Shown: positions 1 to 60,135 of the stretch, one piece after another
How positions within the stretch are numbered: position 1 is the first letter of the stretch
How the letters are laid out: every line of letters begins with the position of its first letter
From: a virus
Direction: 5' to 3' (one strand)
IMG/VR virus record: IMGVR_UViG_3300028173_000012
Span: 1-60,135 of that record
DNA: 60,135 bases
Translations under genes and position numbers: made by a program
Notes under the pieces: model-generated
What the model was told of the DNA's origin: nothing
What the model saw: only the letters and a program-made list of their open reading frames with translations
The model's database searches: none

Positions 1-10
1 CGCTACTATT

Positions 11-87
11 TGGTACGGGTGGAGGGACTTGCACCCACTGTCTTCCAGATATAAGCTGGGAGCATTTACTGCTTATGCTACACCCGC
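11..87 (-). tRNA. tRNA-Ile(UAU), copy 1
   Basis: Acceptor GCGGGTG pairs with CACCCGT, discriminator A and encoded CCA. Anticodon loop CTTATAT gives UAU (codon AUA). T-loop is TGCAAGT. Almost identical to the copy at 13819-13895 (one visible base difference), so a duplicated gene. Confidence 0.85.
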
Positions 88-101
88 GCTATATCAACCT
101 A

Positions 102-347
102 TTAGCCTTGACTTGCCGTGTCAGTTCCTGTTGCATCATCCGCGAGTGCAACGACATCATTTGGCACCACGATGTCATCAACGACCGTAACATCCCCTGG
201 AAGTGAAACGCTATCTGTTGATTGCGAACTCACGTCACTCACCACCTCAATCGAGCCGGCGTCTGGCGTTGGGGTTGCCACGCCTGACGAACACGCCAAA
301 AACAAAGAAACCAGCGCCATCGAAAACATTTTGTAGTACTTATTCAT
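102..347 (-). CDS. small lipoprotein
   Basis: About 81 residues from the ATG at 347, chosen because AAGGA lies six bases upstream; two earlier in-frame starts lack this. It opens with a Lys-rich n-region, a hydrophobic stretch and a lipobox (LFLACSS), so the mature chain should be lipid-anchored on Cys. The rest is Ser/Thr/Val/Asp-rich and low-complexity, with no recognisable domain. It sits between tRNA genes. Function unknown; superinfection exclusion and lysis are possible roles for phage lipoproteins, but nothing here shows either. Confidence 0.7.
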   Translation of the reverse strand: MNKYYKMFSMALVSLFLACSSGVATPTPDAGSIEVVSDVSSQSTDSVSLPGDVTVVDDIVVPNDVVALADDATGTDTASQG

Positions 348-447
348 ATTCATCCTTTTTGTTAGGAGGAGACACAACTTGTTCCCCTCGCTATGATAGT
401 GTATCTATTTTTGTTTGATTGTTCAGTGAATTAGAGAGAAATTGCGG

Positions 448-524
448 CACCCTCGATTGGAGTCGAACCAACATGTATCCAGTTACTCTTTCAACAGCTT
501 AGGAGGCCGAGGAGATACGAAGGC
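448..524 (-). tRNA. degenerate tRNA-like sequence
   Basis: 5' GCCTTCG can pair fully (with wobbles) with 3' CGAGGGT, and the T-arm GTTGG-TTCGACT-CCAAT is good. The 43-nt interior folds poorly: a CTCCTAA loop on a short stem would read as Arg(CCU) but leaves almost no D-arm. Possibly a decayed or rearranged tRNA; anticodon not assigned. Confidence 0.35.
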
Positions 525-530
525 AATTTT

Positions 531-621
531 TGGCGGAAGATAACGGATTCGAACCGTATACCTTTCACAAGGTACCAATCGCTTAGCAGGCGATGCCAAC
601 TCCAAAGTTGGATTATCTTCC
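531..621 (-). tRNA. tRNA-Ser(GCU)
   Basis: Acceptor GGAAGAT/ATCTTCC, discriminator G, CCA encoded. Anticodon stem ATCGC/GCGAT with loop CTGCTAA gives GCU. Long variable arm as expected for class II Ser; T-arm ACGG-TTCGAAT-CCGT. Confidence 0.92.
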
Positions 622-627
622 GTAGTT

Positions 628-714
628 TGGTGGTGGGACAAGGAATCGAACCTTGCTGCCCTTTCGGGAACGGAGTTACAGTCCATCGCAAACACCAGTT
701 TGACCATCCCCACC
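628..714 (-). tRNA. tRNA-Tyr(GUA)
   Basis: Acceptor GGTGGGG/TCCCACC, discriminator A, CCA. Anticodon loop CTGTAAC gives GUA; long bacterial-type variable arm. Its 5' half (676-714) also encodes the C-terminus and stop of the upstream HNH endonuclease. Confidence 0.92.
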
Positions 715-1215
715 AATTGTTCGTGTGAAATAAAATTGTTTCCAGTCGTCGCCTACGTAATCTTCAAAACTTATTAATTCGCTCGGTTTCACAACCCCTG
801 AGTGTACCAAACGATGACAGTTTGGGCAAATATGTGACAAGTTTGAATGCAGGTTTAGCCCTCCTTTGCAAACTGGAATGATATGATGTAAATCGCAACT
901 TACGCCTTCAACAAACCAACCACACCTTGAGCATGGCAGTCCCATTCGAATCAAAATCTTCTTTGCGGTTCGTGAACTTACATTATAAATTGTTGCAAGC
1001 GCTGCTTTTCGTGAATACACGGCATGTTTTTTGGCGACTTTACGTAGATTGCGCTCTTCTTTTGTATATCCTTTTTTAAGAGCTAAACTAACACGAGTGT
1101 TAATGTCAGAACGTTTTGCTTTTGTTGAAAAACCTCTCGCACACTTTTGATTGCAAAAACGGCCTGTGCCATACAATCCATCATGTTCTTCTTCACACAT
1201 TTCACATATTTTCAT
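676..1215 (-). CDS. HNH homing-type endonuclease
   Basis: About 179 residues from the ATG at 1215, which has GGAG six bases upstream. The N-terminus holds a Cys-rich finger (CEMC...FCNQKC followed by ARGFSTK) that recurs almost intact in the HNH gene at 18769-19422, so a shared DNA-binding module. A central basic region precedes an HNH core: CSRCG, then LHHIIP, NLSHICPNCHRLVH. HNH enzymes of this kind nick or cut DNA and spread by homing. The stop codon lies inside tRNA-Tyr, so the last 13 or so residues are coded by tRNA sequence. A GATACTTAT motif lies just upstream of the ribosome-binding site. Confidence 0.85.
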   Translation of the reverse strand: MKICEMCEEEHDGLYGTGRFCNQKCARGFSTKAKRSDINTRVSLALKKGYTKEERNLRKVAKKHAVYSRKAALATIYNVSSRTAKKILIRMGLPCSRCGWFVEGVSCDLHHIIPVCKGGLNLHSNLSHICPNCHRLVHSGVVKPSELISFEDYVGDDWKQFYFTRTIGGDGQTGVCDGL

Positions 1216-1232
1216 AAAGTTCTCCAATACAT

Positions 1233-1241
1233 ATAAGTATC
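1233..1241 (-). promoter_or_regulatory. late-type motif GATACTTAT
   Basis: Matches the recurring GATAnTTA(T/G) element, about 20 bases before the HNH start at 1215. Confidence 0.5.
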
Positions 1242-1318
1242 TTCGAACCTAAAAAATGGTCAAATCATTTACAGTTCTTGCATTGAAGCGGGGTTGGTGT
1301 TCCCCGCCTTATGAATAT

Positions 1319-1346
1319 ATTATACCACAACTCTTCATTCTTTACA
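1319..1346 (-). promoter_or_regulatory. early-type promoter
   Basis: Minus-strand TGTAAA and TATAAT separated by 16 bp, the window-wide consensus. Reads leftward into the HNH gene and tRNA-Tyr/Ser. Confidence 0.75.
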
Positions 1347-1365
1347 CCTAAATTGATGAAAACGT

Positions 1366-1686
1366 TTACCCGGCGACGAAGGCAAAATCAATCGCTTCAT
1401 CAATAGCGTCATTGTCATATCCACCGGATCTGTAGTAATCAAATATGTCGGTAACAGTGACTGTGCCCTCACCTTGGAGAAACAATTCGTAAACCACTTC
1501 TCTTAGGTCTTCATTCGTGATCGGAGGCGTATCTTCGTTTTCTGCGTACTCGGGATCATTCGCATAATCTTCGTCTGTGTACTCATCATCCTCGTCAGGA
1601 TCATACCAATCACCGTCGTCTTTCATTGCTTGGGTGTAGGTTTGCTCGCGGATGAGGGTCTGCAATTGTCGTTTAGAGATCTTCAT
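1366..1686 (-). CDS. acidic protein with CTS-like N-terminus
   Basis: 106 residues starting MKISKRQLQTLIREQ, one of ten proteins here that share this basic amphipathic leader. The rest is very acidic (Asp/Glu/Tyr-rich residues 22-55) and then a short predicted helical region. No known domain. The leader resembles in style the T4 capsid-targeting sequences removed by the prohead protease, so an encapsidated internal protein is my inference. Lies just downstream of the sister gene at 1690-1956. Confidence 0.7.
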   Translation of the reverse strand: MKISKRQLQTLIREQTYTQAMKDDGDWYDPDEDDEYTDEDYANDPEYAENEDTPPITNEDLREVVYELFLQGEGTVTVTDIFDYYRSGGYDNDAIDEAIDFAFVAG

Positions 1687-1689
1687 GGA

Positions 1690-1956
1690 TTAGTCCCAGC
1701 TATTTCGCATCAATTGACGTCTTTCACGTGGGGCATCGTCCCAGTCACCGGAATCACCTGAGCTGTAATCGCCCGGGTCGTCATCATCGTCATCATACAG
1801 GTCGTACCCATATGGATCCGGGTCGGCCATTGCGTGGTACTCACGGGGAGTTGCCTCTGTTGGCGGAAGCGGCTCATCCATGTAATCACCATGTTGTTCG
1901 GCGAGCCTGACGGCTTCCTTGATGATTCTTCCCAATTGTCGTCGTGTAATTTTCAT
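1690..1956 (-). CDS. acidic protein with CTS-like N-terminus
   Basis: About 88 residues. The start at 1956 is chosen because it begins MKITRRQLGRIIKEA, matching the shared leader, and has AGAGGT upstream; the open frame extends further 5' only through a tRNA gene. The body is Asp/Tyr/Pro-rich with an Asp run. Preceded by the GATAGTTAT motif at 1973-1981. Function unknown; grouped with 1366-1686 as putative capsid-targeted small proteins. Confidence 0.7.
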   Translation of the reverse strand: MKITRRQLGRIIKEAVRLAEQHGDYMDEPLPPTEATPREYHAMADPDPYGYDLYDDDDDDPGDYSSGDSGDWDDAPRERRQLMRNSWD

Positions 1957-1972
1957 TTGTACCTCTGTGTCT

Positions 1973-1981
1973 ATAACTATC
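1973..1981 (-). promoter_or_regulatory. late-type motif GATAGTTAT
   Basis: Recurring motif about 16 bases upstream of the start at 1956. Confidence 0.5.
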
Positions 1982-2010
1982 TGACAGCATGGGAATAGCC
2001 ACAATATTTT

Positions 2011-2088
2011 TGGTCCGTGTGGAGGGATTCGAACCCACGACTTCTGCGGTATGAACACAGCACTCTGGCCAGACTGAGTTACACACGG
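2011..2088 (-). tRNA. elongator tRNA-Met(CAU) (or Ile2)
   Basis: Acceptor CCGTGTG/CACACGG fully paired including 1-72, so not an initiator. Anticodon loop TTCATAC gives CAU. Discriminator A, CCA encoded. A lysidine-modified Ile2 tRNA cannot be excluded from sequence. Confidence 0.85.
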
Positions 2089-2092
2089 GACG

Positions 2093-2347
2093 TTATTTTG
2101 TATGGTATTTGATTACAGGCTCTTCGTCAGGCCAAGTACAATCAAAGTTTGGACATTGCTTTTTATATTTCGCAGAGAAGAGGTGCCCATTTGAACATTT
2201 ATATGACGATGTGATTGTATTACCATCATGATGATGATAACTGCCTTGGGCATCATGGTGCGATGAAAACCACATTAATGTGCTGGTACCACCGCATGAT
2301 GTCACTTTGCTTTTCAGCCCTTCGTCTTTACATTTCTGGCAAATCAT
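2093..2347 (-). CDS. small Cys/His-rich protein
   Basis: About 84 residues from the ATG at 2347 (AAGGA upstream); the frame extends 5' only through tRNA-Thr. It has two CxxC-type pairs, CQKC near the N-terminus and a later CSNGH and CPNFDC, with a His-rich middle, so a likely zinc-binding fold. No family recognised. It sits between tRNA-Thr and tRNA-Met. Confidence 0.6.
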   Translation of the reverse strand: MICQKCKDEGLKSKVTSCGGTSTLMWFSSHHDAQGSYHHHDGNTITSSYKCSNGHLFSAKYKKQCPNFDCTWPDEEPVIKYHTK

Positions 2348-2359
2348 TTCTTTCCTTAG

Positions 2360-2430
2360 AGCCTCTAGAGGGATTCGAACCCACATTTTCTGATTACGAC
2401 ACAGAAGTACTGCCGTTATACTATAGAGGC
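2360..2430 (-). tRNA. tRNA-Thr(CGU)
   Basis: Acceptor GCCTCTA/TAGAGGC, D-stem GTAT/GTAC, anticodon stem TCTG/CAGA with a T-T closing mismatch, loop GTCGTAA giving CGU. Discriminator T, no encoded CCA. The unusual G32 and loop-closing mismatch lower confidence in the anticodon. Confidence 0.75.
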
Positions 2431-2619
2431 GGCTTTTAGTCTTTCAATTTCTGCATGGAGTTCCGCGACTTCAAGGTTTCTAGCCTCGAGTTGAATATTC
2501 AGGAGTACGTTTACCTGCCTGAGCTCTTCAAGCTCTCGTGCCGGTGAATACCCGATCGGTGTCGGCAGGATATTCGTTTGCGTTGTTTTAGCAAGATTCG
2601 GGTTTTTTCTATTTCTCAT
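2416..2619 (-). CDS. small coiled-coil protein
   Basis: 67 residues; the start overlaps the stop region of the upstream endonuclease gene (2609-3406), suggesting translational coupling. The C-terminal half is a clear heptad-rich helix (REL, EEL, QVN, LLN, EAR, LEV, AEL, EIE, RLK). The stop codon falls inside tRNA-Thr. No family recognised. It may be an accessory of the endonuclease or a chance frame in that gene's 3' flank. Confidence 0.45.
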   Translation of the reverse strand: MRNRKNPNLAKTTQTNILPTPIGYSPARELEELRQVNVLLNIQLEARNLEVAELHAEIERLKAASIV

Positions 2620-3406
2620 TTGCTACGCCGAAATTAGGGTTTCGACTTTCATACATTGTCTTGAAATCTTTTCCATACTTTGCGATGACATAATCAAAAA
2701 TCGGCTGCATTTCATTTCCATAAAGTACCTTGATTGGACCTTTGAACTGACTTAGCTTTGCTTTCCATTGCTCTGTCACGTATCCTTTGATTTCAACGAT
2801 TTCATTGTCAACAATGAAGTCTGGTGAATACTTTCGTTTTTTACCTTCGAGCTCATATTCATATGCCTTTTTGTTTCGGGCAATCTGAATGTTATGCTCC
2901 ACACAGTAAATCACATATGCTAATTCCCATGTACTATCACAAAAAATTCCTTTGTACCATCCGGAATGCCCTCTCCCTCCGCCTCGTTGGTATCCACCCC
3001 TTGGTGACGTCAGGTGCGATTTCTTGACCGCGGCTGATAATCTTGCTCGGTAACTTGGATCCTGGCATTGGCATTTTTTTGAACAGAACTTTTTGACTGA
3101 TGTTACTTTCACCGTGAACGACTTATTACATGTTTTGCATTTTCGTTTCTCTCTCGCTGTTTTCAATTTGCCCTTTAGGGTCTTCGCTGTTTTCCTCTTT
3201 GAGGCTGCTGTTCTTTTCCTACCCCGCAGGTTGAATGATGCAGCGCATGATTTTCCGCAAAACTTTGCTCGCCCATAAATGGCTTTCTTGCATTTAGGGC
3301 ACTTATGTTTCTGGGCCGGATTGGAGTGGCATGCCTTTTCATGTCGTGATAGACATGACACATCAATCTTTCTTGAACAATACACACATGGTTTTTTCGC
3401 TCTCAT
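2609..3406 (-). CDS. PD-(D/E)XK homing-type endonuclease
   Basis: 265 residues. N-terminal Cys/His fingers (CVYC, CPKC, FCGKSC, CKTC, FCSKKC) precede a basic linker and a PD-(D/E)XK-like nuclease core: STWELAYVIYC, then YSPDFIVDN and EIVEIKGY, where D, E and K form the expected metal and catalytic set. Paralogue of 15446-16090 (shared SGWYKG, WELA, PDF, EIKGY). The ATG at 3406 follows ATACTTAT by five bases with no ribosome-binding site, so the mRNA is probably leaderless. Likely a free-standing homing endonuclease. Confidence 0.85.
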   Translation of the reverse strand: MRAKKPCVYCSRKIDVSCLSRHEKACHSNPAQKHKCPKCKKAIYGRAKFCGKSCAASFNLRGRKRTAASKRKTAKTLKGKLKTAREKRKCKTCNKSFTVKVTSVKKFCSKKCQCQDPSYRARLSAAVKKSHLTSPRGGYQRGGGRGHSGWYKGIFCDSTWELAYVIYCVEHNIQIARNKKAYEYELEGKKRKYSPDFIVDNEIVEIKGYVTEQWKAKLSQFKGPIKVLYGNEMQPIFDYVIAKYGKDFKTMYESRNPNFGVANEK

Positions 3407-3410
3407 GTGT

Positions 3411-3418
3411 ATAAGTAT
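3411..3418 (-). promoter_or_regulatory. late-type motif ATACTTAT, leaderless gene
   Basis: Lies five bases before the ATG at 3406; no space for an untranslated leader if it acts as a -10 element. Confidence 0.5.
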
Positions 3419-3461
3419 GCTCGTAAATGTATTCTAACCTAAAAACCTTTCGTTCGATTGT

Positions 3462-3540
3462 TGGAGCCCGTGGCAGGATTCGAACCTGCAACTGACCGAC
3501 GTTCGTAGCGTCGCGCTCTAATCCGTTGAGCTACACAGGC
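3462..3540 (-). tRNA. tRNA-Arg(ACG)
   Basis: Acceptor GCCTGTG/CACGGGC, anticodon stem CGACG/CGTCG, loop CTACGAA giving ACG, normally edited to inosine-CG. Discriminator T, CCA encoded. Confidence 0.9.
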
Positions 3541-3546
3541 ATGTTT

Positions 3547-3864
3547 TTACTTCTTTTGATGTTTCCGTGTGTGACGATCGAGTTCATTTACTATTTTTGC
3601 ACATTTCTTCGACTCATGGTTGGCAATAGTGCAGGTATCATTCATTTTTAGGCAAATCTGATAAACACGAGGGTGGTCGCGATCCCTTGCTAAAAGACAC
3701 CGGGCGATTGCATCGTCACATTTTTTTAGTTCCTTCTCCGCAGTTTTTATGCATTTTTCAAGCTTTTTCGCAATACGATTTGTTTTTCGGTCAGCATGCA
3801 CCGACACAGGAATGAAGGCTATCATTAGCATGATTGCTATAAATCGAGTAAGCTTGTTTTTCAT
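3547..3864 (-). CDS. small secreted protein
   Basis: About 105 residues from the ATG at 3864 (AGGAAGG upstream). A Sec signal peptide is clear: KNKLTR, a hydrophobic core, then an Ala-His-Ala-type cleavage site near residue 24. The mature part is basic, helical and Cys-containing (about seven Cys), suggesting disulphides in the periplasm. No family recognised. Confidence 0.7.
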   Translation of the reverse strand: MKNKLTRFIAIMLMIAFIPVSVHADRKTNRIAKKLEKCIKTAEKELKKCDDAIARCLLARDRDHPRVYQICLKMNDTCTIANHESKKCAKIVNELDRHTRKHQKK

Positions 3865-3879
3865 AACCTTCCTGTTTGT

Positions 3880-3956
3880 TGGCAGAGGGTGTGGGAATCG
3901 AACCCACCGCATGGAGATTTGGAGTCTCTATCGCCTGCCTTGGTACATGACCCCCT
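3880..3956 (-). tRNA. tRNA-Trp(CCA)
   Basis: Acceptor AGGGGGT/ACCCTCT, T-arm GTGGG-TTCGATT-CCCAC, anticodon loop CTCCAAA gives CCA. Discriminator G, CCA encoded. D-arm is weakly paired. Confidence 0.85.
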
Positions 3957-3967
3957 ATCGTATTCTA

Positions 3968-3995
3968 ATTATATCACAAATTTTCGTTCTTTACA
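3968..3995 (-). promoter_or_regulatory. early-type promoter
   Basis: TGTAAA, 16 bp, TATAAT on the minus strand; transcribes tRNA-Trp and the genes to its left. Confidence 0.8.
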
Positions 3996-4002
3996 CGTTG
4001 AC

Positions 4003-4320
4003 TCAGGATACATTTATCACCTCGATGGCATTCGTGAATTTCCTGCCGTGGTATTTTTCAATTTCTTCGATGAGCGTCAGCCCCTCAGTGTGCGGCCCAC
4101 GATATACCTGCTCGGGAAATGCTCCGAACAAACCCTCTCCTTGCATTAGATCGAGGTTGATGATTGAAAACCCGTCGTAACCCGGACCAGGACAGAAATG
4201 ATTGTATGTTGCCATGAACTCATCTTTTTCGATGTGGCACGTACCCCAATCTTTGTCTTCCCAGGTGCTAAAGTAGAGATATTCAATCCCATACTTGATT
4301 CTGTGTCTCGTGATTTTCAT
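4003..4320 (-). CDS. unknown protein, 105 aa
   Basis: Starts MKITRHRIKYGIEYLYF, so the first residues resemble the CTS-like family but the Leu/Ile-Glu part is absent. Aromatic-rich, with a mid-region GPGYDGF and a predicted helical C-terminus. No domain recognised. Next to 4330-4536 in the same direction. Confidence 0.6.
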   Translation of the reverse strand: MKITRHRIKYGIEYLYFSTWEDKDWGTCHIEKDEFMATYNHFCPGPGYDGFSIINLDLMQGEGLFGAFPEQVYRGPHTEGLTLIEEIEKYHGRKFTNAIEVINVS

Positions 4321-4329
4321 ATCAGGTTC

Positions 4330-4536
4330 CTAACTGAACTCATTCATGTAGTGGTATATCACACTATGAAACGTAATTTCGTTGTCAGCATAACGTCGCT
4401 GCCGACAAAGTGGATAATCCTCACACTCAAAATAGCCTTGCTCGCCCGAGTTTGAAAACCACGCCATCCACACGTCGGCGGCTTCCTGCGATGGGAACTT
4501 CAGCGAAACTGTCACTTCTTCTTTTGGTTCGGTCAT
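4330..4536 (-). CDS. unknown small acidic protein
   Basis: About 68 residues; the second of two adjacent ATGs (4536) is best spaced from GGAG. Contains VTVSLKFPSQEAADVWMAWF, a beta-alpha pattern, and two Cys. No family recognised. Confidence 0.55.
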   Translation of the reverse strand: MTEPKEEVTVSLKFPSQEAADVWMAWFSNSGEQGYFECEDYPLCRQRRYADNEITFHSVIYHYMNEFS

Positions 4537-4548
4537 CATCTTCTCCGT

Positions 4549-4634
4549 TGGTACTCCCGGGGGGACTCGAACCCCCACTCCGTAAGGAACCCGGGTCTAA
4601 GCCGAGCGCGTCTGCCAATTCCAGCCACGGGAGT
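4549..4634 (-). tRNA. tRNA-Leu(UAG)
   Basis: Acceptor ACTCCCG/CGGGAGT, anticodon stem CTCGG/CCGGG, loop CTTAGAC giving UAG, long variable arm, CCA encoded. Confidence 0.92.
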
Positions 4635-4696
4635 GCTGTTTATTTATCTTCCCATTTGGGTTCTAACGTCTTCTGAACGCCAAGTACGAGGTTGTA

Positions 4697-4984
4697 CTAC
4701 AACGTCGCCTCGGCGAACTCTTTTTCAATCTTGTCCATTTTCTTTCTTCGTTCTGAGTTTGCCTTGTCGAGGGCGCCCAGGACAGCGTTTTTCAGGTTTT
4801 CATCACTGTTTTCAAAATAGCCTAGGTAGCCTGTCAACTGAACATAAAAGCCTGGGCGGGCGTAATTCTCTTGCACGATGATTTGCGAACCACCGTAAAA
4901 TGTTGCCCTGGCACCGTCTTCGCCGACCCACTTTACGTCGGGAAATAACTTCTCAAGTTTTGCCCGAATCTTCTTGCTTTTCAT
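4697..4984 (-). CDS. unknown protein, 95 aa
   Basis: Basic N-terminus (KSKKIRAKLEKLFPDVKW), a beta-rich middle and a helical charged C-terminus (NSERRKKMDKIEKEF). No recognised family. A likely real gene from its composition and position in a minus-strand run. Confidence 0.55.
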   Translation of the reverse strand: MKSKKIRAKLEKLFPDVKWVGEDGARATFYGGSQIIVQENYARPGFYVQLTGYLGYFENSDENLKNAVLGALDKANSERRKKMDKIEKEFAEATL

Positions 4985-4999
4985 AGTGTACCTCGTATT

Positions 5000-5127
5000 T
5001 GTGAAGTGTGGGAATCGAACCCACAGGCGCTGCCGCTATTTGTTGCTAATTTTTTAATGTCGACTTGCACGACTCTCCTACCAAGGTCAATTGGAATCGA
5101 ACCAAAAACCCAGCCATTTCGCTTCAC
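5000..5127 (-). tRNA. tRNA-like, apparently interrupted
   Basis: 5' GTGAAG at 5122-5127 pairs with 3' CTTCAC at 5001-5006, closing a good T-arm (TGTGGG-TTCGATT-CCCACA). The 128-nt span exceeds any normal tRNA and contains a second T-arm-like hairpin (TTGG-TTCGATT-CCAA) in the 5' half. Either a tRNA with an insertion or two fused tRNA remnants. No anticodon assigned. Confidence 0.3.
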
Positions 5128-5129
5128 GT

Positions 5130-5205
5130 TGGACGGGGAGGTGGGACTTGAACCCACAACCTCTTCATTCAGAGTGAAGCGTTCTGCCAATTGAACTACT
5201 CCCCA
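5130..5205 (-). tRNA. tRNA-Gln(CUG)
   Basis: Acceptor TGGGGAG/CTCCCCG with the U1-G72 start typical of Gln, anticodon stem CTTCA/TGAAG, loop CTCTGAA giving CUG, CCA encoded. Confidence 0.93.
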
Positions 5206-5214
5206 GTTATTTGT

Positions 5215-5287
5215 TGGACGGGAATTCGGGGGTCGAACCCGAGTCTGAAGAACCAAAATCTTCTGTGCTGCCCTTACACGAATCGCG
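5215..5287 (-). tRNA. tRNA-Gln(UUG) with mismatched acceptor
   Basis: Anticodon stem GAAGA/TCTTC with loop TTTTGGT gives UUG; T-arm good; CCA encoded. The 5' acceptor strand (CGCGATT) mispairs with 3' ATTCCCG at two positions. A possible substrate for 5' repair, or a decaying gene. Confidence 0.65.
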
Positions 5288-5321
5288 AACTCTTCGTGAG
5301 CGAGACACGCATACGAAGAAA

Positions 5322-5473
5322 ATTGTGCACTCGGATTTGAACCGAGAGTGTGCTACTCCATCAACCTAGGTAGCACGGATGAGTTTCGCCATGAGGTTGT
5401 TGGTGACTGACTGGCTCAGCACCTTTCATGTTGGCTAGATCTTATCCCTGTATGCCAATTCCAGCATACACAA
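5322..5473 (-). tRNA. interrupted class II (Leu-like) tRNA
   Basis: Acceptor TTGTGTA/TGCACAA pairs 7 of 7; D-arm CTG-loop-CAG with AATTGG; anticodon-stem strands GGAT and ATCC; a 7-bp variable-arm stem GTGCTAC/GTAGCAC; T-arm CTCGG-TTCAAAT-CCGAG. About 60 extra nucleotides lie between the two anticodon-stem strands, so the anticodon cannot be read. Confidence 0.5.
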
Positions 5474-5478
5474 TTTCC

Positions 5479-5555
5479 TGGCCCTCCGGGACGGAATTGA
5501 ACCGCCGACGCTCGGTACTTCACACCGACGCTCTACCTAACTGAGCTACCGAAGG
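5479..5555 (-). tRNA. tRNA-Phe(GAA)
   Basis: Acceptor CCTTCGG/CCGGAGG, D-arm GCTC/GAGC, anticodon stem TCGGT/ACCGA, loop GTGAAGT giving GAA, CCA encoded. Confidence 0.93.
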
Positions 5556-5562
5556 ATTGTTT

Positions 5563-5778
5563 CTAACTTTCTGTTTCTGCCAATTTCAGCGCCCTGGCGT
5601 CAAATGACTCTTCATAACTTGCCGAGGGATCCGAGTATTTGTCCTCTGCAAACCACTTGCATTTTACCCTAAACGATGGTGTTCCGGTCCCGGTGGGATG
5701 CTTTTCATCGATTGTCATGAGGGGTCCGCCAGATTTCAGGCTCACCACGTCTCCAACTTCTAATACTTTGTCGCTCAT
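5563..5778 (-). CDS. DUF2158/YodC-like small protein
   Basis: 71 residues with the pattern VGDVVSLKSGGPLMT near the start and CKWFAED in the middle, matching my memory of the small YodC/DUF2158 family (SH3-like barrel). Tandem paralogue of 5782-6000. Molecular role unknown. Confidence 0.7.
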   Translation of the reverse strand: MSDKVLEVGDVVSLKSGGPLMTIDEKHPTGTGTPSFRVKCKWFAEDKYSDPSASYEESFDARALKLAETES

Positions 5779-5781
5779 TGT

Positions 5782-6000
5782 TTATCCTTTCTCGTTGTAC
5801 GGGTCGTTTTCCCCGATTTTTCGCAGTGTTTTTGCTGGAAACACTTTTTGATATGGTGCGCACCCTGCGAACCAGTCACAACGCACGACCGTCATCGAGT
5901 TCGGCCGAACGGGCTGTGTTATAAGTGCAGCAGTCATTTTCGGACCTCCGGATTTTAGTTGAACAGTATCGCCCACCTTGATTTCACTTGACTCAGTCAT
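5782..6000 (-). CDS. DUF2158/YodC-like small protein
   Basis: 72 residues with VGDTVQLKSGGPKMT and CDWFAG, paralogous to 5563-5778 and separated from it by a few bases; a tandem duplication. A promoter at 6023-6050 serves the pair. Function unknown. Confidence 0.7.
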   Translation of the reverse strand: MTESSEIKVGDTVQLKSGGPKMTAALITQPVRPNSMTVVRCDWFAGCAPYQKVFPAKTLRKIGENDPYNEKG

Positions 6001-6022
6001 TCTTTGCTCCTTGTATGCATAG

Positions 6023-6050
6023 ATTATATTGCAAATTGCTATGGTTTACA
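6023..6050 (-). promoter_or_regulatory. early-type promoter
   Basis: TGTAAA, 16 bp, TATAAT; upstream of the DUF2158 pair. Confidence 0.7.
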
Positions 6051-6058
6051 ATAATTTC

Positions 6059-6150
6059 TGGCGGAAGTGGGCGGAGTCGAACCCCCAAGGCCCCGCAAAG
6101 GGCTCGTCGCTTTTCAAGAGCGGTGCAGTCACCTGTCTGCTTGCACTTCC
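6059..6150 (-). tRNA. tRNA-Ser(UGA)
   Basis: Acceptor GGAAGTG/CACTTCC, loop CTTGAAA giving UGA, long variable arm, discriminator G, CCA. The upstream endonuclease gene stops inside its 5' end (6129-6150). Confidence 0.9.
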
Positions 6151-6875
6151 GTTGTTTCAATTTTTATGATGTCACTTTCAAATAAGACATTGAGCTTATA
6201 AGGAAAATCCCTCCACTTACATCGATCTCTTTCGGTTTCATAACCTTTTATCTCAATGAACACACCAGCTTCAGGAAGGTAAAAATCAGGAATGTATTTT
6301 CTTGTTCTTCCATTTTCATCGACATATTCAAAACTTTTTGAGTTTCGTTGCCAATCAATTTTCTGATTGTCCAATAGCACAGCATACCTTTTCTCGTATG
6401 TGCTATCAAGCCAAACTCGACCGGCAATATTAGATTCGTGCCAGGAACCTTTTCCTACACCCGATCCTGTTCTATACCCACCGGCATTGGGATTTTTCTT
6501 CATCGTTTCAGATATCTTCGCTCGTCGCAAAATTTCTGCTTCGGGAGTTGATGCCTTGCCGGTGGATTTTCCTTTGAGTGCCGCTGAAATCTTGGCTCGG
6601 GTTGAATCGGGAACCGGTAAGCCTTTGTTCCATCCTCGTCCTTTTCCTGCATGTTTTCCTCCTCGACGGTGGGCACCTGGGCCTTTGCCATCGCAGATTT
6701 CGACATGCCTTTGTCGACGTGAATGAATATGCTTAGAGCATTTTGGGCATGTCCACGACTTTCCTCTGGCGTTTTTACTGGCCCGGGTTGTCCCGATACC
6801 ACGACACACTTTTTGGTGATTTGTTAGCCCTGCTTTTGATTTTAGCTGGCGATTACATTTGTTGCACGTTTTCAT
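6129..6875 (-). CDS. PD-(D/E)XK homing-type endonuclease
   Basis: 248 residues. Two N-terminal Cys2His2-like fingers (CNKCNRQL...HQKVC and CPKCSKHI...HVEIC), a basic linker with repeated AKISAALKGK/AKISETMKK elements, and a nuclease core with WLDSTYEKRYA, YIPDFYLPEAGVFIEIKGY. The ATG at 6875 follows ATACTTAT by four or five bases with no ribosome-binding site, so leaderless. The last codons and stop overlap tRNA-Ser(UGA). Likely a tRNA-targeted homing endonuclease. Confidence 0.85.
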   Translation of the reverse strand: MKTCNKCNRQLKSKAGLTNHQKVCRGIGTTRASKNARGKSWTCPKCSKHIHSRRQRHVEICDGKGPGAHRRGGKHAGKGRGWNKGLPVPDSTRAKISAALKGKSTGKASTPEAEILRRAKISETMKKNPNAGGYRTGSGVGKGSWHESNIAGRVWLDSTYEKRYAVLLDNQKIDWQRNSKSFEYVDENGRTRKYIPDFYLPEAGVFIEIKGYETERDRCKWRDFPYKLNVLFESDIIKIETTEVQADR

Positions 6876-6879
6876 GTGT

Positions 6880-6888
6880 ATAAGTATC
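6880..6888 (-). promoter_or_regulatory. late-type motif GATACTTAT, leaderless gene
   Basis: Directly upstream of the ATG at 6875. Confidence 0.5.
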
Positions 6889-6930
6889 TAGTCCAAGTCA
6901 AGACCTCCACCATAAACCACTCGAACAACC

Positions 6931-7392
6931 CTAAAACTTGATTTCCATTTTAGCTTTCTTGATTTTCTCTTGATATGATTTAACACGCTTGGCAAAATGG
7001 TATTCGAGCTCAGACGCGTACCCGGTATCCCAAAGAGTTGAGCCTCCTGTCGACTCCGGATCCATCCAGAACTTCAAGCACTTCTTTTTGCTCTTTTTCA
7101 TCTCGGCAACGGTACCATACCCAAGGCAAAGCTGGTCGTCAGAGAACGGGTTTTTCTGGGGGCACTGGAGATAAGCCTCCTCAAAGGCATCCCACATTTC
7201 ACGGGCCTCGATGGCCTCATTTTTGGATGCTTTTGAGTCTTTGTGGTAGCGCCTATAAAGCTCATTTGCATGAGCGCTATGGGGATCAGGATCTTGGCCC
7301 CACCCGGGCGTGAAAGGTTTCTCACCATATTTGCGACATAGCGACTCGTACTCTCTAATATCATCCGCATGTGCTGATTTACCGCAACCCAT
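6931..7392 (-). CDS. unknown charged protein, about 153 aa
   Basis: Start at 7392 (GGAG six bases upstream) rather than the ATG two codons earlier. Rich in Lys/Glu/aromatic residues, several scattered Cys, and a helical Lys-rich C-terminus (KSYQEKIKKAKMEIKF). No domain recognised. Flanked by tRNA-like sequences. Confidence 0.6.
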   Translation of the reverse strand: MGCGKSAHADDIREYESLCRKYGEKPFTPGWGQDPDPHSAHANELYRRYHKDSKASKNEAIEAREMWDAFEEAYLQCPQKNPFSDDQLCLGYGTVAEMKKSKKKCLKFWMDPESTGGSTLWDTGYASELEYHFAKRVKSYQEKIKKAKMEIKF

Positions 7393-7426
7393 AATCATCT
7401 CCGTCTTAGTTATTCATCATCGTTTG

Positions 7427-7502
7427 TGGCGTAACATGCAGGATTCGAACCTACGATCTCGGCTTTTCGGGCCGCGCTTTAACCAGACTAAGCCAATGTT
7501 AC
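7427..7502 (-). tRNA. tRNA-Phe-like with C33
   Basis: Acceptor GTAACAT/ATGTTAC, normal D- and T-arms, CCA encoded. Loop CCGAAAA has GAA at the anticodon position but C instead of the near-universal U33. A clean tRNA-Phe exists at 5479-5555, so this may be a decaying or altered copy. Confidence 0.6.
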
Positions 7503-7587
7503 TAACCCATTACAGGGTTGACCGGTGGCCACCGGCCTGAAAAACAAATGGAATCGGTCATGAATCTCATCCATTTGAATCGTTCGC

Positions 7588-7677
7588 TACATGATTTTGC
7601 CGGTTTCGAACCGGTCTTCGGGCTCCAATGCTGTATGCTTAGCCCGCGTGCCGCCAAATACACCTCTTATCATGCAG
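7588..7677 (-). tRNA. irregular tRNA-like sequence with enlarged loop
   Basis: Strong T-arm ACCGG-TTCGAAA-CCGG(C), D-like arm GTG-loop-CAC, and a CGGGC/GCCCG anticodon-type stem that closes an 18-nt loop instead of 7. GCATGAT/ATCATGT can pair as acceptor but with extra bases on both sides. Decay or a small insertion. Confidence 0.35.
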
Positions 7678-7931
7678 TTTTCAGGAAACCGCTCTCGAAT
7701 CACCCAATTTGCTTTTACCGAAATTGCCTGTCAGGCGTCACACCTGCTCTACGTTTTTATAGCTTACAACATTGTTACGCGTTCGGTTACTTGCAAATCT
7801 TCCTCTTCGTGCGCTCTTCCTTACACTGTTTTGTCTGTACGAATCACCGGTACGTTACGCCGGACTAAGAGCCTCCATGGCCCACGTGCAATTACGATTT
7901 GTCACACTCTTTCATTCGTTTCTATGTTGGT

Positions 7932-8008
7932 CGTAAGCAGAGGATTTGAACCTCGCCATCGACCCGCCGCGACCGGCTCGGGTATCAACTAGGTCAGAAA
8001 TGCTTCAC
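7932..8008 (-). tRNA. irregular tRNA-like sequence
   Basis: T-loop TTCAAAT, a possible acceptor GT(G)AAGCA/TGCTTAC with a bulge, and a GC-rich anticodon arm whose best loop GTCGCGG would read CGC. Pairing is imperfect throughout. Confidence 0.3.
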
Positions 8009-8212
8009 TTTACGTAATGCTCCGTAAATCTGCCTTGTCACTCGCGGTTGTTTGGTACTGCAAAGTGTGCTGTTATGCTAAAATAGAGGCTCTTAAGTTT
8101 GCACCCCCGCTCCCATCCTTCACCACGCCAACATATGCTGTACCGGCGCCGAATGGCATTGTGTAATCATTAAGGGATGGATACTTCTAATCCTACCCGC
8201 TTTGCAGTTTCT

Positions 8213-8287
8213 GGTACACGAGACGGGATTCGAACCCGCAACTTCCTGACTGAGAATCAGGTAGACTTCCAGTTGTCCTACTCGTGC
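8213..8287 (-). tRNA. tRNA-Glu(CUC)
   Basis: Acceptor GCACGAG/CTCGTGT, anticodon stem CCTGA/TCAGG, loop TTCTCAG giving CUC, CCA encoded. Shares its acceptor with tRNA-Glu(UUC) at 8557. Confidence 0.92.
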
Positions 8288-8293
8288 TCATTT

Positions 8294-8370
8294 TGGCGAC
8301 CCCGGACGGATTTGAACCGACGATATCCTCTTCGACAGAGAGGCGCATTACCAGACTATGCTACGGAGCC
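8294..8370 (-). tRNA. tRNA-Asp(GUC)
   Basis: Acceptor GGCTCCG/CGGGGTC, anticodon stem CCTCT/AGAGG, loop CTGTCGA giving GUC, discriminator G, CCA. Confidence 0.93.
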
Positions 8371-8383
8371 GTACGAAGAGTAT

Positions 8384-8462
8384 TGAGTGAGAGGGATTTG
8401 AACCCCCGACCTCCGGCTGCATCACCGGTGTCCTATCCAGACTAAACCACCACCGCTTACTC
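8384..8462 (-). tRNA. irregular tRNA, 8-nt anticodon loop
   Basis: GAGTAAG pairs 6 of 7 with CTCACTC; D-arm GTTT/GGAC; T-arm clear. Anticodon stem CCGG/CCGG closes an 8-nt loop TGATGCAG holding both GAU (Ile) and GCA (Cys). Several extra bases separate acceptor and D-arm. No other Cys tRNA was seen in this window. Confidence 0.5.
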
Positions 8463-8556
8463 TTCTAATGTTATTGTAAATGTGGGTCGTTGGCGAGTCC
8501 TCGCGACAGCTCTTTCCAGCAACTACCTCATTTTATCTTCGCATGTTTATTTACGG

Positions 8557-8630
8557 TACACGAGACGGGACTTGAACCCGCACAACATCGAGAGTGAAAA
8601 TCTCGGAGACTACCATTATCCTACTCGTGC
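8557..8630 (-). tRNA. tRNA-Glu(UUC)
   Basis: Acceptor GCACGAG/CTCGTGT, anticodon stem CGAGA/TCTCG, loop TTTTCAC giving UUC. The 3' end reads CCG, not CCA. Confidence 0.92.
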
Positions 8631-8817
8631 ATGGGCGCTCTGGGTCGTTGGCACAACATCCAACCCCCTTCGTCGATTTGCGGTCGACCACGCCTGAGAC
8701 CTTGCGTGAGTATCATCATGTTAACGCGGCGATACCAGGCCGCTGGTTTCCTGGTTTTGATTAGGCCAGATGTCCAGGTCTGCCCGACTCAGTTAGCCTC
8801 CCGTCGAAGAGGGTTGT

Positions 8818-9093
8818 TTATGTATAGAGATCGTAGAAGTCGTCTTCAGCGTCGTAGGCTCCGCCTGAATAAACATTGACATACCAATTTCGCATCACAT
8901 CTCTGTCACCGGTGATCCTAATCACTGGCCACCCGCCAGGACCGTTAACATCCACAAGCTCAAATGTCAATTCCTCAGACGTTCCTTCCAGCTCGTTTAT
9001 GTCGCCGACCCAATCGACTTCGATACTCATCATTCTGCTTGAACCAATCACTTCGTTTATAAGCTTACGCAACGTACCACGTTTTATTTTCAT
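8818..9093 (-). CDS. small protein with CTS-like N-terminus
   Basis: 91 residues starting MKIKRGTLRKLINEV, the shared leader. The body is acidic and beta-rich (VDWVGD, VIRITGD) with a Tyr/Asp-rich tail. Preceded by the ATATTTATAG motif and GAGG. No known domain; putative capsid-targeted internal protein. Confidence 0.7.
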   Translation of the reverse strand: MKIKRGTLRKLINEVIGSSRMMSIEVDWVGDINELEGTSEELTFELVDVNGPGGWPVIRITGDRDVMRNWYVNVYSGGAYDAEDDFYDLYT

Positions 9094-9110
9094 TTCATGC
9101 CTCGTGACCT

Positions 9111-9119
9111 ATAAATATC
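9111..9119 (-). promoter_or_regulatory. late-type motif ATATTTAT
   Basis: About 18 bases upstream of the start at 9093. Confidence 0.55.
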
Positions 9120-9125
9120 CGCCGA

Positions 9126-9461
9126 CTAGAATTGCCACCATCGCTTTGGCGCTTGTTCACCGAAACCTTCAATTGGCGTCAAGCGAATCCTGCTCCGTTT
9201 TGATTCACCAGGAAGTCGTTCATGAATATGATGTCCGTCCCAGCCTTTTTTCTTGAGGGCCTTAATTACACCCCAATAGAAATCAGGATGCTCGTTTTCG
9301 AGGCTGTAAACATCGACGCGGATTTCGTCCACGTCAACGCCAGCGTTTATAGCTTTTGTAAGCTCGATTTCGTAATGAGCCATCGCTGTCCTGAGTTGCC
9401 ATTCGAGCAGTTCATCCGTCCTTTTTTTGGTAAAATCTCTTGGTGATGGAAACCCACTCAT
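9126..9461 (-). CDS. unknown protein, 111 aa
   Basis: Helical N-terminus (ELLEWQLRTAMAHYEIELTK), then VDVDEIRVDVYSL and a basic C-terminus ending in WWQF. No family recognised. Lies between the CTS-like gene and an HNH gene. Confidence 0.6.
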   Translation of the reverse strand: MSGFPSPRDFTKKRTDELLEWQLRTAMAHYEIELTKAINAGVDVDEIRVDVYSLENEHPDFYWGVIKALKKKGWDGHHIHERLPGESKRSRIRLTPIEGFGEQAPKRWWQF

Positions 9462-9497
9462 TCTAACTCCTTTTGCTGTTGGTACTTCTGGTGGGAA

Positions 9498-10328
9498 TTA
9501 GCTTATGAAATCCTTCATATATTTCTTTATAAATCTACGAAGTTGCGTGTGACTAATGCCCAATTCTGTCGCCACCGCCGACCGTGAGCCCCACTTTGTT
9601 GTGTCAGTTAGTTTTATTAACTTTTGGCGTTTTATTACTTCACTTTGATGTAATTGCGACCATGATCCTGCAACCTGCCTAATAGGCTTTGACTTTTTTT
9701 GTTTAACTGGCCTAGGTTTCTTTTGCTCATTAACCAGTTTCCCATCACGCTCGAGTATCCATCTAATGATGTGGGCACGTTTATAGTTGCCTCCACCGGA
9801 AAGGCCAACGCTTTTCAAGGCTTTTGAAATAGTTGGTTGATTTAATATCGCGTTTTTGAGTTTTTCATCGCTAACCTTTTTGGTGTTAGTTCCACGATTT
9901 CTTCCTCGCCATGTAGGCGTTTGTGAATGGCAGTTTGGGCACAGCAATCGAATGTTTTCTAATCGATTGTCGGTGTTGTCACCACTAATGTGATCCAGCT
10001 CCAGGCTTAGCTTTCCTGACATCCATTCGTCAATTCCGCATGTTTGACATTTATATTCTGAATATCCTAATTTGACTAGAACATTCTTTACATAACCAGT
10101 TGAACATGTCGAGTTTTCTATAAAAATTTCTGTATTTGGATCCTTTAGGATTTTTCCTCGGCTCCATGCGCGTTTATTTTTTGATGATTCAGGTAATTCT
10201 CTATACTTTGGTGTTGCCCCTGAGCAATGGCCTTTATGGGCAGACATCGCATACACGTTTTTATATGTATTTCCACAAATTGGGCAATCACATGGTATTG
10301 ATTTTCTTTCCTTTCTCGTTTTTCTCAT
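9498..10328 (-). CDS. HNH homing-type endonuclease
   Basis: About 276 residues from the ATG at 10328 (GGAG nine bases upstream); the frame continues 5' through tRNA-Leu. Contains an N-terminal Cys/His finger (CDCPICG...HKGHC), an HNH core (CQTCGIDEW, LELDHISGDNTDN, RLLCPNCHSQTPTW) and a C-terminal helix-turn-helix-like region with WGSRSAVATELGISHTQLRR, typical of homing endonuclease DNA-binding tails. The core resembles that of 18769-19422. Confidence 0.85.
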   Translation of the reverse strand: MRKTRKERKSIPCDCPICGNTYKNVYAMSAHKGHCSGATPKYRELPESSKNKRAWSRGKILKDPNTEIFIENSTCSTGYVKNVLVKLGYSEYKCQTCGIDEWMSGKLSLELDHISGDNTDNRLENIRLLCPNCHSQTPTWRGRNRGTNTKKVSDEKLKNAILNQPTISKALKSVGLSGGGNYKRAHIIRWILERDGKLVNEQKKPRPVKQKKSKPIRQVAGSWSQLHQSEVIKRQKLIKLTDTTKWGSRSAVATELGISHTQLRRFIKKYMKDFIS

Positions 10329-10346
10329 TGGCACACGCTCCAACAT

Positions 10347-10355
10347 ATAAGTATC
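10347..10355 (-). promoter_or_regulatory. late-type motif GATACTTAT
   Basis: About 18 bases upstream of the HNH start at 10328. Confidence 0.5.
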
Positions 10356-10373
10356 GTGTTCACCAAATTTTAG

Positions 10374-10457
10374 TACCAGGGACGGGACTTGCACCCGCAT
10401 GACCTAGGTCGATGGTTTTTAAGACCATTGTGTATAACTAAATTCCACCACCCTGGC
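10374..10457 (-). tRNA. tRNA-Leu(UAA)
   Basis: Acceptor GCCAGGG/CCCTGGT, anticodon stem ATGGT/ACCAT, loop CTTAAAA giving UAA, long variable arm. CCA not encoded. Confidence 0.92.
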
Positions 10458-10499
10458 AGTTCTGTGGGTTCAAAATTACCATAATCGAACTCTATAAGG

Positions 10500-10571
10500 T
10501 GGATCCTGACGGACTCGAACCGTCATGGCCGGCATGCAACACCGGAATTCTCCCAATTGAATTAAGGACCC
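10500..10571 (-). tRNA. tRNA-Ala(UGC)
   Basis: Acceptor GGGTCCT/AGGATCC, anticodon stem CCGG(T)/(G)CCGG, loop GTTGCAT giving UGC. No full CCA. Confidence 0.88.
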
Positions 10572-10846
10572 GAAATATGCAACGCGCCGTGCCTAGGTTG
10601 CCCATGCGAACATGACCTAAAACCCAGGTGATCTCGTTACATAAAACTATCAGCTTTCGCCGCCGCTAAGCGGGTCAAGTAAGTTGTGTAATGTGCTGTC
10701 ACGCTCCGGCCGAAGTTAGACGTTGACCTAGCTGGCATATCAGTGCCAGTGTCACACATGCATTATAAATACTAGAAGAGTTTTGCATTCTCTTCCTACA
10801 CAACACCGGCCTGATAATACCGGCTGCGGACCCCAAAATGGGTCCT
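10572..10846. other. non-coding spacer with hairpins
   Basis: No gene. On the minus strand CCTGGGTT/AACCTAGG (around 10590-10632) can form an 8-bp stem, CTGGCA/TGCCAG (around 10731-10748) a 6-bp hairpin, and GGACCC/GGGTCC (10828-10845) another. Could be a structured or decayed RNA. Confidence 0.35.
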
Positions 10847-10922
10847 TGGAGGGCAAGGCGGGATTCGAACCCGCAACCGTCTCGTTAACAGCGAGATGCT
10901 CTACCATTGTAGCTACTTACCC
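10847..10922 (-). tRNA. tRNA-Asn(GUU)
   Basis: Acceptor GGGTAAG/CTTGCCC, anticodon stem TCTCG/CGAGA, loop CTGTTAA giving GUU, CCA encoded. Confidence 0.93.
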
Positions 10923-10927
10923 GTTTC

Positions 10928-10987
10928 GGCGACATGGAAGGACTTTCACCTTCTGTTCATGGCTCTATAGACCAAAACACATGTCGC
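10928..10987 (-). tRNA. minimal tRNA-like RNA lacking a D-arm
   Basis: Acceptor GCGACATG pairs 8 of 8 with CATGTCGC; T-arm GAAGG-TGAAAGT-CCTTC is perfect. Only 27 nt lie between, enough for one arm: TTGGT-CTATAGA-GCCAT. The total is 60 nt. Reads as a D-armless tRNA or a deletion product. Confidence 0.45.
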
Positions 10988-11027
10988 TACGAGAGCAGTT
11001 TTACGTCTTGCTCAGGACAATCATCAT

Positions 11028-11114
11028 CACATTCAATTTTCAAAGAAACCGTTTGGAGCGCTTGACTCCTTGGTTCCAAGGTTTGCACGCTGTCGTACAA
11101 CTCCTTATGAATCC
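11028..11114 (-). ncRNA. structured leader RNA, copy 1
   Basis: Immediately downstream of the promoter at 11115. Nearly the same sequence follows the promoter at 17932. Contains hairpins TG(T)AC/GTGCA and CCTTGG/CCAAGG. Likely a 5' leader for the tRNA operon, with a processing or attenuation role unknown. Confidence 0.5.
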
Positions 11115-11142
11115 ATTATACCACGATTTGATGCTCTTTACA
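11115..11142 (-). promoter_or_regulatory. early-type promoter
   Basis: TGTAAA, 16 bp, TATAAT preceded by TG; drives the Asn-Ala-Leu tRNA segment. Confidence 0.85.
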
Positions 11143-11155
11143 CTTATTATGTAAA

Positions 11156-12187
11156 CTAATTTCGGGTTCCTGCCTGAAACTCTTGAATGTAGTGTGTACG
11201 GGCAGCCGAAGCCACCTTCTTCGCAACATTTTTCCACTCAAAGGTCTCAGCCTCTTCAATCTCAACTGCACATTCACGCTGGACGTCTTGACATACCCAC
11301 CTGAGGTAGTCGCCGACACTTCGCATGTTTGGCTCGAGACCAAGTTCAGCCAGGTATTCGAAACCTTGCTCCAAGCGTCGGGGTGTCACAGCAAACTCGA
11401 GGAACTCCTGGACGTTGGCAAGCTCTTCTGGCGTTGCCTGTACAGTTTTCTTGCTCTTCTGAGTCTTATGCTTCTCACCTTTCGTCTTGAAGAACAGGTC
11501 GGAGTTACCAAGTTGGTCACCAAGCGGAGTCCAGACTAATCCTTCTCCCATGCCTGCCAGCCCGAACAATGCGCCCCATGGGCACAAAACCTCAACAGCT
11601 AGCGTCTTCTTCGTTGCCTCTTCTGCTGCCTTTGTGACAGAGTCAAGATCATCGAGGTCGACTTCAAGCTCAGCAGAACCTGCCTTCAGGATGCTGTAGA
11701 TACTCACATCTTCGTAGTAGTCATGAAAGTTGAAAACCTCGAGGTAACGAGACTTCTCCCCTTCAGTGACAGCAGCCGCAAAGATGACCCACTGTTTTAC
11801 TGGGAGCTGGTTGATCGCCATTCCTTTTTGAACGCCGTTGCCAATCCACTCACCAAACAATGTCAATGTTGCGTCTTCATGCAGGTTGTACGCCACCCGA
11901 AATTGCTTTTCAAGTCCTCGAATGGATACCTGTACTGCAACATGGTGGACGAATGCAGCGAAACCGTTGTTATCATTTTGAAGTGACAACACTGTGTTAC
12001 GACTCTGAGGCACTAATCCCTCTTTCGTGCACGCGACACCGGCATTTGTTCCATGGAGCTTCACAGTTCCTTTGAACTTCGTCACACCTCGAACTTTGTA
12101 TCGCTCAGGCACCTCGGGATCCTTGTTAACCTTTCGAACGTACCGAGACACCTGATATAAGGCGTCAACATGTGTATACTTTTTCAT
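11156..12187 (-). CDS. RNA ligase, Rnl2-type
   Basis: 343 residues. Nucleotidyltransferase motif I is KLHGTN with Lys43 the predicted AMP acceptor, matching the KxxGTN signature of T4 Rnl2-type ligases; later LFGEWIG (motif III/IIIa-like), EGLVW (motif IV) and FFKTKGEKH (motif V). Family members seal nicked dsRNA or repair RNA using ATP. Length fits the family. It lies inside the tRNA array, upstream of its promoter-driven tRNA block. One of three RNA ligases here; tRNA repair or splicing is the natural inference. Confidence 0.88.
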   Translation of the reverse strand: MKKYTHVDALYQVSRYVRKVNKDPEVPERYKVRGVTKFKGTVKLHGTNAGVACTKEGLVPQSRNTVLSLQNDNNGFAAFVHHVAVQVSIRGLEKQFRVAYNLHEDATLTLFGEWIGNGVQKGMAINQLPVKQWVIFAAAVTEGEKSRYLEVFNFHDYYEDVSIYSILKAGSAELEVDLDDLDSVTKAAEEATKKTLAVEVLCPWGALFGLAGMGEGLVWTPLGDQLGNSDLFFKTKGEKHKTQKSKKTVQATPEELANVQEFLEFAVTPRRLEQGFEYLAELGLEPNMRSVGDYLRWVCQDVQRECAVEIEEAETFEWKNVAKKVASAARTHYIQEFQAGTRN

Positions 12188-12229
12188 ATTCTACTTCCTT
12201 CCGCCGTGAATTATTGTTTTCCTTTGTTA

Positions 12230-12307
12230 TGGAGCGCCCGGAGGGATTCGAACCCCCGACAAGTTGGGTAGAAACCAACTGCTCTATCCAGACTGAGCTA
12301 CGGACGC
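12230..12307 (-). tRNA. tRNA-Arg(UCU)
   Basis: Acceptor GCGTCCG/CGGGCGC, anticodon stem GTTGG/CCAAC, loop TTTCTAC giving UCU, CCA encoded. Confidence 0.93.
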
Positions 12308-12313
12308 GCTGTT

Positions 12314-12826
12314 TTACCGGCGCTCGTTCATCTCATCGGGTTTGATGTATGATGATTTGCGAGCTGCCTGTTGGTTCTTTTCGTGATGTTTTGCCCATGC
12401 GTCGAAGCGCTCAGCACTAGTGAGATGTGCAGTACGAGCATCGATTGCTTCCTTGCTATACCAATCCCGGTCTTCCGCAACTTCTCGCTCGCCAAGCAAC
12501 TCATCTCGCACATCACGTAGATGTGCGAGCTCAAACCCGACATTATGTGGCGATGCGGTGATAGAAGACTCAGAAGAAATCTTGTTCCCTTCCATCACAT
12601 CGCCAAACTCTTCGATAGTTCCCCAGATGTTCTTATAACTGTGGTCCTCTCCTGAGATATACTGAATATGAATCCATGGCGCATCATACGGTTCTGGTTC
12701 CTTGAAAGAAGTGTGGTGCTGCGTGACTGATACGATGTTTGCAATCGGGATCGCCACGTTATTAACCTTGAGGGCACTTTTCGTTGAGCGCCCAAGAATA
12801 AATTGCCCTGATTTCTTCATCATCAT
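12314..12826 (-). CDS. unknown protein, 170 aa
   Basis: AGGAG six bases before the first of three ATGs supports the start at 12826. N-terminal half beta-rich (QFILGRSTKSALKVNN, then IHIQYISGEDHSY); C-terminal half charged and helical with DRDWYSKEAIDARTAH and EKNQQAARKSS. Start overlaps the stop of 12823-12984 (ATGA), so the two are co-translated. No family recognised. Confidence 0.65.
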   Translation of the reverse strand: MMMKKSGQFILGRSTKSALKVNNVAIPIANIVSVTQHHTSFKEPEPYDAPWIHIQYISGEDHSYKNIWGTIEEFGDVMEGNKISSESSITASPHNVGFELAHLRDVRDELLGEREVAEDRDWYSKEAIDARTAHLTSAERFDAWAKHHEKNQQAARKSSYIKPDEMNERR

Positions 12827-12984
12827 GAGTCACTCCTTTCCTTTTTTAGAATCGCCAAAATCTTACGAACCAAATTTTCTGATGATTTGACCGTTTCCAT
12901 AAGAGCCCAGCATTTATGACAAAGGCCTGAACCTTGCATATGTGCATGATTTTTCTCACATATGCTGCAAAGCGGAGATGCCAT
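12823..12984 (-). CDS. small zinc-finger protein, 53 aa
   Basis: ATG at 12984 with AGGAG five bases upstream; stop overlaps the next gene's start. The sequence has CSIC and CHKC pairs spaced by 12 residues, a treble-clef-like zinc site, followed by a helical tail (ETVKSSENLVRKILAILKK). Role unknown; possibly nucleic-acid binding. Confidence 0.65.
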   Translation of the reverse strand: MASPLCSICEKNHAHMQGSGLCHKCWALMETVKSSENLVRKILAILKKERSDS

Positions 12985-13010
12985 GGTTACTCCTTATGTT
13001 GGTATAAATG

Positions 13011-13038
13011 ATTATATCACATGTTTCTGTATGCTGCA
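13011..13038 (-). promoter_or_regulatory. weak early-type promoter candidate
   Basis: TATAAT at 13011-13016 on the minus strand, but the -35 position reads TGCAGC, a poor match. Upstream of 12823-12984. Confidence 0.35.
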
Positions 13039-13043
13039 GAAAT

Positions 13044-13763
13044 TCAATCTAGGTTTTCAAAGTTTGCGCACGAAGACTCCAAAAATTGCTGTAAATCACC
13101 CATGCGGAATAGTTGATCTAGATCTTCTTTGAAGGCAATCCCTAACTTTACGTCAAGTTGCCCTTTGATACATTTCATTTTCTTTTTTGCTGCAGGTGAA
13201 AAGTAACCCTTTATTTCGATAAATACGTCGAAATCGTTTAGGTATATATCAGGATGATATCGTCTTGTGATACCATTCTCATATTTTAGAACATGACCTG
13301 ACGACCATTGAATTAGCTTATCATTGCAAAATTCTGCGAAAGACTTTTCCCATGTTCCCCTCAAGGTAAATGTTTCGCCATTTAGATTTGCTACGTTGAA
13401 ATATTTTACATGTTGAAAACTTCCAAACCCGGGCTCATTCATTTTATCGGATTGAATTTTGCTTAGTTTTTCTTTTGTTTCTCTTGAAAGTTTTCTGTTC
13501 TGTTTTTGTAACCTTCCTGACAAAAATCCTTTCTTTCTTTTTTCATTCGCCCCAAGCTTGATTGCTTTTATTTCTTCAGGTGACTTATTTCTAAGCCAGT
13601 TTTTCCCATAACATGGGTTTAATTTCCCTTTTCTGGCCCGAAGATAGTCTAACGACACGGCGTTTTTATTGTTTTTGCACCTTACTTGGTGTTGACGTTG
13701 TGAATTTGCATTTTTACATTGCTTATTGCAAAACTCACACAAAAACTTTTCTTGTTTTTTCAT
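13044..13763 (-). CDS. PD-(D/E)XK homing-type endonuclease
   Basis: 239 residues. N-terminal Cys2His2-like finger (CEFCNKQC...HQVRC), a basic middle with NUMOD-like repeats (SRETKEKLSKIQSDKM), and a nuclease core with GTWEKSFAEFC, YHPDIYLNDFDVFIEIKGY. Same architecture as 6129-6875. AAGGTG before the start gives normal initiation, preceded by an ATACTTAG motif. Not adjacent to a tRNA at its 3' end. Confidence 0.82.
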   Translation of the reverse strand: MKKQEKFLCEFCNKQCKNANSQRQHQVRCKNNKNAVSLDYLRARKGKLNPCYGKNWLRNKSPEEIKAIKLGANEKRKKGFLSGRLQKQNRKLSRETKEKLSKIQSDKMNEPGFGSFQHVKYFNVANLNGETFTLRGTWEKSFAEFCNDKLIQWSSGHVLKYENGITRRYHPDIYLNDFDVFIEIKGYFSPAAKKKMKCIKGQLDVKLGIAFKEDLDQLFRMGDLQQFLESSCANFENLD

Positions 13764-13778
13764 AACGCACCTTTATGA

Positions 13779-13786
13779 CTAAGTAT
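13779..13786 (-). promoter_or_regulatory. late-type motif ATACTTAG
   Basis: About 16 bases upstream of the endonuclease start at 13763. Confidence 0.5.
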
Positions 13787-13818
13787 ACCTAGGTTGATGC
13801 TCTAACCAAAATATTTCT

Positions 13819-13895
13819 TGGTACGGGTGGAGGGACTTGCACCCACTATCTTCCAGATATAAGCTGGGAGCATTTACTGCTTATGCTACACCCGC
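13819..13895 (-). tRNA. tRNA-Ile(UAU), copy 2
   Basis: Same structure as 11-87: acceptor GCGGGTG/CACCCGT, loop CTTATAT, CCA. The copies bracket almost 14 kb of the array. Confidence 0.85.
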
Positions 13896-13901
13896 AAACA
13901 A

Positions 13902-13978
13902 TGGTAGCCGACCCGGGATTCGAACCCGGAACCTCGTGACCCTAAATCACGTGCCTCTGCCAGTTGGACCAGCCGGCC
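13902..13978 (-). tRNA. class I tRNA with UAG anticodon
   Basis: Acceptor GGCCGGC/GTCGGCT, anticodon stem CGTGA/TCACG, loop TTTAGGG giving UAG with G37; variable loop only 5 nt (AGGTT); CCA encoded. UAG reads the Leu codon CUA, yet bacterial Leu tRNAs have a long variable arm, so the amino acid is uncertain. Confidence 0.75.
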
Positions 13979-14005
13979 ATTTGTTGTGCAGCTTGTGCTG
14001 CGTGT

Positions 14006-14083
14006 TGGTAGCGGAGGATGGATTTGAACCAACGACCTCTTGGGTATGAACCAAGCGAGCTGACCGGACTGCTCTACTCCGCA
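14006..14083 (-). tRNA. initiator-like tRNA-fMet(CAU)
   Basis: Position 1-72 is an unpaired T-T, D-arm GAGC/GCTC with AGTCCGGTCA, anticodon stem CTTGG/CCAAG, loop TTCATAC, T-arm and CCA. The layout closely follows bacterial initiators, but the usual three G-C pairs of the anticodon stem are only partly present. Confidence 0.8.
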
Positions 14084-14096
14084 ATAGTTTGTTTTT

Positions 14097-14567
14097 TTAG
14101 AACCCGAATTCGTCTGATGAATTGGTATTCTCAGTATTTTCGATTGCATCCGATGTAATCACATCAGGATACACATCAAGCGCCTTTGACGTTGCTTCCT
14201 GCCTTGAGCCAAATGGGCCATCAACGCTGTTCATTCCTCCAAAGTCTGAGACCATTTCGAAAAACCAGCCCGTAGGAATCGTCACAGGACCTTTTTTGTA
14301 GTGCTTCGAACCGTCGTATGCCTTTTGAGCCATTTCCGGCGTCACATTGAAAACCCAAAGGTTGTCATCAAACGGCGTCGGGGCATCATCACGATCTCGA
14401 TCATCATAGATCGTTCCAACATGGTAATACTCAGAAACGACGTCGACACCATATTCGTCATATTCAACACTATTTGAAAGGTACCGCATCTGACGACGTG
14501 TCAGTCCTTGCTTTTGTCCAAGCTGCTCTTGGATTATCGCGCGCAATTTTTTCTTGTTAATTCTCAT
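14097..14567 (-). CDS. protein with CTS-like N-terminus, about 156 aa
   Basis: Start at 14567 chosen because it opens MRINKKKLRAIIQEQ, the shared leader, after GGGAG; the GATATTTAG motif lies just upstream. The body has a Tyr/Asp-rich stretch, then WVFNVTPEMAQKAY and a Gly-rich segment. Unknown fold; putative capsid-targeted internal protein. Confidence 0.7.
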   Translation of the reverse strand: MRINKKKLRAIIQEQLGQKQGLTRRQMRYLSNSVEYDEYGVDVVSEYYHVGTIYDDRDRDDAPTPFDDNLWVFNVTPEMAQKAYDGSKHYKKGPVTIPTGWFFEMVSDFGGMNSVDGPFGSRQEATSKALDVYPDVITSDAIENTENTNSSDEFGF

Positions 14568-14586
14568 GGTGTCTCCCGGGCTCATA

Positions 14587-14595
14587 CTAAATATC
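14587..14595 (-). promoter_or_regulatory. late-type motif GATATTTAG
   Basis: Consensus match about 20 bases before the start at 14567. Confidence 0.55.
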
Positions 14596-14618
14596 GGCCC
14601 AAACGACCTTACACTTCT

Positions 14619-14646
14619 ATTATACCACGATTGCAATCTATTTACA
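14619..14646 (-). promoter_or_regulatory. early-type promoter
   Basis: TGTAAA, 16 bp, TATAAT; sits at the 3' end of 14638-14949 and reads into 14097-14567 and the fMet tRNA cluster, so that gene has both promoter types. Confidence 0.8.
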
Positions 14647-14949
14647 CGTTGCTAACGCTGATTTGATCGCGGCGATGTCCCGAGTCGCATTTTCAATGAT
14701 TGACTCATTCGTTTTTCTGTAAATGCCTGACACATATGTTTCCCAATCTTCTGGGCTCATTGTCGTGTCTTGCGCCAATTCAGGTGACCATCCCGTCGGT
14801 AAACGGTGACCATCCAGTGTTATGAATTTCAATGGACCCGATGCCGGCCAGCTTTTCAGGAACACTGTTGGCGAGACGCCTAGGCGATCGATATCGACCC
14901 CGGTGTTCTTTGAAATTTCAGTCAACACAAAATGTTTTTCTACGGCCAT
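14638..14949 (-). CDS. unknown protein, 103 aa
   Basis: AGGAGA before the ATG at 14949. Contains LTEISKNTGVDIDRLG, a possible small helix-turn-helix segment, then a Trp/Pro-rich middle and a helical C-terminus. No family recognised. Confidence 0.6.
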   Translation of the reverse strand: MAVEKHFVLTEISKNTGVDIDRLGVSPTVFLKSWPASGPLKFITLDGHRLPTGWSPELAQDTTMSPEDWETYVSGIYRKTNESIIENATRDIAAIKSALATCK

Positions 14950-14970
14950 AATCTTCTCCTGTTATTTAGG

Positions 14971-15056
14971 GTCGCCAAGCTCGGAGTCGAACCGAGACGC
15001 TCATTGAAAAGCCCAGCCCCTCAAGCTGGTGGATATGCCATTCTCCTATTAGGCGA
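14971..15056 (-). tRNA. tRNA-Leu(GAG)
   Basis: Acceptor TCGCCTA/TTGGCGA (6 of 7), anticodon stem CCAGC/GCTGG, loop TTGAGGG giving GAG, long variable arm. CCA not encoded. Confidence 0.85.
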
Positions 15057-15063
15057 TGTCTAA

Positions 15064-15226
15064 TCCGGGAAGCAGGATTCGAACCTGCGAACGGCTTCGC
15101 AGCGGCAGGTAATTAGTCTGCTTGCTAATCCGTCACTGATAGCATATGATTGCCCGACGTCAATTATATTGTATAGCAAAAAGTATGTTATCTATCAGTT
15201 GCCTTAAGCCTCTCAGCCATTCCCGG
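15064..15226 (-). tRNA. interrupted class II (Ser-like) tRNA
   Basis: 5' CCGGGAA (15220-15226) pairs 7 of 7 with 3' TTCCCGG; the D-arm GCTGAGAGGCTTAAGGC matches the neighbouring tRNA-Ser at 15284. Anticodon-stem strands ACTGATAG and CTATCAGT pair 8 of 8 but are separated by about 49 nt. T-arm GCAGG-TTCGAAT-CCTGC. An alternative 94-nt fold begins at 15157 (TCGGGCA) with one mismatch. Confidence 0.5.
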
Positions 15227-15283
15227 TCGGAATTGAACTGGCATTTTGGTTCATGCCGGTGATCAATCCCGCGTTTTGTTTAG

Positions 15284-15371
15284 AACGGAAAGTGGGATTC
15301 GAACCCACGGGGTAGCTAGTATCCCACGATTGTTCATAAATCGTTGCCTTAAGCCTCTCAGCCATTTCCGT
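15284..15371 (-). tRNA. tRNA-Ser, unusual anticodon loop
   Basis: Acceptor ACGGAAA/TTTCCGT 7 of 7, Ser-type D-arm, long variable arm, T-arm GTGGG-TTCGAAT-CCCAC. Anticodon stem ACGAT(T)/(A)ATCGT with loop TATGAAC or a 9-nt TTATGAACA; UGA is present but position 33 is not U in the 7-nt reading. Confidence 0.7.
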
Positions 15372-15380
15372 GTTTTGTTG

Positions 15381-15455
15381 TGGTACGCCCGGGTGGAGTT
15401 GAACCACCGCCTAATCCTTATCAGAGATTTGTACTCACCATTATACTACGGGCGT
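15381..15455 (-). tRNA. tRNA-Ile(GAU)
   Basis: Acceptor ACGCCCG/CGGGCGT, anticodon stem AATCT/GGATT, loop CTGATAA giving GAU, CCA. The upstream endonuclease gene's last codons and stop (15446-15455) are its 5' acceptor strand. Confidence 0.93.
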
Positions 15456-16090
15456 GCATCGTAAAGATCAATGTAGTCTTTACTGTAGTTTTGTGTGACA
15501 TAATTTATGTATTGCGACATTTCTTTTTTGTACAAGACAGTAATTTCATGTGGAAATGCCTTCAGTTTTTCTTCAAATTGCTTTGTTTTGTAACCTTTGA
15601 TTTCTATGTAATGATTATCAATTTTGAAGTCAGGATAGTACTTTCGTGTGAAACCTTTATACTGATACTCAAACCCAGATAAGTTTCTTTCGAAAGCAAT
15701 TCCTTTATCAATATGAAAAATGACCCAGGCAAGCTCCCAGCTTGAATCGCACCAATAGCCTTTGTACCATCCGGATTTTCCAACGCCGGCGCCTTTTCTT
15801 GGCCCGCCCGTTTTTCCTTTTAATGAAGTACTAATGTTTTTGCGCCAATTTGAATGTTCTTTGTAATGCTGTCGACAATAACCGGTCATCGTTTGATGAT
15901 GAAGTTTTTTATTGCATATCAAGCAATTGCGAATCTTATCCTTGTTGAAGTTGTATGGTCGTCCATCAGGGCCCAAAAAGTTTTTATACTGCGCCAAATG
16001 TGTTGCTCGACAAGAGTCAGAGCAATATACCGCTGTATCGTATCTTGGGACAAACTTTTTTCCGCAACATTTGCATATATTTTCATTCAT
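15446..16090 (-). CDS. PD-(D/E)XK homing-type endonuclease
   Basis: About 214 residues from the ATG at 16090, just after GATAGTTATAAAC, with no ribosome-binding site; probably leaderless. N-terminal Cys fingers (CKCCGKKF...CSDSCR and CLICNKKL), then SGWYKGYWCDSSWELAW and YYPDFKIDNHYIEIKGY as the nuclease core. Paralogue of 2609-3406. Its stop TAG is formed by the acceptor/D junction of tRNA-Ile(GAU). Confidence 0.85.
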   Translation of the reverse strand: MNENICKCCGKKFVPRYDTAVYCSDSCRATHLAQYKNFLGPDGRPYNFNKDKIRNCLICNKKLHHQTMTGYCRQHYKEHSNWRKNISTSLKGKTGGPRKGAGVGKSGWYKGYWCDSSWELAWVIFHIDKGIAFERNLSGFEYQYKGFTRKYYPDFKIDNHYIEIKGYKTKQFEEKLKAFPHEITVLYKKEMSQYINYVTQNYSKDYIDLYDARP

Positions 16091-16095
16091 GTTTA

Positions 16096-16104
16096 TAACT
16101 ATCT
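16096..16104 (-). promoter_or_regulatory. late-type motif GATAGTTAT, leaderless gene
   Basis: Five bases upstream of the ATG at 16090. Confidence 0.5.
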
Positions 16105-16194
16105 GCAAATTCTAAAAGCCATATCAGGCGGAGTAAATTAGGTGTGTGAGGGTGCGAGCCTCAGGGCGGCGTATACTTCCTTGTTCAATACCAT

Positions 16195-16242
16195 ATCGAT
16201 GGTTGGACTCGAACCAACATCCCCACTTATGCACATCTAATT
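16195..16242 (-). tRNA. truncated tRNA 3' half
   Basis: A clear T-arm GTTGG-TTCGAGT-CCAAC followed by CATCGAT, but the next tRNA begins before a 5' half can fit. Probable remnant. Confidence 0.35.
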
Positions 16243-16320
16243 GGCTTACAAGGCGGGATTTGAACCCGCGACACCGAAGACCGTCGCCCTCAGCTCTACC
16301 TGACTGATTTACATGTAAGC
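16243..16320 (-). tRNA. irregular tRNA, possible Lys(CUU)-like
   Basis: Acceptor GCTTACA/TGTAAGC 7 of 7, D-stem TCAG/CTGA, T-arm GCGGG-TTCAAAT-CCCGC. The GCGAC/GTCGC anticodon-type stem closes a 10-nt loop GGTCTTCGGT containing U-CUU. Extra bases sit at the acceptor junction on both strands. Confidence 0.5.
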
Positions 16321-16428
16321 AAGCAGTTTTCTGTCAAAATGCTTAGGACTCATCAACCTGTAGACCACCACGTTACCGATGGACCTGACGCTCGCAGCGC
16401 GCCTGTTGCACTTTGCAACTTCCTACAA

Positions 16429-16506
16429 TGGTCTGCGCGGTCGGATTCGAACCGACGACCACTCGAATCCAAATCGAGTATTCTGACCAGGCTGAACTAC
16501 GCACAG
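16429..16506 (-). tRNA. tRNA-Pro(UGG)
   Basis: Acceptor CTGTGCG/CGCGCAG, anticodon stem CTCGA/TCGAG, loop TTTGGAT giving UGG, CCA encoded. Confidence 0.92.
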
Positions 16507-16549
16507 ATATTGAGCAGTTTATTTGACCATACTCAGGTCTCTTTACGGG

Positions 16550-16622
16550 TCTGGGTAACAGGATTCGAACCTGCATCTCCGTGCCCCAAACACGGTGCTA
16601 GACCAACCTCAGCTATACCCAG
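16550..16622 (-). tRNA. tRNA-Pro(UGG), second gene
   Basis: Acceptor CTGGGTA/TACCCAG, anticodon stem CCGTG/CACGG, loop TTTGGGG giving UGG. No encoded CCA. Diverged from 16429-16506, so not a recent copy. Confidence 0.9.
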
Positions 16623-16848
16623 GCAAGACCAGCGCCCCATCCACGCGCTGACCGACGATTTTCATTTATTTGGTAGGGTAACCAGACTCTTTGCCCAAAT
16701 GAAATCTTTCCATTATTGAAGAACCCGCCCCATCATTCGCGGTCCTTACTCTCACAACATATGATTCTTCTCTTTCATCGTATTATTTTTGCATCGCTGA
16801 AGAATTATTGTGCCTTACCATTGCTCATGGGCTCATCACCCCTGGCGA

Positions 16849-17502
16849 TTATTTGAACTTCATCTTTCTTCCTTTTTTCCAACCTTTGTTGAGGAATGAA
16901 TCAAGTTCGTTTTTGTCGATTTTCATGGACCTCTTTTCTTTTAGATTGTAAATCCAAACTTTTCCGTATTGGGAGTTTCCTTTTCCCCGTTGATGAACCG
17001 CATTTGCGGCACCAATCTTTTTCTTTGTTGCTTCTTTGTGCTTTCTTCCTGTCCAATCAAAAGGTTTTAGTTTTCCTTCTTTATGGAGCCGTTTGAAGCT
17101 CTCAGAGCAACTTTGTTTCTTACGAGCAACCCATTCTGGATTTGACCAATTTGCCTCGTTCATGGCAATGGCTGCTTTTTTGTTCTTTTCTTTTCGGGTT
17201 AGCTCGTTGTTGTTGATGCGTTCCCACCCATCACCATGGCCGCCGAGAGACAAGTTGTATACGTCCTCCCGCAAAAGAAACGATTCATTAACGACTTCCT
17301 TTTCCTTTTCATACATTTCTGCAGAGTTCTTTAGAAAGTGAACATACTCCTTTGTGAAGTTTTCGATACCATGTTTTTCGATGGCCCTAGAAATCAACAC
17401 GCCAGAACCCATATAATGGTCATTAAGATTTTTCGTCTTATGACAACCAATGTATATTTTGCCGTTCGTCCTATTCGTTATTTTGTAAATCGTGTAGTAC
17501 AT
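16849..17502 (-). CDS. GIY-YIG homing-type endonuclease
   Basis: 217 residues. N-terminal GIY-YIG domain starting YYTIYKITNRTNGKIYIGCH, with GSGVLISRAIEKHG and the catalytic-type Glu region KEKEVVNESFL. The C-terminal part has Lys-rich NUMOD-like repeats (ARKKQSCSESFKRL, HKEATKKKIGAANA) that bind DNA in seg/mob-type enzymes. A free-standing mobile endonuclease next to the Gly and Pro tRNAs. Confidence 0.88.
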   Translation of the reverse strand: MYYTIYKITNRTNGKIYIGCHKTKNLNDHYMGSGVLISRAIEKHGIENFTKEYVHFLKNSAEMYEKEKEVVNESFLLREDVYNLSLGGHGDGWERINNNELTRKEKNKKAAIAMNEANWSNPEWVARKKQSCSESFKRLHKEGKLKPFDWTGRKHKEATKKKIGAANAVHQRGKGNSQYGKVWIYNLKEKRSMKIDKNELDSFLNKGWKKGRKMKFK

Positions 17503-17535
17503 TTTATGTTTTCTATCTTGTATAATGATAAATAG

Positions 17536-17551
17536 GTTCGAATCCCAGTTA
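17536..17551 (+). other. orphan T-arm-like sequence on plus strand
   Basis: GGTTCGAATCCCAG reads like the T-arm and 3' end of a tRNA on the opposite strand to all other tRNAs; no 5' half precedes it. Probably a fragment. Confidence 0.3.
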
Positions 17552-17572
17552 CCACAAAATAAAAATTCGAAG

Positions 17573-17648
17573 AGCGAGTAGCGGGATTCGAACCCAGCAC
17601 GATGATCTGATTGGAAATCAGATGGCCTACCTCATGGCCCTTACCCGC
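17573..17648 (-). tRNA. tRNA-Gly(UCC)
   Basis: Acceptor GCGGGTA/TACTCGC, anticodon stem TCTGA/TCAGA, loop TTTCCAA giving UCC. T-stem has one mismatch; no CCA. Confidence 0.85.
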
Positions 17649-17763
17649 ATGTTCTTGAAAATGACCGGCACATATTTACTAGCTTTTAGGTACCTAAGTC
17701 GCGTTCAACTGTGAGTTATAGTATCTTCTATTTTATACTATTGATTTATTCAGTGCCGATCAT

Positions 17764-17840
17764 TGGTGCGCTCGGTAGGCATCGAACCTACGCATCTCCT
17801 GGTTAAGAGCCAGGTGCTGTCCCTCTCTAGCTTCGAGCGC
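17764..17840 (-). tRNA. tRNA-Lys(CUU)
   Basis: Acceptor GCGCTCG/CGAGCGC, anticodon stem CCTGG/CCAGG, loop CTCTTAA giving CUU, CCA encoded. Confidence 0.93.
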
Positions 17841-17850
17841 ATCTACTATT

Positions 17851-17931
17851 CAATTGTCAAAGAAACCGTTTGGAGCGCTTGACCCCTTGGTTCCAAGGTC
17901 TGCACATTATCGTGCAACCCCTTATGAATCC
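17851..17931 (-). ncRNA. structured leader RNA, copy 2
   Basis: Starts right after the promoter at 17932. Hairpins TGCAC/GTGCA and CCTTGG/CCAAGG are shared with 11028-11114, with a wobble in the first stem of the other copy. Leads into tRNA-Lys. Confidence 0.5.
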
Positions 17932-17959
17932 ATTATACCATGATTTTACGTTCTTTACA
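17932..17959 (-). promoter_or_regulatory. early-type promoter
   Basis: TGTAAA, 16 bp, TATAAT; drives the Lys-Gly tRNA segment. Confidence 0.85.
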
Positions 17960-18019
17960 CTTAGTTTGCGCACTTATGCAAACAAACTTTAGGAACTTTA
18001 TTGTCTCGGTTTGAGAACT

Positions 18020-18202
18020 TTATTGTCTTGGCTTTTCTTTGACGTGCACGCCCCAGTCCAAATCGCCTGGGATCGTGCCGTGATCCTTTTTGCACGCGTC
18101 AAACATAAGTTTCATGGCTTTAACTGCATCAGCAATTTTTGTAGCCTGACCGTTATGGTTCCATGACTTGTTTAACTTCGATGCGATTTTCCACGTAAAC
18201 AT
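18020..18202 (-). CDS. unknown small basic protein, 60 aa
   Basis: TAGGAGAG before the ATG at 18202. Residues include KIASKLNKSWN, a Lys-rich helical middle (AVKAMKLMFDACKKDHG) and GDLDWGVHVKEK. No family recognised. Confidence 0.55.
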   Translation of the reverse strand: MFTWKIASKLNKSWNHNGQATKIADAVKAMKLMFDACKKDHGTIPGDLDWGVHVKEKPRQ

Positions 18203-18247
18203 TCTTCTCTCCTAAGTCGTCCGGGGCTCCCATCTCATCAAGGTCCC

Positions 18248-18271
18248 GATGCTGGTGATCAAACCAGCATC
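18248..18271. repeat. strong inverted repeat
   Basis: GATGCTGG/CCAGCATC, 8 bp with an 8-nt loop, in a non-coding stretch (18203-18458). No T-run follows it, so not a typical terminator; it resembles an extended T-arm and may be a tRNA remnant. Confidence 0.4.
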
Positions 18272-18458
18272 TGACGCTGAGCTTAAAGGCCTTTGTCATG
18301 AGGTGGGTAGCCTATTGTCTATCCGCATCTGGGGCGGAACTCAACAACGTTTTGTTTCTCGTTATGGAAGGAAGTCCCAGGCGACTTATTTCAGTCATAT
18401 CTGGGCTTTTTATAGCACCCGGGTCCTCTCGGACAACGCAAGCTTCCTCGTTTTGTTT

Positions 18459-18533
18459 TGGTACCCGGTGAGGGATTCGAACCCCCGACATTTGGTATGT
18501 AACACCAACGTTCTACCGCTGAACTAACCGAGC
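18459..18533 (-). tRNA. tRNA-Val(UAC)
   Basis: Acceptor GCTCGGT/ACCGGGT, anticodon stem TTGGT/ACCAA, loop GTTACAT giving UAC, CCA encoded. Confidence 0.93.
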
Positions 18534-18540
18534 GATCAGA

Positions 18541-18611
18541 ATGAAGCATCAGGACTTGAACCTGAGTCTCTGGGTGTATGTGCCCAGCGCGTGACCACTA
18601 GCTATACTTCA
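18541..18611 (-). tRNA. CAU-type tRNA with 8-nt loop
   Basis: Acceptor TGAAGTA/TGCTTCA, anticodon stem CTGGG/CCCAG closing an 8-nt loop CACATACA; CAU is the likely anticodon but A precedes it instead of U. A third CAU tRNA in the window. Confidence 0.6.
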
Positions 18612-18723
18612 CTCTTTATTCTTGTTACGTAAAGAACCTGCATGCTTCGAAACTAGCAGACGACCTTGCTTATGTGTTAGCTCACACCTGGTTTTAGCAT
18701 TGATGTGATGCAAGATATTGCGG

Positions 18724-18809
18724 AGCTGGGGACAGGATTCGAACCTGCGTTGTGGTTGCCCAACCGGATTACAAATCCGGTGCCTTCGACCATCTCGGCT
18801 CACCCCAGC
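18724..18809 (-). tRNA. class II (Ser-type body) tRNA with UGU anticodon
   Basis: Acceptor GCTGGGG/CCCCAGC, Ser/Leu-type D-arm GAGCCGAGATGGTCGAAGGC, anticodon stem CCGGA/TCCGG, loop TTTGTAA giving UGU (Thr codon ACA), and a long variable arm. Normal tRNA-Thr is class I. The HNH gene upstream stops inside the anticodon loop. Confidence 0.8.
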
Positions 18810-19422
18810 GTCGTTTTTTCGTTACGAGCAACCTGTGTGCTCTAAAATAATTTCCTCCTTTTGGAGTAAGTCCCAGTGATAAGAGTGCTTGTCGGACAGT
18901 CGAATGTGATTCTAACGCAACAAGAAACTCTGCGTCAGTCGTTCGTTTTCGTATGCCATCCTTTCTTTTATTTCGACCTCGCCATGTCTCGGTTAGAGCA
19001 TGACAATTTGGACACAGAAGTTCCAAGTTTTCTCTATCATTATTTTGGTTGTTTCCATCAATATGTTCAATTTCTAATGGAATCAACTCATCTTGCCATT
19101 TTTTGTTTTTGCAACGACGACAAGCATGCGCTTGCTCATCGAATATTCGCATACGCTGGCGCTTGGGTGGTAAACTATCGAAAGGTAGGTCGACATAATG
19201 TGCTATCCTATTTTCTCGATTTGTTTTTCCGCCTTTCACTGCACCTGCGCGTTGCGCATTAGTAGACGTGGTTCGCACCCGTCCTGTAAGCGATTGAGAA
19301 ACCTTTTTATTGATTTCCTCCCTACTTTGTTTTGTTGAAAAACCTCTTGCGCACTTGGCACCACAGAATCGTCCGCTGCCATATTCACCTATATGCGTAT
19401 CATTACAATTTTCACAATTCAT
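18769..19422 (-). CDS. HNH homing-type endonuclease
   Basis: 217 residues. N-terminal Cys-rich finger (CENC...FCGAKCARGFSTK) shared with 676-1215, a basic linker, an HNH core (CRRCKNKKW, LEIEHIDGNNQNN, LELLCPNCHALTETWRG) and a C-terminal tail with ALLSLGLTPKGGNYFRAHRL, similar to 9498-10328. The last 14 residues and the TAA stop are encoded by the tRNA at 18724-18809; the stop is in its anticodon loop. Confidence 0.87.
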   Translation of the reverse strand: MNCENCNDTHIGEYGSGRFCGAKCARGFSTKQSREEINKKVSQSLTGRVRTTSTNAQRAGAVKGGKTNRENRIAHYVDLPFDSLPPKRQRMRIFDEQAHACRRCKNKKWQDELIPLEIEHIDGNNQNNDRENLELLCPNCHALTETWRGRNKRKDGIRKRTTDAEFLVALESHSTVRQALLSLGLTPKGGNYFRAHRLLVTKKRRWGEPRWSKAPDL

Positions 19423-19437
19423 TTGAACCTCTTGTAC

Positions 19438-19446
19438 CTAAATATG
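19438..19446 (-). promoter_or_regulatory. late-type motif ATATTTAG
   Basis: About 16 bases upstream of the HNH start at 19422. Confidence 0.5.
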
Positions 19447-19472
19447 GGTACGTTCCAAGTTCAAATAAAAAT

Positions 19473-19606
19473 TGGTGGGTCCACCAGGACTCGAACCTGG
19501 AACCAACTCATTAATCTCGGAAAATCAGGTTCTGCCCCTTTTCCTGTTTTCACAGGTATCTATTTTTTCCCAAAGTGAGCTGCGCTACCAACTGCGCCAT
19601 GGACCC
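19473..19606 (-). tRNA. tRNA-Lys(UUU) interrupted by a 58-nt insertion
   Basis: Every arm is intact: acceptor GGGTCCA/TGGACCC (7 of 7), D-arm GCGC-AGTTGGTA-GCGC, anticodon stem GCTCA/TGAGT, variable TGGTT, T-arm CCAGG-TTCGAGT-CCTGG, A73 and CCA. Between the anticodon-stem strands lie 65 nt. Removing 58 nt (between CTTT and TAA) restores the loop CTTTTAA, the tRNA-Lys loop. The insert contains a CCTGT-GAAA-ACAGG hairpin. It is far too short for a known self-splicing intron. Confidence 0.85.
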
Positions 19607-19616
19607 ATTTTTGTTG

Positions 19617-19796
19617 TTATACGATTCGAACGGCAAACTTGGGTGCTGCCGATAGAATCACGTATTTTTGTTTCTTTCCGATTTTGACAGCGTAATGTTT
19701 CCACACCTGTCGCGAAGAATCGGCAGTCAAAAGATTGTACCATGTGAAGCCAGCGCTGTCGCCGGCGGTCAATGTATTTTTGATCGAAACCATGAT
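19617..19796 (-). CDS. unknown small protein, 59 aa
   Basis: GGAGAA lies upstream of the ATG at 19796. Short beta-rich sequence (FTWYNLLTADSSRQVWKHY, KYVILSAAPKFAVRIV). Follows 19818-20039 in the same operon. No family recognised. Confidence 0.5.
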   Translation of the reverse strand: MMVSIKNTLTAGDSAGFTWYNLLTADSSRQVWKHYAVKIGKKQKYVILSAAPKFAVRIV

Positions 19797-19817
19797 GTTC
19801 TCCAATCGATGTGAAGC

Positions 19818-20039
19818 TTAGCCTCGAGGAATGATGTCCCACAAGCTGCGGACCACAGTTCCAGCATCGGTCAATTTGACCGTCACTTCAAACCTGGGCA
19901 AGCCGACCACCTTAGTGACCACACCTGTTTTACCAGAGTTTCGAAGCTGGACTTTGTCGCCAATCTCGGGCCAGTATTTTTCGCCAGCTTTCCGAGCTTT
20001 CCGGTCAGGCTGGTGGCTTTTCAGTTTTGCCTTTTTCAT
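19818..20039 (-). CDS. SH3/KOW-like small protein
   Basis: 73 residues: Lys/Arg-rich N-terminus, then IGDKVQLRNSGKTGVVTKVVGLPRFEVTV, the spacing of a KOW/SH3-like barrel. First of a run of similar small proteins to 21655. Its promoter is at 20084-20111. Function unknown; nucleic-acid or protein binding plausible. Confidence 0.6.
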   Translation of the reverse strand: MKKAKLKSHQPDRKARKAGEKYWPEIGDKVQLRNSGKTGVVTKVVGLPRFEVTVKLTDAGTVVRSLWDIIPRG

Positions 20040-20083
20040 TCCTGGCTCCTGTTTTGCAGGCCGGCATCCCCGGCGACATATAC

Positions 20084-20111
20084 ATTATACCATGAAATGA
20101 GACGTTTTACA
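20084..20111 (-). promoter_or_regulatory. early-type promoter
   Basis: TGTAAA, 16 bp, TATAAT; upstream of 19818-20039. Confidence 0.85.
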
Positions 20112-20119
20112 CGAAGCTG

Positions 20120-20470
20120 TTAGCTATTGACGTAAACAACTCGTGCCGCGTCATCAATCAAATCAGAAACCGCAGGCTTCACATTCCACTCAGGGGCTTC
20201 CAGTTTCATTAGAGGCACGTGATGGGCTTCGAAACGTCGCAAGTCTTTGATTACATCTGGCCAAAAGCGGTGCTCGCCTTCATCTTTGTTTGACGTGAAA
20301 AAATAAAACTTGTGGCGACCACCGGCAGCACCACTTTTTTTAGTACCTACGAATGTCAGTACATGTGTATGGTCGATAATCTGGCGTCCTGGAAATCTCG
20401 TGTCGGCTGACTGCCCTCGGCCGAATCCAAAAACGTATTGTTCGCCTTGCGTTAATTGACTTACTCGCAT
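20120..20470 (-). CDS. unknown protein, 116 aa
   Basis: Starts MRVSQLTQGEQYVFGFG; contains HTHVLTFVGTKKSG, a Gly/Arg/His patch, and a C-terminus ending ARVVYVNS. Beta-rich, possibly an SH3-like fold as with its neighbours. Preceded by ATATTTATAG. Confidence 0.55.
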   Translation of the reverse strand: MRVSQLTQGEQYVFGFGRGQSADTRFPGRQIIDHTHVLTFVGTKKSGAAGGRHKFYFFTSNKDEGEHRFWPDVIKDLRRFEAHHVPLMKLEAPEWNVKPAVSDLIDDAARVVYVNS

Positions 20471-20487
20471 GTTGTGTTCCTTTGTTC

Positions 20488-20497
20488 CTATAAATAT
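20488..20497 (-). promoter_or_regulatory. late-type motif ATATTTATAG
   Basis: About 18 bases upstream of 20470. Confidence 0.55.
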
Positions 20498-20518
20498 AGG
20501 CGACTTTCTATTTGTGGG

Positions 20519-20594
20519 GGTGGAAACTGAGATTTGAACTCAGGTCTCCGGATTCACAGTCCAGCATCTTAACCAATTAGACGATAACCACCAC
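20519..20594 (-). tRNA. tRNA-His(GUG)
   Basis: Anticodon stem CTGGA/TCCGG, loop CTGTGAA giving GUG; discriminator C as in His tRNAs; T-arm CTGAG-TTCAAAT-CTCAG. Acceptor GTGGTGG/TTTCCAC has one mismatch and wobbles. His tRNA is also the classical substrate of Thg1-family enzymes. Confidence 0.85.
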
Positions 20595-20732
20595 TGATTC
20601 GTCAAGGGCCCCATCCTTACCCCTGTCATCGCCGCACCCCTGACTGTCGATTCATGGTACAGCTCCTATATTTTCTCTCTTATTCGATTGTCAATGCAGG
20701 TTGGTGCGCTTGGCTCCGTACCTTGTGAATCA

Positions 20733-20760
20733 ATTATACCATGATTCTTCGCTCTTTACA
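20733..20760 (-). promoter_or_regulatory. early-type promoter
   Basis: TGTAAA, 16 bp, TATAAT; followed by a diverged copy of the tRNA-operon leader, then tRNA-His. Confidence 0.85.
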
Positions 20761-20774
20761 CTCAAAATCTCACT

Positions 20775-20954
20775 TTATTTGGTGTATTCGATTTTTATTT
20801 CTAACCATTCGTTTCGTAACCATTTTCTTGTGTTGTCCATCAAAACGTATGAGGATAGTGCCCCGTAATTGTCCCGGGTTTGCAGGACGAGACCTAGCGA
20901 GCCTGTGTTCGTGTTGGCCACGATCGACCCGATTTCATAATACTCAGTCGTCAT
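20775..20954 (-). CDS. SH3/KOW-like small protein, 59 aa
   Basis: ATG at 20954 overlaps the stop of the next upstream gene (ATGA). The sequence has YEIGSIVANTNTGSLGLVLQ, the same opening as 20951-21127 (YDVGDLVIDASGNIGLVVE), so a tandem paralogue. Ends WLEIKIEYTK. Confidence 0.6.
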   Translation of the reverse strand: MTTEYYEIGSIVANTNTGSLGLVLQTRDNYGALSSYVLMDNTRKWLRNEWLEIKIEYTK

Positions 20955-21127
20955 CGTTCCTTCCTCAAAAACAAATCAGGGTATGGGCCGGCGTAGCAAA
21001 ACCTGCGACTGTCTTCCAACGTATACACCAAGTCAACATGCCCATCAGGATCCAGCATGATTTCCACAACAAGGCCGATATTTCCTGAGGCGTCTATTAC
21101 AAGATCGCCAACATCATAGTTTTCCAT
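20951..21127 (-). CDS. SH3/KOW-like small protein
   Basis: 58 residues from the ATG at 21127: YDVGDLVIDASGNIGLVVEI, then DLVYTLEDSRRFCY. Overlaps its neighbours at both ends. Tandem paralogue of 20775-20954 and 21114-21338. Confidence 0.6.
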   Translation of the reverse strand: MENYDVGDLVIDASGNIGLVVEIMLDPDGHVDLVYTLEDSRRFCYAGPYPDLFLRKER

Positions 21128-21338
21128 GCCTAACACTTCCTTTGTGCTCTATAAAGCGTGTGTCCGGATACCAACCTTTGACGCCGTCAATCAAGACCTC
21201 GACCTGGGCGTACCCGCCTGGGTCATCGATGTCGACAACCAGCCCGATTTGTTTTGTCACCTTGCAAATCACGATGGCGCCGATTGCGTAATCGGGTTCC
21301 TTCCACTTTAGTGGGTCGCGAGGTTTGCTATTTTCCAT
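21114..21338 (-). CDS. SH3/KOW-like small protein
   Basis: 74 residues with YAIGAIVICKVTKQIGLVVDI and QVEVLIDGVKGWYPD, the same pattern as its downstream neighbours. Overlaps both adjacent genes by 14-31 bases. Confidence 0.6.
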   Translation of the reverse strand: MENSKPRDPLKWKEPDYAIGAIVICKVTKQIGLVVDIDDPGGYAQVEVLIDGVKGWYPDTRFIEHKGSVRHGKL

Positions 21339-21655
21339 TCCTCGATTTTCCTCCCGAGCACGAGATGGGCGTCCATCATGTTTGCAATGTATTCTGGAGT
21401 TGCGTCTTGCAGGCGTAAACCCTTTTCTTGTCGTCTTACAACACCATCATCAGCTGTTGCAACCATCCAGCCAGGACCTGGAACAGGATTGCCTCTGTCT
21501 TCCATCTGTTTGTGCCAGCTCCTGGTATCAGGAATCGTGACCTTTTCAATAAGAAGCCCTGGTTGCTTGTGGAAAATGTGTTTTCCTGTCTTAGTTTTTG
21601 TGCTGCGCTTTTTGCTAATCAGCACAACCAAATCGCCTACCTTGTAATGGCTCAT
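21308..21655 (-). CDS. SH3/KOW-like protein, 115 aa
   Basis: Opens YKVGDLVVLISKKRS and continues with GLLIEKVTIPDTRSWHKQ; longer than its paralogues, with a helical C-terminal tail. Overlaps 21114-21338 and 21652-21927. Confidence 0.6.
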   Translation of the reverse strand: MSHYKVGDLVVLISKKRSTKTKTGKHIFHKQPGLLIEKVTIPDTRSWHKQMEDRGNPVPGPGWMVATADDGVVRRQEKGLRLQDATPEYIANMMDAHLVLGRKIEEWKIANLATH

Positions 21656-21927
21656 TCCTCACCTCGAAGTGCTTTTGCAGAAGGACTCTCAAACTCGGCC
21701 TCGATTTCTCGCTCAGCTTCTCGGAGTGACCTGTCATATTCGGTTCCTGATTTATCCACAAACTTTGCATATCTGGCCAGCTCAATCGCCAGCTTCATCG
21801 CATTTTTTGCCTTCATATGAAATGGAATGCCCCCTGGGCGAGCCTGTGTTTTGACCTTAAGGATCACAGATTCATCCTGAGATGTCACGTCAAGCGACCA
21901 TTGAGGCCCAAAATCAATAAATGCCAT
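21652..21927 (-). CDS. unknown protein, 91 aa
   Basis: Beta-rich N-terminus (FGPQWSLDVTSQDESVILKV) and a charged helical C-terminus (YDRSLREAEREIEAEFES). Same operon as the SH3-like genes, next to the promoter at 21948. Confidence 0.55.
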   Translation of the reverse strand: MAFIDFGPQWSLDVTSQDESVILKVKTQARPGGIPFHMKAKNAMKLAIELARYAKFVDKSGTEYDRSLREAEREIEAEFESPSAKALRGEE

Positions 21928-21947
21928 TGTATCTCTCCAGTGTATTC

Positions 21948-21975
21948 ATTCTATCATGATTTGATGTATTTTACA
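21948..21975 (-). promoter_or_regulatory. early-type promoter, weaker -10
   Basis: TGTAAA, 16 bp, TAGAAT; upstream of the 20775-21927 operon. Confidence 0.7.
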
Positions 21976-21988
21976 CGATGCGTGCACG

Positions 21989-22321
21989 TTACTGGAATAT
22001 TCTTTCTGGCAATCCGTCGAGAGCCTTTTTAGCAGCCCACATATCCTCGCCGTACATTTGAATGATGTAATGTGGGGCAGACTCAATCGACTCGTCAACC
22101 ATCACCCATTCACACCCATTTAGAACCGCCACCGGAACTTTGTTACCTCGGTAGAGTAAGTCTAAACTGCCTGTTCGTTCAACCCATCCTCGCTTTGTGC
22201 TAACGATTGGGTATTCTGTGCTGATATATTCTCTTGGGCATGCCACCAGGTAAGTTTGGTCATCGCTGACACATCCTGTCATTGCGATTATCATTACGAA
22301 GATGGCAAGTAGACGTTTCAC
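21989..22321 (-). CDS. lipoprotein, GTG start
   Basis: 110 residues from a GTG at 22321 that overlaps the upstream stop (GTGA). Signal sequence KRLLAIFVMIIAMTGC with a lipobox ending in Cys; mature part with three more Cys and a helical C-terminus. The longer open frame upstream lacks a signal and overlaps 22318-22512, so it is rejected. Function unknown. Confidence 0.65.
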   Translation of the reverse strand: MKRLLAIFVMIIAMTGCVSDDQTYLVACPREYISTEYPIVSTKRGWVERTGSLDLLYRGNKVPVAVLNGCEWVMVDESIESAPHYIIQMYGEDMWAAKKALDGLPERIFQ

Positions 22322-22512
22322 AAATCGCGTTGGCGTCGTCGAGCGTCTTCTTTTCGTCGGTCGACCAAACTGTCCTGGGCGTTTGCAACATCTCGCAAGA
22401 GCTTCCTGAATTTCGGGCTGATACCACGTTTCTCCAGGAATCTTGCGGTGACCCATTTTAGGTCCGCATCAGCCGAGATAAGCTTGGTGATTATTTTGTT
22501 CATGTTTGCCAT
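22318..22512 (-). CDS. unknown small basic helical protein
   Basis: 64 residues; GGTGG upstream. Sequence IITKLISADADLKWVTARFLE and a Lys/Arg-rich tail (RRKEDARRRQRDL). Translationally coupled to the lipoprotein. Confidence 0.55.
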   Translation of the reverse strand: MANMNKIITKLISADADLKWVTARFLEKRGISPKFRKLLRDVANAQDSLVDRRKEDARRRQRDL

Positions 22513-22562
22513 TGTATTCCACCTGCTCAGTGAATGATGTGCTATGACACATCGGGTTACAA

Positions 22563-22952
22563 TTAATCGTAGTACGAGAAACTACGGGGTGCACGACGGC
22601 GAGCACGTTTGGCCTTTGATGCTCCGCCGCTGACTAGTACTGCCAGTACTTGCTCGACTGACGTGCCATATTGAGCTGCAAATTCATCGTCAAGCGATGT
22701 GACAATATTGCCAAGCTGGCTATCACGGTCTGTAAGCTTGAGCCATGGCTGCCCCTTGTGGGTTCTGGGCTGGTATTGAATATACGGAATGTCTTCCGGT
22801 AATACCTGCATCGTAAATGCCTTTGAGAGGGCTGTCAGCTCATTTTTATTCGGGCTGAGTGCCGTGGCACTATCTCCCGCATCAGAGCCAAAATCGTATC
22901 TACGACCAGACTGTTCAACCAACTGCCTAATTTGTTTTCGCGTGATCTTCAT
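22563..22952 (-). CDS. CTS-leader protein with a shared C-terminal domain
   Basis: 129 residues starting MKITRKQIRQLVEQS. Residues from about 40 on match the C-terminal third of 37830-38513: a conserved PYIQYQ/FIDYQ motif, LKLxDRxxQLGN, GT(S/T)VE(Q/D)VLA(V/F)LV, then a Lys/Arg tail ending in a Tyr-Asp. So a paralogous domain carried on two CTS-like leaders. Function unknown; the basic tail suggests DNA contact inside the head. Confidence 0.7.
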   Translation of the reverse strand: MKITRKQIRQLVEQSGRRYDFGSDAGDSATALSPNKNELTALSKAFTMQVLPEDIPYIQYQPRTHKGQPWLKLTDRDSQLGNIVTSLDDEFAAQYGTSVEQVLAVLVSGGASKAKRARRRAPRSFSYYD

Positions 22953-23023
22953 AGTCCCTCCTGCGGATTATGTTACTTTGTTCGTGACGTGCAAACCATT
23001 TGCTGTCACTTATTTATTTTTCT

Positions 23024-23374
23024 TCATTCAAACATGTCACTTGAGAAAAAGCGTAGAACCAATGGTTCCTCTGATGCATAATCAAATTGGACTGGCATCA
23101 TAAATATTTCCTCACTAATGACAAATGTATTTGTTACGTCGCCCTCACCTTTCATGAGCTCGAGCACACATTTCACTTTTTGACCGTGTAACTTCATGTA
23201 TTTTTTAATGTCGTCCTTCAACGGGACATACATTTCAAAACTAACATGCCCAACCATTGGGTTGGCACCAACCCTGCGAATCAGTGACGCATCAATTAGT
23301 GTTTCAGATGCGTCGTCGCTTAGTACGTTGAGTCGAAACTGAAACTCTTTTTTCGCTTCAAACTGCGTTGTCAT
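23024..23374 (-). CDS. unknown protein, 116 aa
   Basis: Beta-rich with FRLNVLSDDASETLID, GHVSFEMYVPLKDD and FVISEEIFMMPV. Preceded by a normal start; tRNA-Gly lies upstream. Could be a virion component, but no family is recognised. Confidence 0.55.
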   Translation of the reverse strand: MTTQFEAKKEFQFRLNVLSDDASETLIDASLIRRVGANPMVGHVSFEMYVPLKDDIKKYMKLHGQKVKCVLELMKGEGDVTNTFVISEEIFMMPVQFDYASEEPLVLRFFSSDMFE

Positions 23375-23390
23375 TTATTCCTCTTATCTG

Positions 23391-23457
23391 TGGATGGGTG
23401 TCCAGGAGTCGAACCTGGCACGCTGGCTACGTGTTTCATCCAATAGAAACACACCCA
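23391..23457 (-). tRNA. compact tRNA-Gly(GCC)-like
   Basis: Acceptor TGGGTGT/ACACCCA, T-arm CCAGG-TTCGACT-CCTGG, CCA encoded. The D-stem is 5 bp (GTTTC/GAAAC) with no 8-9 linker, the anticodon loop TAGCCAG has A33, and the variable loop is nearly absent (63 nt without CCA). Confidence 0.65.
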
Positions 23458-23511
23458 TGCTTTTCTCTAAATTCAATTGTCAAAGTCGTTACGGGCGCGA
23501 AGCTCGTGTGT

Positions 23512-23519
23512 ATAAATAG
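23512..23519 (-). promoter_or_regulatory. late-type motif CTATTTAT
   Basis: Upstream of tRNA-Gly, next to the early-type promoter. Confidence 0.35.
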
Positions 23520-23520
23520 C

Positions 23521-23548
23521 ATCATAACACGATTTTTGACAATTTACA
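23521..23548 (-). promoter_or_regulatory. early-type promoter, weaker -10
   Basis: TGTAAA, 16 bp, TATGAT; upstream of tRNA-Gly, with a short TTTGACAATTG leader piece shared with other tRNA operons. Confidence 0.65.
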
Positions 23549-23562
23549 CTAATCTTTTTCAC

Positions 23563-23928
23563 TTATTTCTTTTCGCAGCCGAAAACTGCACACTCCGTTC
23601 GGACAACCATACGGCTTACTGACGCGGTAATCACCTCAACATTTTCCGACGTCACAGCCGTGGTGACAGCTCGGTGAAGTGCCACATCACGGATGTCCTC
23701 TGCTCGAGGAAGACTGGCTACTGCAGAGAGCAGGCACCCGACAATAACTGATCCCTTGATCCATCTTGTATATTTTGTGCGTTCTTCAGCCCTGGTATCT
23801 TTGTTCCCCAGCACAATCAAAAGTGCGAAAAACGTAACGAAACAGGCAGTAGTGCCCAAAGCGGCACCCAGATGCACATTCTCCATCCACGCCCAGAAAA
23901 AATTCTCGTCCAAAATATTCATACTCAT
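23563..23928 (-). CDS. small membrane protein, two TM segments
   Basis: About 121 residues; ATG at 23928 overlaps the stop of 23925-24617. Two hydrophobic segments (ACFVTFFALLIVLG and VIVGCLLSAVASL) separated by a basic loop, then a Cys-containing C-terminus. Holin-like topology is possible but not established. Confidence 0.6.
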   Translation of the reverse strand: MSMNILDENFFWAWMENVHLGAALGTTACFVTFFALLIVLGNKDTRAEERTKYTRWIKGSVIVGCLLSAVASLPRAEDIRDVALHRAVTTAVTSENVEVITASVSRMVVRTECAVFGCEKK

Positions 23929-24617
23929 TCTCCCTTCGCCAAGTATGCCAGCTTCAAAAAGTCTGGTGCATCCCGGCATTCTGCATATTCCTGATTCATT
24001 TCACGAATACAATTCATCCTACGCTCATCATCCAACCATGGCGTTTCATGGCACAGCCTAAGGATTTCTTCGTTGATGCTGTCGAAGGCTCGCTTCCGGA
24101 GCCATTTGGCGTGATTTGTTAGGTTGTTTACCAGAAGACGGTTTTCCAAAACAATCTTGCGGGCTTGCTTGAGTCCTTCGGCATCAAACCCAACCGTGTA
24201 ATCACACTTCACCAGCCGACAGCGCATGGCACCGTACTTGTTCTGGGAATCATCGATGATGATGTAGGGAGATCCAATCTTGTCATTGTCCTCTAGCCAT
24301 CGGCGACATGGGTCGCCACCACCGGAGCAACAATCTGTCTGAAAGATGTCAATCGTGTGGGCATGACGGGAGCCCGCCGCCGCTAGAACTTCGCGCATCC
24401 TTTCAATTGTTCGACCATTCCATGCCGTGTTGAACACGATGACAGGATTGTGTGACCGAATGACCGTTGGTGCTGCAAAAACAGAAGCTGGTCGTCCAAT
24501 GAAATCAAACAGGTTGTCGAGGTGCGCGACGTTCTCAGGAAGCATATGATCCTGGGTGTGGGTGTTGGCAACGCCATCGACATCGAGGAAGACGAACATG
24601 TCAGGCTTGTTATTCAT
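23925..24617 (-). CDS. HAD-like hydrolase, SAK RNA-repair type possible
   Basis: 230 residues. HAD motif I FLDVDGVAN near residue 10 (nucleophile Asp and DxD), FNTAWNG at the motif II position, and PYIIIDDS at motif IV. HAD domains of this short-cap kind occur in multi-domain phage RNA repair proteins ('Swiss army knife' HAD). The C-terminal part has a charged helical region with CHETPWLDDERR. Co-operonic with 24614-24925. A 3' or 5' phosphatase role in RNA end healing is inference. Confidence 0.7.
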   Translation of the reverse strand: MNNKPDMFVFLDVDGVANTHTQDHMLPENVAHLDNLFDFIGRPASVFAAPTVIRSHNPVIVFNTAWNGRTIERMREVLAAAGSRHAHTIDIFQTDCCSGGGDPCRRWLEDNDKIGSPYIIIDDSQNKYGAMRCRLVKCDYTVGFDAEGLKQARKIVLENRLLVNNLTNHAKWLRKRAFDSINEEILRLCHETPWLDDERRMNCIREMNQEYAECRDAPDFLKLAYLAKGE

Positions 24618-24925
24618 GGGTTCGGGTTCCTCGGGTGCTGCCCAAGTGGGGTGTCCTGCGAAACCGGCTCGATGTTGTTAAGGTGGTATCTCACAGTCCT
24701 GGCCTTTTGTATCGGTAGGGGACGACTTGGGTATTCCATCGTTTCACGCAGTTCAATATCAAACGTAAGCATGCCGTCTGGGTGCTGATTCACCTTGGTC
24801 ACGATGCCAACATGGGCACCGCATGCGAGACCAATTTGATTGCCTTTCAGTCTAACCTTGTCGCCGACCGCAGGCCCGAGCGTGGTATATTCATGGATCC
24901 ATTGCAGTGTTTCAGTCTTAGTCAT
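24614..24925 (-). CDS. SH3/KOW-like protein, about 103 aa
   Basis: Start at 24925 overlaps the upstream stop, giving MTKTETLQWIHEYTTLG then VGDKVRLKGNQIGLACGAHVG, another SH3/KOW-like pattern. The longer frame upstream is a shadow of 24918-25166. Stop overlaps the HAD gene start. Confidence 0.6.
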   Translation of the reverse strand: MTKTETLQWIHEYTTLGPAVGDKVRLKGNQIGLACGAHVGIVTKVNQHPDGMLTFDIELRETMEYPSRPLPIQKARTVRYHLNNIEPVSQDTPLGQHPRNPNP

Positions 24926-25166
24926 CGGTGAGCACCTCTGGGAATTCCAGCATTTCAAGGTCGACGCCCTTCGCCACCTTGTCAACAAACTGCCGGGTGC
25001 GCTTTGCCTCAATGATCGCATCAAGGAGATCCTGTAAGCAGTAGATCTTATTTCGATCACTTGGAGACAGAGCCTTGAATTCAGCTGTGTTGGCGTACAG
25101 GTATAAGCGTTGATCCTCATGCTCAATCTCTTCTAGGCTCTTTTTCATAATATCGTCGACAGTCAT
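24918..25166 (-). CDS. unknown acidic helical protein
   Basis: 82 residues, helical throughout (DIMKKSLEEIEHEDQRLYLY, LQDLLDAIIEAKRTRQFVDK). First gene of the operon driven by the promoter at 25211. No family recognised. Confidence 0.6.
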   Translation of the reverse strand: MTVDDIMKKSLEEIEHEDQRLYLYANTAEFKALSPSDRNKIYCLQDLLDAIIEAKRTRQFVDKVAKGVDLEMLEFPEVLTDD

Positions 25167-25210
25167 GTGATACCTCTGGTTTGGGTCACCACCATCCTGG
25201 CAACATATCC

Positions 25211-25238
25211 ATTATACCATGCTTTTACGATGTTTACA
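25211..25238 (-). promoter_or_regulatory. early-type promoter
   Basis: TGTAAA, 16 bp, TATAAT; an inverted repeat (25239-25259) sits just upstream of its -35. Confidence 0.85.
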
Positions 25239-25259
25239 CATGAACGATGAGCATTCATG
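25239..25259. repeat. inverted repeat at promoter
   Basis: CATGAA/TTCATG around a 9-nt centre, adjoining the -35 of the promoter. A near-identical repeat sits in the same place at 37790-37810. Possible operator or end of the upstream transcript. Confidence 0.45.
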
Positions 25260-25274
25260 TGAATCTGGCACACA

Positions 25275-25508
25275 TTATCGTGCTTTATTTCTAGCGTCTT
25301 CAAGCCGGGCCATGACTTCCATTTCTAAGTCGGGCCAGTCGTCATCAAATGGCATCGGCACCAGATTTCCAATTTCTTGCGAAATAACCTGTGAAAGGCT
25401 ATGCTCGTCCCAACTTGCCCATCCCGGCATAATAAGGACCTCATCAACAACCATCGCCGCCTCATCACCTGCAGGATCAGTTGTTACATCGTTTTGTGAT
25501 TTACGCAA
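25275..25508 (-). CDS. unknown acidic protein, TTG start
   Basis: About 77 residues if a TTG at 25508 is used; an ATG 18 codons in is the alternative. Acidic, with WASWDEHSLSQVISQEIG and a helical C-terminus. Directly follows 25512-26267. Start is uncertain. Confidence 0.45.
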   Translation of the reverse strand: MRKSQNDVTTDPAGDEAAMVVDEVLIMPGWASWDEHSLSQVISQEIGNLVPMPFDDDWPDLEMEVMARLEDARNKAR

Positions 25509-25511
25509 TAT

Positions 25512-26267
25512 TCATGTCCACTGCTTTGGGTCAACTTCATCTCCAAGTTCGTCGTATATCGGGAGCCCGAACCCTGCAAGCATCGCTAATTTTTTGTCGA
25601 CTGCTTTCGCCTGCGCCGGAATATAGCTGTCCTTGAAAAATGCGGGATTGAGACGAATTGCGACGGGTGTCCAGTTGGCAATGATTCCTTCATTGGTTGC
25701 CCAAGAATCTGTAGCACCTTTGAATGATCCTTTGTCCAAAATGGTATTCATGTGCGAGCGGTCGTTCGACATTCTGCCACGCTTCGGGACGCCCGAGCTT
25801 TTATATTTTGCCCTGAGTTTTGGTGGCAGGTTGCTATATCCCGTGTACAAGTCGTCCATGTCATTTGATGCATACGTCGTGCGGCCCTTGATTTCGACAC
25901 CAACTGTGCCCCAAGAACTCGATACGATCTCGCCTGGCGCGTAAAGGACGGCGGAAATCTCATCCTTGTGCCGACCTGGCGCTGCCACTCTGCCGACTGA
26001 GGTTTCGTTAACTCGCCGATATGAGAACCAATGAACCTTCGTTAATGAGTCGAAAAACGCATGGTCAGCTTCTTCTTTCCAAATTGTTTTTAGCGCCCGG
26101 GCATGCCGTTTCGGTTCGGCATCCTCAGGTCTATGAAATGTTGATGTCTCTTCGGTGTCGTTTGGGCCGTATGATGGCTCTCTGTGATTGTGCTCACCAG
26201 ATCTGCTGACAAATGTTGCGTAATCTTCTTTTAGAAATTCGGCAATGAGCTCTCGTAATAGTTTCAT
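25512..26267 (-). CDS. unknown-domain paralogue A
   Basis: 251 residues, the first of three tandem homologues (with 26264-27016 and the C-terminal part of 27018-28274). N-terminus MKLLRELIAEFLKED is an amphipathic helix ending in Glu/Asp, like T4 Alt/IP capsid-targeting peptides. Conserved blocks: WKEEADHAFFDSL, HKDEISAVLY, SNDMDDLYTGYSNL, SSGVPKR, NEGIIANW. Invariant His, Asp, Glu, Arg and Trp suggest an enzyme. I do not recognise the family; an injected host-modifying enzyme is inference. Confidence 0.7.
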   Translation of the reverse strand: MKLLRELIAEFLKEDYATFVSRSGEHNHREPSYGPNDTEETSTFHRPEDAEPKRHARALKTIWKEEADHAFFDSLTKVHWFSYRRVNETSVGRVAAPGRHKDEISAVLYAPGEIVSSSWGTVGVEIKGRTTYASNDMDDLYTGYSNLPPKLRAKYKSSGVPKRGRMSNDRSHMNTILDKGSFKGATDSWATNEGIIANWTPVAIRLNPAFFKDSYIPAQAKAVDKKLAMLAGFGLPIYDELGDEVDPKQWT

Positions 26268-27016
26268 AAGTTACCCACCGCGTGCCTTAGCACCTTCACA
26301 TCATCGTATGACTTGATTTGCGTGTCGTTTTTATCGTAAACAGGTAGTCTCAGCTCATTCGCCACGCTTATTAATTGCGACCACCATGCTTCATGCATCC
26401 ACACCGCGCCTTCCATAAATCTAATTGCCACAACATACCAATTAGCTACTAATCCTTCATTTGTTTTCCATTGACTTTTCGTGTATGAGCCGGCATCAAG
26501 TATATAGCCGGCGGATGTCTTTTTGTTGAAAACAAGCGGCCGCTTGGGCACACCAGAATTTTTGAATTTGTTTCTTATTTCCTGTGGCAAATTGCTATAG
26601 CCTGTATAGAGCGAATTCATATCATTCGCAGCAAGCGTGACATGTCCTTCGACTTGCAAACCGACATTGCCCCAATCATCATCAGGCGATTCTGTTTCAT
26701 CGTACAGAATAACTGATATTTCATCTTTGTTTTGCCGACCTGTAACACGCCTGATTATTTTTTCGTGGTTCCTTGTTGGTGAAATCCAGTGGATTTTTGT
26801 CAGCGAGTCAAAAAATGAATGGTCGGCCTCTTCTTTCCAGGTTGTCTTTATTTGCCTGGCCATATTCTTTTTACTTTTTTCGTCGGGCTTATCAAATGTC
26901 GAATAAGGGGTTAGCGTCGATGAATGTGATGAATACTTCATTCCATCAGTTCGTTGTTGGAACCCTGCTGCATCCTCCATGAGTACTTCTCTAACAACAT
27001 CATCGATTAAACTCAT
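26264..27016 (-). CDS. unknown-domain paralogue B
   Basis: 250 residues, homologous to 25512-26267 along its length: WKEEADHSFFDSL, NKDEISVILY, NDMNSLYTGYSNL, NSGVPKR, NEGLVANW. N-terminus MSLIDDVVREVLMEDA is again a short helix ending Glu-Asp. Stop overlaps the start of paralogue A, so co-translated. Confidence 0.7.
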   Translation of the reverse strand: MSLIDDVVREVLMEDAAGFQQRTDGMKYSSHSSTLTPYSTFDKPDEKSKKNMARQIKTTWKEEADHSFFDSLTKIHWISPTRNHEKIIRRVTGRQNKDEISVILYDETESPDDDWGNVGLQVEGHVTLAANDMNSLYTGYSNLPQEIRNKFKNSGVPKRPLVFNKKTSAGYILDAGSYTKSQWKTNEGLVANWYVVAIRFMEGAVWMHEAWWSQLISVANELRLPVYDKNDTQIKSYDDVKVLRHAVGNL

Positions 27017-27017
27017 T

Positions 27018-28274
27018 CTACACTTCCCACTGCGGCGGTTCAGCCTCTGTCACAATGTCGCCGTTGGGCGCATAAACCTTTAGCCCAACTTCTTCACAAA
27101 AGTCTAGAAGATGTTGCTGTACAGCTTCTGCAGCATCGAAAAAATCGACTGATATACGAATAGATACTAATTCCCAATTGGCAATGATCCCTTCATTTCT
27201 TGATGTGTTTTTGAATGACCTTGCATCCAAAATATACTTTTCCATGGAATACTTGCTGGCCTTTGACGGCCTTTTTGGCACCCCTGAGCTTTTAAAAGAA
27301 GCCCTTACCGACTTTTTCAAATTGCCATACCCGGTAAACAACGAGTCCATGTCATTAGACGCGAGCGTAGTGCGCCCCTGTATTTGAAGACCTACAGGTC
27401 CCCATTTTGAATGTATGTTTCGAGTAGGTGAATACAGCGCCACTGATATTTCGTCTTTGTTCCTGCCGTTATTCATCGCTCGGTCGATTATGTGCATGGG
27501 CGATTTTGCTCGGTCTGTATCAAGCCAGTGAACCTTAATCAATGATGCGAAGAATGCATGATCGGCTTCTTCTTTCCAGACTGTTTTTATGTGGCGACTT
27601 TTCTTTTTTCTATCGGCATCATCGGGAGTTTCAAATGTCGTAAATTCACCGAAATTCTCCCGACTTTGATAGTAATTGTCGTCGACTGTGCGCTTGATGA
27701 ACGTTCGCAAATCTTCTTTCAGCGAAGGCTTCGCGGCGGCATTCTTCACTTTTGCAATCAATTCAGGCGTGAACCCGAAGAACAAATCTGCTGCCTCAAA
27801 CTGTTTCACTGTGAACCAGCGCTCACCTTTGGTTTCATGTTCAAACCCAGCGGCTGGTGCAGGATCCCATTCATCTTTTTCGGTTTTTGCCACCGTGGCG
27901 ACGAATGTTTTATATTTGAAACCTCTGTCCTCATATAGATACGTGTCAATCACACGACTTTTTGGGACAGAACCACATTCTTCACGAACTTCTTCAATAG
28001 CTTGCTTATAAAACCGCTTGCTGTCATCTGCAAGAACATGTTCTTTCGGGATGGGTACGGGCCATTTCTGTTCTCGCTGGCCTTCAACGTGGATACCACC
28101 TCCAGGGAAACCCCACTGGCCAGCGCCTCCCATAACATCATCAGCTCTATGTTGCAAGAATACGGTGCCGTCTTCTTGGCACACAAAAACAACGCCAGCA
28201 CCTGCGATTCCCCAATATTGTTGTTGGGTTTCTTCTAGCAGGAGGCTGCGAACATATCGACGTAATGGATTCAT
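27018..28274 (-). CDS. Nudix hydrolase fused to unknown-domain paralogue C
   Basis: About 418 residues from the ATG at 28274, five bases after ATATTTAG with no ribosome-binding site. N-terminal helix (PLRRYVRSLLLEE), then a Nudix domain: GFPGGGIHVEG and AIEEVREECG form the Nudix box, with an insertion of about 25 residues between them. From about residue 200 the third copy of the tandem domain (WKEEADHAFFASL, NKDEISVALY, NDMDSLFTGYGNL, SSGVPKR, NEGIIANW). Nudix enzymes cleave nucleoside diphosphates linked to X (ADP-ribose, NAD, caps), so the partner domain may act on related molecules. Confidence 0.75.
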   Translation of the reverse strand: MNPLRRYVRSLLLEETQQQYWGIAGAGVVFVCQEDGTVFLQHRADDVMGGAGQWGFPGGGIHVEGQREQKWPVPIPKEHVLADDSKRFYKQAIEEVREECGSVPKSRVIDTYLYEDRGFKYKTFVATVAKTEKDEWDPAPAAGFEHETKGERWFTVKQFEAADLFFGFTPELIAKVKNAAAKPSLKEDLRTFIKRTVDDNYYQSRENFGEFTTFETPDDADRKKKSRHIKTVWKEEADHAFFASLIKVHWLDTDRAKSPMHIIDRAMNNGRNKDEISVALYSPTRNIHSKWGPVGLQIQGRTTLASNDMDSLFTGYGNLKKSVRASFKSSGVPKRPSKASKYSMEKYILDARSFKNTSRNEGIIANWELVSIRISVDFFDAAEAVQQHLLDFCEEVGLKVYAPNGDIVTEAEPPQWEV

Positions 28275-28278
28275 ATGA

Positions 28279-28287
28279 CTAAATATT
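28279..28287 (-). promoter_or_regulatory. late-type motif ATATTTAG, leaderless gene
   Basis: Five bases before the ATG at 28274. Confidence 0.5.
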
Positions 28288-28315
28288 GAAAGCGCTGTCA
28301 TTTACTTATATTATT

Positions 28316-28405
28316 TGGTACCACCGGTGGGAGTCGAACCCACACGCCCAGTTAAGGACACCAGATTTTGAGTCTGGCATGTCTCACCAATTCCATCACG
28401 GTGGC
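28316..28405 (-). tRNA. tRNA-Leu(CAA)
   Basis: Acceptor GCCACCG/CGGTGGT, anticodon stem CCAGA/TCTGG, loop CTCAAAA giving CAA, long variable arm, CCA. Isolated from the main array. Confidence 0.93.
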
Positions 28406-28412
28406 ATTTTGT

Positions 28413-28745
28413 TTAGTCGCCGTAATAGCGACCTGGGACACCATAGTAACTCGCCATGGCACTGTTAAACTTGGCTTGAGCGTCAAGATATGCTTGCGGA
28501 CCAACAACGTCCCAAGACGTGCTACGTGGATCAGTAACAGGAGCCAACCGAGCATCAGGCCATTTCGTCATAAACTCCTGGCGCCAACTGTCAAGGTGCT
28601 CAGCAGACTTGACTGTCTGTGACGCGTGATGGCCAAGGAGTGGCAACATCATCTCTTGACCGGTGAACTCCATGGCTTCGATTGGGGTTCCGCCCTCAAT
28701 CTGCTCACGGATAAGTTTTCTTAGTTGTGATTTTGTAACTTTCAT
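28413..28745 (-). CDS. protein with CTS-like N-terminus, 110 aa
   Basis: Starts MKVTKSQLRKLIREQ, the shared leader; the body is helical with QEMMLPLLGHHASQTVKSAEH and an Ala/Tyr-rich end (SAMASYYGVPGRYYGD). No domain recognised. Putative capsid-targeted internal protein. Confidence 0.72.
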   Translation of the reverse strand: MKVTKSQLRKLIREQIEGGTPIEAMEFTGQEMMLPLLGHHASQTVKSAEHLDSWRQEFMTKWPDARLAPVTDPRSTSWDVVGPQAYLDAQAKFNSAMASYYGVPGRYYGD

Positions 28746-28749
28746 CGAA

Positions 28750-28980
28750 CTATCCTTTCTTTTTGTTTCGTAGCCTTTCTAGCTTTTTCTTGATTTGTTG
28801 AACTTTTCGTGCCTGTATCATCGCAATGCTGTCCCTGAGCATGCCGTTCTCTTGTTGCAGTTTTTTGATTGAAAAATCCTTGTTGTGACAATCAATACAA
28901 AACGCCCGGCGCCAAAGAAGACAAACAAACAAGCCAGCGATAAACCCTACGAACGATGCGATGGTGACACTTACAAACAT
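28750..28980 (-). CDS. small membrane protein with coiled coil
   Basis: 76 residues: an N-terminal TM segment (VTIASFVGFIAGLFVCLLW), a CxxC (CIDC), then a heptad helix ending in a Lys/Arg tail. Inner-membrane spanin-like topology, but no matching outer-membrane partner is adjacent. AAAGGTG before the start. Confidence 0.55.
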   Translation of the reverse strand: MFVSVTIASFVGFIAGLFVCLLWRRAFCIDCHNKDFSIKKLQQENGMLRDSIAMIQARKVQQIKKKLERLRNKKKG

Positions 28981-29006
28981 TTTTCACCTTTGGTTCTCCC
29001 ATGGCT

Positions 29007-29015
29007 CTAAATATT
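29007..29015 (-). promoter_or_regulatory. late-type motif ATATTTAG
   Basis: About 27 bases upstream of 28980. Confidence 0.5.
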
Positions 29016-29029
29016 GGTAAGCCAACTTT

Positions 29030-29329
29030 CTAACTAGGTTTCGACAACTCCCAACCTTGCGACCTTCCTGTCCAAACGTTCGGTGGAATGTAACTCAGTT
29101 GGCCGAGTGCCCACAAATTCACGAGCTGCTTCGACACAATGTTGTCGATGGTCGCAGGTTGATCCGGACTGGACGCAGCAATCATGGCCAGCATTGGACG
29201 TGGCATTGCGGTGTTATTCGCGAATGCCATCTCACCGATGGCCTCTTTAGCACCTGCAGCCATCTTTTCAGCCTCATCGGCCTCATCGTCATAGCAAAAC
29301 ACGTTGGCAACCATATTAGTAACTTCCAT
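29030..29329 (-). CDS. unknown protein, about 99 aa
   Basis: Start is 29329 or 29314; both overlap the end of 29316-29474. Acidic middle (YDDEADEAEKMAAGAKEAIGE), Ala/Met-rich stretch, then WALGQLSYIPPNVW. No family recognised. Confidence 0.55.
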   Translation of the reverse strand: MEVTNMVANVFCYDDEADEAEKMAAGAKEAIGEMAFANNTAMPRPMLAMIAASSPDQPATIDNIVSKQLVNLWALGQLSYIPPNVWTGRSQGWELSKPS

Positions 29330-29474
29330 TGTCTTTACACTTCCCTCGGCATGCCTTCTTAGCAGCCGCTTTTTTGCGATTTCCGAATGCGCCAGCTCGA
29401 CGCTGGTGAGCATCTACAGCATGCGGGTTCCGTGGAAGGCGCAATTCAACTTTTTGTTTCTTTCGGTTCTTCAT
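29316..29474 (-). CDS. small very basic protein, 52 aa
   Basis: ATG at 29474 with GGAAAGAG upstream and a promoter at 29499. Sequence is Lys/Arg-rich throughout (KNRKKQKVELRLPRNPH, FGNRKKAAAKKACRGKCK), so probably nucleic-acid binding. Confidence 0.55.
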   Translation of the reverse strand: MKNRKKQKVELRLPRNPHAVDAHQRRAGAFGNRKKAAAKKACRGKCKDNGSY

Positions 29475-29498
29475 GTCTCTTTCCCCCTGCCTGTAAAT

Positions 29499-29526
29499 AT
29501 TATACCACAGTGTGATACGTTTTACA
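29499..29526 (-). promoter_or_regulatory. early-type promoter
   Basis: TGTAAA, 16 bp, TATAAT; upstream of 29316-29474. Confidence 0.8.
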
Positions 29527-29543
29527 CGTGCAGGAAAAAATAG

Positions 29544-29750
29544 TTATTCGTCTCCGCGGATTATCATCCCGCCGTTCTCTAAAAGGCCATTCACTGCGAG
29601 TTTCGTCAGCCAAAAAAGATCGCCCTCGTTGAAAAACCGAAACATATTGCGGCGTTCTTCGATACAAACCAATGACCTCGACTGTCCGGATTCATCAGGA
29701 GCAAGAACCAAGGCATCATTGACCTGCAATACAAGCTCAGGCAGCATCAT
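29544..29750 (-). CDS. unknown protein, 68 aa
   Basis: Beta-rich: ELVLQVNDALVLAPDESG, SLVCIEERRNMFRFF. Overlaps the end of 29737-29985, so the two form an operon. No family recognised. Confidence 0.55.
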   Translation of the reverse strand: MMLPELVLQVNDALVLAPDESGQSRSLVCIEERRNMFRFFNEGDLFWLTKLAVNGLLENGGMIIRGDE

Positions 29751-29985
29751 CTTCGGCCGCCTTCACCAGGCAATCAGGGCATGTTAGTTTCGCAGATCCG
29801 GGTGAGACTTTCACACTCCACTCATCCAATTGTTCTGGGTGCTCCCGGGGATTGAACTCAGCCCCACACTCGACACAACCGTTGGGCATGGCATCCATCA
29901 ATTGCTTGATTTCCTTTGCAGCCTTGTTGGCGTTTTTCCGTTTGCGCTTGTCTTGGTTGCGCTTGACCTGTCGAGCAAAGCTCAT
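29737..29985 (-). CDS. small zinc-ribbon protein
   Basis: 82 residues with a Lys/Arg-rich N-terminus and a CVEC...CPDC pair typical of a zinc ribbon, followed by an acidic tail. Possible RNA or DNA binder. Confidence 0.6.
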   Translation of the reverse strand: MSFARQVKRNQDKRKRKNANKAAKEIKQLMDAMPNGCVECGAEFNPREHPEQLDEWSVKVSPGSAKLTCPDCLVKAAEDDAA

Positions 29986-30084
29986 TTGTACTCCTTTAGG
30001 GTATCTAGGTTGACCCGTATACGTCCGAAATCCTATGTGAGTGGATTACTCCACCCATGGCAAACGAATGCCCATGTGACCATT

Positions 30085-30927
30085 CTATTCAACCAACTGC
30101 AATTGTTCAACAACCGGCTTTTCGGCATCAAAAACAACAGCCACACGATTTGTCACCGTCGTCAGCTTAGGCATACTCACATTAGCAATCCTGTGTCGCG
30201 TCACCTTTCCCTCAAGGAATGTGGCACGACCGTCCCCATCTTTGCACTTCGCCAAGATTTTTGCAATCGCGGCGTCACTGAGTTCCGCTTCATACGTCTC
30301 ACGCTGAACATACGTTCCTCGCTTCCAGGCAACCTTCAAATCATTCCAGTTTACCTGGTGGTAGCCCATCAAGAGATCCTGCACCTGGCTCACGTTTTTG
30401 CCCTGAAGCTCCTTGTGGCTGAAGTAGTGGTTCGCCAGCATGCTTACGCTGTTCCTGGCTGCATCAAGCTCGCGCCAGATTAGCACGTTGACGGCTTCAT
30501 CCTTGCTTGGAACCTGAAATGCCCGGCAGTCGAACATTGCAATCGTTCCCGGATCTCTCTGCAACGCAGTCTCGCGGCAGTCATTGAAATAGCCTGTCGC
30601 CATCGACGCCAGAATCGATGTCATCTTTTGCACACGCCCATTGAGATAGATTTCTGATTTCGGCTTGTCCTGCAGGTAAATCAGGGTGATTTCATCAGAC
30701 TGCGTGTAGCCAATCCTTGCGCCTGTCTGCTCAACAAGGTAATGCGTTGTTAACACCATCAAGTCGGTGAAACCCGCATCGAACGGCTTCTCCATGTTCT
30801 TGGTGAACTTGCTGAATCGCTTGCCATCCAGTCGAACCACCACCGGGATTCCCGGGATGAATGACCTCTTGGTCTCACGGGCCTCATAACCCTTGATTCG
30901 ATCTCCTAGTCCTGTTCCCTTACTCAT
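30085..30927 (-). CDS. Thg1-like tRNA 3'-5' polymerase (TLP)
   Basis: About 280 residues from the ATG at 30927, which overlaps the upstream stop; the frame continues 5' but as a shadow of that gene. Family signatures: LGDRIKGYEARET at the N-terminus, VVVRLDGKRFSKFTK (metal-binding Asp and HxxF-like element) and YTQSDEITLI (second metal site). Thg1 adds G-1 to tRNA-His; Thg1-like proteins repair or edit 5' ends of tRNAs by 3'-5' synthesis templated by the 3' strand. That fits a genome whose tRNAs include mismatched 5' acceptor strands. Confidence 0.9.
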   Translation of the reverse strand: MSKGTGLGDRIKGYEARETKRSFIPGIPVVVRLDGKRFSKFTKNMEKPFDAGFTDLMVLTTHYLVEQTGARIGYTQSDEITLIYLQDKPKSEIYLNGRVQKMTSILASMATGYFNDCRETALQRDPGTIAMFDCRAFQVPSKDEAVNVLIWRELDAARNSVSMLANHYFSHKELQGKNVSQVQDLLMGYHQVNWNDLKVAWKRGTYVQRETYEAELSDAAIAKILAKCKDGDGRATFLEGKVTRHRIANVSMPKLTTVTNRVAVVFDAEKPVVEQLQLVE

Positions 30928-31214
30928 TTCGTCTCCTTTTTTAGTTTGCTCTTGCCCAAGTCGGATAGAAATCCGCGGACAATATGTTTCTTGCGGTTTT
31001 TTGTGAAGGCCGTCGGCCGAGAGCGTCGCTTGTTTCCACGTCGTTCCTGGATGATTTTCTCGGCTCGACGCATCAGTTTTCGCCATTTTCGCTTTGCAGC
31101 CCTGGCATCCTCAGGGGACATTTTCGCCAGTTCTTCTTTGATGTCACAATCAGGAAAAAGAACACCGGACTCAAGAGCTCCCATGCGCTCAAAAAATTGT
31201 CGATCAATTTTCAT
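30924..31214 (-). CDS. unknown basic protein, 96 aa
   Basis: Begins MKIDRQFFERMGALE, then an acidic helix and a strongly basic C-terminal half (RKWRKLMRRAEKIIQERRGNK). Translationally coupled to the Thg1-like gene, so a possible RNA-binding accessory. Confidence 0.6.
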   Translation of the reverse strand: MKIDRQFFERMGALESGVLFPDCDIKEELAKMSPEDARAAKRKWRKLMRRAEKIIQERRGNKRRSRPTAFTKNRKKHIVRGFLSDLGKSKLKKETK

Positions 31215-31230
31215 TTTTCAGTCCTGTACA

Positions 31231-31239
31231 GATATTTAG
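31231..31239 (+). promoter_or_regulatory. late-type motif GATATTTAG, plus strand
   Basis: Four bases before the ATG at 31244 on the plus strand. Confidence 0.55.
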
Positions 31240-31243
31240 ATTC

Positions 31244-31636
31244 ATGCTACAACCACCACAAGCACATGAAGGCTTCGTTCCTGCTTACCAACGATCAGCG
31301 TTGCCATATGTAACGTCGTCGATTCTGGCATCATCTGGTTCAATTCACTCATACACATTTGATTATGTCACCAGGTTTTTTACTGTGAAAAACACAGGTG
31401 GAACTGACGGTGACACAATCAATGTGGCATTTACTAGCAACGGTTTTGAATCAGGCAATTCGTTTCGTCTCGTTCGTGGTGAGTCGTTCGACGAAGAAAT
31501 TCGCTGCGTGAAATTGTTTGTGTCATGTTCCGCCGGTTCGTTAGTAAACTATGAACTCATTGCTGGTTTGACAAACATACCTTTCAAAAACTTCAACGTC
31601 CTCACAGGCTCTAATGGCTGGAAGGGCGTAGGCTAG
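31244..31636 (+). CDS. unknown beta-rich protein, leaderless
   Basis: 130 residues on the plus strand. The ATG follows GATATTTAGATTC directly, with no ribosome-binding site. Composition is Gly/Ser/Asn/Phe-rich and beta-like (FDYVTRFFTVKNTGG, INVAFTSNGFESG), as in virion decoration or fibre proteins. Its end overlaps the convergent kinase gene by four bases. Product assignment is inference. Confidence 0.6.
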   Translation: MLQPPQAHEGFVPAYQRSALPYVTSSILASSGSIHSYTFDYVTRFFTVKNTGGTDGDTINVAFTSNGFESGNSFRLVRGESFDEEIRCVKLFVSCSAGSLVNYELIAGLTNIPFKNFNVLTGSNGWKGVG

Positions 31637-32028
31637 TCCTGCCAGCGGTCAATCATTCGCTGGATGGCGAATTCAGGAACATTGTGGGTATTCCGCTCGA
31701 CAGCAACCTTGACATCGATCAACGGTAATACCTCGAACTGGACATCATATCCAAACTCGGCAGCCCGAGTCACGTATTCCTTATAGTCACGGTGTCGAAC
31801 GTTGGTGTTGTCAACGATCACAGGCGAGAGCTCTTTCTCAAGAGAGTCCTCAAAGTTTGAAAGGTTCAACGAGTGATTCCGACCGAGCAGCTTCGGATTG
31901 AACTTGTACTCACCATCGACCATGAACAGGTCATCGGTCGAATGAATGATGCCCTCAGCAACAAGCTCACGAGCACGAGTCGACTTGCCTGAACCTGGGA
32001 TTCCCCTCATAATAATGACACGCTTCAT
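31633..32028 (-). CDS. P-loop kinase, polynucleotide-kinase-like
   Basis: About 131 residues. Walker A RGIPGSGKST at residues 8-17, then STDDLF, and VIVDNTNVRHRDY, the pattern of AAA_33/T4 PNK-type kinases that phosphorylate 5'-OH ends. No phosphatase domain is attached, unlike T4 Pnkp. Its promoter is at 32050. In this cluster an RNA 5'-kinase for healing broken tRNA before ligation is the likely role. Confidence 0.75.
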   Translation of the reverse strand: MKRVIIMRGIPGSGKSTRARELVAEGIIHSTDDLFMVDGEYKFNPKLLGRNHSLNLSNFEDSLEKELSPVIVDNTNVRHRDYKEYVTRAAEFGYDVQFEVLPLIDVKVAVERNTHNVPEFAIQRMIDRWQD

Positions 32029-32049
32029 ACTCCCCTCCATTATGCTTCA

Positions 32050-32077
32050 ATTATATCATACGTGACGTCGTTTTACA
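32050..32077 (-). promoter_or_regulatory. early-type promoter
   Basis: TGTAAA, 16 bp, TATAAT; lies in the 3' end of 32051-33202 and drives the kinase. Confidence 0.8.
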
Positions 32078-33202
32078 CGACCTCTTATGCTTTTCAAGCT
32101 CAGACGACACGATGTCGACAGACAAATCGTCCAACCATCGCATGTCAACCCGCTTGGGCAACGACGAATCTACTGCCAAACCGGACAATGCATCCTTTTC
32201 GTCACGGAATTTCGACATCAACTCGTCAAACTTGACCTCACCGTTGCGGATGGCAAGAACATACGGGTTCGGGTCGTAAACGTGCAAATCGCCAGACTCG
32301 AAGATTGTGCGACAAGCGATGGTGAGACGCCACAAATGTGCAGCATGTTTCACATCGTACCCGATCTTCTTCTCCATCCCAGCCCGCTTCTTATTGCGAC
32401 CCTTCTTCCAGGCATTGAACGATTTCCACTTGTCACGAGCCATATCGTACTGACGCTGCTTCTGAACGAAATCGATGAAGTTGGTTTCGTACCCCAGCAA
32501 ATTGCATGCTGCAGTGAATTTCTCGTCAGTTCCTACGCCGACCTCAGCCAATTGCTTGTAAAGCTGGTCGTTGATAAAGATCTTCGTTGCCTCATCCACA
32601 TCCTTGAAGTCGATGCACCAATGGTCAACCTGCTTCTTGGCAGCCCTGATGGCAGCCATGATTTGATCCTTTGGGTATGCATGTTGTGCTGGAAGACCAA
32701 ACTCTTCTCGAGTCGGTTCGTGCTCCAATGGGTTCAGCAGCCACTTTCGATGTGTTTCGATGCGGTGTGCCTGAGATGTTGCATACCCGATGAATGTGTG
32801 GAGGCACTTCTTCGTCAAAAAACGGTGCCGAACATTGCGGAGGTGGCGGCCAGCTGCTGTCGCGTAGATTACGTCTTCATCACGGGTAAACAGCACATCG
32901 AGGATGTTCGGGTTTGCACCGGCGGCCAAGGCCAAGAACTTCCTTACCTCGAAAACCGTCCCCTCCATCCCATGAAGCGAGGCGACTTCTTTCAACGCAG
33001 GCGTCAGGTCGCCCCAAAACGATTCCTCGACAAGCAGTGCTTCCTGAACCTGCTCGATTGTTTTGGTGCCCATGTAGTATTCTTTTGGTGGAACCATAAC
33101 ACCCTTCACATCAAGATCTGACGTGGGCGTTTCCATTCCATACGCTCGGGATCCTGCTACCGTGAGGAGGATCGCATGCTTACGCAAATCGAAGTTTGTC
33201 AT
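32051..33202 (-). CDS. RlaP-type nucleotidyltransferase
   Basis: 383 residues. The N-terminus carries the Pol-beta-type signature LTVAGSRAYGMETPTSDLDVKGV (GS plus DxD), which matches the RNA-ligase-associated nucleotidyltransferase family RlaP. The long C-terminal part is helical and basic (KGRNKKRAGMEKKIG). RlaP proteins typically sit beside RNA ligases, as here. Exact substrate is not known. Confidence 0.8.
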   Translation of the reverse strand: MTNFDLRKHAILLTVAGSRAYGMETPTSDLDVKGVMVPPKEYYMGTKTIEQVQEALLVEESFWGDLTPALKEVASLHGMEGTVFEVRKFLALAAGANPNILDVLFTRDEDVIYATAAGRHLRNVRHRFLTKKCLHTFIGYATSQAHRIETHRKWLLNPLEHEPTREEFGLPAQHAYPKDQIMAAIRAAKKQVDHWCIDFKDVDEATKIFINDQLYKQLAEVGVGTDEKFTAACNLLGYETNFIDFVQKQRQYDMARDKWKSFNAWKKGRNKKRAGMEKKIGYDVKHAAHLWRLTIACRTIFESGDLHVYDPNPYVLAIRNGEVKFDELMSKFRDEKDALSGLAVDSSLPKRVDMRWLDDLSVDIVSSELEKHKRSCKTTSRMI

Positions 33203-33243
33203 TTTTGACCTCTGTTCCTGTCACCGTTCCTGGCAACATGTCT

Positions 33244-33271
33244 ATTGTATCACGCTTTTTTGATTCTTACA
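33244..33271 (-). promoter_or_regulatory. early-type promoter, weaker boxes
   Basis: TGTAAG, 16 bp, TACAAT; upstream of 32051-33202. Confidence 0.65.
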
Positions 33272-33764
33272 CAGATCTGGCGAGGGTGTCAGCTCGTTTT
33301 AGCAACGTTGGCATTCGAAATGGACCGGCCATCGAGGCAACCAGTTCGGCAGCTTCTTCATTGTCAAACATGTTACCCGTTGATGTGATGTATATCGGTC
33401 GTGCATCACCCCTAGAGAGCGCAAAACCGTCGTCGTTTATGAACCTTGACTTTGCAACCCCAACAACCTCTGCCATTCCTGAGTGTGCATCGTAAAGATA
33501 CCGGCCGAGTCCTGGCTTTTCACCAAGATCGACATATCCATCAATGACAATAACCTCTGGACAAAATCCAAATGCATCAATCACTTTTTCAATACATGGA
33601 AGTTCGCGCTTGTAGAACTCACCTGGAACATATTCACCGTACTCTGACGATTCCAGTCGACAGGTCACTTCCTGTTTCGCGACTTCGGAGTCCCAATTCT
33701 CAAACAGAACCCCTGCCACGATGGCATAGTCATCATAATACTGAACGTCTACTGCTAAAATCAT
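33267..33764 (-). CDS. endonuclease V-like protein
   Basis: 165 residues. AVDVQYYDDYAIVAGVLF, then YVPGEFYKRELPCI, VIVIDGYVDLG and GVAKSRF match EndoV signatures, including the DxY and the RELPC motif. EndoV cuts next to inosine in DNA or RNA. The gene overlaps the metallophosphoesterase start. With the ACG-anticodon tRNA here, an inosine-RNA target is worth considering, but DNA repair is equally possible. Confidence 0.85.
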   Translation of the reverse strand: MILAVDVQYYDDYAIVAGVLFENWDSEVAKQEVTCRLESSEYGEYVPGEFYKRELPCIEKVIDAFGFCPEVIVIDGYVDLGEKPGLGRYLYDAHSGMAEVVGVAKSRFINDDGFALSRGDARPIYITSTGNMFDNEEAAELVASMAGPFRMPTLLKRADTLARSV

Positions 33765-34318
33765 GTTCGTTTGTCTCCAAAAACAATCTCTTCAAAGGAG
33801 ACCGGCCGAAATCCTCGTACGTCTTGACCAACATTGTAAATGTCGATGGGGGCGATAAATTCAGGCTCATTACGTCGTTTTGTCTTGTAGGCCGGAACCA
33901 CTGTCCCCTTCTTCATGACTGTCCACTTATCGTGAACATGACCACAGAACGCGTAATCTTCGCCACCCAGGGCATGAATTGGATTATGGACCAGTTCAAT
34001 CGAACCATGCGGTGTTACTGTCACTATACGTTGGTGAACCTCGTGAAATACGTCAGCGAGCCCGGCAGTATAGTCGTGATTCCCCTGAATCAGGATGATT
34101 CGCCCATTCAGTTGCTTGACATACTCCGGGAGGTGCCGGCGGTTTCCCATGGCGACATCACCAAGATGGAATACGTCGTCATCAGGTCGCACGACCGCGT
34201 TCCAATTTGCAATCATCGATTCATTCATTTGATCGATATTGTAATACGGCCGATTGCAATACTTGATGATGTTCTTATGCGAAAAATGTGTGTCGCTTGT
34301 ATACCATGTTTTCTTCAT
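33761..34318 (-). CDS. calcineurin-like metallophosphoesterase
   Basis: 185 residues with all family motifs in order: TSDTHFSH (DxH), FHLGDVAMG (GD), IQGNHD (GNHD), ELVHNPIH and FCGHVHDKW (GHxH). Acts on phosphodiesters or phosphomonoesters with two metals. Its place among RNA-repair genes suggests 2',3'-cyclic phosphate or 3'-phosphate removal, as inference. Confidence 0.88.
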   Translation of the reverse strand: MKKTWYTSDTHFSHKNIIKYCNRPYYNIDQMNESMIANWNAVVRPDDDVFHLGDVAMGNRRHLPEYVKQLNGRIILIQGNHDYTAGLADVFHEVHQRIVTVTPHGSIELVHNPIHALGGEDYAFCGHVHDKWTVMKKGTVVPAYKTKRRNEPEFIAPIDIYNVGQDVRGFRPVSFEEIVFGDKRT

Positions 34319-34321
34319 ACT

Positions 34322-34633
34322 CTACTTTCCTAGTTTCTTCTTTTCTTTAGCGGCCTCACGGGCGATGAACCGATTAACCTTGCTTTGCTGAGCCGCAGTG
34401 GGAACCGGAATGATTGCCGTGAACAGGGCCATTCGAAGACCGCTGAACTCACCGAGGCTTGCAAACGTGAAACATGGCAGCTCACTGTTCAGGTTGATTG
34501 CCGTGATTTTTCCCGTGGCGACTTCGCCGTTCGGGTACATATGGCACCAGACTTTTTGACCGACTTTCCAGCCTTCATACTCCTGAGGACCTTTCGGTGT
34601 GTCAATCTTCAGCTTTTTCTTGTTGGTTTTCAT
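34322..34633 (-). CDS. SH3-like small protein
   Basis: About 103 residues from the ATG at 34633 (GGGG upstream). Contains YEGWKVGQKVWCHMYPNGEV and a Lys-rich tail. Related in pattern to the SH3/KOW-like genes at 19.8-21.7 kb. Function unknown. Confidence 0.55.
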   Translation of the reverse strand: MKTNKKKLKIDTPKGPQEYEGWKVGQKVWCHMYPNGEVATGKITAINLNSELPCFTFASLGEFSGLRMALFTAIIPVPTAAQQSKVNRFIAREAAKEKKKLGK

Positions 34634-34644
34634 CGTGGTCCCCT

Positions 34645-35013
34645 TTATTCGCAAGCCTGCCATTTTTCAACGAACTGCACGAGCTTTAACAACTCAGCAC
34701 ATTCGGCGATACCAATCTCGGGTAGTTCCATCAAGAACTTCAACTTCAGGCCTTCCATGTCGACCTCGATTGCGTCGCTTTCGTCGCCCACTGTCTCAAT
34801 GAGGAAAGACTTGACCCTAAAAAGCTGGGTTGGTTTGAGTGTATAACCCGAACTCGTTTGACCCATACGGTCTTCGATGATCATTTTTGCCTCACGAAGA
34901 CCGTATGGGTGGTGAGTCCTCAGAACCTTGATTGCACCAATCTTTTTTGATGCAGCAAGCTGCGCATCGATGTCACGTAGGACTTTGTGGGGAACTCGAA
35001 TAGTCGTAAGCAT
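34645..35013 (-). CDS. protein with ribosomal L7/L12 CTD-like segment
   Basis: About 122 residues. Residues 24-55 (KKIGAIKVLRTHHPYGLREAK) follow the L7/L12 C-terminal pattern (K..IK.+R...GL+EAK..V), the domain that recruits translation GTPases. The C-terminal half is helical and acidic. If real, it could contact the host translation factors, but the match is by eye only. Confidence 0.5.
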   Translation of the reverse strand: MLTTIRVPHKVLRDIDAQLAASKKIGAIKVLRTHHPYGLREAKMIIEDRMGQTSSGYTLKPTQLFRVKSFLIETVGDESDAIEVDMEGLKLKFLMELPEIGIAECAELLKLVQFVEKWQACE

Positions 35014-35060
35014 CACAATCCTTGTTTATGTTCCGGCAGAGTAGCCACCGGAACATAAAC

Positions 35061-35088
35061 ATTATACCACGTTTAGAGGCCTTTTACA
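35061..35088 (-). promoter_or_regulatory. early-type promoter
   Basis: TGTAAA, 16 bp, TATAAT; drives the 34322-35013 genes. Confidence 0.85.
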
Positions 35089-35091
35089 CGT

Positions 35092-36285
35092 TTAGTTTGT
35101 CTGTGACTTGTAGTAAGCCCGACAAACATTCCGGAAGTTGTTGATTCCACCCTCAGAAGGGGCATACAAATCATATAGCGACCACCAACCGGCTTTGGCG
35201 CCAGTGTCCTGGCCTTCCTTCAGTTTCGCCAGGACTTCGTCAACCATCTCGTAAGCGGTTGTACGAATCTCCTCTGGGAGTGTAATCAACATGTAATCAA
35301 GGCGGTCATTCTTGATGCAGTTCATCAGGTATTTGTAGCTCAGCTTCGACTTGACCATCTCGCCGATGTAGCTGATGTATTTGAACTTGACACGGCGGCC
35401 TTCGCCATTACCGTTTGGAATCACGGCAACCCAGCCTTCCTGGTTTACGACGGATCGGTCGTTGATCTCGTCATGAAGTGTCTGGAGTGTCATGAACACA
35501 ACGTCGACTGGTAGAATCACCTCAGGCAAGGCTTCGCAAATCGCATCACGGACCTCCGGGGTTGCCGGATTACCATCAGCATCATATGCCTCAAGCAGGA
35601 AAATCTGCTTTGCACCGGCATAATCGACATGGACAGTCGTCATCGGGTGAACGAACTCGCAAACCAACGACATCAAATCGAAACCCTTGTTTGCACATGT
35701 CACCCATGCTTCCTTGAAGTCATCCAACTCCATCAACTCGAGAGCACCGACAGCAGACGGGGTTCCCAGGCGACCACGAGTGGTGGTGCACAGCTTTCCG
35801 TCATGAATGAAGTACTCGATCATGTGACCGTCTTCCTTACGAGTGCAACGCAACTTGGTGTCACCCGACATCGAAGCCAGATTCTCCATGGAAGTCTCCG
35901 GGAGCTCACCCTGGTTGAAGAACTTCTCGAAGCCACGGGAGACGAGTGTCACACCCTCAACCTGGCCCGCAGTCTCATACGAGTAAACGACGCCACGAAG
36001 CAATCGCAACTCAGCGGACCAACCGTCAACCACCTCATGAAGGAGGTTGTGAGCAGTGGGGCTATAGTTGAGCAGAACAAGCTGGCGCTTCTCATCAATA
36101 TCAAACCCGAGCAGCTTGCCTGCCTGGATACCCCACTTCGCATCGACACCGAGAAGCTCGCACAACTCATCGTCATGCTCACGCTTCACCTTGGCCCACA
36201 GATTCAGCTTATCATTCCGGTTCTTCATATGACCGGTCAGAAAGGCTACGAGACGAGGAAGCTTCATGGTAAATTCGGAATTCAT
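35092..36285 (-). CDS. RNA ligase, Rnl1-type (A)
   Basis: 397 residues. Motif I CTRKEDGHMIEYF with Lys150 the predicted AMP site; upstream LVSRGFEKFFNQGE and RLLRGVVY are typical of T4 Rnl1-like ligases; TTRGRLG follows. Paralogue of 36686-37726. T4 Rnl1 seals tRNA-Lys cut by an anticodon nuclease, the closest known parallel. Start at 36285 has AAGGA upstream. Confidence 0.88.
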   Translation of the reverse strand: MNSEFTMKLPRLVAFLTGHMKNRNDKLNLWAKVKREHDDELCELLGVDAKWGIQAGKLLGFDIDEKRQLVLLNYSPTAHNLLHEVVDGWSAELRLLRGVVYSYETAGQVEGVTLVSRGFEKFFNQGELPETSMENLASMSGDTKLRCTRKEDGHMIEYFIHDGKLCTTTRGRLGTPSAVGALELMELDDFKEAWVTCANKGFDLMSLVCEFVHPMTTVHVDYAGAKQIFLLEAYDADGNPATPEVRDAICEALPEVILPVDVVFMTLQTLHDEINDRSVVNQEGWVAVIPNGNGEGRRVKFKYISYIGEMVKSKLSYKYLMNCIKNDRLDYMLITLPEEIRTTAYEMVDEVLAKLKEGQDTGAKAGWWSLYDLYAPSEGGINNFRNVCRAYYKSQTN

Positions 36286-36329
36286 TTTATATCCTTTGCA
36301 TTTAGAAACAGATTAGAAACATTTCGACT

Positions 36330-36602
36330 TTAGAACTTGTGCCCACCGACACCTTTGGTCTTCAACCACGCTTGGATTGCGACGATATGATTACCGGCAC
36401 GACCATTGAACTGCTGCTCCAGAACGTCGGAGTTAACCCATTTGTGGGAACCAATATTTGCAGCCAAGAATCCACCTTGTCCAGGAGGGTTGAGCCACAC
36501 GATCATCTGCTCGTCGTTATAGACGGACATGGAATCCTCGATGTCGGTAATCCCCAGGCGATATTGGAACCCGTTCCCGGGTGTGTAGTTTTCAAACTTC
36601 AT
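36330..36602 (-). CDS. unknown protein, 90 aa
   Basis: Start at 36602 with CAGGAG upstream. Beta-rich, Gly-containing (FQYRLGITDIED, VWLNPPGQGGF). Lies between the two Rnl1-type ligases in the same direction. No family recognised. Confidence 0.6.
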   Translation of the reverse strand: MKFENYTPGNGFQYRLGITDIEDSMSVYNDEQMIVWLNPPGQGGFLAANIGSHKWVNSDVLEQQFNGRAGNHIVAIQAWLKTKGVGGHKF

Positions 36603-36654
36603 TGCACTCTCCTGACGTTCAATCCCTGCTCGGGTTGCCCCCGAGCACATACCC

Positions 36655-36682
36655 ATTATACCACGATTTTCGGACTCTTACA
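36655..36682 (-). promoter_or_regulatory. early-type promoter
   Basis: TGTAAG, 16 bp, TATAAT; drives 36330-36602 and 35092-36285. Confidence 0.8.
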
Positions 36683-36685
36683 CGT

Positions 36686-37726
36686 TTATGGTTTAACCAA
36701 TTTCCAAATTGAATCAACAAACGTCGATGGCTTGCCGTCCAGAAGGCTAAACAGTGGTCCCGGCTGCATCAGATTAAACTTGCTCATTTTGATGATTACC
36801 ATCGCCTGGTCCTTTCGTGACTCAGTCTTATGCAACTCAAGATGCTTGAAAAGGCGTTGATACCGAACCACCTCGCGCTCAAACTCGCGCTGTTGACGCT
36901 GGACCTGAGCTTTCAAATCGTCGAACAACTCATCAGGAAGCTCAGCGATCATTGCCTCGACGTTCTCGCCTGACGACAATGCTTCCCAGATACGTCGTGG
37001 TGACATATCGTGAACGAGACGATGCAGTTTTATGTACTCATCAAGCTTCACCTTAACCCGCGGGCCGTCTTCAAACATGATGACATAGCCTTCGAAGTTG
37101 GACGTATCGCGTGGAAGATCTTTCAAGTCCTCTACAGTGAACACTTCTGGAGTCCGAAAAGGCAGCTCAGGAAAATCGGTTGCCTCATACTCAAGCCCTG
37201 ACTCGGTGCAGATCGCGCCAATCAAAACGAGCTCCTCAACGTCGCCATAGTTTACGACGATCCTGTTGTCAGGGTAAATGATTTCGAAGAGGTACGTGAT
37301 ATGCCCGTGCATCTTTGGGACGGCATCTTTGTACTTCGTTCGAAGCATCTCGGTTGCCTTGATTGCCTGCTCTGACTCAAACGACCCACGGGTAGAAATT
37401 GCCAGCCCGTCAGGAGTCGAGTATGAAATCCCGAGTGACCCATCCATTTTTTCAAATGCTTTGAATCGATCGCCGATTGGGAGATCTGGCAAGGCAGGAG
37501 ACTCATGCTCGCCAATGTTGAAAAACTTCTTGAATGGTCGTGCAACCACACGTCCGGTACCGTCAACAATCAGCCCACGGCAGGCCATCGTTGCCTCGTT
37601 CCATCGGCGCTCATACTGAACAGGCGGTGCATAATTCAGAACAAACAAATCGTATTTTGGGTGTGGACGACGGGTAATATATCCTGCGTCGATCTCAGAC
37701 TGAATCAGTGGGTCCAACAAATCCAT
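36686..37726 (-). CDS. RNA ligase, Rnl1-type (B)
   Basis: 346 residues. Motif I FEKMDGSLG with Lys93 the predicted AMP acceptor; ARPFKKFFNIGE and RGLIVDG upstream; STRGS, LFEIIYPDNRIVVNY and GYVIMFEDG as later motifs. A second Rnl1-family enzyme distinct from 35092-36285 (low identity outside motifs), suggesting different substrates. Confidence 0.88.
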   Translation of the reverse strand: MDLLDPLIQSEIDAGYITRRPHPKYDLFVLNYAPPVQYERRWNEATMACRGLIVDGTGRVVARPFKKFFNIGEHESPALPDLPIGDRFKAFEKMDGSLGISYSTPDGLAISTRGSFESEQAIKATEMLRTKYKDAVPKMHGHITYLFEIIYPDNRIVVNYGDVEELVLIGAICTESGLEYEATDFPELPFRTPEVFTVEDLKDLPRDTSNFEGYVIMFEDGPRVKVKLDEYIKLHRLVHDMSPRRIWEALSSGENVEAMIAELPDELFDDLKAQVQRQQREFEREVVRYQRLFKHLELHKTESRKDQAMVIIKMSKFNLMQPGPLFSLLDGKPSTFVDSIWKLVKP

Positions 37727-37761
37727 GCTACCTCCCGGTCACCTTGGCAACCAACATGTCT

Positions 37762-37789
37762 ATTATACCATGTGAGGAGGCGTTTTACA
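37762..37789 (-). promoter_or_regulatory. early-type promoter
   Basis: TGTAAA, 16 bp, TATAAT; drives 36686-37726 and has an inverted repeat at its upstream edge. Confidence 0.85.
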
Positions 37790-37810
37790 CATGAACGATG
37801 AACATTCATA
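37790..37810. repeat. inverted repeat at promoter
   Basis: CATGAA/TTCATA around the centre; nearly the same as 25239-25259 and in the same position relative to the -35. Confidence 0.45.
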
Positions 37811-37829
37811 TGAAATCGGACACACGAGA

Positions 37830-38513
37830 TTAGTCGTAAGCTGAGCCATATTGTCGTCTTGGTAACTTACGACGCTTTGTTTGCGTTGCGCCGTTTTTGA
37901 CCAGGAATGCTAGCACATCTTCGACTGTCGTGCCATCGAGTTCAGCATTTTCCTTATCTAGAATAGCTTCCATGTTGCCGAGTTGCCCTTCACGGTCCTT
38001 CAACCGGAGGTACGTGCCCCACTTCTTTGTTTTGTGAATCTGGTAATCAATAAATTCGACGTCTCGGTGAAGAACAGGTGCTTCAGCAAACGCATATGAC
38101 AATGCCGCTCGTTCAGGCTTGTTTGGTTCTGTATCATGGGACGTGCTGTCTTTAGCAGTCTGGTCTTTTTCCCACGCCCGCTCGAGATTGTCAAGGAATT
38201 TCCATATCTTTTTTTCATTCCAATTGGGCGGATAAACCACGTCTGTCGTCAAGTTGCCGCCGCCTGGATCATCATATTCAGTCTGGACCTCTTTAATCCA
38301 AAATGTGATTTCATCAAGATCCAAGTATAAATCTGGCGTATTGACTTGGGGATCTGCCAAGGCACCGGCTACATCGTTTGCCAAAGCGTAATTGGCAATC
38401 CTGTTGAACAATTTTGCCTCTGGTTCGTCCGGGTTGTCGATGATTTTCAGCATGCCGTCATCAGGCAAAGATTCGCGGATCAACTTCGTCAGCTTTCGTT
38501 TCGTGATTTTCAT
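37830..38513 (-). CDS. CTS-leader protein with shared C-terminal domain
   Basis: 227 residues starting MKITKRKLTKLIRES. An acidic middle region precedes a C-terminal domain homologous to 22563-22952 (EFIDYQ, LRLKDREGQLGN, GTTVEDVLAFLV, basic tail). The N-terminal unique part is helical with WIKEVQTEYDD. Putative capsid-targeted protein, function unknown. Confidence 0.7.
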   Translation of the reverse strand: MKITKRKLTKLIRESLPDDGMLKIIDNPDEPEAKLFNRIANYALANDVAGALADPQVNTPDLYLDLDEITFWIKEVQTEYDDPGGGNLTTDVVYPPNWNEKKIWKFLDNLERAWEKDQTAKDSTSHDTEPNKPERAALSYAFAEAPVLHRDVEFIDYQIHKTKKWGTYLRLKDREGQLGNMEAILDKENAELDGTTVEDVLAFLVKNGATQTKRRKLPRRQYGSAYD

Positions 38514-38526
38514 TGCTAGCCTTCAG

Positions 38527-38805
38527 TTATACTTCGTCAATCAGATCTTCAGTCTTCATGACGAGGGTGCGAATGTGCGCCCATACTGATTCGGAGTAAC
38601 CCCCACCGGAGTGGATATACTCCTCGGCCATTGCCAAATTCTTTCTGGCTTCTTCCAGCATTTCGGCAAGTTCAGTCTCACGGATGCCTTGATTGGGACC
38701 AGCACCACGATCCCATTCTTGGCTGCCCAAATCGGGACCGCCCCAATCCGGACCAGCAATTCCCTGCTCTACCAATTGTCTCAGTTTTCGTTTTGTGATT
38801 TTCAT
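38527..38805 (-). CDS. small protein with CTS-like N-terminus
   Basis: 92 residues starting MKITKRKLRQLVEQG, then a Gly/Pro/Asp-rich linker and a helical C-terminal domain (ELAEMLEEARKNLAMAEEY). Preceded by GATACTTAG. Adjacent to 37830-38513 with the same leader. Confidence 0.7.
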   Translation of the reverse strand: MKITKRKLRQLVEQGIAGPDWGGPDLGSQEWDRGAGPNQGIRETELAEMLEEARKNLAMAEEYIHSGGGYSESVWAHIRTLVMKTEDLIDEV

Positions 38806-38825
38806 TATACACCCTGTTTCATGGA

Positions 38826-38834
38826 CTAAGTATC
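38826..38834 (-). promoter_or_regulatory. late-type motif GATACTTAG
   Basis: About 21 bases upstream of the start at 38805. Confidence 0.5.
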
Positions 38835-38835
38835 G

Positions 38836-39174
38836 CTACTTGACGATAATCGTTTCAATATGTGCACCACGAGCTCGACGAATGCAATCCCATGTTTCAC
38901 GGCAGTTATCAATTGGAAATGCGACACAAAGGTCAGCTCCCGAATCAACCATCTCTTGGTTTCTGACCGCTGTGGCCTTAGTCCCATGGAGCGTAATTTC
39001 GGTCGGCCACTCTTCAATTTCAAGCCTGAGCTCATCGGCAATCTTTGGAACAAAATAACTTGAACCTGATACCACACCGCAAACGATTGTCGTGCCCAAT
39101 GGCAGCTTGACCAACTCGTCCCTAATCTTCTCTATATCTAGCCATTCAATAGAACCAGCCACGATAACTCTCAT
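38836..39174 (-). CDS. SLOG-family protein (YspA-like)
   Basis: 112 residues with a Rossmann-like nucleotide-binding pattern: MRVIVAGSIEWLD, IVCGVVSGSSYF, and AVRNQEMVDSGADLCVAFP. SLOG proteins bind nucleotides or nucleotide-derived ligands. Overlaps the ThyX start, so co-translated. Ligand not known. Confidence 0.75.
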   Translation of the reverse strand: MRVIVAGSIEWLDIEKIRDELVKLPLGTTIVCGVVSGSSYFVPKIADELRLEIEEWPTEITLHGTKATAVRNQEMVDSGADLCVAFPIDNCRETWDCIRRARGAHIETIIVK

Positions 39175-39842
39175 TTCTTCAATCCATTTATGTTGAAAAT
39201 CGCTGTAATTGCTTCTGCGATTTTTTCCGCGACCTGCATATGCTCAAGCTGGGTGCCGCTTCCCTCACCTCTGACCTCGAGGTAGTGAATCCACGATCTG
39301 ACTGAGCCTTTCATGAACAGTCGTGATTTTGTTAGTCCTTCCGGAAGTAACTTTCTTGCAACTTCCTTTGCGATGCCTGCGTCGATTGCCCACTCGTATG
39401 CCTTCAGCGCTTCGCCGGCCACGTATTTTTGGCGGACATCCCACTGAGCTGACAACACCGGATCATCCGTCGCAACAGAATTCTGCCTGTTTTTCGTGTC
39501 CTGCAATCGAGGCTCGCAGAATTCAAATGTCTCGTTCCCGAATTCTGCAACGTTTGCATAGCGCTGGCTAAACTCTTGGAAACTGAATGACCTATGACGT
39601 AACATCTGTCGAGCGATGTCCCGGGTGGTTTCAATTTCCAACGTGATGTCGGCCATTTCAAAAGGTGACCAATGACGGTGTGCCATCAGGAACTTGATTA
39701 GCTTCCGCGATGTTTTCACGTTCATTTGATTGGCCGGATTGGAAACCCGGGCACAATATGCAATTAGTCCTTCAACCCCATCGATTCCGACTTCTTTCAG
39801 GCCATCCACAACCTGCGTATACGAAACTAACTTGACGTTCAT
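39171..39842 (-). CDS. thyX: FAD-dependent thymidylate synthase
   Basis: 223 residues with the ThyX motif LRHRSFSFQEFSQRYA (RHRxxSxxExSxR) and a C-terminal GSVRSWIHYLEVRG region. Converts dUMP to dTMP using methylene-THF, FAD and NADPH, supplying thymidine for phage DNA synthesis. Length is typical. Between SLOG and Nudix genes. Confidence 0.95.
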   Translation of the reverse strand: MNVKLVSYTQVVDGLKEVGIDGVEGLIAYCARVSNPANQMNVKTSRKLIKFLMAHRHWSPFEMADITLEIETTRDIARQMLRHRSFSFQEFSQRYANVAEFGNETFEFCEPRLQDTKNRQNSVATDDPVLSAQWDVRQKYVAGEALKAYEWAIDAGIAKEVARKLLPEGLTKSRLFMKGSVRSWIHYLEVRGEGSGTQLEHMQVAEKIAEAITAIFNINGLKK

Positions 39843-39849
39843 TCAAATC

Positions 39850-40287
39850 CTAGCGAGCGTTGGCTCGTTTTTCTGTGTCTAATACAAACTGCACGACTGA
39901 CTGTAACCTACCTGGCATCAGCGCTGCGAGTTTTGACATTGGAACCCACCTGAACTCATCGTTCTCGGGTTTCCCAAGTTTTTCGCTGATTGGCAGGAAT
40001 GGAGTTGTTCGTGATTGGCGCACGCCGATGAAGTATACAGCGGTCTTCTTACGAGAGCCTTTGCCATATACAATTGGTTCAGAGTGCTCATCTTCGTATG
40101 CAGTAATGTCAGTTGGCGAGACCAGTGATGTCTCCTCTTCGAGTTCTCGTAGGGCTGCTTCAAATCGAGTCTCGCCAGGATCAAGCTTTCCTTTCGGGAA
40201 ATCCCAATTGGCATACGCTCGAACACACAAAACGGTTGGCTCTGGTGAGTTCCAATCAATCACGGCAACGCCGGCACTTTGCAACAT
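39850..40287 (-). CDS. Nudix hydrolase
   Basis: About 145 residues. Nudix box GKLDPGETRFEAALRELEEET fits GX5EX7REUXEEXG. Trp/Phe NWDFPKGKL upstream resembles the Ap4A/NUDT2-like subgroup. Substrate not fixed: diadenosine polyphosphate, NTP or RNA cap. Confidence 0.88.
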   Translation of the reverse strand: MLQSAGVAVIDWNSPEPTVLCVRAYANWDFPKGKLDPGETRFEAALRELEEETSLVSPTDITAYEDEHSEPIVYGKGSRKKTAVYFIGVRQSRTTPFLPISEKLGKPENDEFRWVPMSKLAALMPGRLQSVVQFVLDTEKRANAR

Positions 40288-40319
40288 AGTTTTCTCCATT
40301 CGTCCTTATCAACAATTCC

Positions 40320-40347
40320 ATTATATCAGGAATGTCATAATTTTACA
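40320..40347 (-). promoter_or_regulatory. early-type promoter
   Basis: TGTAAA, 16 bp, TATAAT; drives Nudix-ThyX-SLOG. Confidence 0.85.
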
Positions 40348-40359
40348 CGATATGTTCGA

Positions 40360-40548
40360 CTATGCTTGAGGTCGTTTCCACTTCACTGCCAAATCGGCGA
40401 AGCCTTGCACACCAACGTATGCCAATGCCAACGCAACCCATTGCTCCCCATTGATCTTATCACCGATCAGTAACCCTGTTGATGTCAGCCAAACGAGAAG
40501 TTTCCTGCTCATAAGTTTGCTCATATGCTGGTCTAAGAATGCTTTCAT
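40360..40548 (-). CDS. small membrane protein, holin-like candidate
   Basis: 62 residues from the ATG at 40548. A basic/amphipathic N-terminus precedes two hydrophobic stretches (LLVWLTSTGLLIG, WVALALAYVGVQGFADLAV). The size and topology fit a small holin, but no lysis partner is adjacent. Confidence 0.5.
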   Translation of the reverse strand: MKAFLDQHMSKLMSRKLLVWLTSTGLLIGDKINGEQWVALALAYVGVQGFADLAVKWKRPQA

Positions 40549-40567
40549 TTTTGTCTCCGTATCAAGA

Positions 40568-40576
40568 CTAAATATC
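40568..40576 (-). promoter_or_regulatory. late-type motif GATATTTAG
   Basis: About 20 bases upstream of 40548. Confidence 0.55.
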
Positions 40577-40964
40577 AACGAAATAATTCTATGATGAGTT
40601 CTTGGACCAAATGAAACGATTCAATGACCAACTTGTCACCAATGTCGATTCCTAAACTATCACACGTGCCTGATGGGAGCTCCAGGACATGGGCTGTGTT
40701 TTGTGAACATGTGCTACGACCGGTCAGGGGTTCCATCTTGTCGATCTTTACGACCTGCCGCTTGTCATCGAAGTATAGGATGTCCAGCGGGATCTTCGTG
40801 TTTTTCATGTGGAACGATGCAGGCCGGTTGTCCATCACGAACAACATTCCGTCGGTTCCAATCGCATCCCGGTTCATCAACCCGAGAGCCCTGGTGTCAT
40901 CCCTGTCAGCGAGTTCAACAGAAAATGAGTTGTTCCCGACCGAAATTGAGTGTTCAGTCGCCAT
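40575..40964 (-). CDS. DUF192-family protein
   Basis: About 129 residues from the ATG at 40964, which overlaps the upstream stop. Family pattern: RALGLMNRDAIGTDGMLFVMD, then FHMKNTKIPLDILYFD and HVLELPSGTCDSLGI. No Sec signal. Role unknown, though the family appears repeatedly in phages and bacteria. Confidence 0.85.
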   Translation of the reverse strand: MATEHSISVGNNSFSVELADRDDTRALGLMNRDAIGTDGMLFVMDNRPASFHMKNTKIPLDILYFDDKRQVVKIDKMEPLTGRSTCSQNTAHVLELPSGTCDSLGIDIGDKLVIESFHLVQELIIELFR

Positions 40965-41136
40965 CTGGATCTTGTCCGGTCCGGAGGCGGTGAATAACCG
41001 CTTCGACGACCAACTTGAGCGCCGCCATGTTCTTGGCTTCTTCAATCGCCATGCCGACCTCTAGATCATTCATCATTTCTGGTGGGACTTCTGTATTTTG
41101 TGCTGAGGTCGTTGTAAATAATTCTTCGTGTTTCAT
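40954..41136 (-). CDS. unknown small protein, 60 aa
   Basis: Acidic N-terminus, then a helical segment AIEEAKNMAALKLVVEAVIH. Overlaps neighbours at both ends. No family recognised. Confidence 0.5.
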   Translation of the reverse strand: MKHEELFTTTSAQNTEVPPEMMNDLEVGMAIEEAKNMAALKLVVEAVIHRLRTGQDPDGD

Positions 41137-41483
41137 TATAATCCTGTACTTGTTTCAAGGTCCCACGGCCCAAAATGTTTGAACTCTGACATTTTTCTTG
41201 CCGCTTCATCATACGTGTATTCATAGAAATTGTTGATTTCTCCGATTTGTCCGATTCTGTAGTATAGTCGAGCAGGTAGTATTGTATTTCCGCCGTTTGA
41301 TTTGTCAATCACAAGATCCTGGAGTGTATCGATCACAAATGCATGCCCAAAATTTGTTCCATCCAAAGCACCTTGACCGGCGACCTCAGCATGGACAAGA
41401 ATATACCGATCTTCCTCTTCGGTAAATGATTTTCCCATGATGAACCTACCAGCCGCCGCATAACAATCACCTAACGCTTCCAT
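41136..41483 (-). CDS. unknown protein, about 115 aa
   Basis: Start at 41483 supported by GAGGTAG and the ATATTTATAG motif upstream; longer frames overlap the hemolysin III-like gene. Opens CYAAAGRFIMG and contains VHAEVAGQGALDGTNFGHAFV with Cys/His residues, which could be a small enzyme (a papain-like or NlpC-like order is possible but unproven). Confidence 0.6.
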   Translation of the reverse strand: MEALGDCYAAAGRFIMGKSFTEEEDRYILVHAEVAGQGALDGTNFGHAFVIDTLQDLVIDKSNGGNTILPARLYYRIGQIGEINNFYEYTYDEAARKMSEFKHFGPWDLETSTGL

Positions 41484-41499
41484 ATCTACCTCGTATTGA

Positions 41500-41510
41500 C
41501 TATAAATATA
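41500..41510 (-). promoter_or_regulatory. late-type motif ATATTTATAG
   Basis: About 17 bases upstream of 41483. Confidence 0.55.
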
Positions 41511-41550
41511 GGCCAGTCCGCCCGTGTTGCATTCCTTTGTGAAATATACA

Positions 41551-42093
41551 TTACCCCCAAGTATGCACTGCCCAACCGCCACAGACGAACACGTGCCATA
41601 CCATGTGCATCCATGGGCGCTCACCCAAGAAATAAAACGGTAAGCCCATGGCATAAATGACCAAACCAACAAAAAACGACACATCGACACCATCGAAAAA
41701 GACGAATGCGAGTACTCCGCCCATGATGCTAAGTGTCACCAATGTCACATCTGTGAACCGTTCTGGCACGTAAAAGAAAATCGTTGGAATTGAAAGCGTA
41801 ATCGCCGCAAGGAAGAACAACCCACCAGGAATCGGTGGTAGATACTCAAGCAAAGTTGCGGGAATGAGCCAGAAAATCGACGTAATGTCGAGTTGCTGCC
41901 TTGCTGCCTTGAGAAGCAGGTCATCGTTTGTTGAATGATACAGAAATGAGAAAAAGAATGTGCATGCCGAGAACAGAAAGAATGGAACCCTAGCAACCGG
42001 GGCATTGAATGTATAAGAAAAAGCAATGATGCATGGAAGCAGATGTGTGAGAGCATTGATTCTCTCTTCTACAATTGGTCTGTTCTTTAGCAC
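41551..42093 (-). CDS. hemolysin III/PAQR-like membrane protein
   Basis: 180 residues, about six or seven TM segments. Conserved family features: EERINALTHLLPCI at the N-terminus, SFLYHST, QQLDITSIF and a C-terminal MVWHVFVCGGWAVHT, giving the Ser/His/Asp/His zinc-site set. Unusual in phages. Possible ceramidase-like hydrolase or membrane-perturbing role; not established. Confidence 0.78.
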   Translation of the reverse strand: MLKNRPIVEERINALTHLLPCIIAFSYTFNAPVARVPFFLFSACTFFFSFLYHSTNDDLLLKAARQQLDITSIFWLIPATLLEYLPPIPGGLFFLAAITLSIPTIFFYVPERFTDVTLVTLSIMGGVLAFVFFDGVDVSFFVGLVIYAMGLPFYFLGERPWMHMVWHVFVCGGWAVHTWG

Positions 42094-42102
42094 CTGACCC
42101 GC

Positions 42103-42399
42103 CTAGCTTGATTCGTGTGTTTCCCAGCCGGCTTCACGATTCCAAAAATCAAATGTGGGAACTGTTTTGCCAAGGACATATAGTGCAAACAAGCTTTGCG
42201 ATTCCATTTTTTGTTTTATGGTGCCGTGGGAATGCGTTTGTTTGAACGTCCTGATTGCAACATCGGGGAACTCACGATCGAAATCAAGGAATCCATATAG
42301 CATTTCGTTCAGGTTCTGATCAGTCACTTCCTCGATCTCAACCGGTCCTACATTTGGTGGTGCTATGACCCCAGACGACTCTGAGAACTCGACTTTCAT
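42103..42399 (-). CDS. unknown acidic protein, 98 aa
   Basis: Contains GPVEIEEVTDQNLNEMLYGF and a C-terminal Trp-rich tail. Between membrane genes in one operon. No family recognised. Confidence 0.55.
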   Translation of the reverse strand: MKVEFSESSGVIAPPNVGPVEIEEVTDQNLNEMLYGFLDFDREFPDVAIRTFKQTHSHGTIKQKMESQSLFALYVLGKTVPTFDFWNREAGWETHESS

Positions 42400-42554
42400 A
42401 GGTCATCCCATGGCTGGGGTTTGCTAGGGCCAACCTTCCATTCGAAAAACCTTCCAATAAGATCGAAGAAGAACGTCGGGAACATGATTGGCAAAATGAC
42501 AGCGAGCATCCCAAGGATGAACAGTATTCCTAGCGCCGCCATCAAGATTTTCAT
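42396..42554 (-). CDS. small membrane protein, 52 aa
   Basis: Start at 42554: KILMAALGILFILGMLAVIL forms one long TM segment, followed by a short amphipathic tail. Preceded by ATATTTAT motif. Function unknown. Confidence 0.55.
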   Translation of the reverse strand: MKILMAALGILFILGMLAVILPIMFPTFFFDLIGRFFEWKVGPSKPQPWDDL

Positions 42555-42567
42555 TATCACCTCTACA

Positions 42568-42576
42568 ATAAATATT
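42568..42576 (-). promoter_or_regulatory. late-type motif ATATTTAT
   Basis: About 14 bases upstream of 42554. Confidence 0.5.
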
Positions 42577-42579
42577 AGG

Positions 42580-43230
42580 TCAATCGGCACTCGACTCAAA
42601 GGCTGCAGATAAAATCTCATCCGCTGGTGGGATGTCCATCGCACAGTCAAAATTCTCAATCAACTCTCTGTTATTTTCGATTTCTTCCTCGAGGTGCCTC
42701 GGGAATCGCCACATGAAATAATATGCCCCTGATGTGAACTTGCTTATGATCCATTCGAGCCGAGAATATTCTCCTGTTTGGCGCACACGAACCATGTCGG
42801 TCATCATGTATCCGCGGAGTTCCCAGAATGCTCTGAATGGTGCTGGCCAAGGTCCCAGGAATACCAGGAACAGCAAACCCCATGGGCCAACAATGAATGA
42901 AGACAACGCGAACAAGGCGAGCCATTGCGGAAACAGGTAGCTCAACATAAATGTCAGTTTTCCAACTCGCTGGCTGTCATCGACATGGACTAGCTCATGG
43001 CACAAGACCGCTGCAGCCGAATTTTCGTTTTTCTTCATCCATTTTCTTGACGGGAAATACACAGTGTCGCCAATCACGGTTGTGTAGTTTGTCATAAACT
43101 TTGGATTGAAGAACAGTGCCACACCAAGAAATCGCATAAACGGACTTTCGTCTTTGAATTTGAACTTGATGTGGTACCGCTCCCTAGCAAACTTGCTGAT
43201 ACCATCATATGATATTTTGTTCGATGTCAT
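42580..43230 (-). CDS. membrane-linked zinc metalloprotease-like protein
   Basis: 216 residues. HELVH (residues 78-82) is a gluzincin-type zinc site in AAVLCHELVHVDD; a hydrophobic hairpin follows (LFALSSFIVGPWGLLFLVFLG), then a charged region with ELRGYMMTDMVRV whose Glu may be the third ligand. Possibly acts on membrane or cell-wall proteins; role unknown. Confidence 0.65.
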   Translation of the reverse strand: MTSNKISYDGISKFARERYHIKFKFKDESPFMRFLGVALFFNPKFMTNYTTVIGDTVYFPSRKWMKKNENSAAAVLCHELVHVDDSQRVGKLTFMLSYLFPQWLALFALSSFIVGPWGLLFLVFLGPWPAPFRAFWELRGYMMTDMVRVRQTGEYSRLEWIISKFTSGAYYFMWRFPRHLEEEIENNRELIENFDCAMDIPPADEILSAAFESSAD

Positions 43231-43257
43231 ATCAACCTCCGAACGCTAACTATCATG

Positions 43258-43710
43258 CTACCAGCGCTTCCGCAACTGCATATCCGTCTCATGGAGCGGA
43301 GTATCAGCTTTTCTGGCATTACATGGTTCGCAGCTCAATACGAGGTTCTCCCATGTTCCCGGGCCGTTTTTCGACTTTGGAATCACGTGATCTCGAGTGG
43401 ACGCGTGGTAAGGAATGTGGTCACCGCAGTATTGGCACTCACCCTTGTCACGGATGTACAAGTTTCGACGTGTTGGCTTCTTTGGCTTACGGCGACCTTT
43501 GATCGCACCAACGAAAACGCCCTTCACAAATCGAACTGTGACAGGAAATGGGATCGGTCCATCAACGTGACCAATTGTCACCGATGGGTGGGTCTCAACA
43601 ACCTCAACTCGACCCTTACAAATATCACCCATGGCTTCCTGCCAGGAGGTTGTGTAAAGTGGCTCGTAACCTGTGCTCAACACATGTACATTTGGAATTA
43701 TATTTATCAT
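43258..43710 (-). CDS. HNH endonuclease
   Basis: 150 residues. The N-terminal half is beta-rich and unknown; the C-terminal HNH core is CQYCGDHI, TRDHVIPKSKNG, NLVLSCEPCNARKAD. This is the common small HNH class (restriction/terminase-type) rather than the tRNA-associated type at the left of the window. ATATTTAT-type motif upstream at 43730. Confidence 0.85.
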   Translation of the reverse strand: MINIIPNVHVLSTGYEPLYTTSWQEAMGDICKGRVEVVETHPSVTIGHVDGPIPFPVTVRFVKGVFVGAIKGRRKPKKPTRRNLYIRDKGECQYCGDHIPYHASTRDHVIPKSKNGPGTWENLVLSCEPCNARKADTPLHETDMQLRKRW

Positions 43711-43729
43711 ATTCGCTTCTCCCTACTTT

Positions 43730-43737
43730 ATAAATAC
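43730..43737 (-). promoter_or_regulatory. late-type motif GTATTTAT
   Basis: About 20 bases upstream of 43710. Confidence 0.45.
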
Positions 43738-43756
43738 CACAATCATCCTTTTCGAT

Positions 43757-43762
43757 TATAAT
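43757..43762 (+). promoter_or_regulatory. -10-like TATAAT, plus strand
   Basis: About 39 bases upstream of the plus-strand gene at 43801; no matching -35 at the usual 16-bp spacing. Confidence 0.35.
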
Positions 43763-43800
43763 CAAAACGAACATTTTGTTCAAAAACTAAAGGAACACAC

Positions 43801-44145
43801 ATGAAAATTGGACTCGTAATGCTACTTTTTCTGGCGATGCATGCATTTGCTTGGTTCGGTGCAAACTCGCAACATGTATGGCGAGACCAACCTAGTGCCA
43901 TGATAACAGCACTTATGTTTGGAGTGCCGGTAGCACTAACTGCCTTCCTGGCGACGAAATATGGCTACGAATTTTTTGATAGCCTTTGGTCGGTAAGAAT
44001 GGTTGCCCAAGGAGCATTTTACGTCTGCTTTCCAACTTTGACATGGATTTTCCTGGATGAGTCGCCGTTTACGACGAAGACGATTATTTCAATCCTCTTG
44101 TCAGCCCTCATCGTCTTCGTCCAGTTTTTCTGGAAAGACGCTTAG
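43801..44145 (+). CDS. small multi-pass membrane protein
   Basis: 114 residues on the plus strand, AAGGAA upstream. About four TM segments (VMLLFLAMHAFAWF, ITALMFGVPVALTAFL, AQGAFYVCFPTLTWIFL, IISILLSALIVFVQFF). Small-transporter-like topology. Only two genes in the window run this way, and its stop overlaps the convergent 44142-44786. Confidence 0.65.
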   Translation: MKIGLVMLLFLAMHAFAWFGANSQHVWRDQPSAMITALMFGVPVALTAFLATKYGYEFFDSLWSVRMVAQGAFYVCFPTLTWIFLDESPFTTKTIISILLSALIVFVQFFWKDA

Positions 44146-44786
44146 TAGCTGGCGCCAATTGTAACTGAGCCGCCTTTCGATGCGGCTGATTCAAATGGAT
44201 CTTCTTGCCATGATGCGCCGTCATAGTAACCACGAAATGAGACGTTGTACTCAGCCCAGTCTTTAACTGCGCTCGCCTTTACTCGTCGACCTGAACTGAG
44301 CACTGTGTTTTCTCGCCTATTGCCGAACCCATAACCTGGTATACCTGAAAACGCCTCGATGTCAATGATTCCGTCTTGAATCGTTGCCCAAATGCCGACC
44401 CTTGCTCGATCTTCAAAGTCGTTGTCAGGCTCGAAATCAACATTCCTGTAGTCACCACCAGCGCTGTAAGCCCCACCAGATACCCGGCCCTTGCGTCGAA
44501 CATGGACATATCGCTCACCAAATAACGTGACCCTCCATTCCATTCCGCCGCCATCTTTTCTGCCCCTAACACTGAAGTCGTACATTGTTTCTCTGGACGG
44601 GTCAAGTGAGTCGAATAATTTAGCAACACGCTTCACCTCAGATGGGCACTGAGCAATATCAGACCGGACGCCGTCGATGAAAACAATAGGCGCGCTTCCC
44701 TTAAAGCGGACTGTTTTTGCGCCGGCATTCTTGCCTGCTGTTACTTCTTTGATTAGTTTTCTGAGGTTTCTTTTCTTGATTCGCAT
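44142..44786 (-). CDS. protein with CTS-like N-terminus, 214 aa
   Basis: Starts MRIKKRNLRKLIKEV. The body is beta-rich with repeated Gly/Arg (YDFSVRGRKDGGGMEWRVTLF, VHVRRKGRVSGGAYSAGGD) and an Ala/Ser/Gly C-terminus. No known family. The GATATTTAG motif at 44808 lies just upstream. Putative capsid-targeted protein, the largest simple member of the group. Confidence 0.7.
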   Translation of the reverse strand: MRIKKRNLRKLIKEVTAGKNAGAKTVRFKGSAPIVFIDGVRSDIAQCPSEVKRVAKLFDSLDPSRETMYDFSVRGRKDGGGMEWRVTLFGERYVHVRRKGRVSGGAYSAGGDYRNVDFEPDNDFEDRARVGIWATIQDGIIDIEAFSGIPGYGFGNRRENTVLSSGRRVKASAVKDWAEYNVSFRGYYDGASWQEDPFESAASKGGSVTIGASY

Positions 44787-44807
44787 GTGATTCCTGTCGT
44801 TGTATTC

Positions 44808-44816
44808 CTAAATATC
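44808..44816 (-). promoter_or_regulatory. late-type motif GATATTTAG
   Basis: Upstream of 44142-44786 and overlapping the end of the GIY-YIG gene. Confidence 0.55.
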
Positions 44817-45089
44817 TTGCAGTTCAACGAATTGTGCCAGTCCGGTTTCAATATACACTTTTTTCTTGGCGCGGCTCAGTTTCTTGAACCGGTACTCGAG
44901 TTTCAAGGCAGTGGATCTTGTGCCGACCTCAAGCGATGCCACTATCTCGACAGGCAGGCGTGCTCTGGTATATTTGGCGCCTTTACCTGAGTTGTGTACG
45001 GTCAAACGTCGGTCGAGGTTGTTGGTGATTCCCGTGTAGAATGACGCATCGCAGCACCTCAACACATACAATGACCATGGCTTTACCAA
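44808..45089 (-). CDS. GIY-YIG domain protein, UvrC/YhbQ-type
   Basis: 93 residues, a single GIY-YIG domain: WSLYVLRCCDASFYTGITNN, the R at RLTVHNSGKGAKYT, and LEYRFKKLSRAKK with the catalytic-type Glu. TTG start at 45089 (AAGG upstream). Short and lacking NUMOD repeats, so not a typical homing enzyme. Confidence 0.8.
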   Translation of the reverse strand: MVKPWSLYVLRCCDASFYTGITNNLDRRLTVHNSGKGAKYTRARLPVEIVASLEVGTRSTALKLEYRFKKLSRAKKKVYIETGLAQFVELQDI

Positions 45090-45301
45090 GATTGAACCTT
45101 CTTTTCAACGAATAACTCAGTTGTACGAACCGCGTATACCTTACCGTCTGGGTTTCGAATGTATGCGACGGCAATCGAAGGAGGAACCCCTCCAAGCATT
45201 AGGGCGCCGCGTTGTTGCTGGTACTTGATTTCCTCAACAACTCCATGCATGTTGGCATTCAAAAATGCCCGAACGTAATCCCCTTTTCTGATTTGTGCCA
45301 T
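45083..45301 (-). CDS. SH3-like small protein
   Basis: 72 residues opening IRKGDYVRAFLNANMHGVVEEI and VYAVRTTELFVEKK, the VGD/KGD SH3/KOW-like pattern. Overlaps the GIY-YIG gene and touches 45301-45552. Confidence 0.55.
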   Translation of the reverse strand: MAQIRKGDYVRAFLNANMHGVVEEIKYQQQRGALMLGGVPPSIAVAYIRNPDGKVYAVRTTELFVEKKVQSW

Positions 45302-45552
45302 TATGCTTCTCCTATATCTGCCATTACCATTTTTTGGGTGCGATTGATTGCATCACCAATTTCATTCTTCAGTAACTCTTGATGATTCTCGACCTCAGAT
45401 GCTTTCAACTCTTCAAGCATTGCCCACAGCGTCTGATTTTCGTCGTCTGTCGCTTGGATTACCTTCACGGCTGTTCGCAAAGCCCTTCGCATCGATTTCA
45501 CATCGCCTTTTCTTGAGGCTGCTTGGAGTTCTCTAATTTTTAGTTTTGACAT
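45301..45552 (-). CDS. unknown helical protein, about 83 aa
   Basis: Start at 45552 (MSKLKIRELQAASRKG). Entirely helical and charged, with ENQTLWAMLEELKASEVENH. No family recognised. Longer upstream frames overlap the protease gene. Confidence 0.55.
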   Translation of the reverse strand: MSKLKIRELQAASRKGDVKSMRRALRTAVKVIQATDDENQTLWAMLEELKASEVENHQELLKNEIGDAINRTQKMVMADIGEA

Positions 45553-45586
45553 ATTATAATGATATGTGTGGGATGGCGAACGTAAA

Positions 45587-46696
45587 TTACCCGTAGGAGT
45601 TGAATGCCTGGTTTCCTGCCTGATCGGCAACATCATCCCAGGATATGTCACCGTTTTTCCATGAAGTGTATAGCTCAAACGCAGCTTCAGTACCACCCGG
45701 ATACAATTCACCGAGTACCTCGTTTTCAAGGGTGTCTAAAAATGCATTGAACCCACCGCCAATATCAGGCTCTTGTCCAAAATTCATGTATAGGTCTTTC
45801 CTTGAAAATGCCTCGTTGATCACCCTCTGCAACTTTTTCTTTGTAATCTTCATAATCTTCTGTCTCCGTGATTCGTAAATCTCATGGTGCTTGAACCTCA
45901 ATAAGTATTTCCTGATTTTCTTTATGAGTTTCGCCGTAAAATCGCTCTCCGGATTTTCATTGAAGAATTCCTCAAAGTTCGACCCGAAATTGACATGCGG
46001 ATCAAACTTGAATGCGCCACCTGATGAGAACGTGTTGAGGTATTTCAGCGAACGCTCGACGCCAAGTTCCGCAGCCATCCTCTCAGCAAACTCATGGCCG
46101 AATGCATCGAGCTCGATATGAGAACCTAGATATGCTGATCGAGGAGAATCATGACCAGGAATCAATCCCCAATCAATGAATTTCTGTTTTGCGTTGGCTT
46201 TTGAAATGCCCATACGACTGGCAACTTTGTTGTATTGCTCATCATGGACAAGTTCATGGCGGATTGTAGTCGAGATATCGTTGGCTATTTTTTTGGGTTT
46301 TGTGAGCTTTGAATCAAAATCAAATGTGGATTCGACAGCATACAAGATAAGCAGCATTTCCTGCTTTTTTGTCAAATCGGCAGCAGCTGACACAACAAAT
46401 GTGTCCGGATCCTCATTCGACTGTCGTCTTTCTCGCCCAGGAGGCAAATCTTCAGCGTCGAGTGTTACAACAACAATCTTTACTGGTGCTCCAACATCAC
46501 TAAAATATTTTTGGAGAGTATCCTGGAGTTTTCGTGAGGCGTCTGTCTGAAAATAGCCCGACCCATATGCCCGAGAGTTTCGCAATTCCGTATCGACATT
46601 ATCCTGCTCCCAAAACCTTGATGTCTCGATAACGGACTCAAGATCGTGGTAAAAAGGTGCCGGAATTGGAAGTTTGTGTGAAACTTGCTCACGCAT
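45587..46696 (-). CDS. metalloprotease-like protein fused to a CTS-leader protein
   Basis: 369 residues in one frame. Residues 1-280 carry a zinc site HELVH (147-151) and a later HEFAERMAAE; residues 282 onward begin MKITKKKLQRVINEA, exactly the shared capsid-targeting-like leader, followed by 74 residues. A GGAG lies upstream of the internal ATG (45853), so a second protein of 88 aa (45587-45853) may also be made. Either a polyprotein cut after the leader or two in-frame products. Confidence 0.7.
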   Translation of the reverse strand: MREQVSHKLPIPAPFYHDLESVIETSRFWEQDNVDTELRNSRAYGSGYFQTDASRKLQDTLQKYFSDVGAPVKIVVVTLDAEDLPPGRERRQSNEDPDTFVVSAAADLTKKQEMLLILYAVESTFDFDSKLTKPKKIANDISTTIRHELVHDEQYNKVASRMGISKANAKQKFIDWGLIPGHDSPRSAYLGSHIELDAFGHEFAERMAAELGVERSLKYLNTFSSGGAFKFDPHVNFGSNFEEFFNENPESDFTAKLIKKIRKYLLRFKHHEIYESRRQKIMKITKKKLQRVINEAFSRKDLYMNFGQEPDIGGGFNAFLDTLENEVLGELYPGGTEAAFELYTSWKNGDISWDDVADQAGNQAFNSYG

Positions 46697-46697
46697 T

Positions 46698-47381
46698 TTA
46701 GTCTCCGTATGGGCTGTCTGTGATGTCCATTACATCCGCAACATCCACCACACCTTCCATTGTCTCTAGTGCTTCGGTGAAAATCGAGAATATGTCGGTT
46801 CCAATTTGTGCCGACTCAGCAGCCTTGATTCCGCCTAGGATACCTTCGCCGGCCGCGATGAGCTTGTCGCTGTGCTTCAATGCATCATAAAGACCGATGC
46901 CGGTAAGGGTAGCCGCCGTGCCGAGCAAAACACCAAACATAACGTTCGCAACCAATGCTTGTTTTTCCTTTTTGACACCCATTTTGCCGGCGAGTTTCTC
47001 AAGTGATCCGATGTAGAAGTGATGAATTGAATGCGAAATATCGAAGAACGTTTGCCCTTCTTTTTCTGGGTCAACATTTGCACCGAGTTTCTTCAAAATC
47101 TTGGCGATGCCTTTGGCTGTGTAACCCAGAAGCTTTGCGATTCCTGCAGCAGACACAAGACCACCGAAAATTGTGGCACCAACGCTCTCATCCAAGTCGT
47201 CGTGAGGTTCGTCTTCAATCTTGTTCACACCGGCAGCCATTTTTTGGGCGAGGTTTTTGAACTCTCTTTCTGCCTGCGCTACCGCCGAATCATCCTTGGC
47301 TTCTGCCAATCGCTGACGGACAGCCGCAACTCGGAGCTGCGACCTAATCTTCCATTCGATTTGTTGTTCGTTCAATATTGT
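46698..47381 (-). CDS. unknown protein with TM-like segments, about 227 aa
   Basis: Start at 47381 (MTILNEQQIEWKIRSQ). Helical N-terminus, then Gly/Ala-rich hydrophobic regions (ATIFGGLVSAAGIAKLLG, ANVMFGVLLGTAATLTGIGLY). Amphipathic helices plus Gly-rich TM suggest a membrane or virion-associated protein. No family recognised. Follows the fused protease gene closely. Confidence 0.6.
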   Translation of the reverse strand, partial: TILNEQQIEWKIRSQLRVAAVRQRLAEAKDDSAVAQAEREFKNLAQKMAAGVNKIEDEPHDDLDESVGATIFGGLVSAAGIAKLLGYTAKGIAKILKKLGANVDPEKEGQTFFDISHSIHHFYIGSLEKLAGKMGVKKEKQALVANVMFGVLLGTAATLTGIGLYDALKHSDKLIAAGEGILGGIKAAESAQIGTDIFSIFTEALETMEGVVDVADVMDITDSPYGD

Positions 47382-47414
47382 CATTTGATCATCCTGTTGC
47401 AAAGAAAGCGGGCA

Positions 47415-47876
47415 TTATTTTTTGTGATGATCGAGATACCGGCTTACCGACCGCAGCATTTCCTGTGATTTTGCAATTTTGCGTTCGCACCACATTGGAA
47501 TGCTAGGCACAGACGCAACCTGATAGCGCATCCGTTTTGCGTCGGTCATAATCTTCTTCAATGACGAGCTCGTGATTGCCTCAGTTATGGGTGACGTTCT
47601 TGTATATGGCTGCTCAGGATACAGGTTCTCAGTCTCTTCGTCTGGGGTGTACAAATTTTGAGCCCTCAAACGGTTTTGCTCGTATTTGATATGCTGAATT
47701 ACCTGTTCAGCCATATACAAGTCACACCCATGATTTATCATCAAGTCCGACTCTTCAAGCTCTAACAACTCGAGGAGCTCTTCGACCGTGAGTGGAGCTT
47801 GGCTCAATGCCTTGACGACTGCCAACTCAACATCTTTTTTTGCCTCGGACAATATCTTTCTATTTTTTGCGCGCAT
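47415..47876 (-). CDS. unknown protein, 153 aa
   Basis: Helical and charged, with DVELAVVKALSQAPLTVEEL and LLELLELEESDLMINHG, then a Tyr/Pro-rich middle and a basic C-terminus. No family recognised. Confidence 0.6.
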   Translation of the reverse strand: MRAKNRKILSEAKKDVELAVVKALSQAPLTVEELLELLELEESDLMINHGCDLYMAEQVIQHIKYEQNRLRAQNLYTPDEETENLYPEQPYTRTSPITEAITSSSLKKIMTDAKRMRYQVASVPSIPMWCERKIAKSQEMLRSVSRYLDHHKK

Positions 47877-47929
47877 TATTTCACCTGGTTCCTTTATACA
47901 TATCGGCCTGGGCGAACTAATGCCACATG

Positions 47930-48175
47930 TTATTCGGCGTGCTCGATGCCAAACTCATTCTCAAGCATAAGCAAAACCTGATCATAGTCGTTACTCTCTT
48001 GCGGCTTGAGCTTGGCCTTTCGTTTCGCAGATGCCAACGCGGCGCGAAACACCTTTGGCTCTACACGATCCTTGAACTCAGCCAAGACCTCTTTCTTATC
48101 CTCCCGGAGGAGAGCAATCTCGTTATCAATTGTTTGCCATCGTTCGAACAGCGTCTTTACATCTTCAGTTACCAT
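47930..48175 (-). CDS. unknown helical protein, 81 aa
   Basis: Start at 48175. Charged coiled-coil-like helix (ERWQTIDNEIALLREDKKEV) followed by FRAALASAKRKAK. The pattern is loosely like GapR/DUF2312, but I would not assign it. Confidence 0.55.
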   Translation of the reverse strand: MVTEDVKTLFERWQTIDNEIALLREDKKEVLAEFKDRVEPKVFRAALASAKRKAKLKPQESNDYDQVLLMLENEFGIEHAE

Positions 48176-48374
48176 TTTCATTCCTTTTTCTTGAGTGTGC
48201 CAAGCCTATAAAAAGTGCTATGCTTGACAAAAAATTAACCAATATCAAATTAGCCGGGTAGTCATTTACAACATTATGCACCAACATCACGGTATTTACC
48301 GCAATCCCTGCCACGATGACACCTTGCAATATTTTATGTAACTTCTTCAAGGTTATCTTTATGTGCAAGAACAT
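48165..48374 (-). CDS. small two-TM membrane protein
   Basis: 69 residues: LQGVIVAGIAVNTVMLVH and LILVNFLSSIALFIGLAH are hydrophobic, with a basic C-terminus. Overlaps neighbours on both sides. Function unknown. Confidence 0.55.
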   Translation of the reverse strand: MFLHIKITLKKLHKILQGVIVAGIAVNTVMLVHNVVNDYPANLILVNFLSSIALFIGLAHSRKRNENGN

Positions 48375-48504
48375 GCAGGCTCGTATAAACCATTACAACA
48401 AATATGTCATCAGTCCTAGATTCAATCACTGTCACCGGCGTAGGTTCGCTACATGTATACCGGCCGCCTTTACGGGAGTCGATATAAAGACCGGGACGCA
48501 TCAT
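48334..48504 (-). CDS. unknown small protein, 56 aa
   Basis: Start at 48504 (MMRPGLYIDSRKGGRYT) overlaps the end of 48512-48769's region; beta-rich, ending DDIFVVMVYTSLHVLAHK. The longer upstream frame is a shadow. No family recognised. Confidence 0.5.
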   Translation of the reverse strand: MMRPGLYIDSRKGGRYTCSEPTPVTVIESRTDDIFVVMVYTSLHVLAHKDNLEEVT

Positions 48505-48511
48505 GAGGATG

Positions 48512-48769
48512 TCACCCTTTTTTAGGGGTTTTTTCGGCAGGCGAGGGCTTCGCAATGTTTTTGCGAGACTTCTTAGGTGCTGTGTATACCTTTGTTTTGC
48601 CAGCACGATCCTTCCGTACATTTGAAAAGTGCTCATCCAGTTTTCCATCCTCAGGAAGCTCAATCGCTCTAGACTCAAAAAACTTGATTGCGTCCTTCTT
48701 GTTTGCGACGCCCTTCAAAAACGCCGCCAGCGAAACGCGCCTACGTTTCGAAAAATATTCCCACTTCAT
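48512..48769 (-). CDS. unknown basic protein, 85 aa
   Basis: KWEYFSKRRRVSLAAFLKG at the N-terminus and a Lys-rich tail (APKKSRKNIAKPSPAEKT). Start touches the stop of 48769-49053. Possible nucleic-acid-binding protein. Confidence 0.55.
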   Translation of the reverse strand: MKWEYFSKRRRVSLAAFLKGVANKKDAIKFFESRAIELPEDGKLDEHFSNVRKDRAGKTKVYTAPKKSRKNIAKPSPAEKTPKKG

Positions 48770-49053
48770 TACACCTTCTCCTCATTGATCAATGTTGCAA
48801 TACTCATCTGAAAATGAGGGTTGCGAGCAATTTCCATAAGTTGCTCATCATTTACCTTGATTGAATGTGCTTCACAAAGCGGGCCTGCAATCTTCTTCAT
48901 TGCAGACAGCAACACATTCCTGACATTTGACGGACCGATTTTCATGCCATTCTCAGTGCATGTCGCCGCAATCTGCCGATAGTTTTTGCTTGACGGAATC
49001 GATGAAACCGAGCTGTACCCGTTCTCAAACTTCTTCCCTTTAGGCATTACCAT
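48769..49053 (-). CDS. sigma region 4-like HTH protein
   Basis: About 94 residues; ATG at 49053 overlaps the end of the sigma gene by 14 bases. KNYRQIAATCTENGMKIGPS followed by VRNVLLSAMKKIA has the shape of a sigma region 4.2 helix-turn-helix ending in the usual Lys-Ile/Leu. The sigma factor just upstream lacks that very part. It may be a separate coactivator, or a frameshifted continuation. Confidence 0.6.
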   Translation of the reverse strand: MVMPKGKKFENGYSSVSSIPSSKNYRQIAATCTENGMKIGPSNVRNVLLSAMKKIAGPLCEAHSIKVNDEQLMEIARNPHFQMSIATLINEEKV

Positions 49054-49759
49054 TTTCACTCTCCTTATCTTCCGTGAGACCAAAACGCATCATGATGATG
49101 GTTCGTTCACGTGGTGTTAGCGTTGCTAACGTCTTTGCGATTGTTTGTGCCAATCGATTATTATCAATTTTGTCCTCAACACTTTCTTCCTGACTTGGCA
49201 GAACATCTTTCAACGTTCGTGCACCTGAATCATCCGAAAACATTGGTGTGTCAAAGGACCTAGGTCGAGCTGCAGACTGCCGCAGTGACCGAAGAGTTTC
49301 CACGGTGGTGCCGAATGACTCAGCAACCTCTTCGTTCGATGGCTTGCGCCCGAACTCCGATTCATACTCCTTTTCGAACACCGAGATTTTCCATAGCTTC
49401 GAAAATGTATTCGAAGGGAGGGCAATCGGTCCTGTGTTCGACGCAACAAATTGTCGCAACGCCTGCTGGATCCACCAGAATGCGTATGTTGAAAACTTGA
49501 AACCTCGGCGCCAGTCAAACTGGTCCACCGCTTTCGTCAATCCGATGATCGACTCCTGCACCAAATCATCAGTATCGAGACCGCGATTGGTGTACTTCTT
49601 TACAACACTAAGTGCCAAACGTAAGTTTGCCTTGATCATTCTGTCGCGGGCTTTTTGATCGCCTTTTTCAATCCGTTTGGACAACTCGACCTCTTCTTCA
49701 CGGGTCAGAAGTGGTTCAGATGCAATGTGATTATAGATGCTGAATGACGTGTTTTTCAT
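49040..49759 (-). CDS. sigma-70-family factor with truncated region 4
   Basis: 239 residues. Region 1.2/2.1 EPLLTREEEVELSKRIEKGD, region 2.2 LRLALSVVKKYTNRGLDTDDLVQ, region 2.3-2.4 FKFSTYAFWWIQQALRQFV, region 3 KLWKISVFEKEYESEFGRKPS, and the start of region 4 TLTPRERTIIMMRFGL. It stops right there (DKESENGNA), before the region 4.2 helix-turn-helix. Redirects host RNA polymerase to phage promoters. The next gene supplies an HTH of that type. Confidence 0.9.
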   Translation of the reverse strand: MKNTSFSIYNHIASEPLLTREEEVELSKRIEKGDQKARDRMIKANLRLALSVVKKYTNRGLDTDDLVQESIIGLTKAVDQFDWRRGFKFSTYAFWWIQQALRQFVASNTGPIALPSNTFSKLWKISVFEKEYESEFGRKPSNEEVAESFGTTVETLRSLRQSAARPRSFDTPMFSDDSGARTLKDVLPSQEESVEDKIDNNRLAQTIAKTLATLTPRERTIIMMRFGLTEDKESENGNA

Positions 49760-49767
49760 AAACTTCC

Positions 49768-49959
49768 TTATGCTTTGTGACCGCGGTTTTGAGCCTCAGC
49801 CTGCAAATACGAAACCTCTTCTTCGGCGACCCGGGTTTTCCGGCGTGCCTTGCGAGATTTGTAGATGATCTGCTTCATCGTCCTAATTTCCTGATGAAGC
49901 TGGTTATCGTCCATTTTTGCGATTTGCTCGTTGCTGAACAGTGTTACATCGTAGTTCAT
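49768..49959 (-). CDS. unknown helical protein, about 63 aa
   Basis: Start at 49959 (MNYDVTLFSNEQIAK). Helical with KQIIYKSRKARRKTRVAEEE, charged. Lies between GroEL and sigma. No family recognised. Confidence 0.5.
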   Translation of the reverse strand: MNYDVTLFSNEQIAKMDDNQLHQEIRTMKQIIYKSRKARRKTRVAEEEVSYLQAEAQNRGHKA

Positions 49960-49978
49960 ATTTTGTTCCCAAGTAGAT

Positions 49979-51592
49979 TTATACATTATCAAAAAACGAA
50001 GCACTAGAGGTGTTCACATCCTCCATTGCTATTATACACCCAATTGACAGCAGATTACACGCGACTGACAAAGAATGTTCCACCGCAGACACAATTACTG
50101 CGTGCGGATCTAAAATTCCCAGTTCAAACATGTCACCATATTTGTCATTTTTCCCATCGTAACCGTGTGTGTCCGGGATTCTTCGTACTTTTTGTACAAC
50201 CAAATCGGCGGACACCCCACAGTTTTCTGCGATTTGTCGTATTGGTGCCTCCATTGCTGTCAAGAATGCCTGTGCTCCAACACCATATGCGCCATGTGGC
50301 TTGAAACACTTGCGACCTTGAGTTTTCTTCTTCGCTCGTGTCAAGGCGACGCCGCCGCCCGGCTGAACACCTTCTTTCAACGCAACTCGTGAAGCATGCA
50401 ATGCATCGTCAACACGATCTCGTCGCTCTTTCATTTCTGATTCCGTTGCACCGCCGACCTGAAGCACAGCAATACCGTCACTCAGTCGCCGGGCTCGTCG
50501 CTCAGCAATTTTCTTGTCGTCCAATGTGGCAGCCGGGTCATCCAAAATGCTTCGGGCATGATCCTGCTTCTCTTTCACATCATCAGTTTGCTGTGTCCCG
50601 AACAAAAGCGTTGTCCTATTCGTGATTGTAGCCTTCTTGACCTTGCCCAAGACTTCGTCGAGCTGTCCGGGTGTGAGAGTTGCATTTGCATCCGTAACCA
50701 CCTTCGCTCCAACGAGTGATGCAAGATCCTGCAAAGCCGTTACCCTTGCTGATGCAAACTCCGGGGACTTGATGACACAAACATTGAGATTGGCCTTGAT
50801 ACGATTCAGGACGAGAGCCTGGAGGGCTTCTCCGCCGACGGCATTGCAAACAATTAGCAATGCAGATTTCCGCTGTGCAATCCTTTCAAGCGCTGAAACA
50901 ATTCCTGAGAGCGAAGTCACATCATCATTGATGATGAGGATCTCCGGTTCATCCAGCTCTGCAACCTGCTTCACAGGATCAGTCGCGAAGTATGGGCTTT
51001 CATATCCTCGGTCGAGGTATGTTCCGTCCACTACATTCAGCGTCGTCTCATATCCTTTTGCTTCCTGGACAGATACCGCGCCGTCAGCGCCAACACGAAT
51101 GATTGCCTCGCTGATTAGTTTGCCTAGGTCTGCATCTCCATTGGCTGAAATGGTTGCTACCGCCGCCAGTCTGTCATTTGTGATTTTTACTTTCGTTTTT
51201 TCTAGCTCTGTAAGCACCGCTTCCGCAGCATCACGCATCCCAGCAAGGACATCCACAGTCGAGTGACCAGCAACGATGACCTTATCACCCTGCTTGATTA
51301 TCTCCTGCGACAAAATTGTGGCCGTAGTGGTTCCGTCTCCGGCCACCGCCGCCGATCGTTGTGCCGCCTCTCTAACAAGGGCTGCGCCGATGTTTTCATA
51401 GACGTCAGGCAACGAAATCGCATTGGCGACCGTAACACCATCCTTTGTCAGGTGCGGCGTTTGTCCGTCAAGACAAATTGCGACAGTCTTACCCATCGGC
51501 CCCAAAGTGATCCTTACGGCAGATGCGAGCTTTTCGACACCAATCAGCAGCTTCTCGCGAGCGTCTTGGTCAAAAATCATATCCGTTTTCAT
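49979..51592 (-). CDS. phage GroEL-like chaperonin
   Basis: 537 residues, full group I chaperonin. VAICLDGQTPHLTKDGVTVA, the ATP-binding VAGDGTTTATIL, and the equatorial RVDDALHASRVALKEGVQPGGG match GroEL, including the catalytic Asp positions. The C-terminus has no Gly-Gly-Met repeat. No GroES-type partner is recognised nearby. Phage GroEL folds capsid or other phage proteins. Start overlaps the stop of 51589-51819; an early-type promoter (50030) sits in its 3' end. Confidence 0.93.
   Translation of the reverse strand: MKTDMIFDQDAREKLLIGVEKLASAVRITLGPMGKTVAICLDGQTPHLTKDGVTVANAISLPDVYENIGAALVREAAQRSAAVAGDGTTTATILSQEIIKQGDKVIVAGHSTVDVLAGMRDAAEAVLTELEKTKVKITNDRLAAVATISANGDADLGKLISEAIIRVGADGAVSVQEAKGYETTLNVVDGTYLDRGYESPYFATDPVKQVAELDEPEILIINDDVTSLSGIVSALERIAQRKSALLIVCNAVGGEALQALVLNRIKANLNVCVIKSPEFASARVTALQDLASLVGAKVVTDANATLTPGQLDEVLGKVKKATITNRTTLLFGTQQTDDVKEKQDHARSILDDPAATLDDKKIAERRARRLSDGIAVLQVGGATESEMKERRDRVDDALHASRVALKEGVQPGGGVALTRAKKKTQGRKCFKPHGAYGVGAQAFLTAMEAPIRQIAENCGVSADLVVQKVRRIPDTHGYDGKNDKYGDMFELGILDPHAVIVSAVEHSLSVACNLLSIGCIIAMEDVNTSSASFFDNV
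50030..50058 (-). promoter_or_regulatory. early-type promoter inside groEL 3' end
   Basis: TGTAAT, 17 bp, TATAAT; the only spacing that differs from 16. Drives 49768-49959 and the sigma gene. Confidence 0.65.
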
Positions 51593-51819
51593 CCGAGCAG
51601 CACCCTCTTGTTTTCATTCAGCTTCAAAATCTCATTCACTTTACCCAAGATTCGGCGGGCGGATGACGTAACGTTTTCTGCAACAAGCAAATCGCCCGTG
51701 ACATATGCTGTCTCTGTCTCCTTGACCAGCCCTCTCTTGCGTAGCTCTGTAATTTGAGCGAGCTTCAAATGAGTTCGCGTTGTGACCACCTGGCCACGGG
51801 AATCTTTATCTTGCAACAT
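51589..51819 (-). CDS. unknown small protein, 76 aa
   Basis: Start at 51819 overlaps the end of the exonuclease gene. Beta/helical mix: RTHLKLAQITELRKRGLVKE, TAYVTGDLLVAENV, ending KLNENKRVLLG. Not a recognisable GroES. Overlaps groEL start. Confidence 0.55.
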   Translation of the reverse strand: MLQDKDSRGQVVTTRTHLKLAQITELRKRGLVKETETAYVTGDLLVAENVTSSARRILGKVNEILKLNENKRVLLG

Positions 51820-52609
51820 ACTTTCCTCCTGATTCTGAGAACCTTTGTTCCCATCCGGCCCACGCTTTTCCAATAATCGACTTGAACTCCCTATTTGAGA
51901 ACTCAGTGAAAAGCTGCGTTGCATCGAAATCTGATTGTTCGACATGCATCCGCTCGTCCGGAACGTCTTTTAGTTTGATGACAGCATATGATGTATCGAA
52001 TGCCTCTCGTCTACCTGGCTTCGCATCAAGATACTCATTCATAAGTGTTGGGGATACCGTCAGCTTATCAGCCGTTTTTCCTCCAACACCTGGCACACCT
52101 GGAACATTGTCTGTGGGATCGCCTCGTAGGGCTTTCCAGGTGAGATAATCACAGTACCAAGGATCTGCAAACGATTTCTTCCGAGGGTTCCAAAGTTTGA
52201 CATTGCCAGAAATCAATTGGATGAAATCTGTGTCCATTGAAACAATCGTGACATCATCATTCTTATGAAAATCCGTGGCAACCCGCTTGACAACATCATC
52301 ACACTCAAAATCTGGATGCTGGATGTACACGAAGCCTGATGTTTTCTTGATCGTTTCGAACACCTCTGTTATCTCGCGGTCGAACTGCGGGTCATCCAAT
52401 TTTTTCCTGTTGGCCTTATAGTCTGGTTGCAAATCCACTGATTGGGTCGGGTGCCCTTCATCAACGACGTAAACAATGTCGGGTGAGTGTCTCTTTATTT
52501 CGCTGTTTAGCATTCTAAAGAAGTTAAAATACACCTTGTGATCGCCACGGCCAAAACCATATCTGGCACGATGAAGCATATTATACGAATCAATGATCAA
52601 TACTTTCAT
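51806..52609 (-). CDS. 5'-3' exonuclease/flap endonuclease
   Basis: 267 residues of the FEN/T4 RNase H family: MKVLIIDSYNMLHRARYGF, YKANRKKLDD, FECDDVVKRVA, IVSMDTDFIQLI, and DPTDNVPGVPGVGGKTA (helix-hairpin-helix), with the conserved acidic metal ligands. Removes RNA primers and 5' flaps during replication. Length fits T4 RNase H-type enzymes. Confidence 0.93.
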   Translation of the reverse strand: MKVLIIDSYNMLHRARYGFGRGDHKVYFNFFRMLNSEIKRHSPDIVYVVDEGHPTQSVDLQPDYKANRKKLDDPQFDREITEVFETIKKTSGFVYIQHPDFECDDVVKRVATDFHKNDDVTIVSMDTDFIQLISGNVKLWNPRKKSFADPWYCDYLTWKALRGDPTDNVPGVPGVGGKTADKLTVSPTLMNEYLDAKPGRREAFDTSYAVIKLKDVPDERMHVEQSDFDATQLFTEFSNREFKSIIGKAWAGWEQRFSESGGKYVAR

Positions 52610-53010
52610 GCTTGGAAACCTTCTGGAACAACCATACTCACGTTTGCTTTTGTTCCATTCTCTAGAATGATTTGCTTGATATTTGGATCTGTTTGTTTTG
52701 GCTGTGGCACAGGTGCTGATGTAGGTTTGGCGAAGCGTGCTGCTTTTTCTTTAGCCTGCATGCTGAGTGCCTGAATGAACCTCGTCGCGTTTTCAATTAG
52801 ATGTTTTTCCGCGCTGGCTGATGTTTCGAAAACTGTGATGTCGGCTTTCGTATCTTCAAGGCACGCAGACTGGCCTTCTACCGTTTGAATGGTATGCGCT
52901 GTCGCAAACCCATCAGCATTTTCGGTCGTTGTTTTCGACACGACCTGCACCGGTGCGATTGAATTCGATGTCTTCGAAATCAACCATAATACTTGTCCAA
53001 TTTTATACAT
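52606..53010 (-). CDS. unknown protein, 134 aa
   Basis: SH3-like start YKIGQVLWLISKTSNSIAPV, then a helical Ala/Lys segment and VSMVVPEGFQA. Overlaps the exonuclease start. No family recognised. Confidence 0.6.
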   Translation of the reverse strand: MYKIGQVLWLISKTSNSIAPVQVVSKTTTENADGFATAHTIQTVEGQSACLEDTKADITVFETSASAEKHLIENATRFIQALSMQAKEKAARFAKPTSAPVPQPKQTDPNIKQIILENGTKANVSMVVPEGFQA

Positions 53011-53667
53011 TTACGCAGCCTCGAATTCATATACGAATTTTGTGGGTGTTGTCTTCCAATACTCAATTTGCTTTAGCAGTTTTTCTCGTGTCTTTACAGC
53101 TCGTTGTGAACAATTGCCGAGCTTCACATTCAATTCTTTCAACCGGATTTCGTTCTTGTCGTGAATGTTTCCCCAAATGACCCTTCGCTTGGGAAGGGCG
53201 ACATGCTTCAACATCTTTGCTTTGCCTCTGCCGGACGCATGAGGCTTTGCGAAGTCAGATACCTCTAAATCAGTATAGTGGATCGCGATGAAGTTTTCAA
53301 AAGATTTGTCAGCAATGACATAAAGATAATCTAGCTTTTTCTTTTTTTGAAGTGTCGCATAATCTGTTTGGAATACCACTGCACCAGATTTGTATGGCGA
53401 CGTCAGTTTGCACTCGAGCTCTTTATCAAGCTCACCGATCAAGATATCGGCTGCACCTGTGTTCCCGTCGTTTTTTACACCACAAAATGATGAAGATAAG
53501 GCCTTCGCAAAAAAACGCTCCTGCGGTTGTGACATCATCATGTTACGTCGGCCAGTATTTGATGCCATCGATAAACCATGACCGGTATACAACGCTTGTA
53601 ATTCGGTATTGAACTTTTTCATATCGGAAAGGGCCAATTTTGCATGTTCACGAGTGATGTACGTCAT
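53011..53667 (-). CDS. PD-(D/E)XK nuclease-like protein
   Basis: About 218 residues from the ATG at 53667. GAADILIGELDKELECKLTS has the D-Xn-ExK spacing of PD-(D/E)XK nucleases. No zinc fingers or homing-type repeats, so unlike the endonucleases at the left. The basic C-terminal half is Lys-rich. May be a structure-specific nuclease or an anti-host enzyme. Confidence 0.6.
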   Translation of the reverse strand: MTYITREHAKLALSDMKKFNTELQALYTGHGLSMASNTGRRNMMMSQPQERFFAKALSSSFCGVKNDGNTGAADILIGELDKELECKLTSPYKSGAVVFQTDYATLQKKKKLDYLYVIADKSFENFIAIHYTDLEVSDFAKPHASGRGKAKMLKHVALPKRRVIWGNIHDKNEIRLKELNVKLGNCSQRAVKTREKLLKQIEYWKTTPTKFVYEFEAA

Positions 53668-53701
53668 TTTTGCTCCATCAGCCACAATTGACCTCTAGAA
53701 C

Positions 53702-53729
53702 ATTATAACACAAATGAGATCTTTTTACA
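53702..53729 (-). promoter_or_regulatory. early-type promoter
   Basis: TGTAAA, 16 bp, TATAAT; drives 53011-53667 and the genes to its left. Confidence 0.8.
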
Positions 53730-54075
53730 CAGATGAAATGGCTTTGCGGATGTTTTCTGTGATTTGTTTTCCGGCAGCAGATGCCTCAACTAGGGGCTGC
53801 AAACCTAGAGCTGCGCGAACCTTGTCGTACGTCACTGCATCCAATTTACGCTTCAGTGTGTCTGTGTTCGCATACTGCGTCAACGTCAATTCAGTGATTG
53901 GCAACTCTTCGCCGTCAGGACCAGGTTCGACCTCACCGGACTCCCGAGATTCAAAAATGAAGAGCATCCTCGGCATTTCTTCATCGTCAGGAACTGCGAT
54001 GAATGGAATATGACTGGTCAGCGCAGCATCGGAATCATCTTCATAAAAAATTTCTGGGACCCATTGGTTTGACAT
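53725..54075 (-). CDS. unknown acidic protein, 116 aa
   Basis: Acidic N-terminus, MLFIFESRESGE, TLTQYANTDTLKRKL and a helical C-terminus. Lies at the boundary with the virion-like block. No family recognised. Confidence 0.6.
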   Translation of the reverse strand: MSNQWVPEIFYEDDSDAALTSHIPFIAVPDDEEMPRMLFIFESRESGEVEPGPDGEELPITELTLTQYANTDTLKRKLDAVTYDKVRAALGLQPLVEASAAGKQITENIRKAISSV

Positions 54076-54098
54076 CGTTAATTTACCTCTAGTTTAGC

Positions 54099-55379
54099 TT
54101 ATGAGGAACCGAGCGCATTCGTCAGTGCCTGTTGTGCTTTATCATAACTTTGCTGGGAATTTTCGTAAATCTCTATGAGTTGCTTAGCCTCGGGGATGTT
54201 CGTTCTTTTCTTGAGTTGCTCAATCGTTTTTGAATCTAGCTTGGTTTCTTCACGGAGTTTTTTGATCTCGGCTGCGAAGCTTGCAATACCAAGTCCTCCG
54301 GCTCCGCCAATTGCCTGCTCATTGAAACTTACCTTTCCAGCATTGAATGCCACTTTGCGGGCTGCATCAGCCAGCATCGCATCGGTGACCTTTTCTACAT
54401 CGACGCCTTGTGTCTGGGCTGCGGTAGCTTTGAAGTCCTGGCTGGCTGCTAACTGCTTTGCCTGCTGCTCGATTTGCGGTACGATCTTTTCGAATTCTGA
54501 TATATCACCAGCATCCAATTGATTTTTTGAAACGGCCGCCTTCAGCACTTCCTGGAAATCCTCAACTGAGTCCGTCCCAATCAGTTTGGCAACCACAAGC
54601 ATTCGTTGTGTGGCAGACGCAACCTCCTGCTGGACACTAAGCTGATTCTTGATTGAGTCTGCTGCAACTTCATCAAATGCCTGATCGAGACCAGTATCTT
54701 TGAAGAAGTCCGCCAACCATGCCTGCTCGCTGCTGGTATCATACTTGGCAGCTTTTTCTTTTTGTTCGCGGAGAACTGATTCGTTTGTTTCCCCGCCAAA
54801 GAAGAGCCTTGATAGCTTGCTTTTTATTGTTGAGCCTTTACCAGCTTCTTCCGATTGCAACTTCAAAATTGCATTCAGTGCATCGAGTTCTGTTGGCATT
54901 CTCCACAACTTTTCAAGGAGTCGTTCCCAAGATTCGCCTGATATAATTTCGGCTGCCGTTGCACCGGTTTTGATTCCGGCCGCCAAACCTTGTGCCGCGA
55001 AGTATGCTGTTGGCATCAATGAAAACGAAAGGAGCGGGTCGGCGTTCTGGATTGCATCGAGTGAGTCGCCGATGATGGGTTTCCATTCTGCACGAAGCAT
55101 AGCACGACGCTCTTCAAAGGCCTTTCTTTTTTCAATCAACTTTTTTGAGTCGAACGCCAGAAGGGTTCCCAAGATAAGGCGTGTCGAGTTACCGATGTCC
55201 ATGGCTGTCAACTTCAGTGCTTTGAAAATGTCCGTGAATGGTTTCACGAATGCCTTTACCGCTGGGCCGGAACCAGGATCCCACCTTTGTTCAACGATTA
55301 CCTTAGCTTCACGGAGAATCTTCTCATACTTTCGCTTTGCCGTCAGGTAATTTATTCTTGTTTCTAAGTTTGATGACAT
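54099..55379 (-). CDS. large helical protein, probably virion-associated
   Basis: 426 residues, mostly charged helices with Ala/Gly hydrophobic stretches in the middle (FAAQGLAAGIKTGATAAE) and near the C-terminus (AIGGAGGLGIASFAAE). Size, helical composition and setting next to structural genes suggest a virion or morphogenesis protein. No family recognised. ATATTTAT motif upstream. Confidence 0.6.
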   Translation of the reverse strand: MSSNLETRINYLTAKRKYEKILREAKVIVEQRWDPGSGPAVKAFVKPFTDIFKALKLTAMDIGNSTRLILGTLLAFDSKKLIEKRKAFEERRAMLRAEWKPIIGDSLDAIQNADPLLSFSLMPTAYFAAQGLAAGIKTGATAAEIISGESWERLLEKLWRMPTELDALNAILKLQSEEAGKGSTIKSKLSRLFFGGETNESVLREQKEKAAKYDTSSEQAWLADFFKDTGLDQAFDEVAADSIKNQLSVQQEVASATQRMLVVAKLIGTDSVEDFQEVLKAAVSKNQLDAGDISEFEKIVPQIEQQAKQLAASQDFKATAAQTQGVDVEKVTDAMLADAARKVAFNAGKVSFNEQAIGGAGGLGIASFAAEIKKLREETKLDSKTIEQLKKRTNIPEAKQLIEIYENSQQSYDKAQQALTNALGSS

Positions 55380-55399
55380 TGCAACCCCTTGATTGTATT

Positions 55400-55408
55400 A
55401 TAAATATT
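55400..55408 (-). promoter_or_regulatory. late-type motif ATATTTAT
   Basis: About 21 bases upstream of 55379. Confidence 0.55.
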
Positions 55409-55424
55409 GAATCGGCAACGTGTT

Positions 55425-55787
55425 CTAAAGGACCCCAGAAAGCTTCAGAAGCCTTTGGGCATGTAATACCCCATGGTACGGCCGCCGGGACGTTCTGGGG
55501 ACGACGTGGGACTCTAAGATGTCATCTTTGGGGAGGTTGCGATTGATGTCGCGTAGTTTACCACGCAGAACCTTCAGAATGCCGTTGTAGTGACTGCGTG
55601 CCGCCGACCGAAGTTTTTCTTCATTACGGGAATGTGTCGCATCAGCAATCCTCTTTTCAATGTCACCACGAGCTCGTTCGCTGTAGAGTTTCACCACTCG
55701 ACCGGTAAGACACTTATGCTGGCTGCCTTTCTTCTTTTGCTCGATAAGGACGTTGATATTCATGTCCGAACCAATTGGAATTATCAT
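55425..55787 (-). CDS. unknown basic protein, 120 aa
   Basis: Start overlaps the stop of 55784-56461 (ATGA). Basic, with KKKGSQHKCLTGRVVKLY and LRSAARSHYNGILKVLRGKL, ending LHAQRLLKLSGVL. No family recognised; co-translated with the acidic gene upstream. Confidence 0.6.
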   Translation of the reverse strand: MIIPIGSDMNINVLIEQKKKGSQHKCLTGRVVKLYSERARGDIEKRIADATHSRNEEKLRSAARSHYNGILKVLRGKLRDINRNLPKDDILESHVVPRTSRRPYHGVLHAQRLLKLSGVL

Positions 55788-56461
55788 GATGCCCCAACAA
55801 CGATTACGTCTTGTCGCTTCTTCGGTAATGTGGAACCCTTATTTAGGTTCTTCTTTGGTTCCTGCTTCTTTTGTGGTTGTGCCTGCTTCTGTTGCTCGGT
55901 CGGTGTTGTTACAGGTGCAGAATGATCTGGCTCTGCCGCAGTTGTTCCGGACGACACTCCTGACATTACCTGTGCCAGACTGTTCAGATAAATCAGCACC
56001 TCACGGCGCTCGACCTGATCAAGCTTATCAATGTAGGCTTTCAAGTTCCTGCGAACTACTTTATCCTTGATTGACTTACCGCCTCGTAGGAGATTTATGT
56101 TCTTCGCGATGGTCTGGAAATCCGGTGCTTGCAATTCCTGTTCGGTCGGATCATGCATGTTCTTCGACGTAGGCGTACCTGGTGTCTGCTTTGCAATATC
56201 TGTTTTTTGTTTTTCGACCTTGGCGGCAGCAACATCAGGATCGCCTGTCAATTTGATGCCTTTAGGCTTCTCTTCTTTCTCATCGTCTTCAATATCATCT
56301 TCGACTTCAACAACTTCTTCGTCCTCATTTTTGACGGGAGCACGGAAATTATGCTTGTCTATTTTTTTTGATTGTACTTTTTGACGCAATCGTTCACGAG
56401 AGCCAAATGTCTCATTGACAGCCTTCACAACCAAATCATCAAGTTCATCAAGAAATTTCAT
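55784..56461 (-). CDS. acidic low-complexity protein, scaffold-like
   Basis: 225 residues beginning MKFLDELDDLVVKAVNETFG, then a Glu/Asp-rich stretch (DEEVVEVEDDIEDDEKEE), a helical middle and a Gln/Lys/Pro-rich C-terminus. Acidic-then-basic disordered composition is common in prohead core or scaffold proteins. Assignment is inference. Confidence 0.55.
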   Translation of the reverse strand: MKFLDELDDLVVKAVNETFGSRERLRQKVQSKKIDKHNFRAPVKNEDEEVVEVEDDIEDDEKEEKPKGIKLTGDPDVAAAKVEKQKTDIAKQTPGTPTSKNMHDPTEQELQAPDFQTIAKNINLLRGGKSIKDKVVRRNLKAYIDKLDQVERREVLIYLNSLAQVMSGVSSGTTAAEPDHSAPVTTPTEQQKQAQPQKKQEPKKNLNKGSTLPKKRQDVIVVGAS

Positions 56462-56625
56462 TTATCATACCTTATTTTGTTGCCAGGCAGTTCCTGATAT
56501 CGTCGTCGCCACTTCTTTCCAAGCGACTCGTCCTCATCACGTTTCTGCTGTTTCTTTCGAGCCTTGTTCTTTTCAGTACGTTTCTCGATGTCTTTCATAA
56601 ATTTGTCAAAATTGAATTCTTGCAT
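56458..56625 (-). CDS. small charged protein, leaderless, 55 aa
   Basis: ATG at 56625 lies three bases after ATATTTATA with no ribosome-binding site. The sequence is Lys/Arg/Glu-rich (KDIEKRTEKNKARKKQQKRD). Likely a late, leaderless small protein. Function unknown. Confidence 0.6.
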   Translation of the reverse strand: MQEFNFDKFMKDIEKRTEKNKARKKQQKRDEDESLGKKWRRRYQELPGNKIRYDK

Positions 56626-56627
56626 AA

Positions 56628-56638
56628 CTATAAATATC
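56628..56638 (-). promoter_or_regulatory. late-type motif ATATTTATAG, leaderless gene
   Basis: Abuts the ATG at 56625. Confidence 0.55.
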
Positions 56639-56641
56639 CTG

Positions 56642-56980
56642 CTATCCTGCATGTGTCATGTCATTCAGAAAAAGATGGACGGTCCATACCCCTTCGTTAT
56701 GTTCAGCACTCGTATGACTTGCAACAATCGCCGATTCACACATTAGGCCATGAAGTGGTAAGCCCCTAAAAAACTCGATAAGGTGTCTTGCCGGGACACG
56801 GATTGAAACGCTGTTGTCGAATGTGTCCCACCCCACGACATCAAACGTCGCGAAGAGTGATGGGATACTCAATTGTAGTCCAGATCCTATTGGTTCTTCA
56901 ACCAATAAGTTTCCTACACGATCTTCGAGACCCTCACTCATGAGGAGCGTGCTATCTGTCGAATGCTGCGATGTCTTCAT
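56642..56980 (-). CDS. unknown protein, 112 aa
   Basis: Beta-rich: GLQLSIPSLFATFDVVGWDTFD, VSIRVPARHLIEFFRG and VWTVHLFLNDMTH. Its start overlaps the end of 56952-57308. No family recognised. Confidence 0.55.
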   Translation of the reverse strand: MKTSQHSTDSTLLMSEGLEDRVGNLLVEEPIGSGLQLSIPSLFATFDVVGWDTFDNSVSIRVPARHLIEFFRGLPLHGLMCESAIVASHTSAEHNEGVWTVHLFLNDMTHAG

Positions 56981-57308
56981 AAATCTCGTCTACCTTGGCT
57001 GCCCACTCAATATCAAGTTCGGTGACCTGTTGAAGAACTTCCGTTGTTGCGTGTGCCAAAACCTTCTTTTTCTCGACAAGGAGCTTGCCGTGATGACCGA
57101 GCTCCTCCTGCATTTGTAGGACGTCTTCCAGAAAATCAATCAGTGCCTGAGTCGTTTCAAACTCGAATAGTCGCCGAATGGCTTCAGGATTCTCTGTCCT
57201 CGTCCACACTTCCTTCGTGACAGTAATGGGGACATCCCTGCCCGGAGCTTCAAGAAGCCTTCGGCCGTTGACCTTGAAATATTCCTGCATTAGAGCTGAA
57301 ACTTGCAT
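56952..57308 (-). CDS. pterin-carbinolamine-dehydratase-like fold protein
   Basis: 118 residues. ITVTKEVWTRTENPEAIRRLFEF then ALIDFLEDVLQMQEELGHHGK, and TELDIEWAAKVDEI follow the order of PCD/DCoH-fold proteins, including the His-His pair. PCDs recycle pterin cofactor and can act as dimerisation cofactors; no biopterin-using enzyme is seen here, so a structural or other role is possible. Confidence 0.55.
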   Translation of the reverse strand: MQVSALMQEYFKVNGRRLLEAPGRDVPITVTKEVWTRTENPEAIRRLFEFETTQALIDFLEDVLQMQEELGHHGKLLVEKKKVLAHATTEVLQQVTELDIEWAAKVDEIYEDIAAFDR

Positions 57309-57314
57309 ATTTCA

Positions 57315-58496
57315 TTACACCGCTGCTGCTTGGACGTTGGCATCATTCGATGCCTTCTTCAGGATTCCCATCAGTTTCTTCTTGTTCAACTTTGCATATC
57401 GTTGCAGTGCCATCTCGGCGAAGTCGTCACCCGTCACCGCGAGGGTTTGAAGAGCACGGAACTTGTTTGCAAGTTCGTCTGCCAGTTCATCAGCCCTGTT
57501 TTGCTGGATTTGACCAGCCTTGACAGCAGCCTGAAGCTGGTCCGTGATAATTTGGTGATTTCTTGGAACCTCACCAACAAGCTGGTTGATCATCGATGCC
57601 TTCACTCTCGGAGGCAGGTTCAATTTACCAAGTGCCTGATTCAATGAGTTCTTGCCTTGCTTCTCAACAGCCTTCGCCGCCGGCAACACCATCGCGTGGA
57701 ACAGAAAGTACTTGTATGACGGCAGGTTTGCAACCTCAGATTTATTCTGAGCCATGAACTTAGCATCTTCTCCGCTGATGGAGCCCGATTGCTCAAGCAG
57801 GTCGAGGTATTCACCCACACCAAACTCAATCAATGCATCGAACTCTTCATCAGGGATATTAGAGAACTGCTTCACGCGGCCGAGGAGCTTGTACAGAAAG
57901 TTTTTCACACCACTTGGACCTGCAAAGCCTGTCTCGTTTGCGATGTCCTTTAGCGATGTTTCATCTTGCGGTGCCTCCGGTTCTGGGGCACCCTCAGAGT
58001 CGTCCATCAGTGCGTCCAAGGTGTCTTCCGGATCAGCACCGAACTCCTCTTCAAATTGCTTTCGAAGATAATCGATATCCTCATCTTCCATTGCCTCTTT
58101 GATTAGCATGTTTAGTGTTTTTGATTCGCTCATTGGTCCCCCTGCGATTTCTTGTTCAGCTTCCATTTCAATTTTCTCAACCATGCCTTGGTACTGTTTA
58201 TAAAATGCATGGATTTGTTCCTCAGGTATCGTTTTTGCCAGCTCAGCAACGGCCAATGACAGACTCTTTATTGTCGATGGCACATAATCCGGATCATCAA
58301 CAGGTGGACGATCAACAGAAAGCTGTGTGGCAACCTGTTCTGACGCCACAACTGGTGTTATCACATCTTCAAGGCCGAACTTTTCTTCGTCGTCCTCCAC
58401 CGGGCCTGGCTGATCGAACATACCATAATCTGTGGTCAGCTCATTCAAAGCTCGTTTACTTGGCCGTTTTCTTTTGGTTATTCGGAGTTTTCTCAT
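57315..58496 (-). CDS. large virion-like protein with basic leader
   Basis: About 393 residues from the ATG at 58496, close behind a CTATTTAT motif. Basic N-terminus (RKLRITKRKRPSKRALNEL) and an internal KTLNMLIKEAMED element like the capsid-targeting leaders. Long helical segments follow, with Asp/Glu-rich linkers. Could be a prohead core, portal-associated or tail protein. No family recognised. Confidence 0.6.
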   Translation of the reverse strand: MRKLRITKRKRPSKRALNELTTDYGMFDQPGPVEDDEEKFGLEDVITPVVASEQVATQLSVDRPPVDDPDYVPSTIKSLSLAVAELAKTIPEEQIHAFYKQYQGMVEKIEMEAEQEIAGGPMSESKTLNMLIKEAMEDEDIDYLRKQFEEEFGADPEDTLDALMDDSEGAPEPEAPQDETSLKDIANETGFAGPSGVKNFLYKLLGRVKQFSNIPDEEFDALIEFGVGEYLDLLEQSGSISGEDAKFMAQNKSEVANLPSYKYFLFHAMVLPAAKAVEKQGKNSLNQALGKLNLPPRVKASMINQLVGEVPRNHQIITDQLQAAVKAGQIQQNRADELADELANKFRALQTLAVTGDDFAEMALQRYAKLNKKKLMGILKKASNDANVQAAAV

Positions 58497-58500
58497 ATTC

Positions 58501-58509
58501 ATAAATAGG
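58501..58509 (-). promoter_or_regulatory. late-type motif CTATTTAT
   Basis: Four bases upstream of the start at 58496. Confidence 0.45.
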
Positions 58510-58511
58510 CA

Positions 58512-58973
58512 CTATTTTGATAGACTGACAAGTTTTGCCGCGCCCAGCGCCAAACCAAAACCACCGACGACACCGATACCAATTAGTACAGGTGTGGACT
58601 CATACCAAGCCCTCGGAAGATAGTTTTTTCTCAAGAAATCAATTTGTTCTTGCTTGACGCCCAGGATAGCTTTATGCTTTTCTTCGGTGGCAGTGTACTT
58701 TGCATCAGCTAGTGCAAGTTTGCGCTTCGCTTCAGCTTCACACATGGCAACCGACGCCTTTGCTTTTGCTTCGCACACCTTCTTTGGGAGGTGTGTTTTC
58801 CTTTCTGCTTCAATCCTGCTAGTCAACTGCTTGTTCATCAGTGTTCCAGCAAACGGAGCTCGTTGACCCTTTTGTAAGTTGGAAACCTTGTCTCCAGGAT
58901 TTGCAAATGCCGATCCCATCGCCATGAAGAAAACCAGAAGGAATGCAATGATACGTTTACTCGTCTTCTGCAT
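58512..58973 (-). CDS. secreted or membrane-anchored helical protein
   Basis: About 153 residues. Signal peptide RIIAFLLVFFMAMGSAFA at the N-terminus, a charged helical middle rich in Lys/Ala (AKAKASVAMCEAEAKRKLAL), and a C-terminal TM segment (VLIGIGVVGGFGLALGAAKLV). Spanin-like or envelope-spanning topology; function unknown. Confidence 0.6.
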   Translation of the reverse strand: MQKTSKRIIAFLLVFFMAMGSAFANPGDKVSNLQKGQRAPFAGTLMNKQLTSRIEAERKTHLPKKVCEAKAKASVAMCEAEAKRKLALADAKYTATEEKHKAILGVKQEQIDFLRKNYLPRAWYESTPVLIGIGVVGGFGLALGAAKLVSLSK

Positions 58974-59349
58974 CAACGACCTCCGCACCGAATGTATTGG
59001 CAAAACGACGGGTCAGTTTCTCGCCGGTCAGTTTTCCATTTTCCTGCTCACGTTCGACGGCTGTCTCCTTGGCATCCTCAAGATCTTTGATTTTGGTGCG
59101 TTCGATTTTTACCAGCTCTTCGCTATGAATCTTTTCAATGGCCTTTTCGTGTTGAGCGATGCTTACGTCATATTGTTTTTTGATTTCATCAACACGCTGG
59201 TTGGTCTCTATTTCGTTCGTTAGAACCTCGCGTTGCTCATGAGATATCAGCGCAAACCGAACCCACAAACCAATTGCCAGGGCAACCCCAATGAGTATCT
59301 GCCAGTATTTTGACACGAAATTTTTTGTTTTTGTCCACATGTTAGTCAT
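58957..59349 (-). CDS. membrane protein with long coiled coil
   Basis: About 130 residues: one N-terminal TM (WQILIGVALAIGLWVRFALI) followed by a long helical coiled coil. Its end overlaps the start of 58512-58973, so the pair could act together, for example as an inner/outer spanin-type unit. Inference only. Confidence 0.55.
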   Translation of the reverse strand: MTNMWTKTKNFVSKYWQILIGVALAIGLWVRFALISHEQREVLTNEIETNQRVDEIKKQYDVSIAQHEKAIEKIHSEELVKIERTKIKDLEDAKETAVEREQENGKLTGEKLTRRFANTFGAEVVDAEDE

Positions 59350-59722
59350 CCTTGAAAAGTCCTTCATTACCGATTACATCGTAAAGGTTCTCAGCATATT
59401 TTTCTTCAAGCTTACCAACTTCTTTGTTATGTTTCGAGGCTTGAAGTTCGTCAAGCATCTTGATTGCATGAGGATGTCCTTCAACGATCAGTGATGCCAT
59501 ATATTCTAATGTCTCTTGAATTGAAAGTCCACGCGAGACCAATTCCTTTTTCAAGCCCATATGTGTTTTACCGAACATTGAGATGTGAACAGATTTCTTC
59601 CGACCGGCGTTGAGCATCGCCCTAACTTTAGAGTCCGCCTGCCGCTGAGCCACCGACCGCAATTGGGGCTTCTGGTACTTCTTCTTTTTCGGTTCCGCCG
59701 ATTGTGCTTGTTTCAATGTCAT
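59342..59722 (-). CDS. unknown protein, RHH/Arc-like possible
   Basis: About 126 residues if the ATG at 59722 is used. Basic N-terminus, then RKKSVHISMFGKTHMGLKKELV and SIQETLEYMASLIVEG, a beta-helix-helix pattern like ribbon-helix-helix regulators. The 95-base overlap with 59628-60135 makes the start uncertain; an ATG at 59578 is the alternative. Confidence 0.5.
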   Translation of the reverse strand: MTLKQAQSAEPKKKKYQKPQLRSVAQRQADSKVRAMLNAGRKKSVHISMFGKTHMGLKKELVSRGLSIQETLEYMASLIVEGHPHAIKMLDELQASKHNKEVGKLEEKYAENLYDVIGNEGLFKDD

Positions 59723-60135
59723 ATTCCTGTTCCAAAATATCGAAGAGTGCCTTTGATGTTTCTTCGCCATAGTGATTATTGACAAATGACCGAGCCTTGT
59801 TTAGGATTACCGACTCCCAGTCAATCAAGTTCTGATAATTTTTTACGAACCTGGCAACGTTTGCCGCGAAGCTTTGAAGGTCAATGTCGCTTCCTTCACC
59901 CTCATAAAGCATGCGAGACTCAGTAACCGGTGAATTTACTACGGATGATTTTCTGGCTTCTTCCTCAAAATCAATCATAAGAGCATCAAGTTCTTGATCA
60001 ATCGAGTCGCTCATGCTGTATTCTTCTGCTGCAGAAACCTCGACCTCTGGCTCTTCAGGCGCTGGTTCTCCGCCGCCTTCGTCTCCACCCATACCGCCGC
60101 CGCCGCCGCCCATTCCGCCACCGCCGCCACCGCCG
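59628..60135 (-). CDS. Gly-rich acidic protein, 5' end beyond the window
   Basis: Open through the right edge. The N-terminal visible part is a Gly/Met run (GGGGGGMGGDEGGG), then a Glu/Pro stretch and a helical body (IDQELDALMIDFEEEARKS) with a SRMLYEG element. Ends EEVPEAPIAVGGSAAGGL. Start not in the window. Probably a virion or tail-assembly protein by context. Confidence 0.6.
   Translation of the reverse strand, partial: GGGGGGGMGGGGGGMGGDEGGGEPAPEEPEVEVSAAEEYSMSDSIDQELDALMIDFEEEARKSSVVNSPVTESRMLYEGEGSDIDLQSFAANVARFVKNYQNLIDWESVILNKARSFVNNHYGEETSKALFDILEQEYDIETSTIGGTEKEEVPEAPIAVGGSAAGGL

What the first reader, a model, noticed from the sequence alone, without database searches (positions are those of the whole stretch)
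19473..19606. tRNA-Lys(UUU) split by a 58-nt insertion inside the anticodon loop
All tRNA arms are perfect and CCA is encoded, but 65 nt separate the two strands of the anticodon stem (19511-19575). Deleting 58 nt yields the exact tRNA-Lys loop CTTTTAA. The insert carries a GNRA-capped hairpin (CCTGT-GAAA-ACAGG). Group I introns do interrupt tRNA anticodon loops, but known ones are far longer; protein-spliced tRNA introns of this size are archaeal or eukaryotic. tRNA-Lys(UUU) is also the classical target of the anticodon nuclease PrrC, which T4 answers with Pnkp and Rnl1; this genome carries PNK-like and Rnl1/Rnl2-like enzymes. It may be a protein-spliced intron, a decoy that escapes anticodon nuclease until spliced, or an inactivated gene.
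Basis: partly seen in the sequence, partly recalled or inferred. Interest (0 to 1): 0.95.

Follow-up and report, generated by a model that had tools for sequence, protein, structure and literature searches.

The report
tRNA gene interrupted by tRNA-like intron
A jumbo-phage lysine tRNA gene is split inside its anticodon by a conserved 58-base intron that looks like a worn member of a widespread family of phage tRNA introns, each built as a miniature tRNA whose two ends sit exactly at the splice points, which suggests that ordinary tRNA-processing enzymes cut it out and a phage RNA ligase joins the halves.

Summary
On the minus strand, 19606-19473 is a tRNA-Lys(UUU) with a 58-nt insert between U35 and U36 (CTTT^TAA). 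It is the only tRNA with that anticodon in the window. The insert is not decay: in a syntenic phage contig (76-83% nt identity nearby) it is 58/58 identical.

Related inserts occur in many unrelated phages. In 25 collected introns (34-123 nt) the first and last bases coincide with a tRNA acceptor stem (6-7 of 7 bp) that is mostly stacked on a T-arm and ends in N73-CCA or N73. Covariation is overwhelming. A cultured phage, Atu_ph07, has three. They are tRNA-Asn, tRNA-Thr and tRNA-Lys(UUU); Asn and Thr are the two isotypes its authors reported missing.

Best explanation: a new class of tRNA-mimic introns. RNase P cuts at the 5' junction, a tRNA 3'-processing activity cuts at the 3' junction, and a phage Rnl1/Rnl2-type ligase seals the anticodon loop. 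The architecture is shown; the splicing is inferred. The window's own insert is a degenerate member (joint test p=0.002; AGAU instead of NCCA).

It is not group I and not BHB, and a PrrC decoy is not specifically supported. Introns in phage tRNAs were known from Lak phages, but unexplained.

The parts
19473..19606 (-). tRNA-Lys(UUU) gene with encoded CCA, interrupted in the anticodon loop
19572..19606 (-). 5' exon (35 nt): acceptor 5' strand, D-arm, 5' anticodon stem, CTTT
   Evidence: direct reading
19514..19571 (-). 58-nt intron; 58/58 identical in L002
19473..19513 (-). 3' exon (41 nt): TAA, 3' anticodon stem, variable loop, T-arm, acceptor 3' strand, ACCA
19565..19571 (-). intron acceptor-like 5' strand GGGAAAA, starting at the 5' junction
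   Evidence: pairs with 19518-19524 (6/7 in this register, 7/7 with G-U when shifted one base)
19543..19556 (-). CCTGT-GAAA-ACAGG hairpin in the place of the D and anticodon arms
19525..19541 (-). T-arm-like AAAGG-GGCAGAA-CCTGA (3 bp; 7-nt loop with C56 and R57)
19518..19524 (-). acceptor-like 3' strand TTTTCCG
19514..19517 (-). AGAU tail in the place of N73-CCA, up to the 3' junction
   Evidence: direct reading; comparison
18769..19422 (-). HNH (homing-type) endonuclease next to the tRNA; not linked to the intron
   Evidence: tRNA-Thr follows directly in L002
11156..12187 (-). Rnl2-like RNA ligase inside the tRNA cluster
   Evidence: PF09414
36686..37726 (-). Rnl1-like RNA ligase
   Evidence: PF09511 and PHROG 562; TIGR02308 match below cut-off
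35092..36285 (-). second Rnl1-like RNA ligase
   Evidence: PF09511
31633..32040 (-). AAA_33 kinase-like protein (PNK-like)

Best explanation
The gene is functional and carries a tRNA-mimic intron. In this class of phage introns the excised piece folds as an acceptor stem, usually stacked on a T-arm (a minihelix, often with a stunted D-arm and no anticodon arm). Its 5' base is the 5' splice site, and its N73 or N73-CCA end is the 3' splice site. Inferred mechanism: RNase P cuts the precursor 5' of the inner acceptor stem, leaving a 3'-OH on the 5' exon. A tRNA 3'-processing activity (tRNase Z or an equivalent) cuts behind N73/CCA, leaving a 5'-phosphate on the 3' exon. The outer tRNA fold holds the two halves together as a nicked anticodon loop, and a phage Rnl1/Rnl2-type ligase seals it to give CUUUUAA. 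Shown: the insert, its conservation, and the class architecture and covariation. Inferred: cutting, sealing, and that the window's degenerate insert still works this way.
For: Insert 58/58 identical between window and L002 while neighbouring DNA is 76-83% identical. In 25 introns the 7-bp acceptor at the junction has 6-7 pairs; combined shuffle p 1.5e-12 (13 introns found without selecting the 3' end) and 2.5e-19 (12 selected for CCA). Most also have a T-arm in register (5/5 pairs in 17 of 25; TTCRA or one change from it in most). Outer plus inner helices: 98% of cells paired, covariation score 0.954 against 0.213 shuffled; inner acceptor 7/7 pairs with double changes, inner T-arm 4/5. Tails: NCCA in 19 of 25, N73 alone in 3, degenerate in 3. 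The base before the junction is U in 19/25 and +1 is G in 15/25. Cultured Atu_ph07: interrupted Asn, Thr and Lys(UUU) genes; 30 intact tRNAs found, none of them Asn, Thr or Lys(UUU); its paper reports all amino acids except Asn and Thr (PMC6102473). Phosso has the intron-free tRNA-Lys CTTTTAA. No intact tRNA with the same anticodon was found beside any interrupted gene of this kind in the records checked. An RNA ligase match occurs in every intron-bearing record of at least 25 kb. Window insert: joint acceptor + T-arm + T-loop test p=0.002.
Against: No RNA data: no spliced molecule has been seen. The window's insert lacks NCCA (AGAU), has a G1xG72 mismatch or a one-base register shift, and only a 3-bp T-stem. 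Ligase matches also occur in 12 of 15 intron-free control phages, some are below the curated cut-off, and so they do not discriminate. Which enzyme would cut exactly after CCA in a bacterial host is unclear. L014 and L198 fit the T-arm model poorly.
Confidence: 0.55

Rival explanations
1. A protein-spliced or otherwise processed intron with another endonuclease (a phage anticodon nuclease-like enzyme or an unknown phage RNase), followed by kinase and ligase repair of 2',3'-cyclic phosphate ends. The tRNA-like fold would be only a recognition platform.
For: The window encodes a kinase-like AAA_33 protein, a metallophosphoesterase and Rnl1-like ligases. The window's insert lacks CCA. Lak-type introns have an extra hairpin before the tRNA-like part, so RNase P alone would not define their 5' junction.
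Against: The exact coincidence of acceptor ends with both junctions in the main type needs no extra enzyme. No RtcB. No BHB fold.
Confidence: 0.22
2. The introns are nested tRNA genes: tRNA or tRNA-derived elements inserted into tRNA genes, where both outer and inner genes are dead or only the inner one matters.
For: Some inner units are close to full tRNAs (L171, L166, G004 Asn). Lak-A1 and L148 have intact copies of the interrupted isoacceptors.
Against: Most inner units lack an anticodon arm, while acceptor and T-arm covary. Outer tRNAs stay perfect. Interrupted genes of the main type are sole copies. Window insert 58/58 conserved.
Confidence: 0.1
3. The window's insert specifically is an unrelated small intron or insertion that happens to close with a helix, not a member of the tRNA-mimic class.
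For: No NCCA, weak T-stem, GNRA hairpin; poor inner alignment to model R1.
Against: Same tRNA, same site (35/36), similar length, closing helix at the junctions, T-arm-like hairpin in register with loop GGCAGAA like GGCAGCA of the clear L008 Leu intron; p=0.002. Atu_ph07 and L008 also show degenerate tails (AAAG, ACTA).
Confidence: 0.25
4. Decoy against anticodon nuclease: the precursor stays resistant to PrrC-like cleavage until spliced.
For: tRNA-Lys(UUU) is the PrrC target, and phage tRNAs are known to evade anticodon nucleases by loop changes (PMC10264068).
Against: The introns also occupy Gln, Thr, Leu, Asn and Arg tRNAs; the Lys excess is partly search bias; a spliced tRNA would be sensitive again.
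Confidence: 0.08
5. Miniaturised or decayed group I intron, or an inactivated gene.
For: Group I introns do sit in tRNA anticodon loops (general knowledge); many homing endonucleases lie in the cluster.
Against: No intron family at E<=10. 58 nt is far below any known group I core. The insert is fully conserved.
Confidence: 0.03

Closest known systems
Lak megaphage tRNA introns (Devoto et al. 2019, PMC6784885)
   Same: Small, highly conserved, Rfam-unclassified introns in the anticodon loops of phage tRNAs; one was noted as possibly encoding a tRNA. My reading finds a 7-bp acceptor and T-arm ending at N73 at the 3' junction.
   Different: Lak introns carry an extra hairpin and an A-rich linker before the tRNA-like part; no processing mechanism was proposed. 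The window type has the acceptor directly at the 5' junction.
Archaeal/eukaryal BHB tRNA introns
   Same: Short introns in the anticodon loop, removed by cutting and ligation.
   Different: Site 37/38 and a BHB fold; here 35/36 and an acceptor/T-arm minihelix.
Group I introns of bacterial tRNAs
   Same: Interrupt the anticodon loop; junction after U.
   Different: About 200 nt or more with a catalytic core; none here.
T4 Pnkp/Rnl1 tRNA-Lys repair after PrrC
   Same: Sealing of a nicked anticodon loop of tRNA-Lys by Rnl1-type ligase.
   Different: Repair of damage, not removal of a genome-encoded insert.
RNase P minihelix substrates (acceptor + T-arm + RCCA)
   Same: The intron has the same parts, and the predicted cut falls at the same place.
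   Different: Not known as an intron boundary signal.

Membership tests
tRNA-mimic intron class described here | 7-bp acceptor-like helix abutting both junctions | tested here: met
   Window: 6/7 (CTTT^) or 7/7 with G-U (CTT^); class:
tRNA-mimic intron class described here | T-arm with 7-nt loop in register 5' of the acceptor 3' strand | tested here: inconclusive
   Window: 3 of 5 bp, loop GGCAGAA; joint p=0.002
tRNA-mimic intron class described here | N73-CCA or N73 at the 3' junction | tested here: not met
   Window has AGAU; tails differ in a few other members too
tRNA-mimic intron class described here | Splicing by RNase P, 3' processing and ligase | not testable with these tools
   No RNA data
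Group I intron | Catalytic core detectable by covariance model | tested here: not met
   E<=10
BHB (archaeal/eukaryal) tRNA intron | Insertion at 37/38 | tested here: not met
   35/36 or 34/35
BHB (archaeal/eukaryal) tRNA intron | Two 3-nt bulges around a 4-bp helix at the junctions | tested here: not met
   Constrained fold
BHB (archaeal/eukaryal) tRNA intron | Splicing endonuclease in phage or host | not tested
   EndA was not searched; RtcB absent in the records tested
Lak-type phage tRNA intron | 5' hairpin + A-rich linker + tRNA-like unit ending at N73 | tested here: not met
   Window insert starts with the closing helix itself
tRNA pseudogene | Relaxed conservation, broken arms | tested here: not met
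   All arms pair; 133/134 identical in L002

The most novel reading that the evidence does not exclude
Phages use a splicing route unlike any known: introns disguised as tRNAs, excised by the ordinary tRNA 5' and 3' end-processing enzymes (RNase P and a 3' processing nuclease), with the exons rejoined by a phage RNA ligase. This occurs in many phage lineages and tRNA isotypes, and the window's tRNA-Lys is a compact, degenerate example.
Probability: 0.5. Interest if true: 0.95.

Novelty: categorically new. Interest (0 to 1): 0.87.

Why it matters
Bacteria and their phages were thought to splice tRNAs only with self-splicing introns. An intron bounded by a tRNA-like acceptor stem would be a third kind of tRNA splicing, assembled from RNase P, tRNA 3' processing and phage RNA ligases, and would give the many phage RNA ligases an additional job. 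It would explain the 'enigmatic' Lak introns and tRNA genes that standard annotation misses. It is directly testable in a cultured phage (Atu_ph07) where the interrupted genes are the only Asn and Thr tRNAs found.

Tried and rejected
Group I/II or another Rfam family: none. BHB intron: site and fold do not fit. The adjacent HNH gene as an intron-homing partner: absent beside the same intron in L002. Search for the window intron itself elsewhere: only L002; the relative L210 has no tRNAs in the stretch. BLAST of intron genes against GenBank phages gives exon hits only, or none. Pattern CCATAAN{13,14}GTTCGAATCC gave mostly false hits. Scan of bacterial genomes: one true example, L213, labelled Methanobrevibacter MAG, perhaps a stray phage contig; the rest look like att-site tRNA ends. 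RNA ligase content as a discriminator: present in intron-bearing phages but also in most controls. A compact ~215-aa ligase subfamily is in 5 intron-bearing records and none of the controls, but Phosso, whose tRNA-Lys has no intron, also has a compact one, so I do not rest on it. XbC2/Kaldavass 122-nt tRNA-Lys: insert in the anticodon stem, not this class.

Full report
WHAT IS THERE. The window is a 60-kb fragment of a jumbo-phage-like genome (IMG/VR record) with a dense minus-strand tRNA cluster (35 genes by ARAGORN). Between tRNA-His (20515) and tRNA-Thr (18722), Rfam finds one further tRNA at 19606-19476(-), 56.4 bits, with a long insert in the anticodon loop. The exons join to a perfect tRNA-Lys with loop CTTTTAA. 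The insert is 58 nt (19571-19514) between U35 and U36, or shifted by one U. It is the only Lys(UUU) tRNA in the window (tRNA-Lys(CUU) is at 17764), and AAA is a common codon (178 AAA, 210 AAG in 14 long ORFs).

IT IS NOT DECAY. A pattern for the 5' exon plus CTTTGGG finds a second contig, L002, syntenic with the window at 76-83% nucleotide identity. There the tRNA-Lys is 133/134 identical and the insert 58/58. By my arithmetic, 58 unchanged sites at 80% identity would have a chance of about 2e-6. The downstream HNH gene of the window is absent in L002, where tRNA-Thr follows directly, so the insert does not travel with it.

THE CLASS. The same pattern also hit unrelated phages (L003/L005, L007) whose tRNA-Lys(UUU) is interrupted at the same site by 75-nt inserts of different sequence. 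Scanning these phages for tRNAs gave more: Gln, Thr, Leu and Asn genes with inserts of 44-118 nt. Reading them showed the key: the insert begins with the 5' strand of a 7-bp helix and ends with N73-CCA or N73 directly behind the 3' strand, like a tRNA. A pattern built on that returned further clear cases. L153 is the plainest: CTTT[GTTAAGC ACGGGTATT CGTGG-TTCAACT-CCACG GCTTAGC ACCA]TAA, a 44-nt acceptor/T-arm minihelix. Three interrupted genes lie in one stretch (L162: Leu, Gln, Lys) and two each in L171 and L178.

STATISTICS. For 25 introns I compared the acceptor helix at the junction with dinucleotide shuffles. For 13 introns found without selecting their 3' ends, combined p=1.5e-12. For 12 found through the CCA pattern, with the register fixed, p=2.5e-19. 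A structure of outer tRNA plus inner acceptor and inner T-arm on 14 aligned genes, with the variable middle of the insert trimmed, has 98.0% standard pairs, 29 of 33 pairs with double changes, and covariation score 0.954 against 0.213 in shuffles and at most 0.158 when slid. The inner acceptor has double changes in all seven pairs. Many inner units also keep U8-A9 and a short D-arm with loop AAGUA, but lack an anticodon arm.

A CULTURED EXAMPLE. A covariance model of the class found three interrupted tRNAs in Agrobacterium phage Atu_ph07: Asn(GUU), Lys(UUU) and Thr(UGU). [quoted passage not shown] My ARAGORN count over the Rfam tRNA places of that genome gives 30 intact tRNAs, none of them Asn, Thr or Lys(UUU). 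The Sinorhizobium phage Phosso has an uninterrupted tRNA-Lys(UUU) with loop CTTTTAA, an intron-free counterpart. Over the records checked for this intron type, no interrupted gene had an intact tRNA with the same anticodon beside it; several of these records are fragments.

THE WINDOW'S INSERT WITHIN THE CLASS. It has the closing helix at the junctions (GGGAAAA/UUUUCCG; 6/7 pairs, or 7/7 with G-U one base earlier), a T-arm-like hairpin in register with loop GGCAGAA (compare GGCAGCA in the clear L008 Leu intron), and a CCUGU-GAAA-ACAGG hairpin where D and anticodon arms would be. It lacks NCCA (AGAU) and has only 3 T-stem pairs. A joint score has p=0.002 against shuffles. I therefore call it a probable degenerate member. 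Degenerate tails also occur in L008 Thr (ACTA), L005 Gln (GCAA) and Atu_ph07 Asn (AAAG).

MECHANISM (inferred). RNase P recognises acceptor/T-arm stacks with 3' RCCA and cuts 5' of the acceptor (established knowledge). Here that cut falls exactly on the 5' exon junction, mostly after U and often before G. A tRNA 3'-processing nuclease acting behind N73 or CCA would free the 3' exon. Both leave 3'-OH and 5'-P, which Rnl1/Rnl2-type ligases join without a kinase. The outer tRNA keeps the two ends together as a nicked anticodon loop, the known substrate of T4 Rnl1. RNA ligase matches occur in every intron-bearing record of at least 25 kb, but also in most controls, so this is consistent, not diagnostic. 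The weakest step is the 3' cut after CCA.

OTHER TYPES SEEN. Lak-A1/C1 and L148 carry introns in which a hairpin and an A-rich linker precede a tRNA-like unit ending at N73. They resemble the class at the 3' junction only, and most of their isoacceptors also exist intact. XbC2 and Kaldavass have a 122-nt tRNA-Lys(UUU) with an insert in the 5' strand of the anticodon stem, a different thing.

WHAT IS KNOWN. The Lak paper states that introns in phage tRNAs had not been reported before, calls them enigmatic, and notes one that may encode a tRNA (PMC6784885). My searches of the held library for nested tRNAs and tRNA-like introns found nothing on this class; preprints and most subscription journals are not held. 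I rate the class as categorically new because no known intron kind is bounded by a tRNA acceptor stem, with the caution that splicing has not been observed and that the window's copy is not its best example.

Noticed in passing
L142, L143, L144 (Lak-A1, Lak-C1), L148: Second type of phage tRNA intron: hairpin + A-rich linker + tRNA-like unit ending at N73 at the 3' junction. The 5' junction is not at the inner acceptor.
   Followed up: partly
L242:795-916 (XbC2) and L243:716-837 (Kaldavass): Annotated tRNA-Lys(UUU) of 122 nt in two cultured phages with an insert of about 48 nt inside the 5' strand of the anticodon stem, containing a long hairpin.
   Followed up: partly
L196:7738-7943: tRNA with an insert of about 130 nt in the anticodon loop that contains a nearly complete tRNA plus an AT-rich tail ending in CCA.
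   Followed up: no
L152, L181, L193, L208: A tRNA 3' half (from the TAA of the anticodon loop) directly behind the CCA of an intact tRNA, with no matching 5' half just upstream.
   Followed up: partly
window 18539-18612(-): tRNA with an 8-nt anticodon loop (cata) directly beside tRNA-Val; conserved in L002 (70/73 aligned positions).
   Followed up: no
window 23925-37726(-): Dense RNA-repair neighbourhood: HAD_SAK_2, Thg1, AAA_33 kinase-like, RlaP, Endonuclease V-like, metallophosphoesterase, two Rnl1-like ligases.
   Followed up: partly
L253:220-909(-) (Atu_ph07 66519-67163): Compact RNA ligase (PF09414) annotated as hypothetical, about 1 kb from the interrupted tRNA-Lys; similar-size ligases in G002, G003, G006, G011, G016 and Phosso.
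   Followed up: partly
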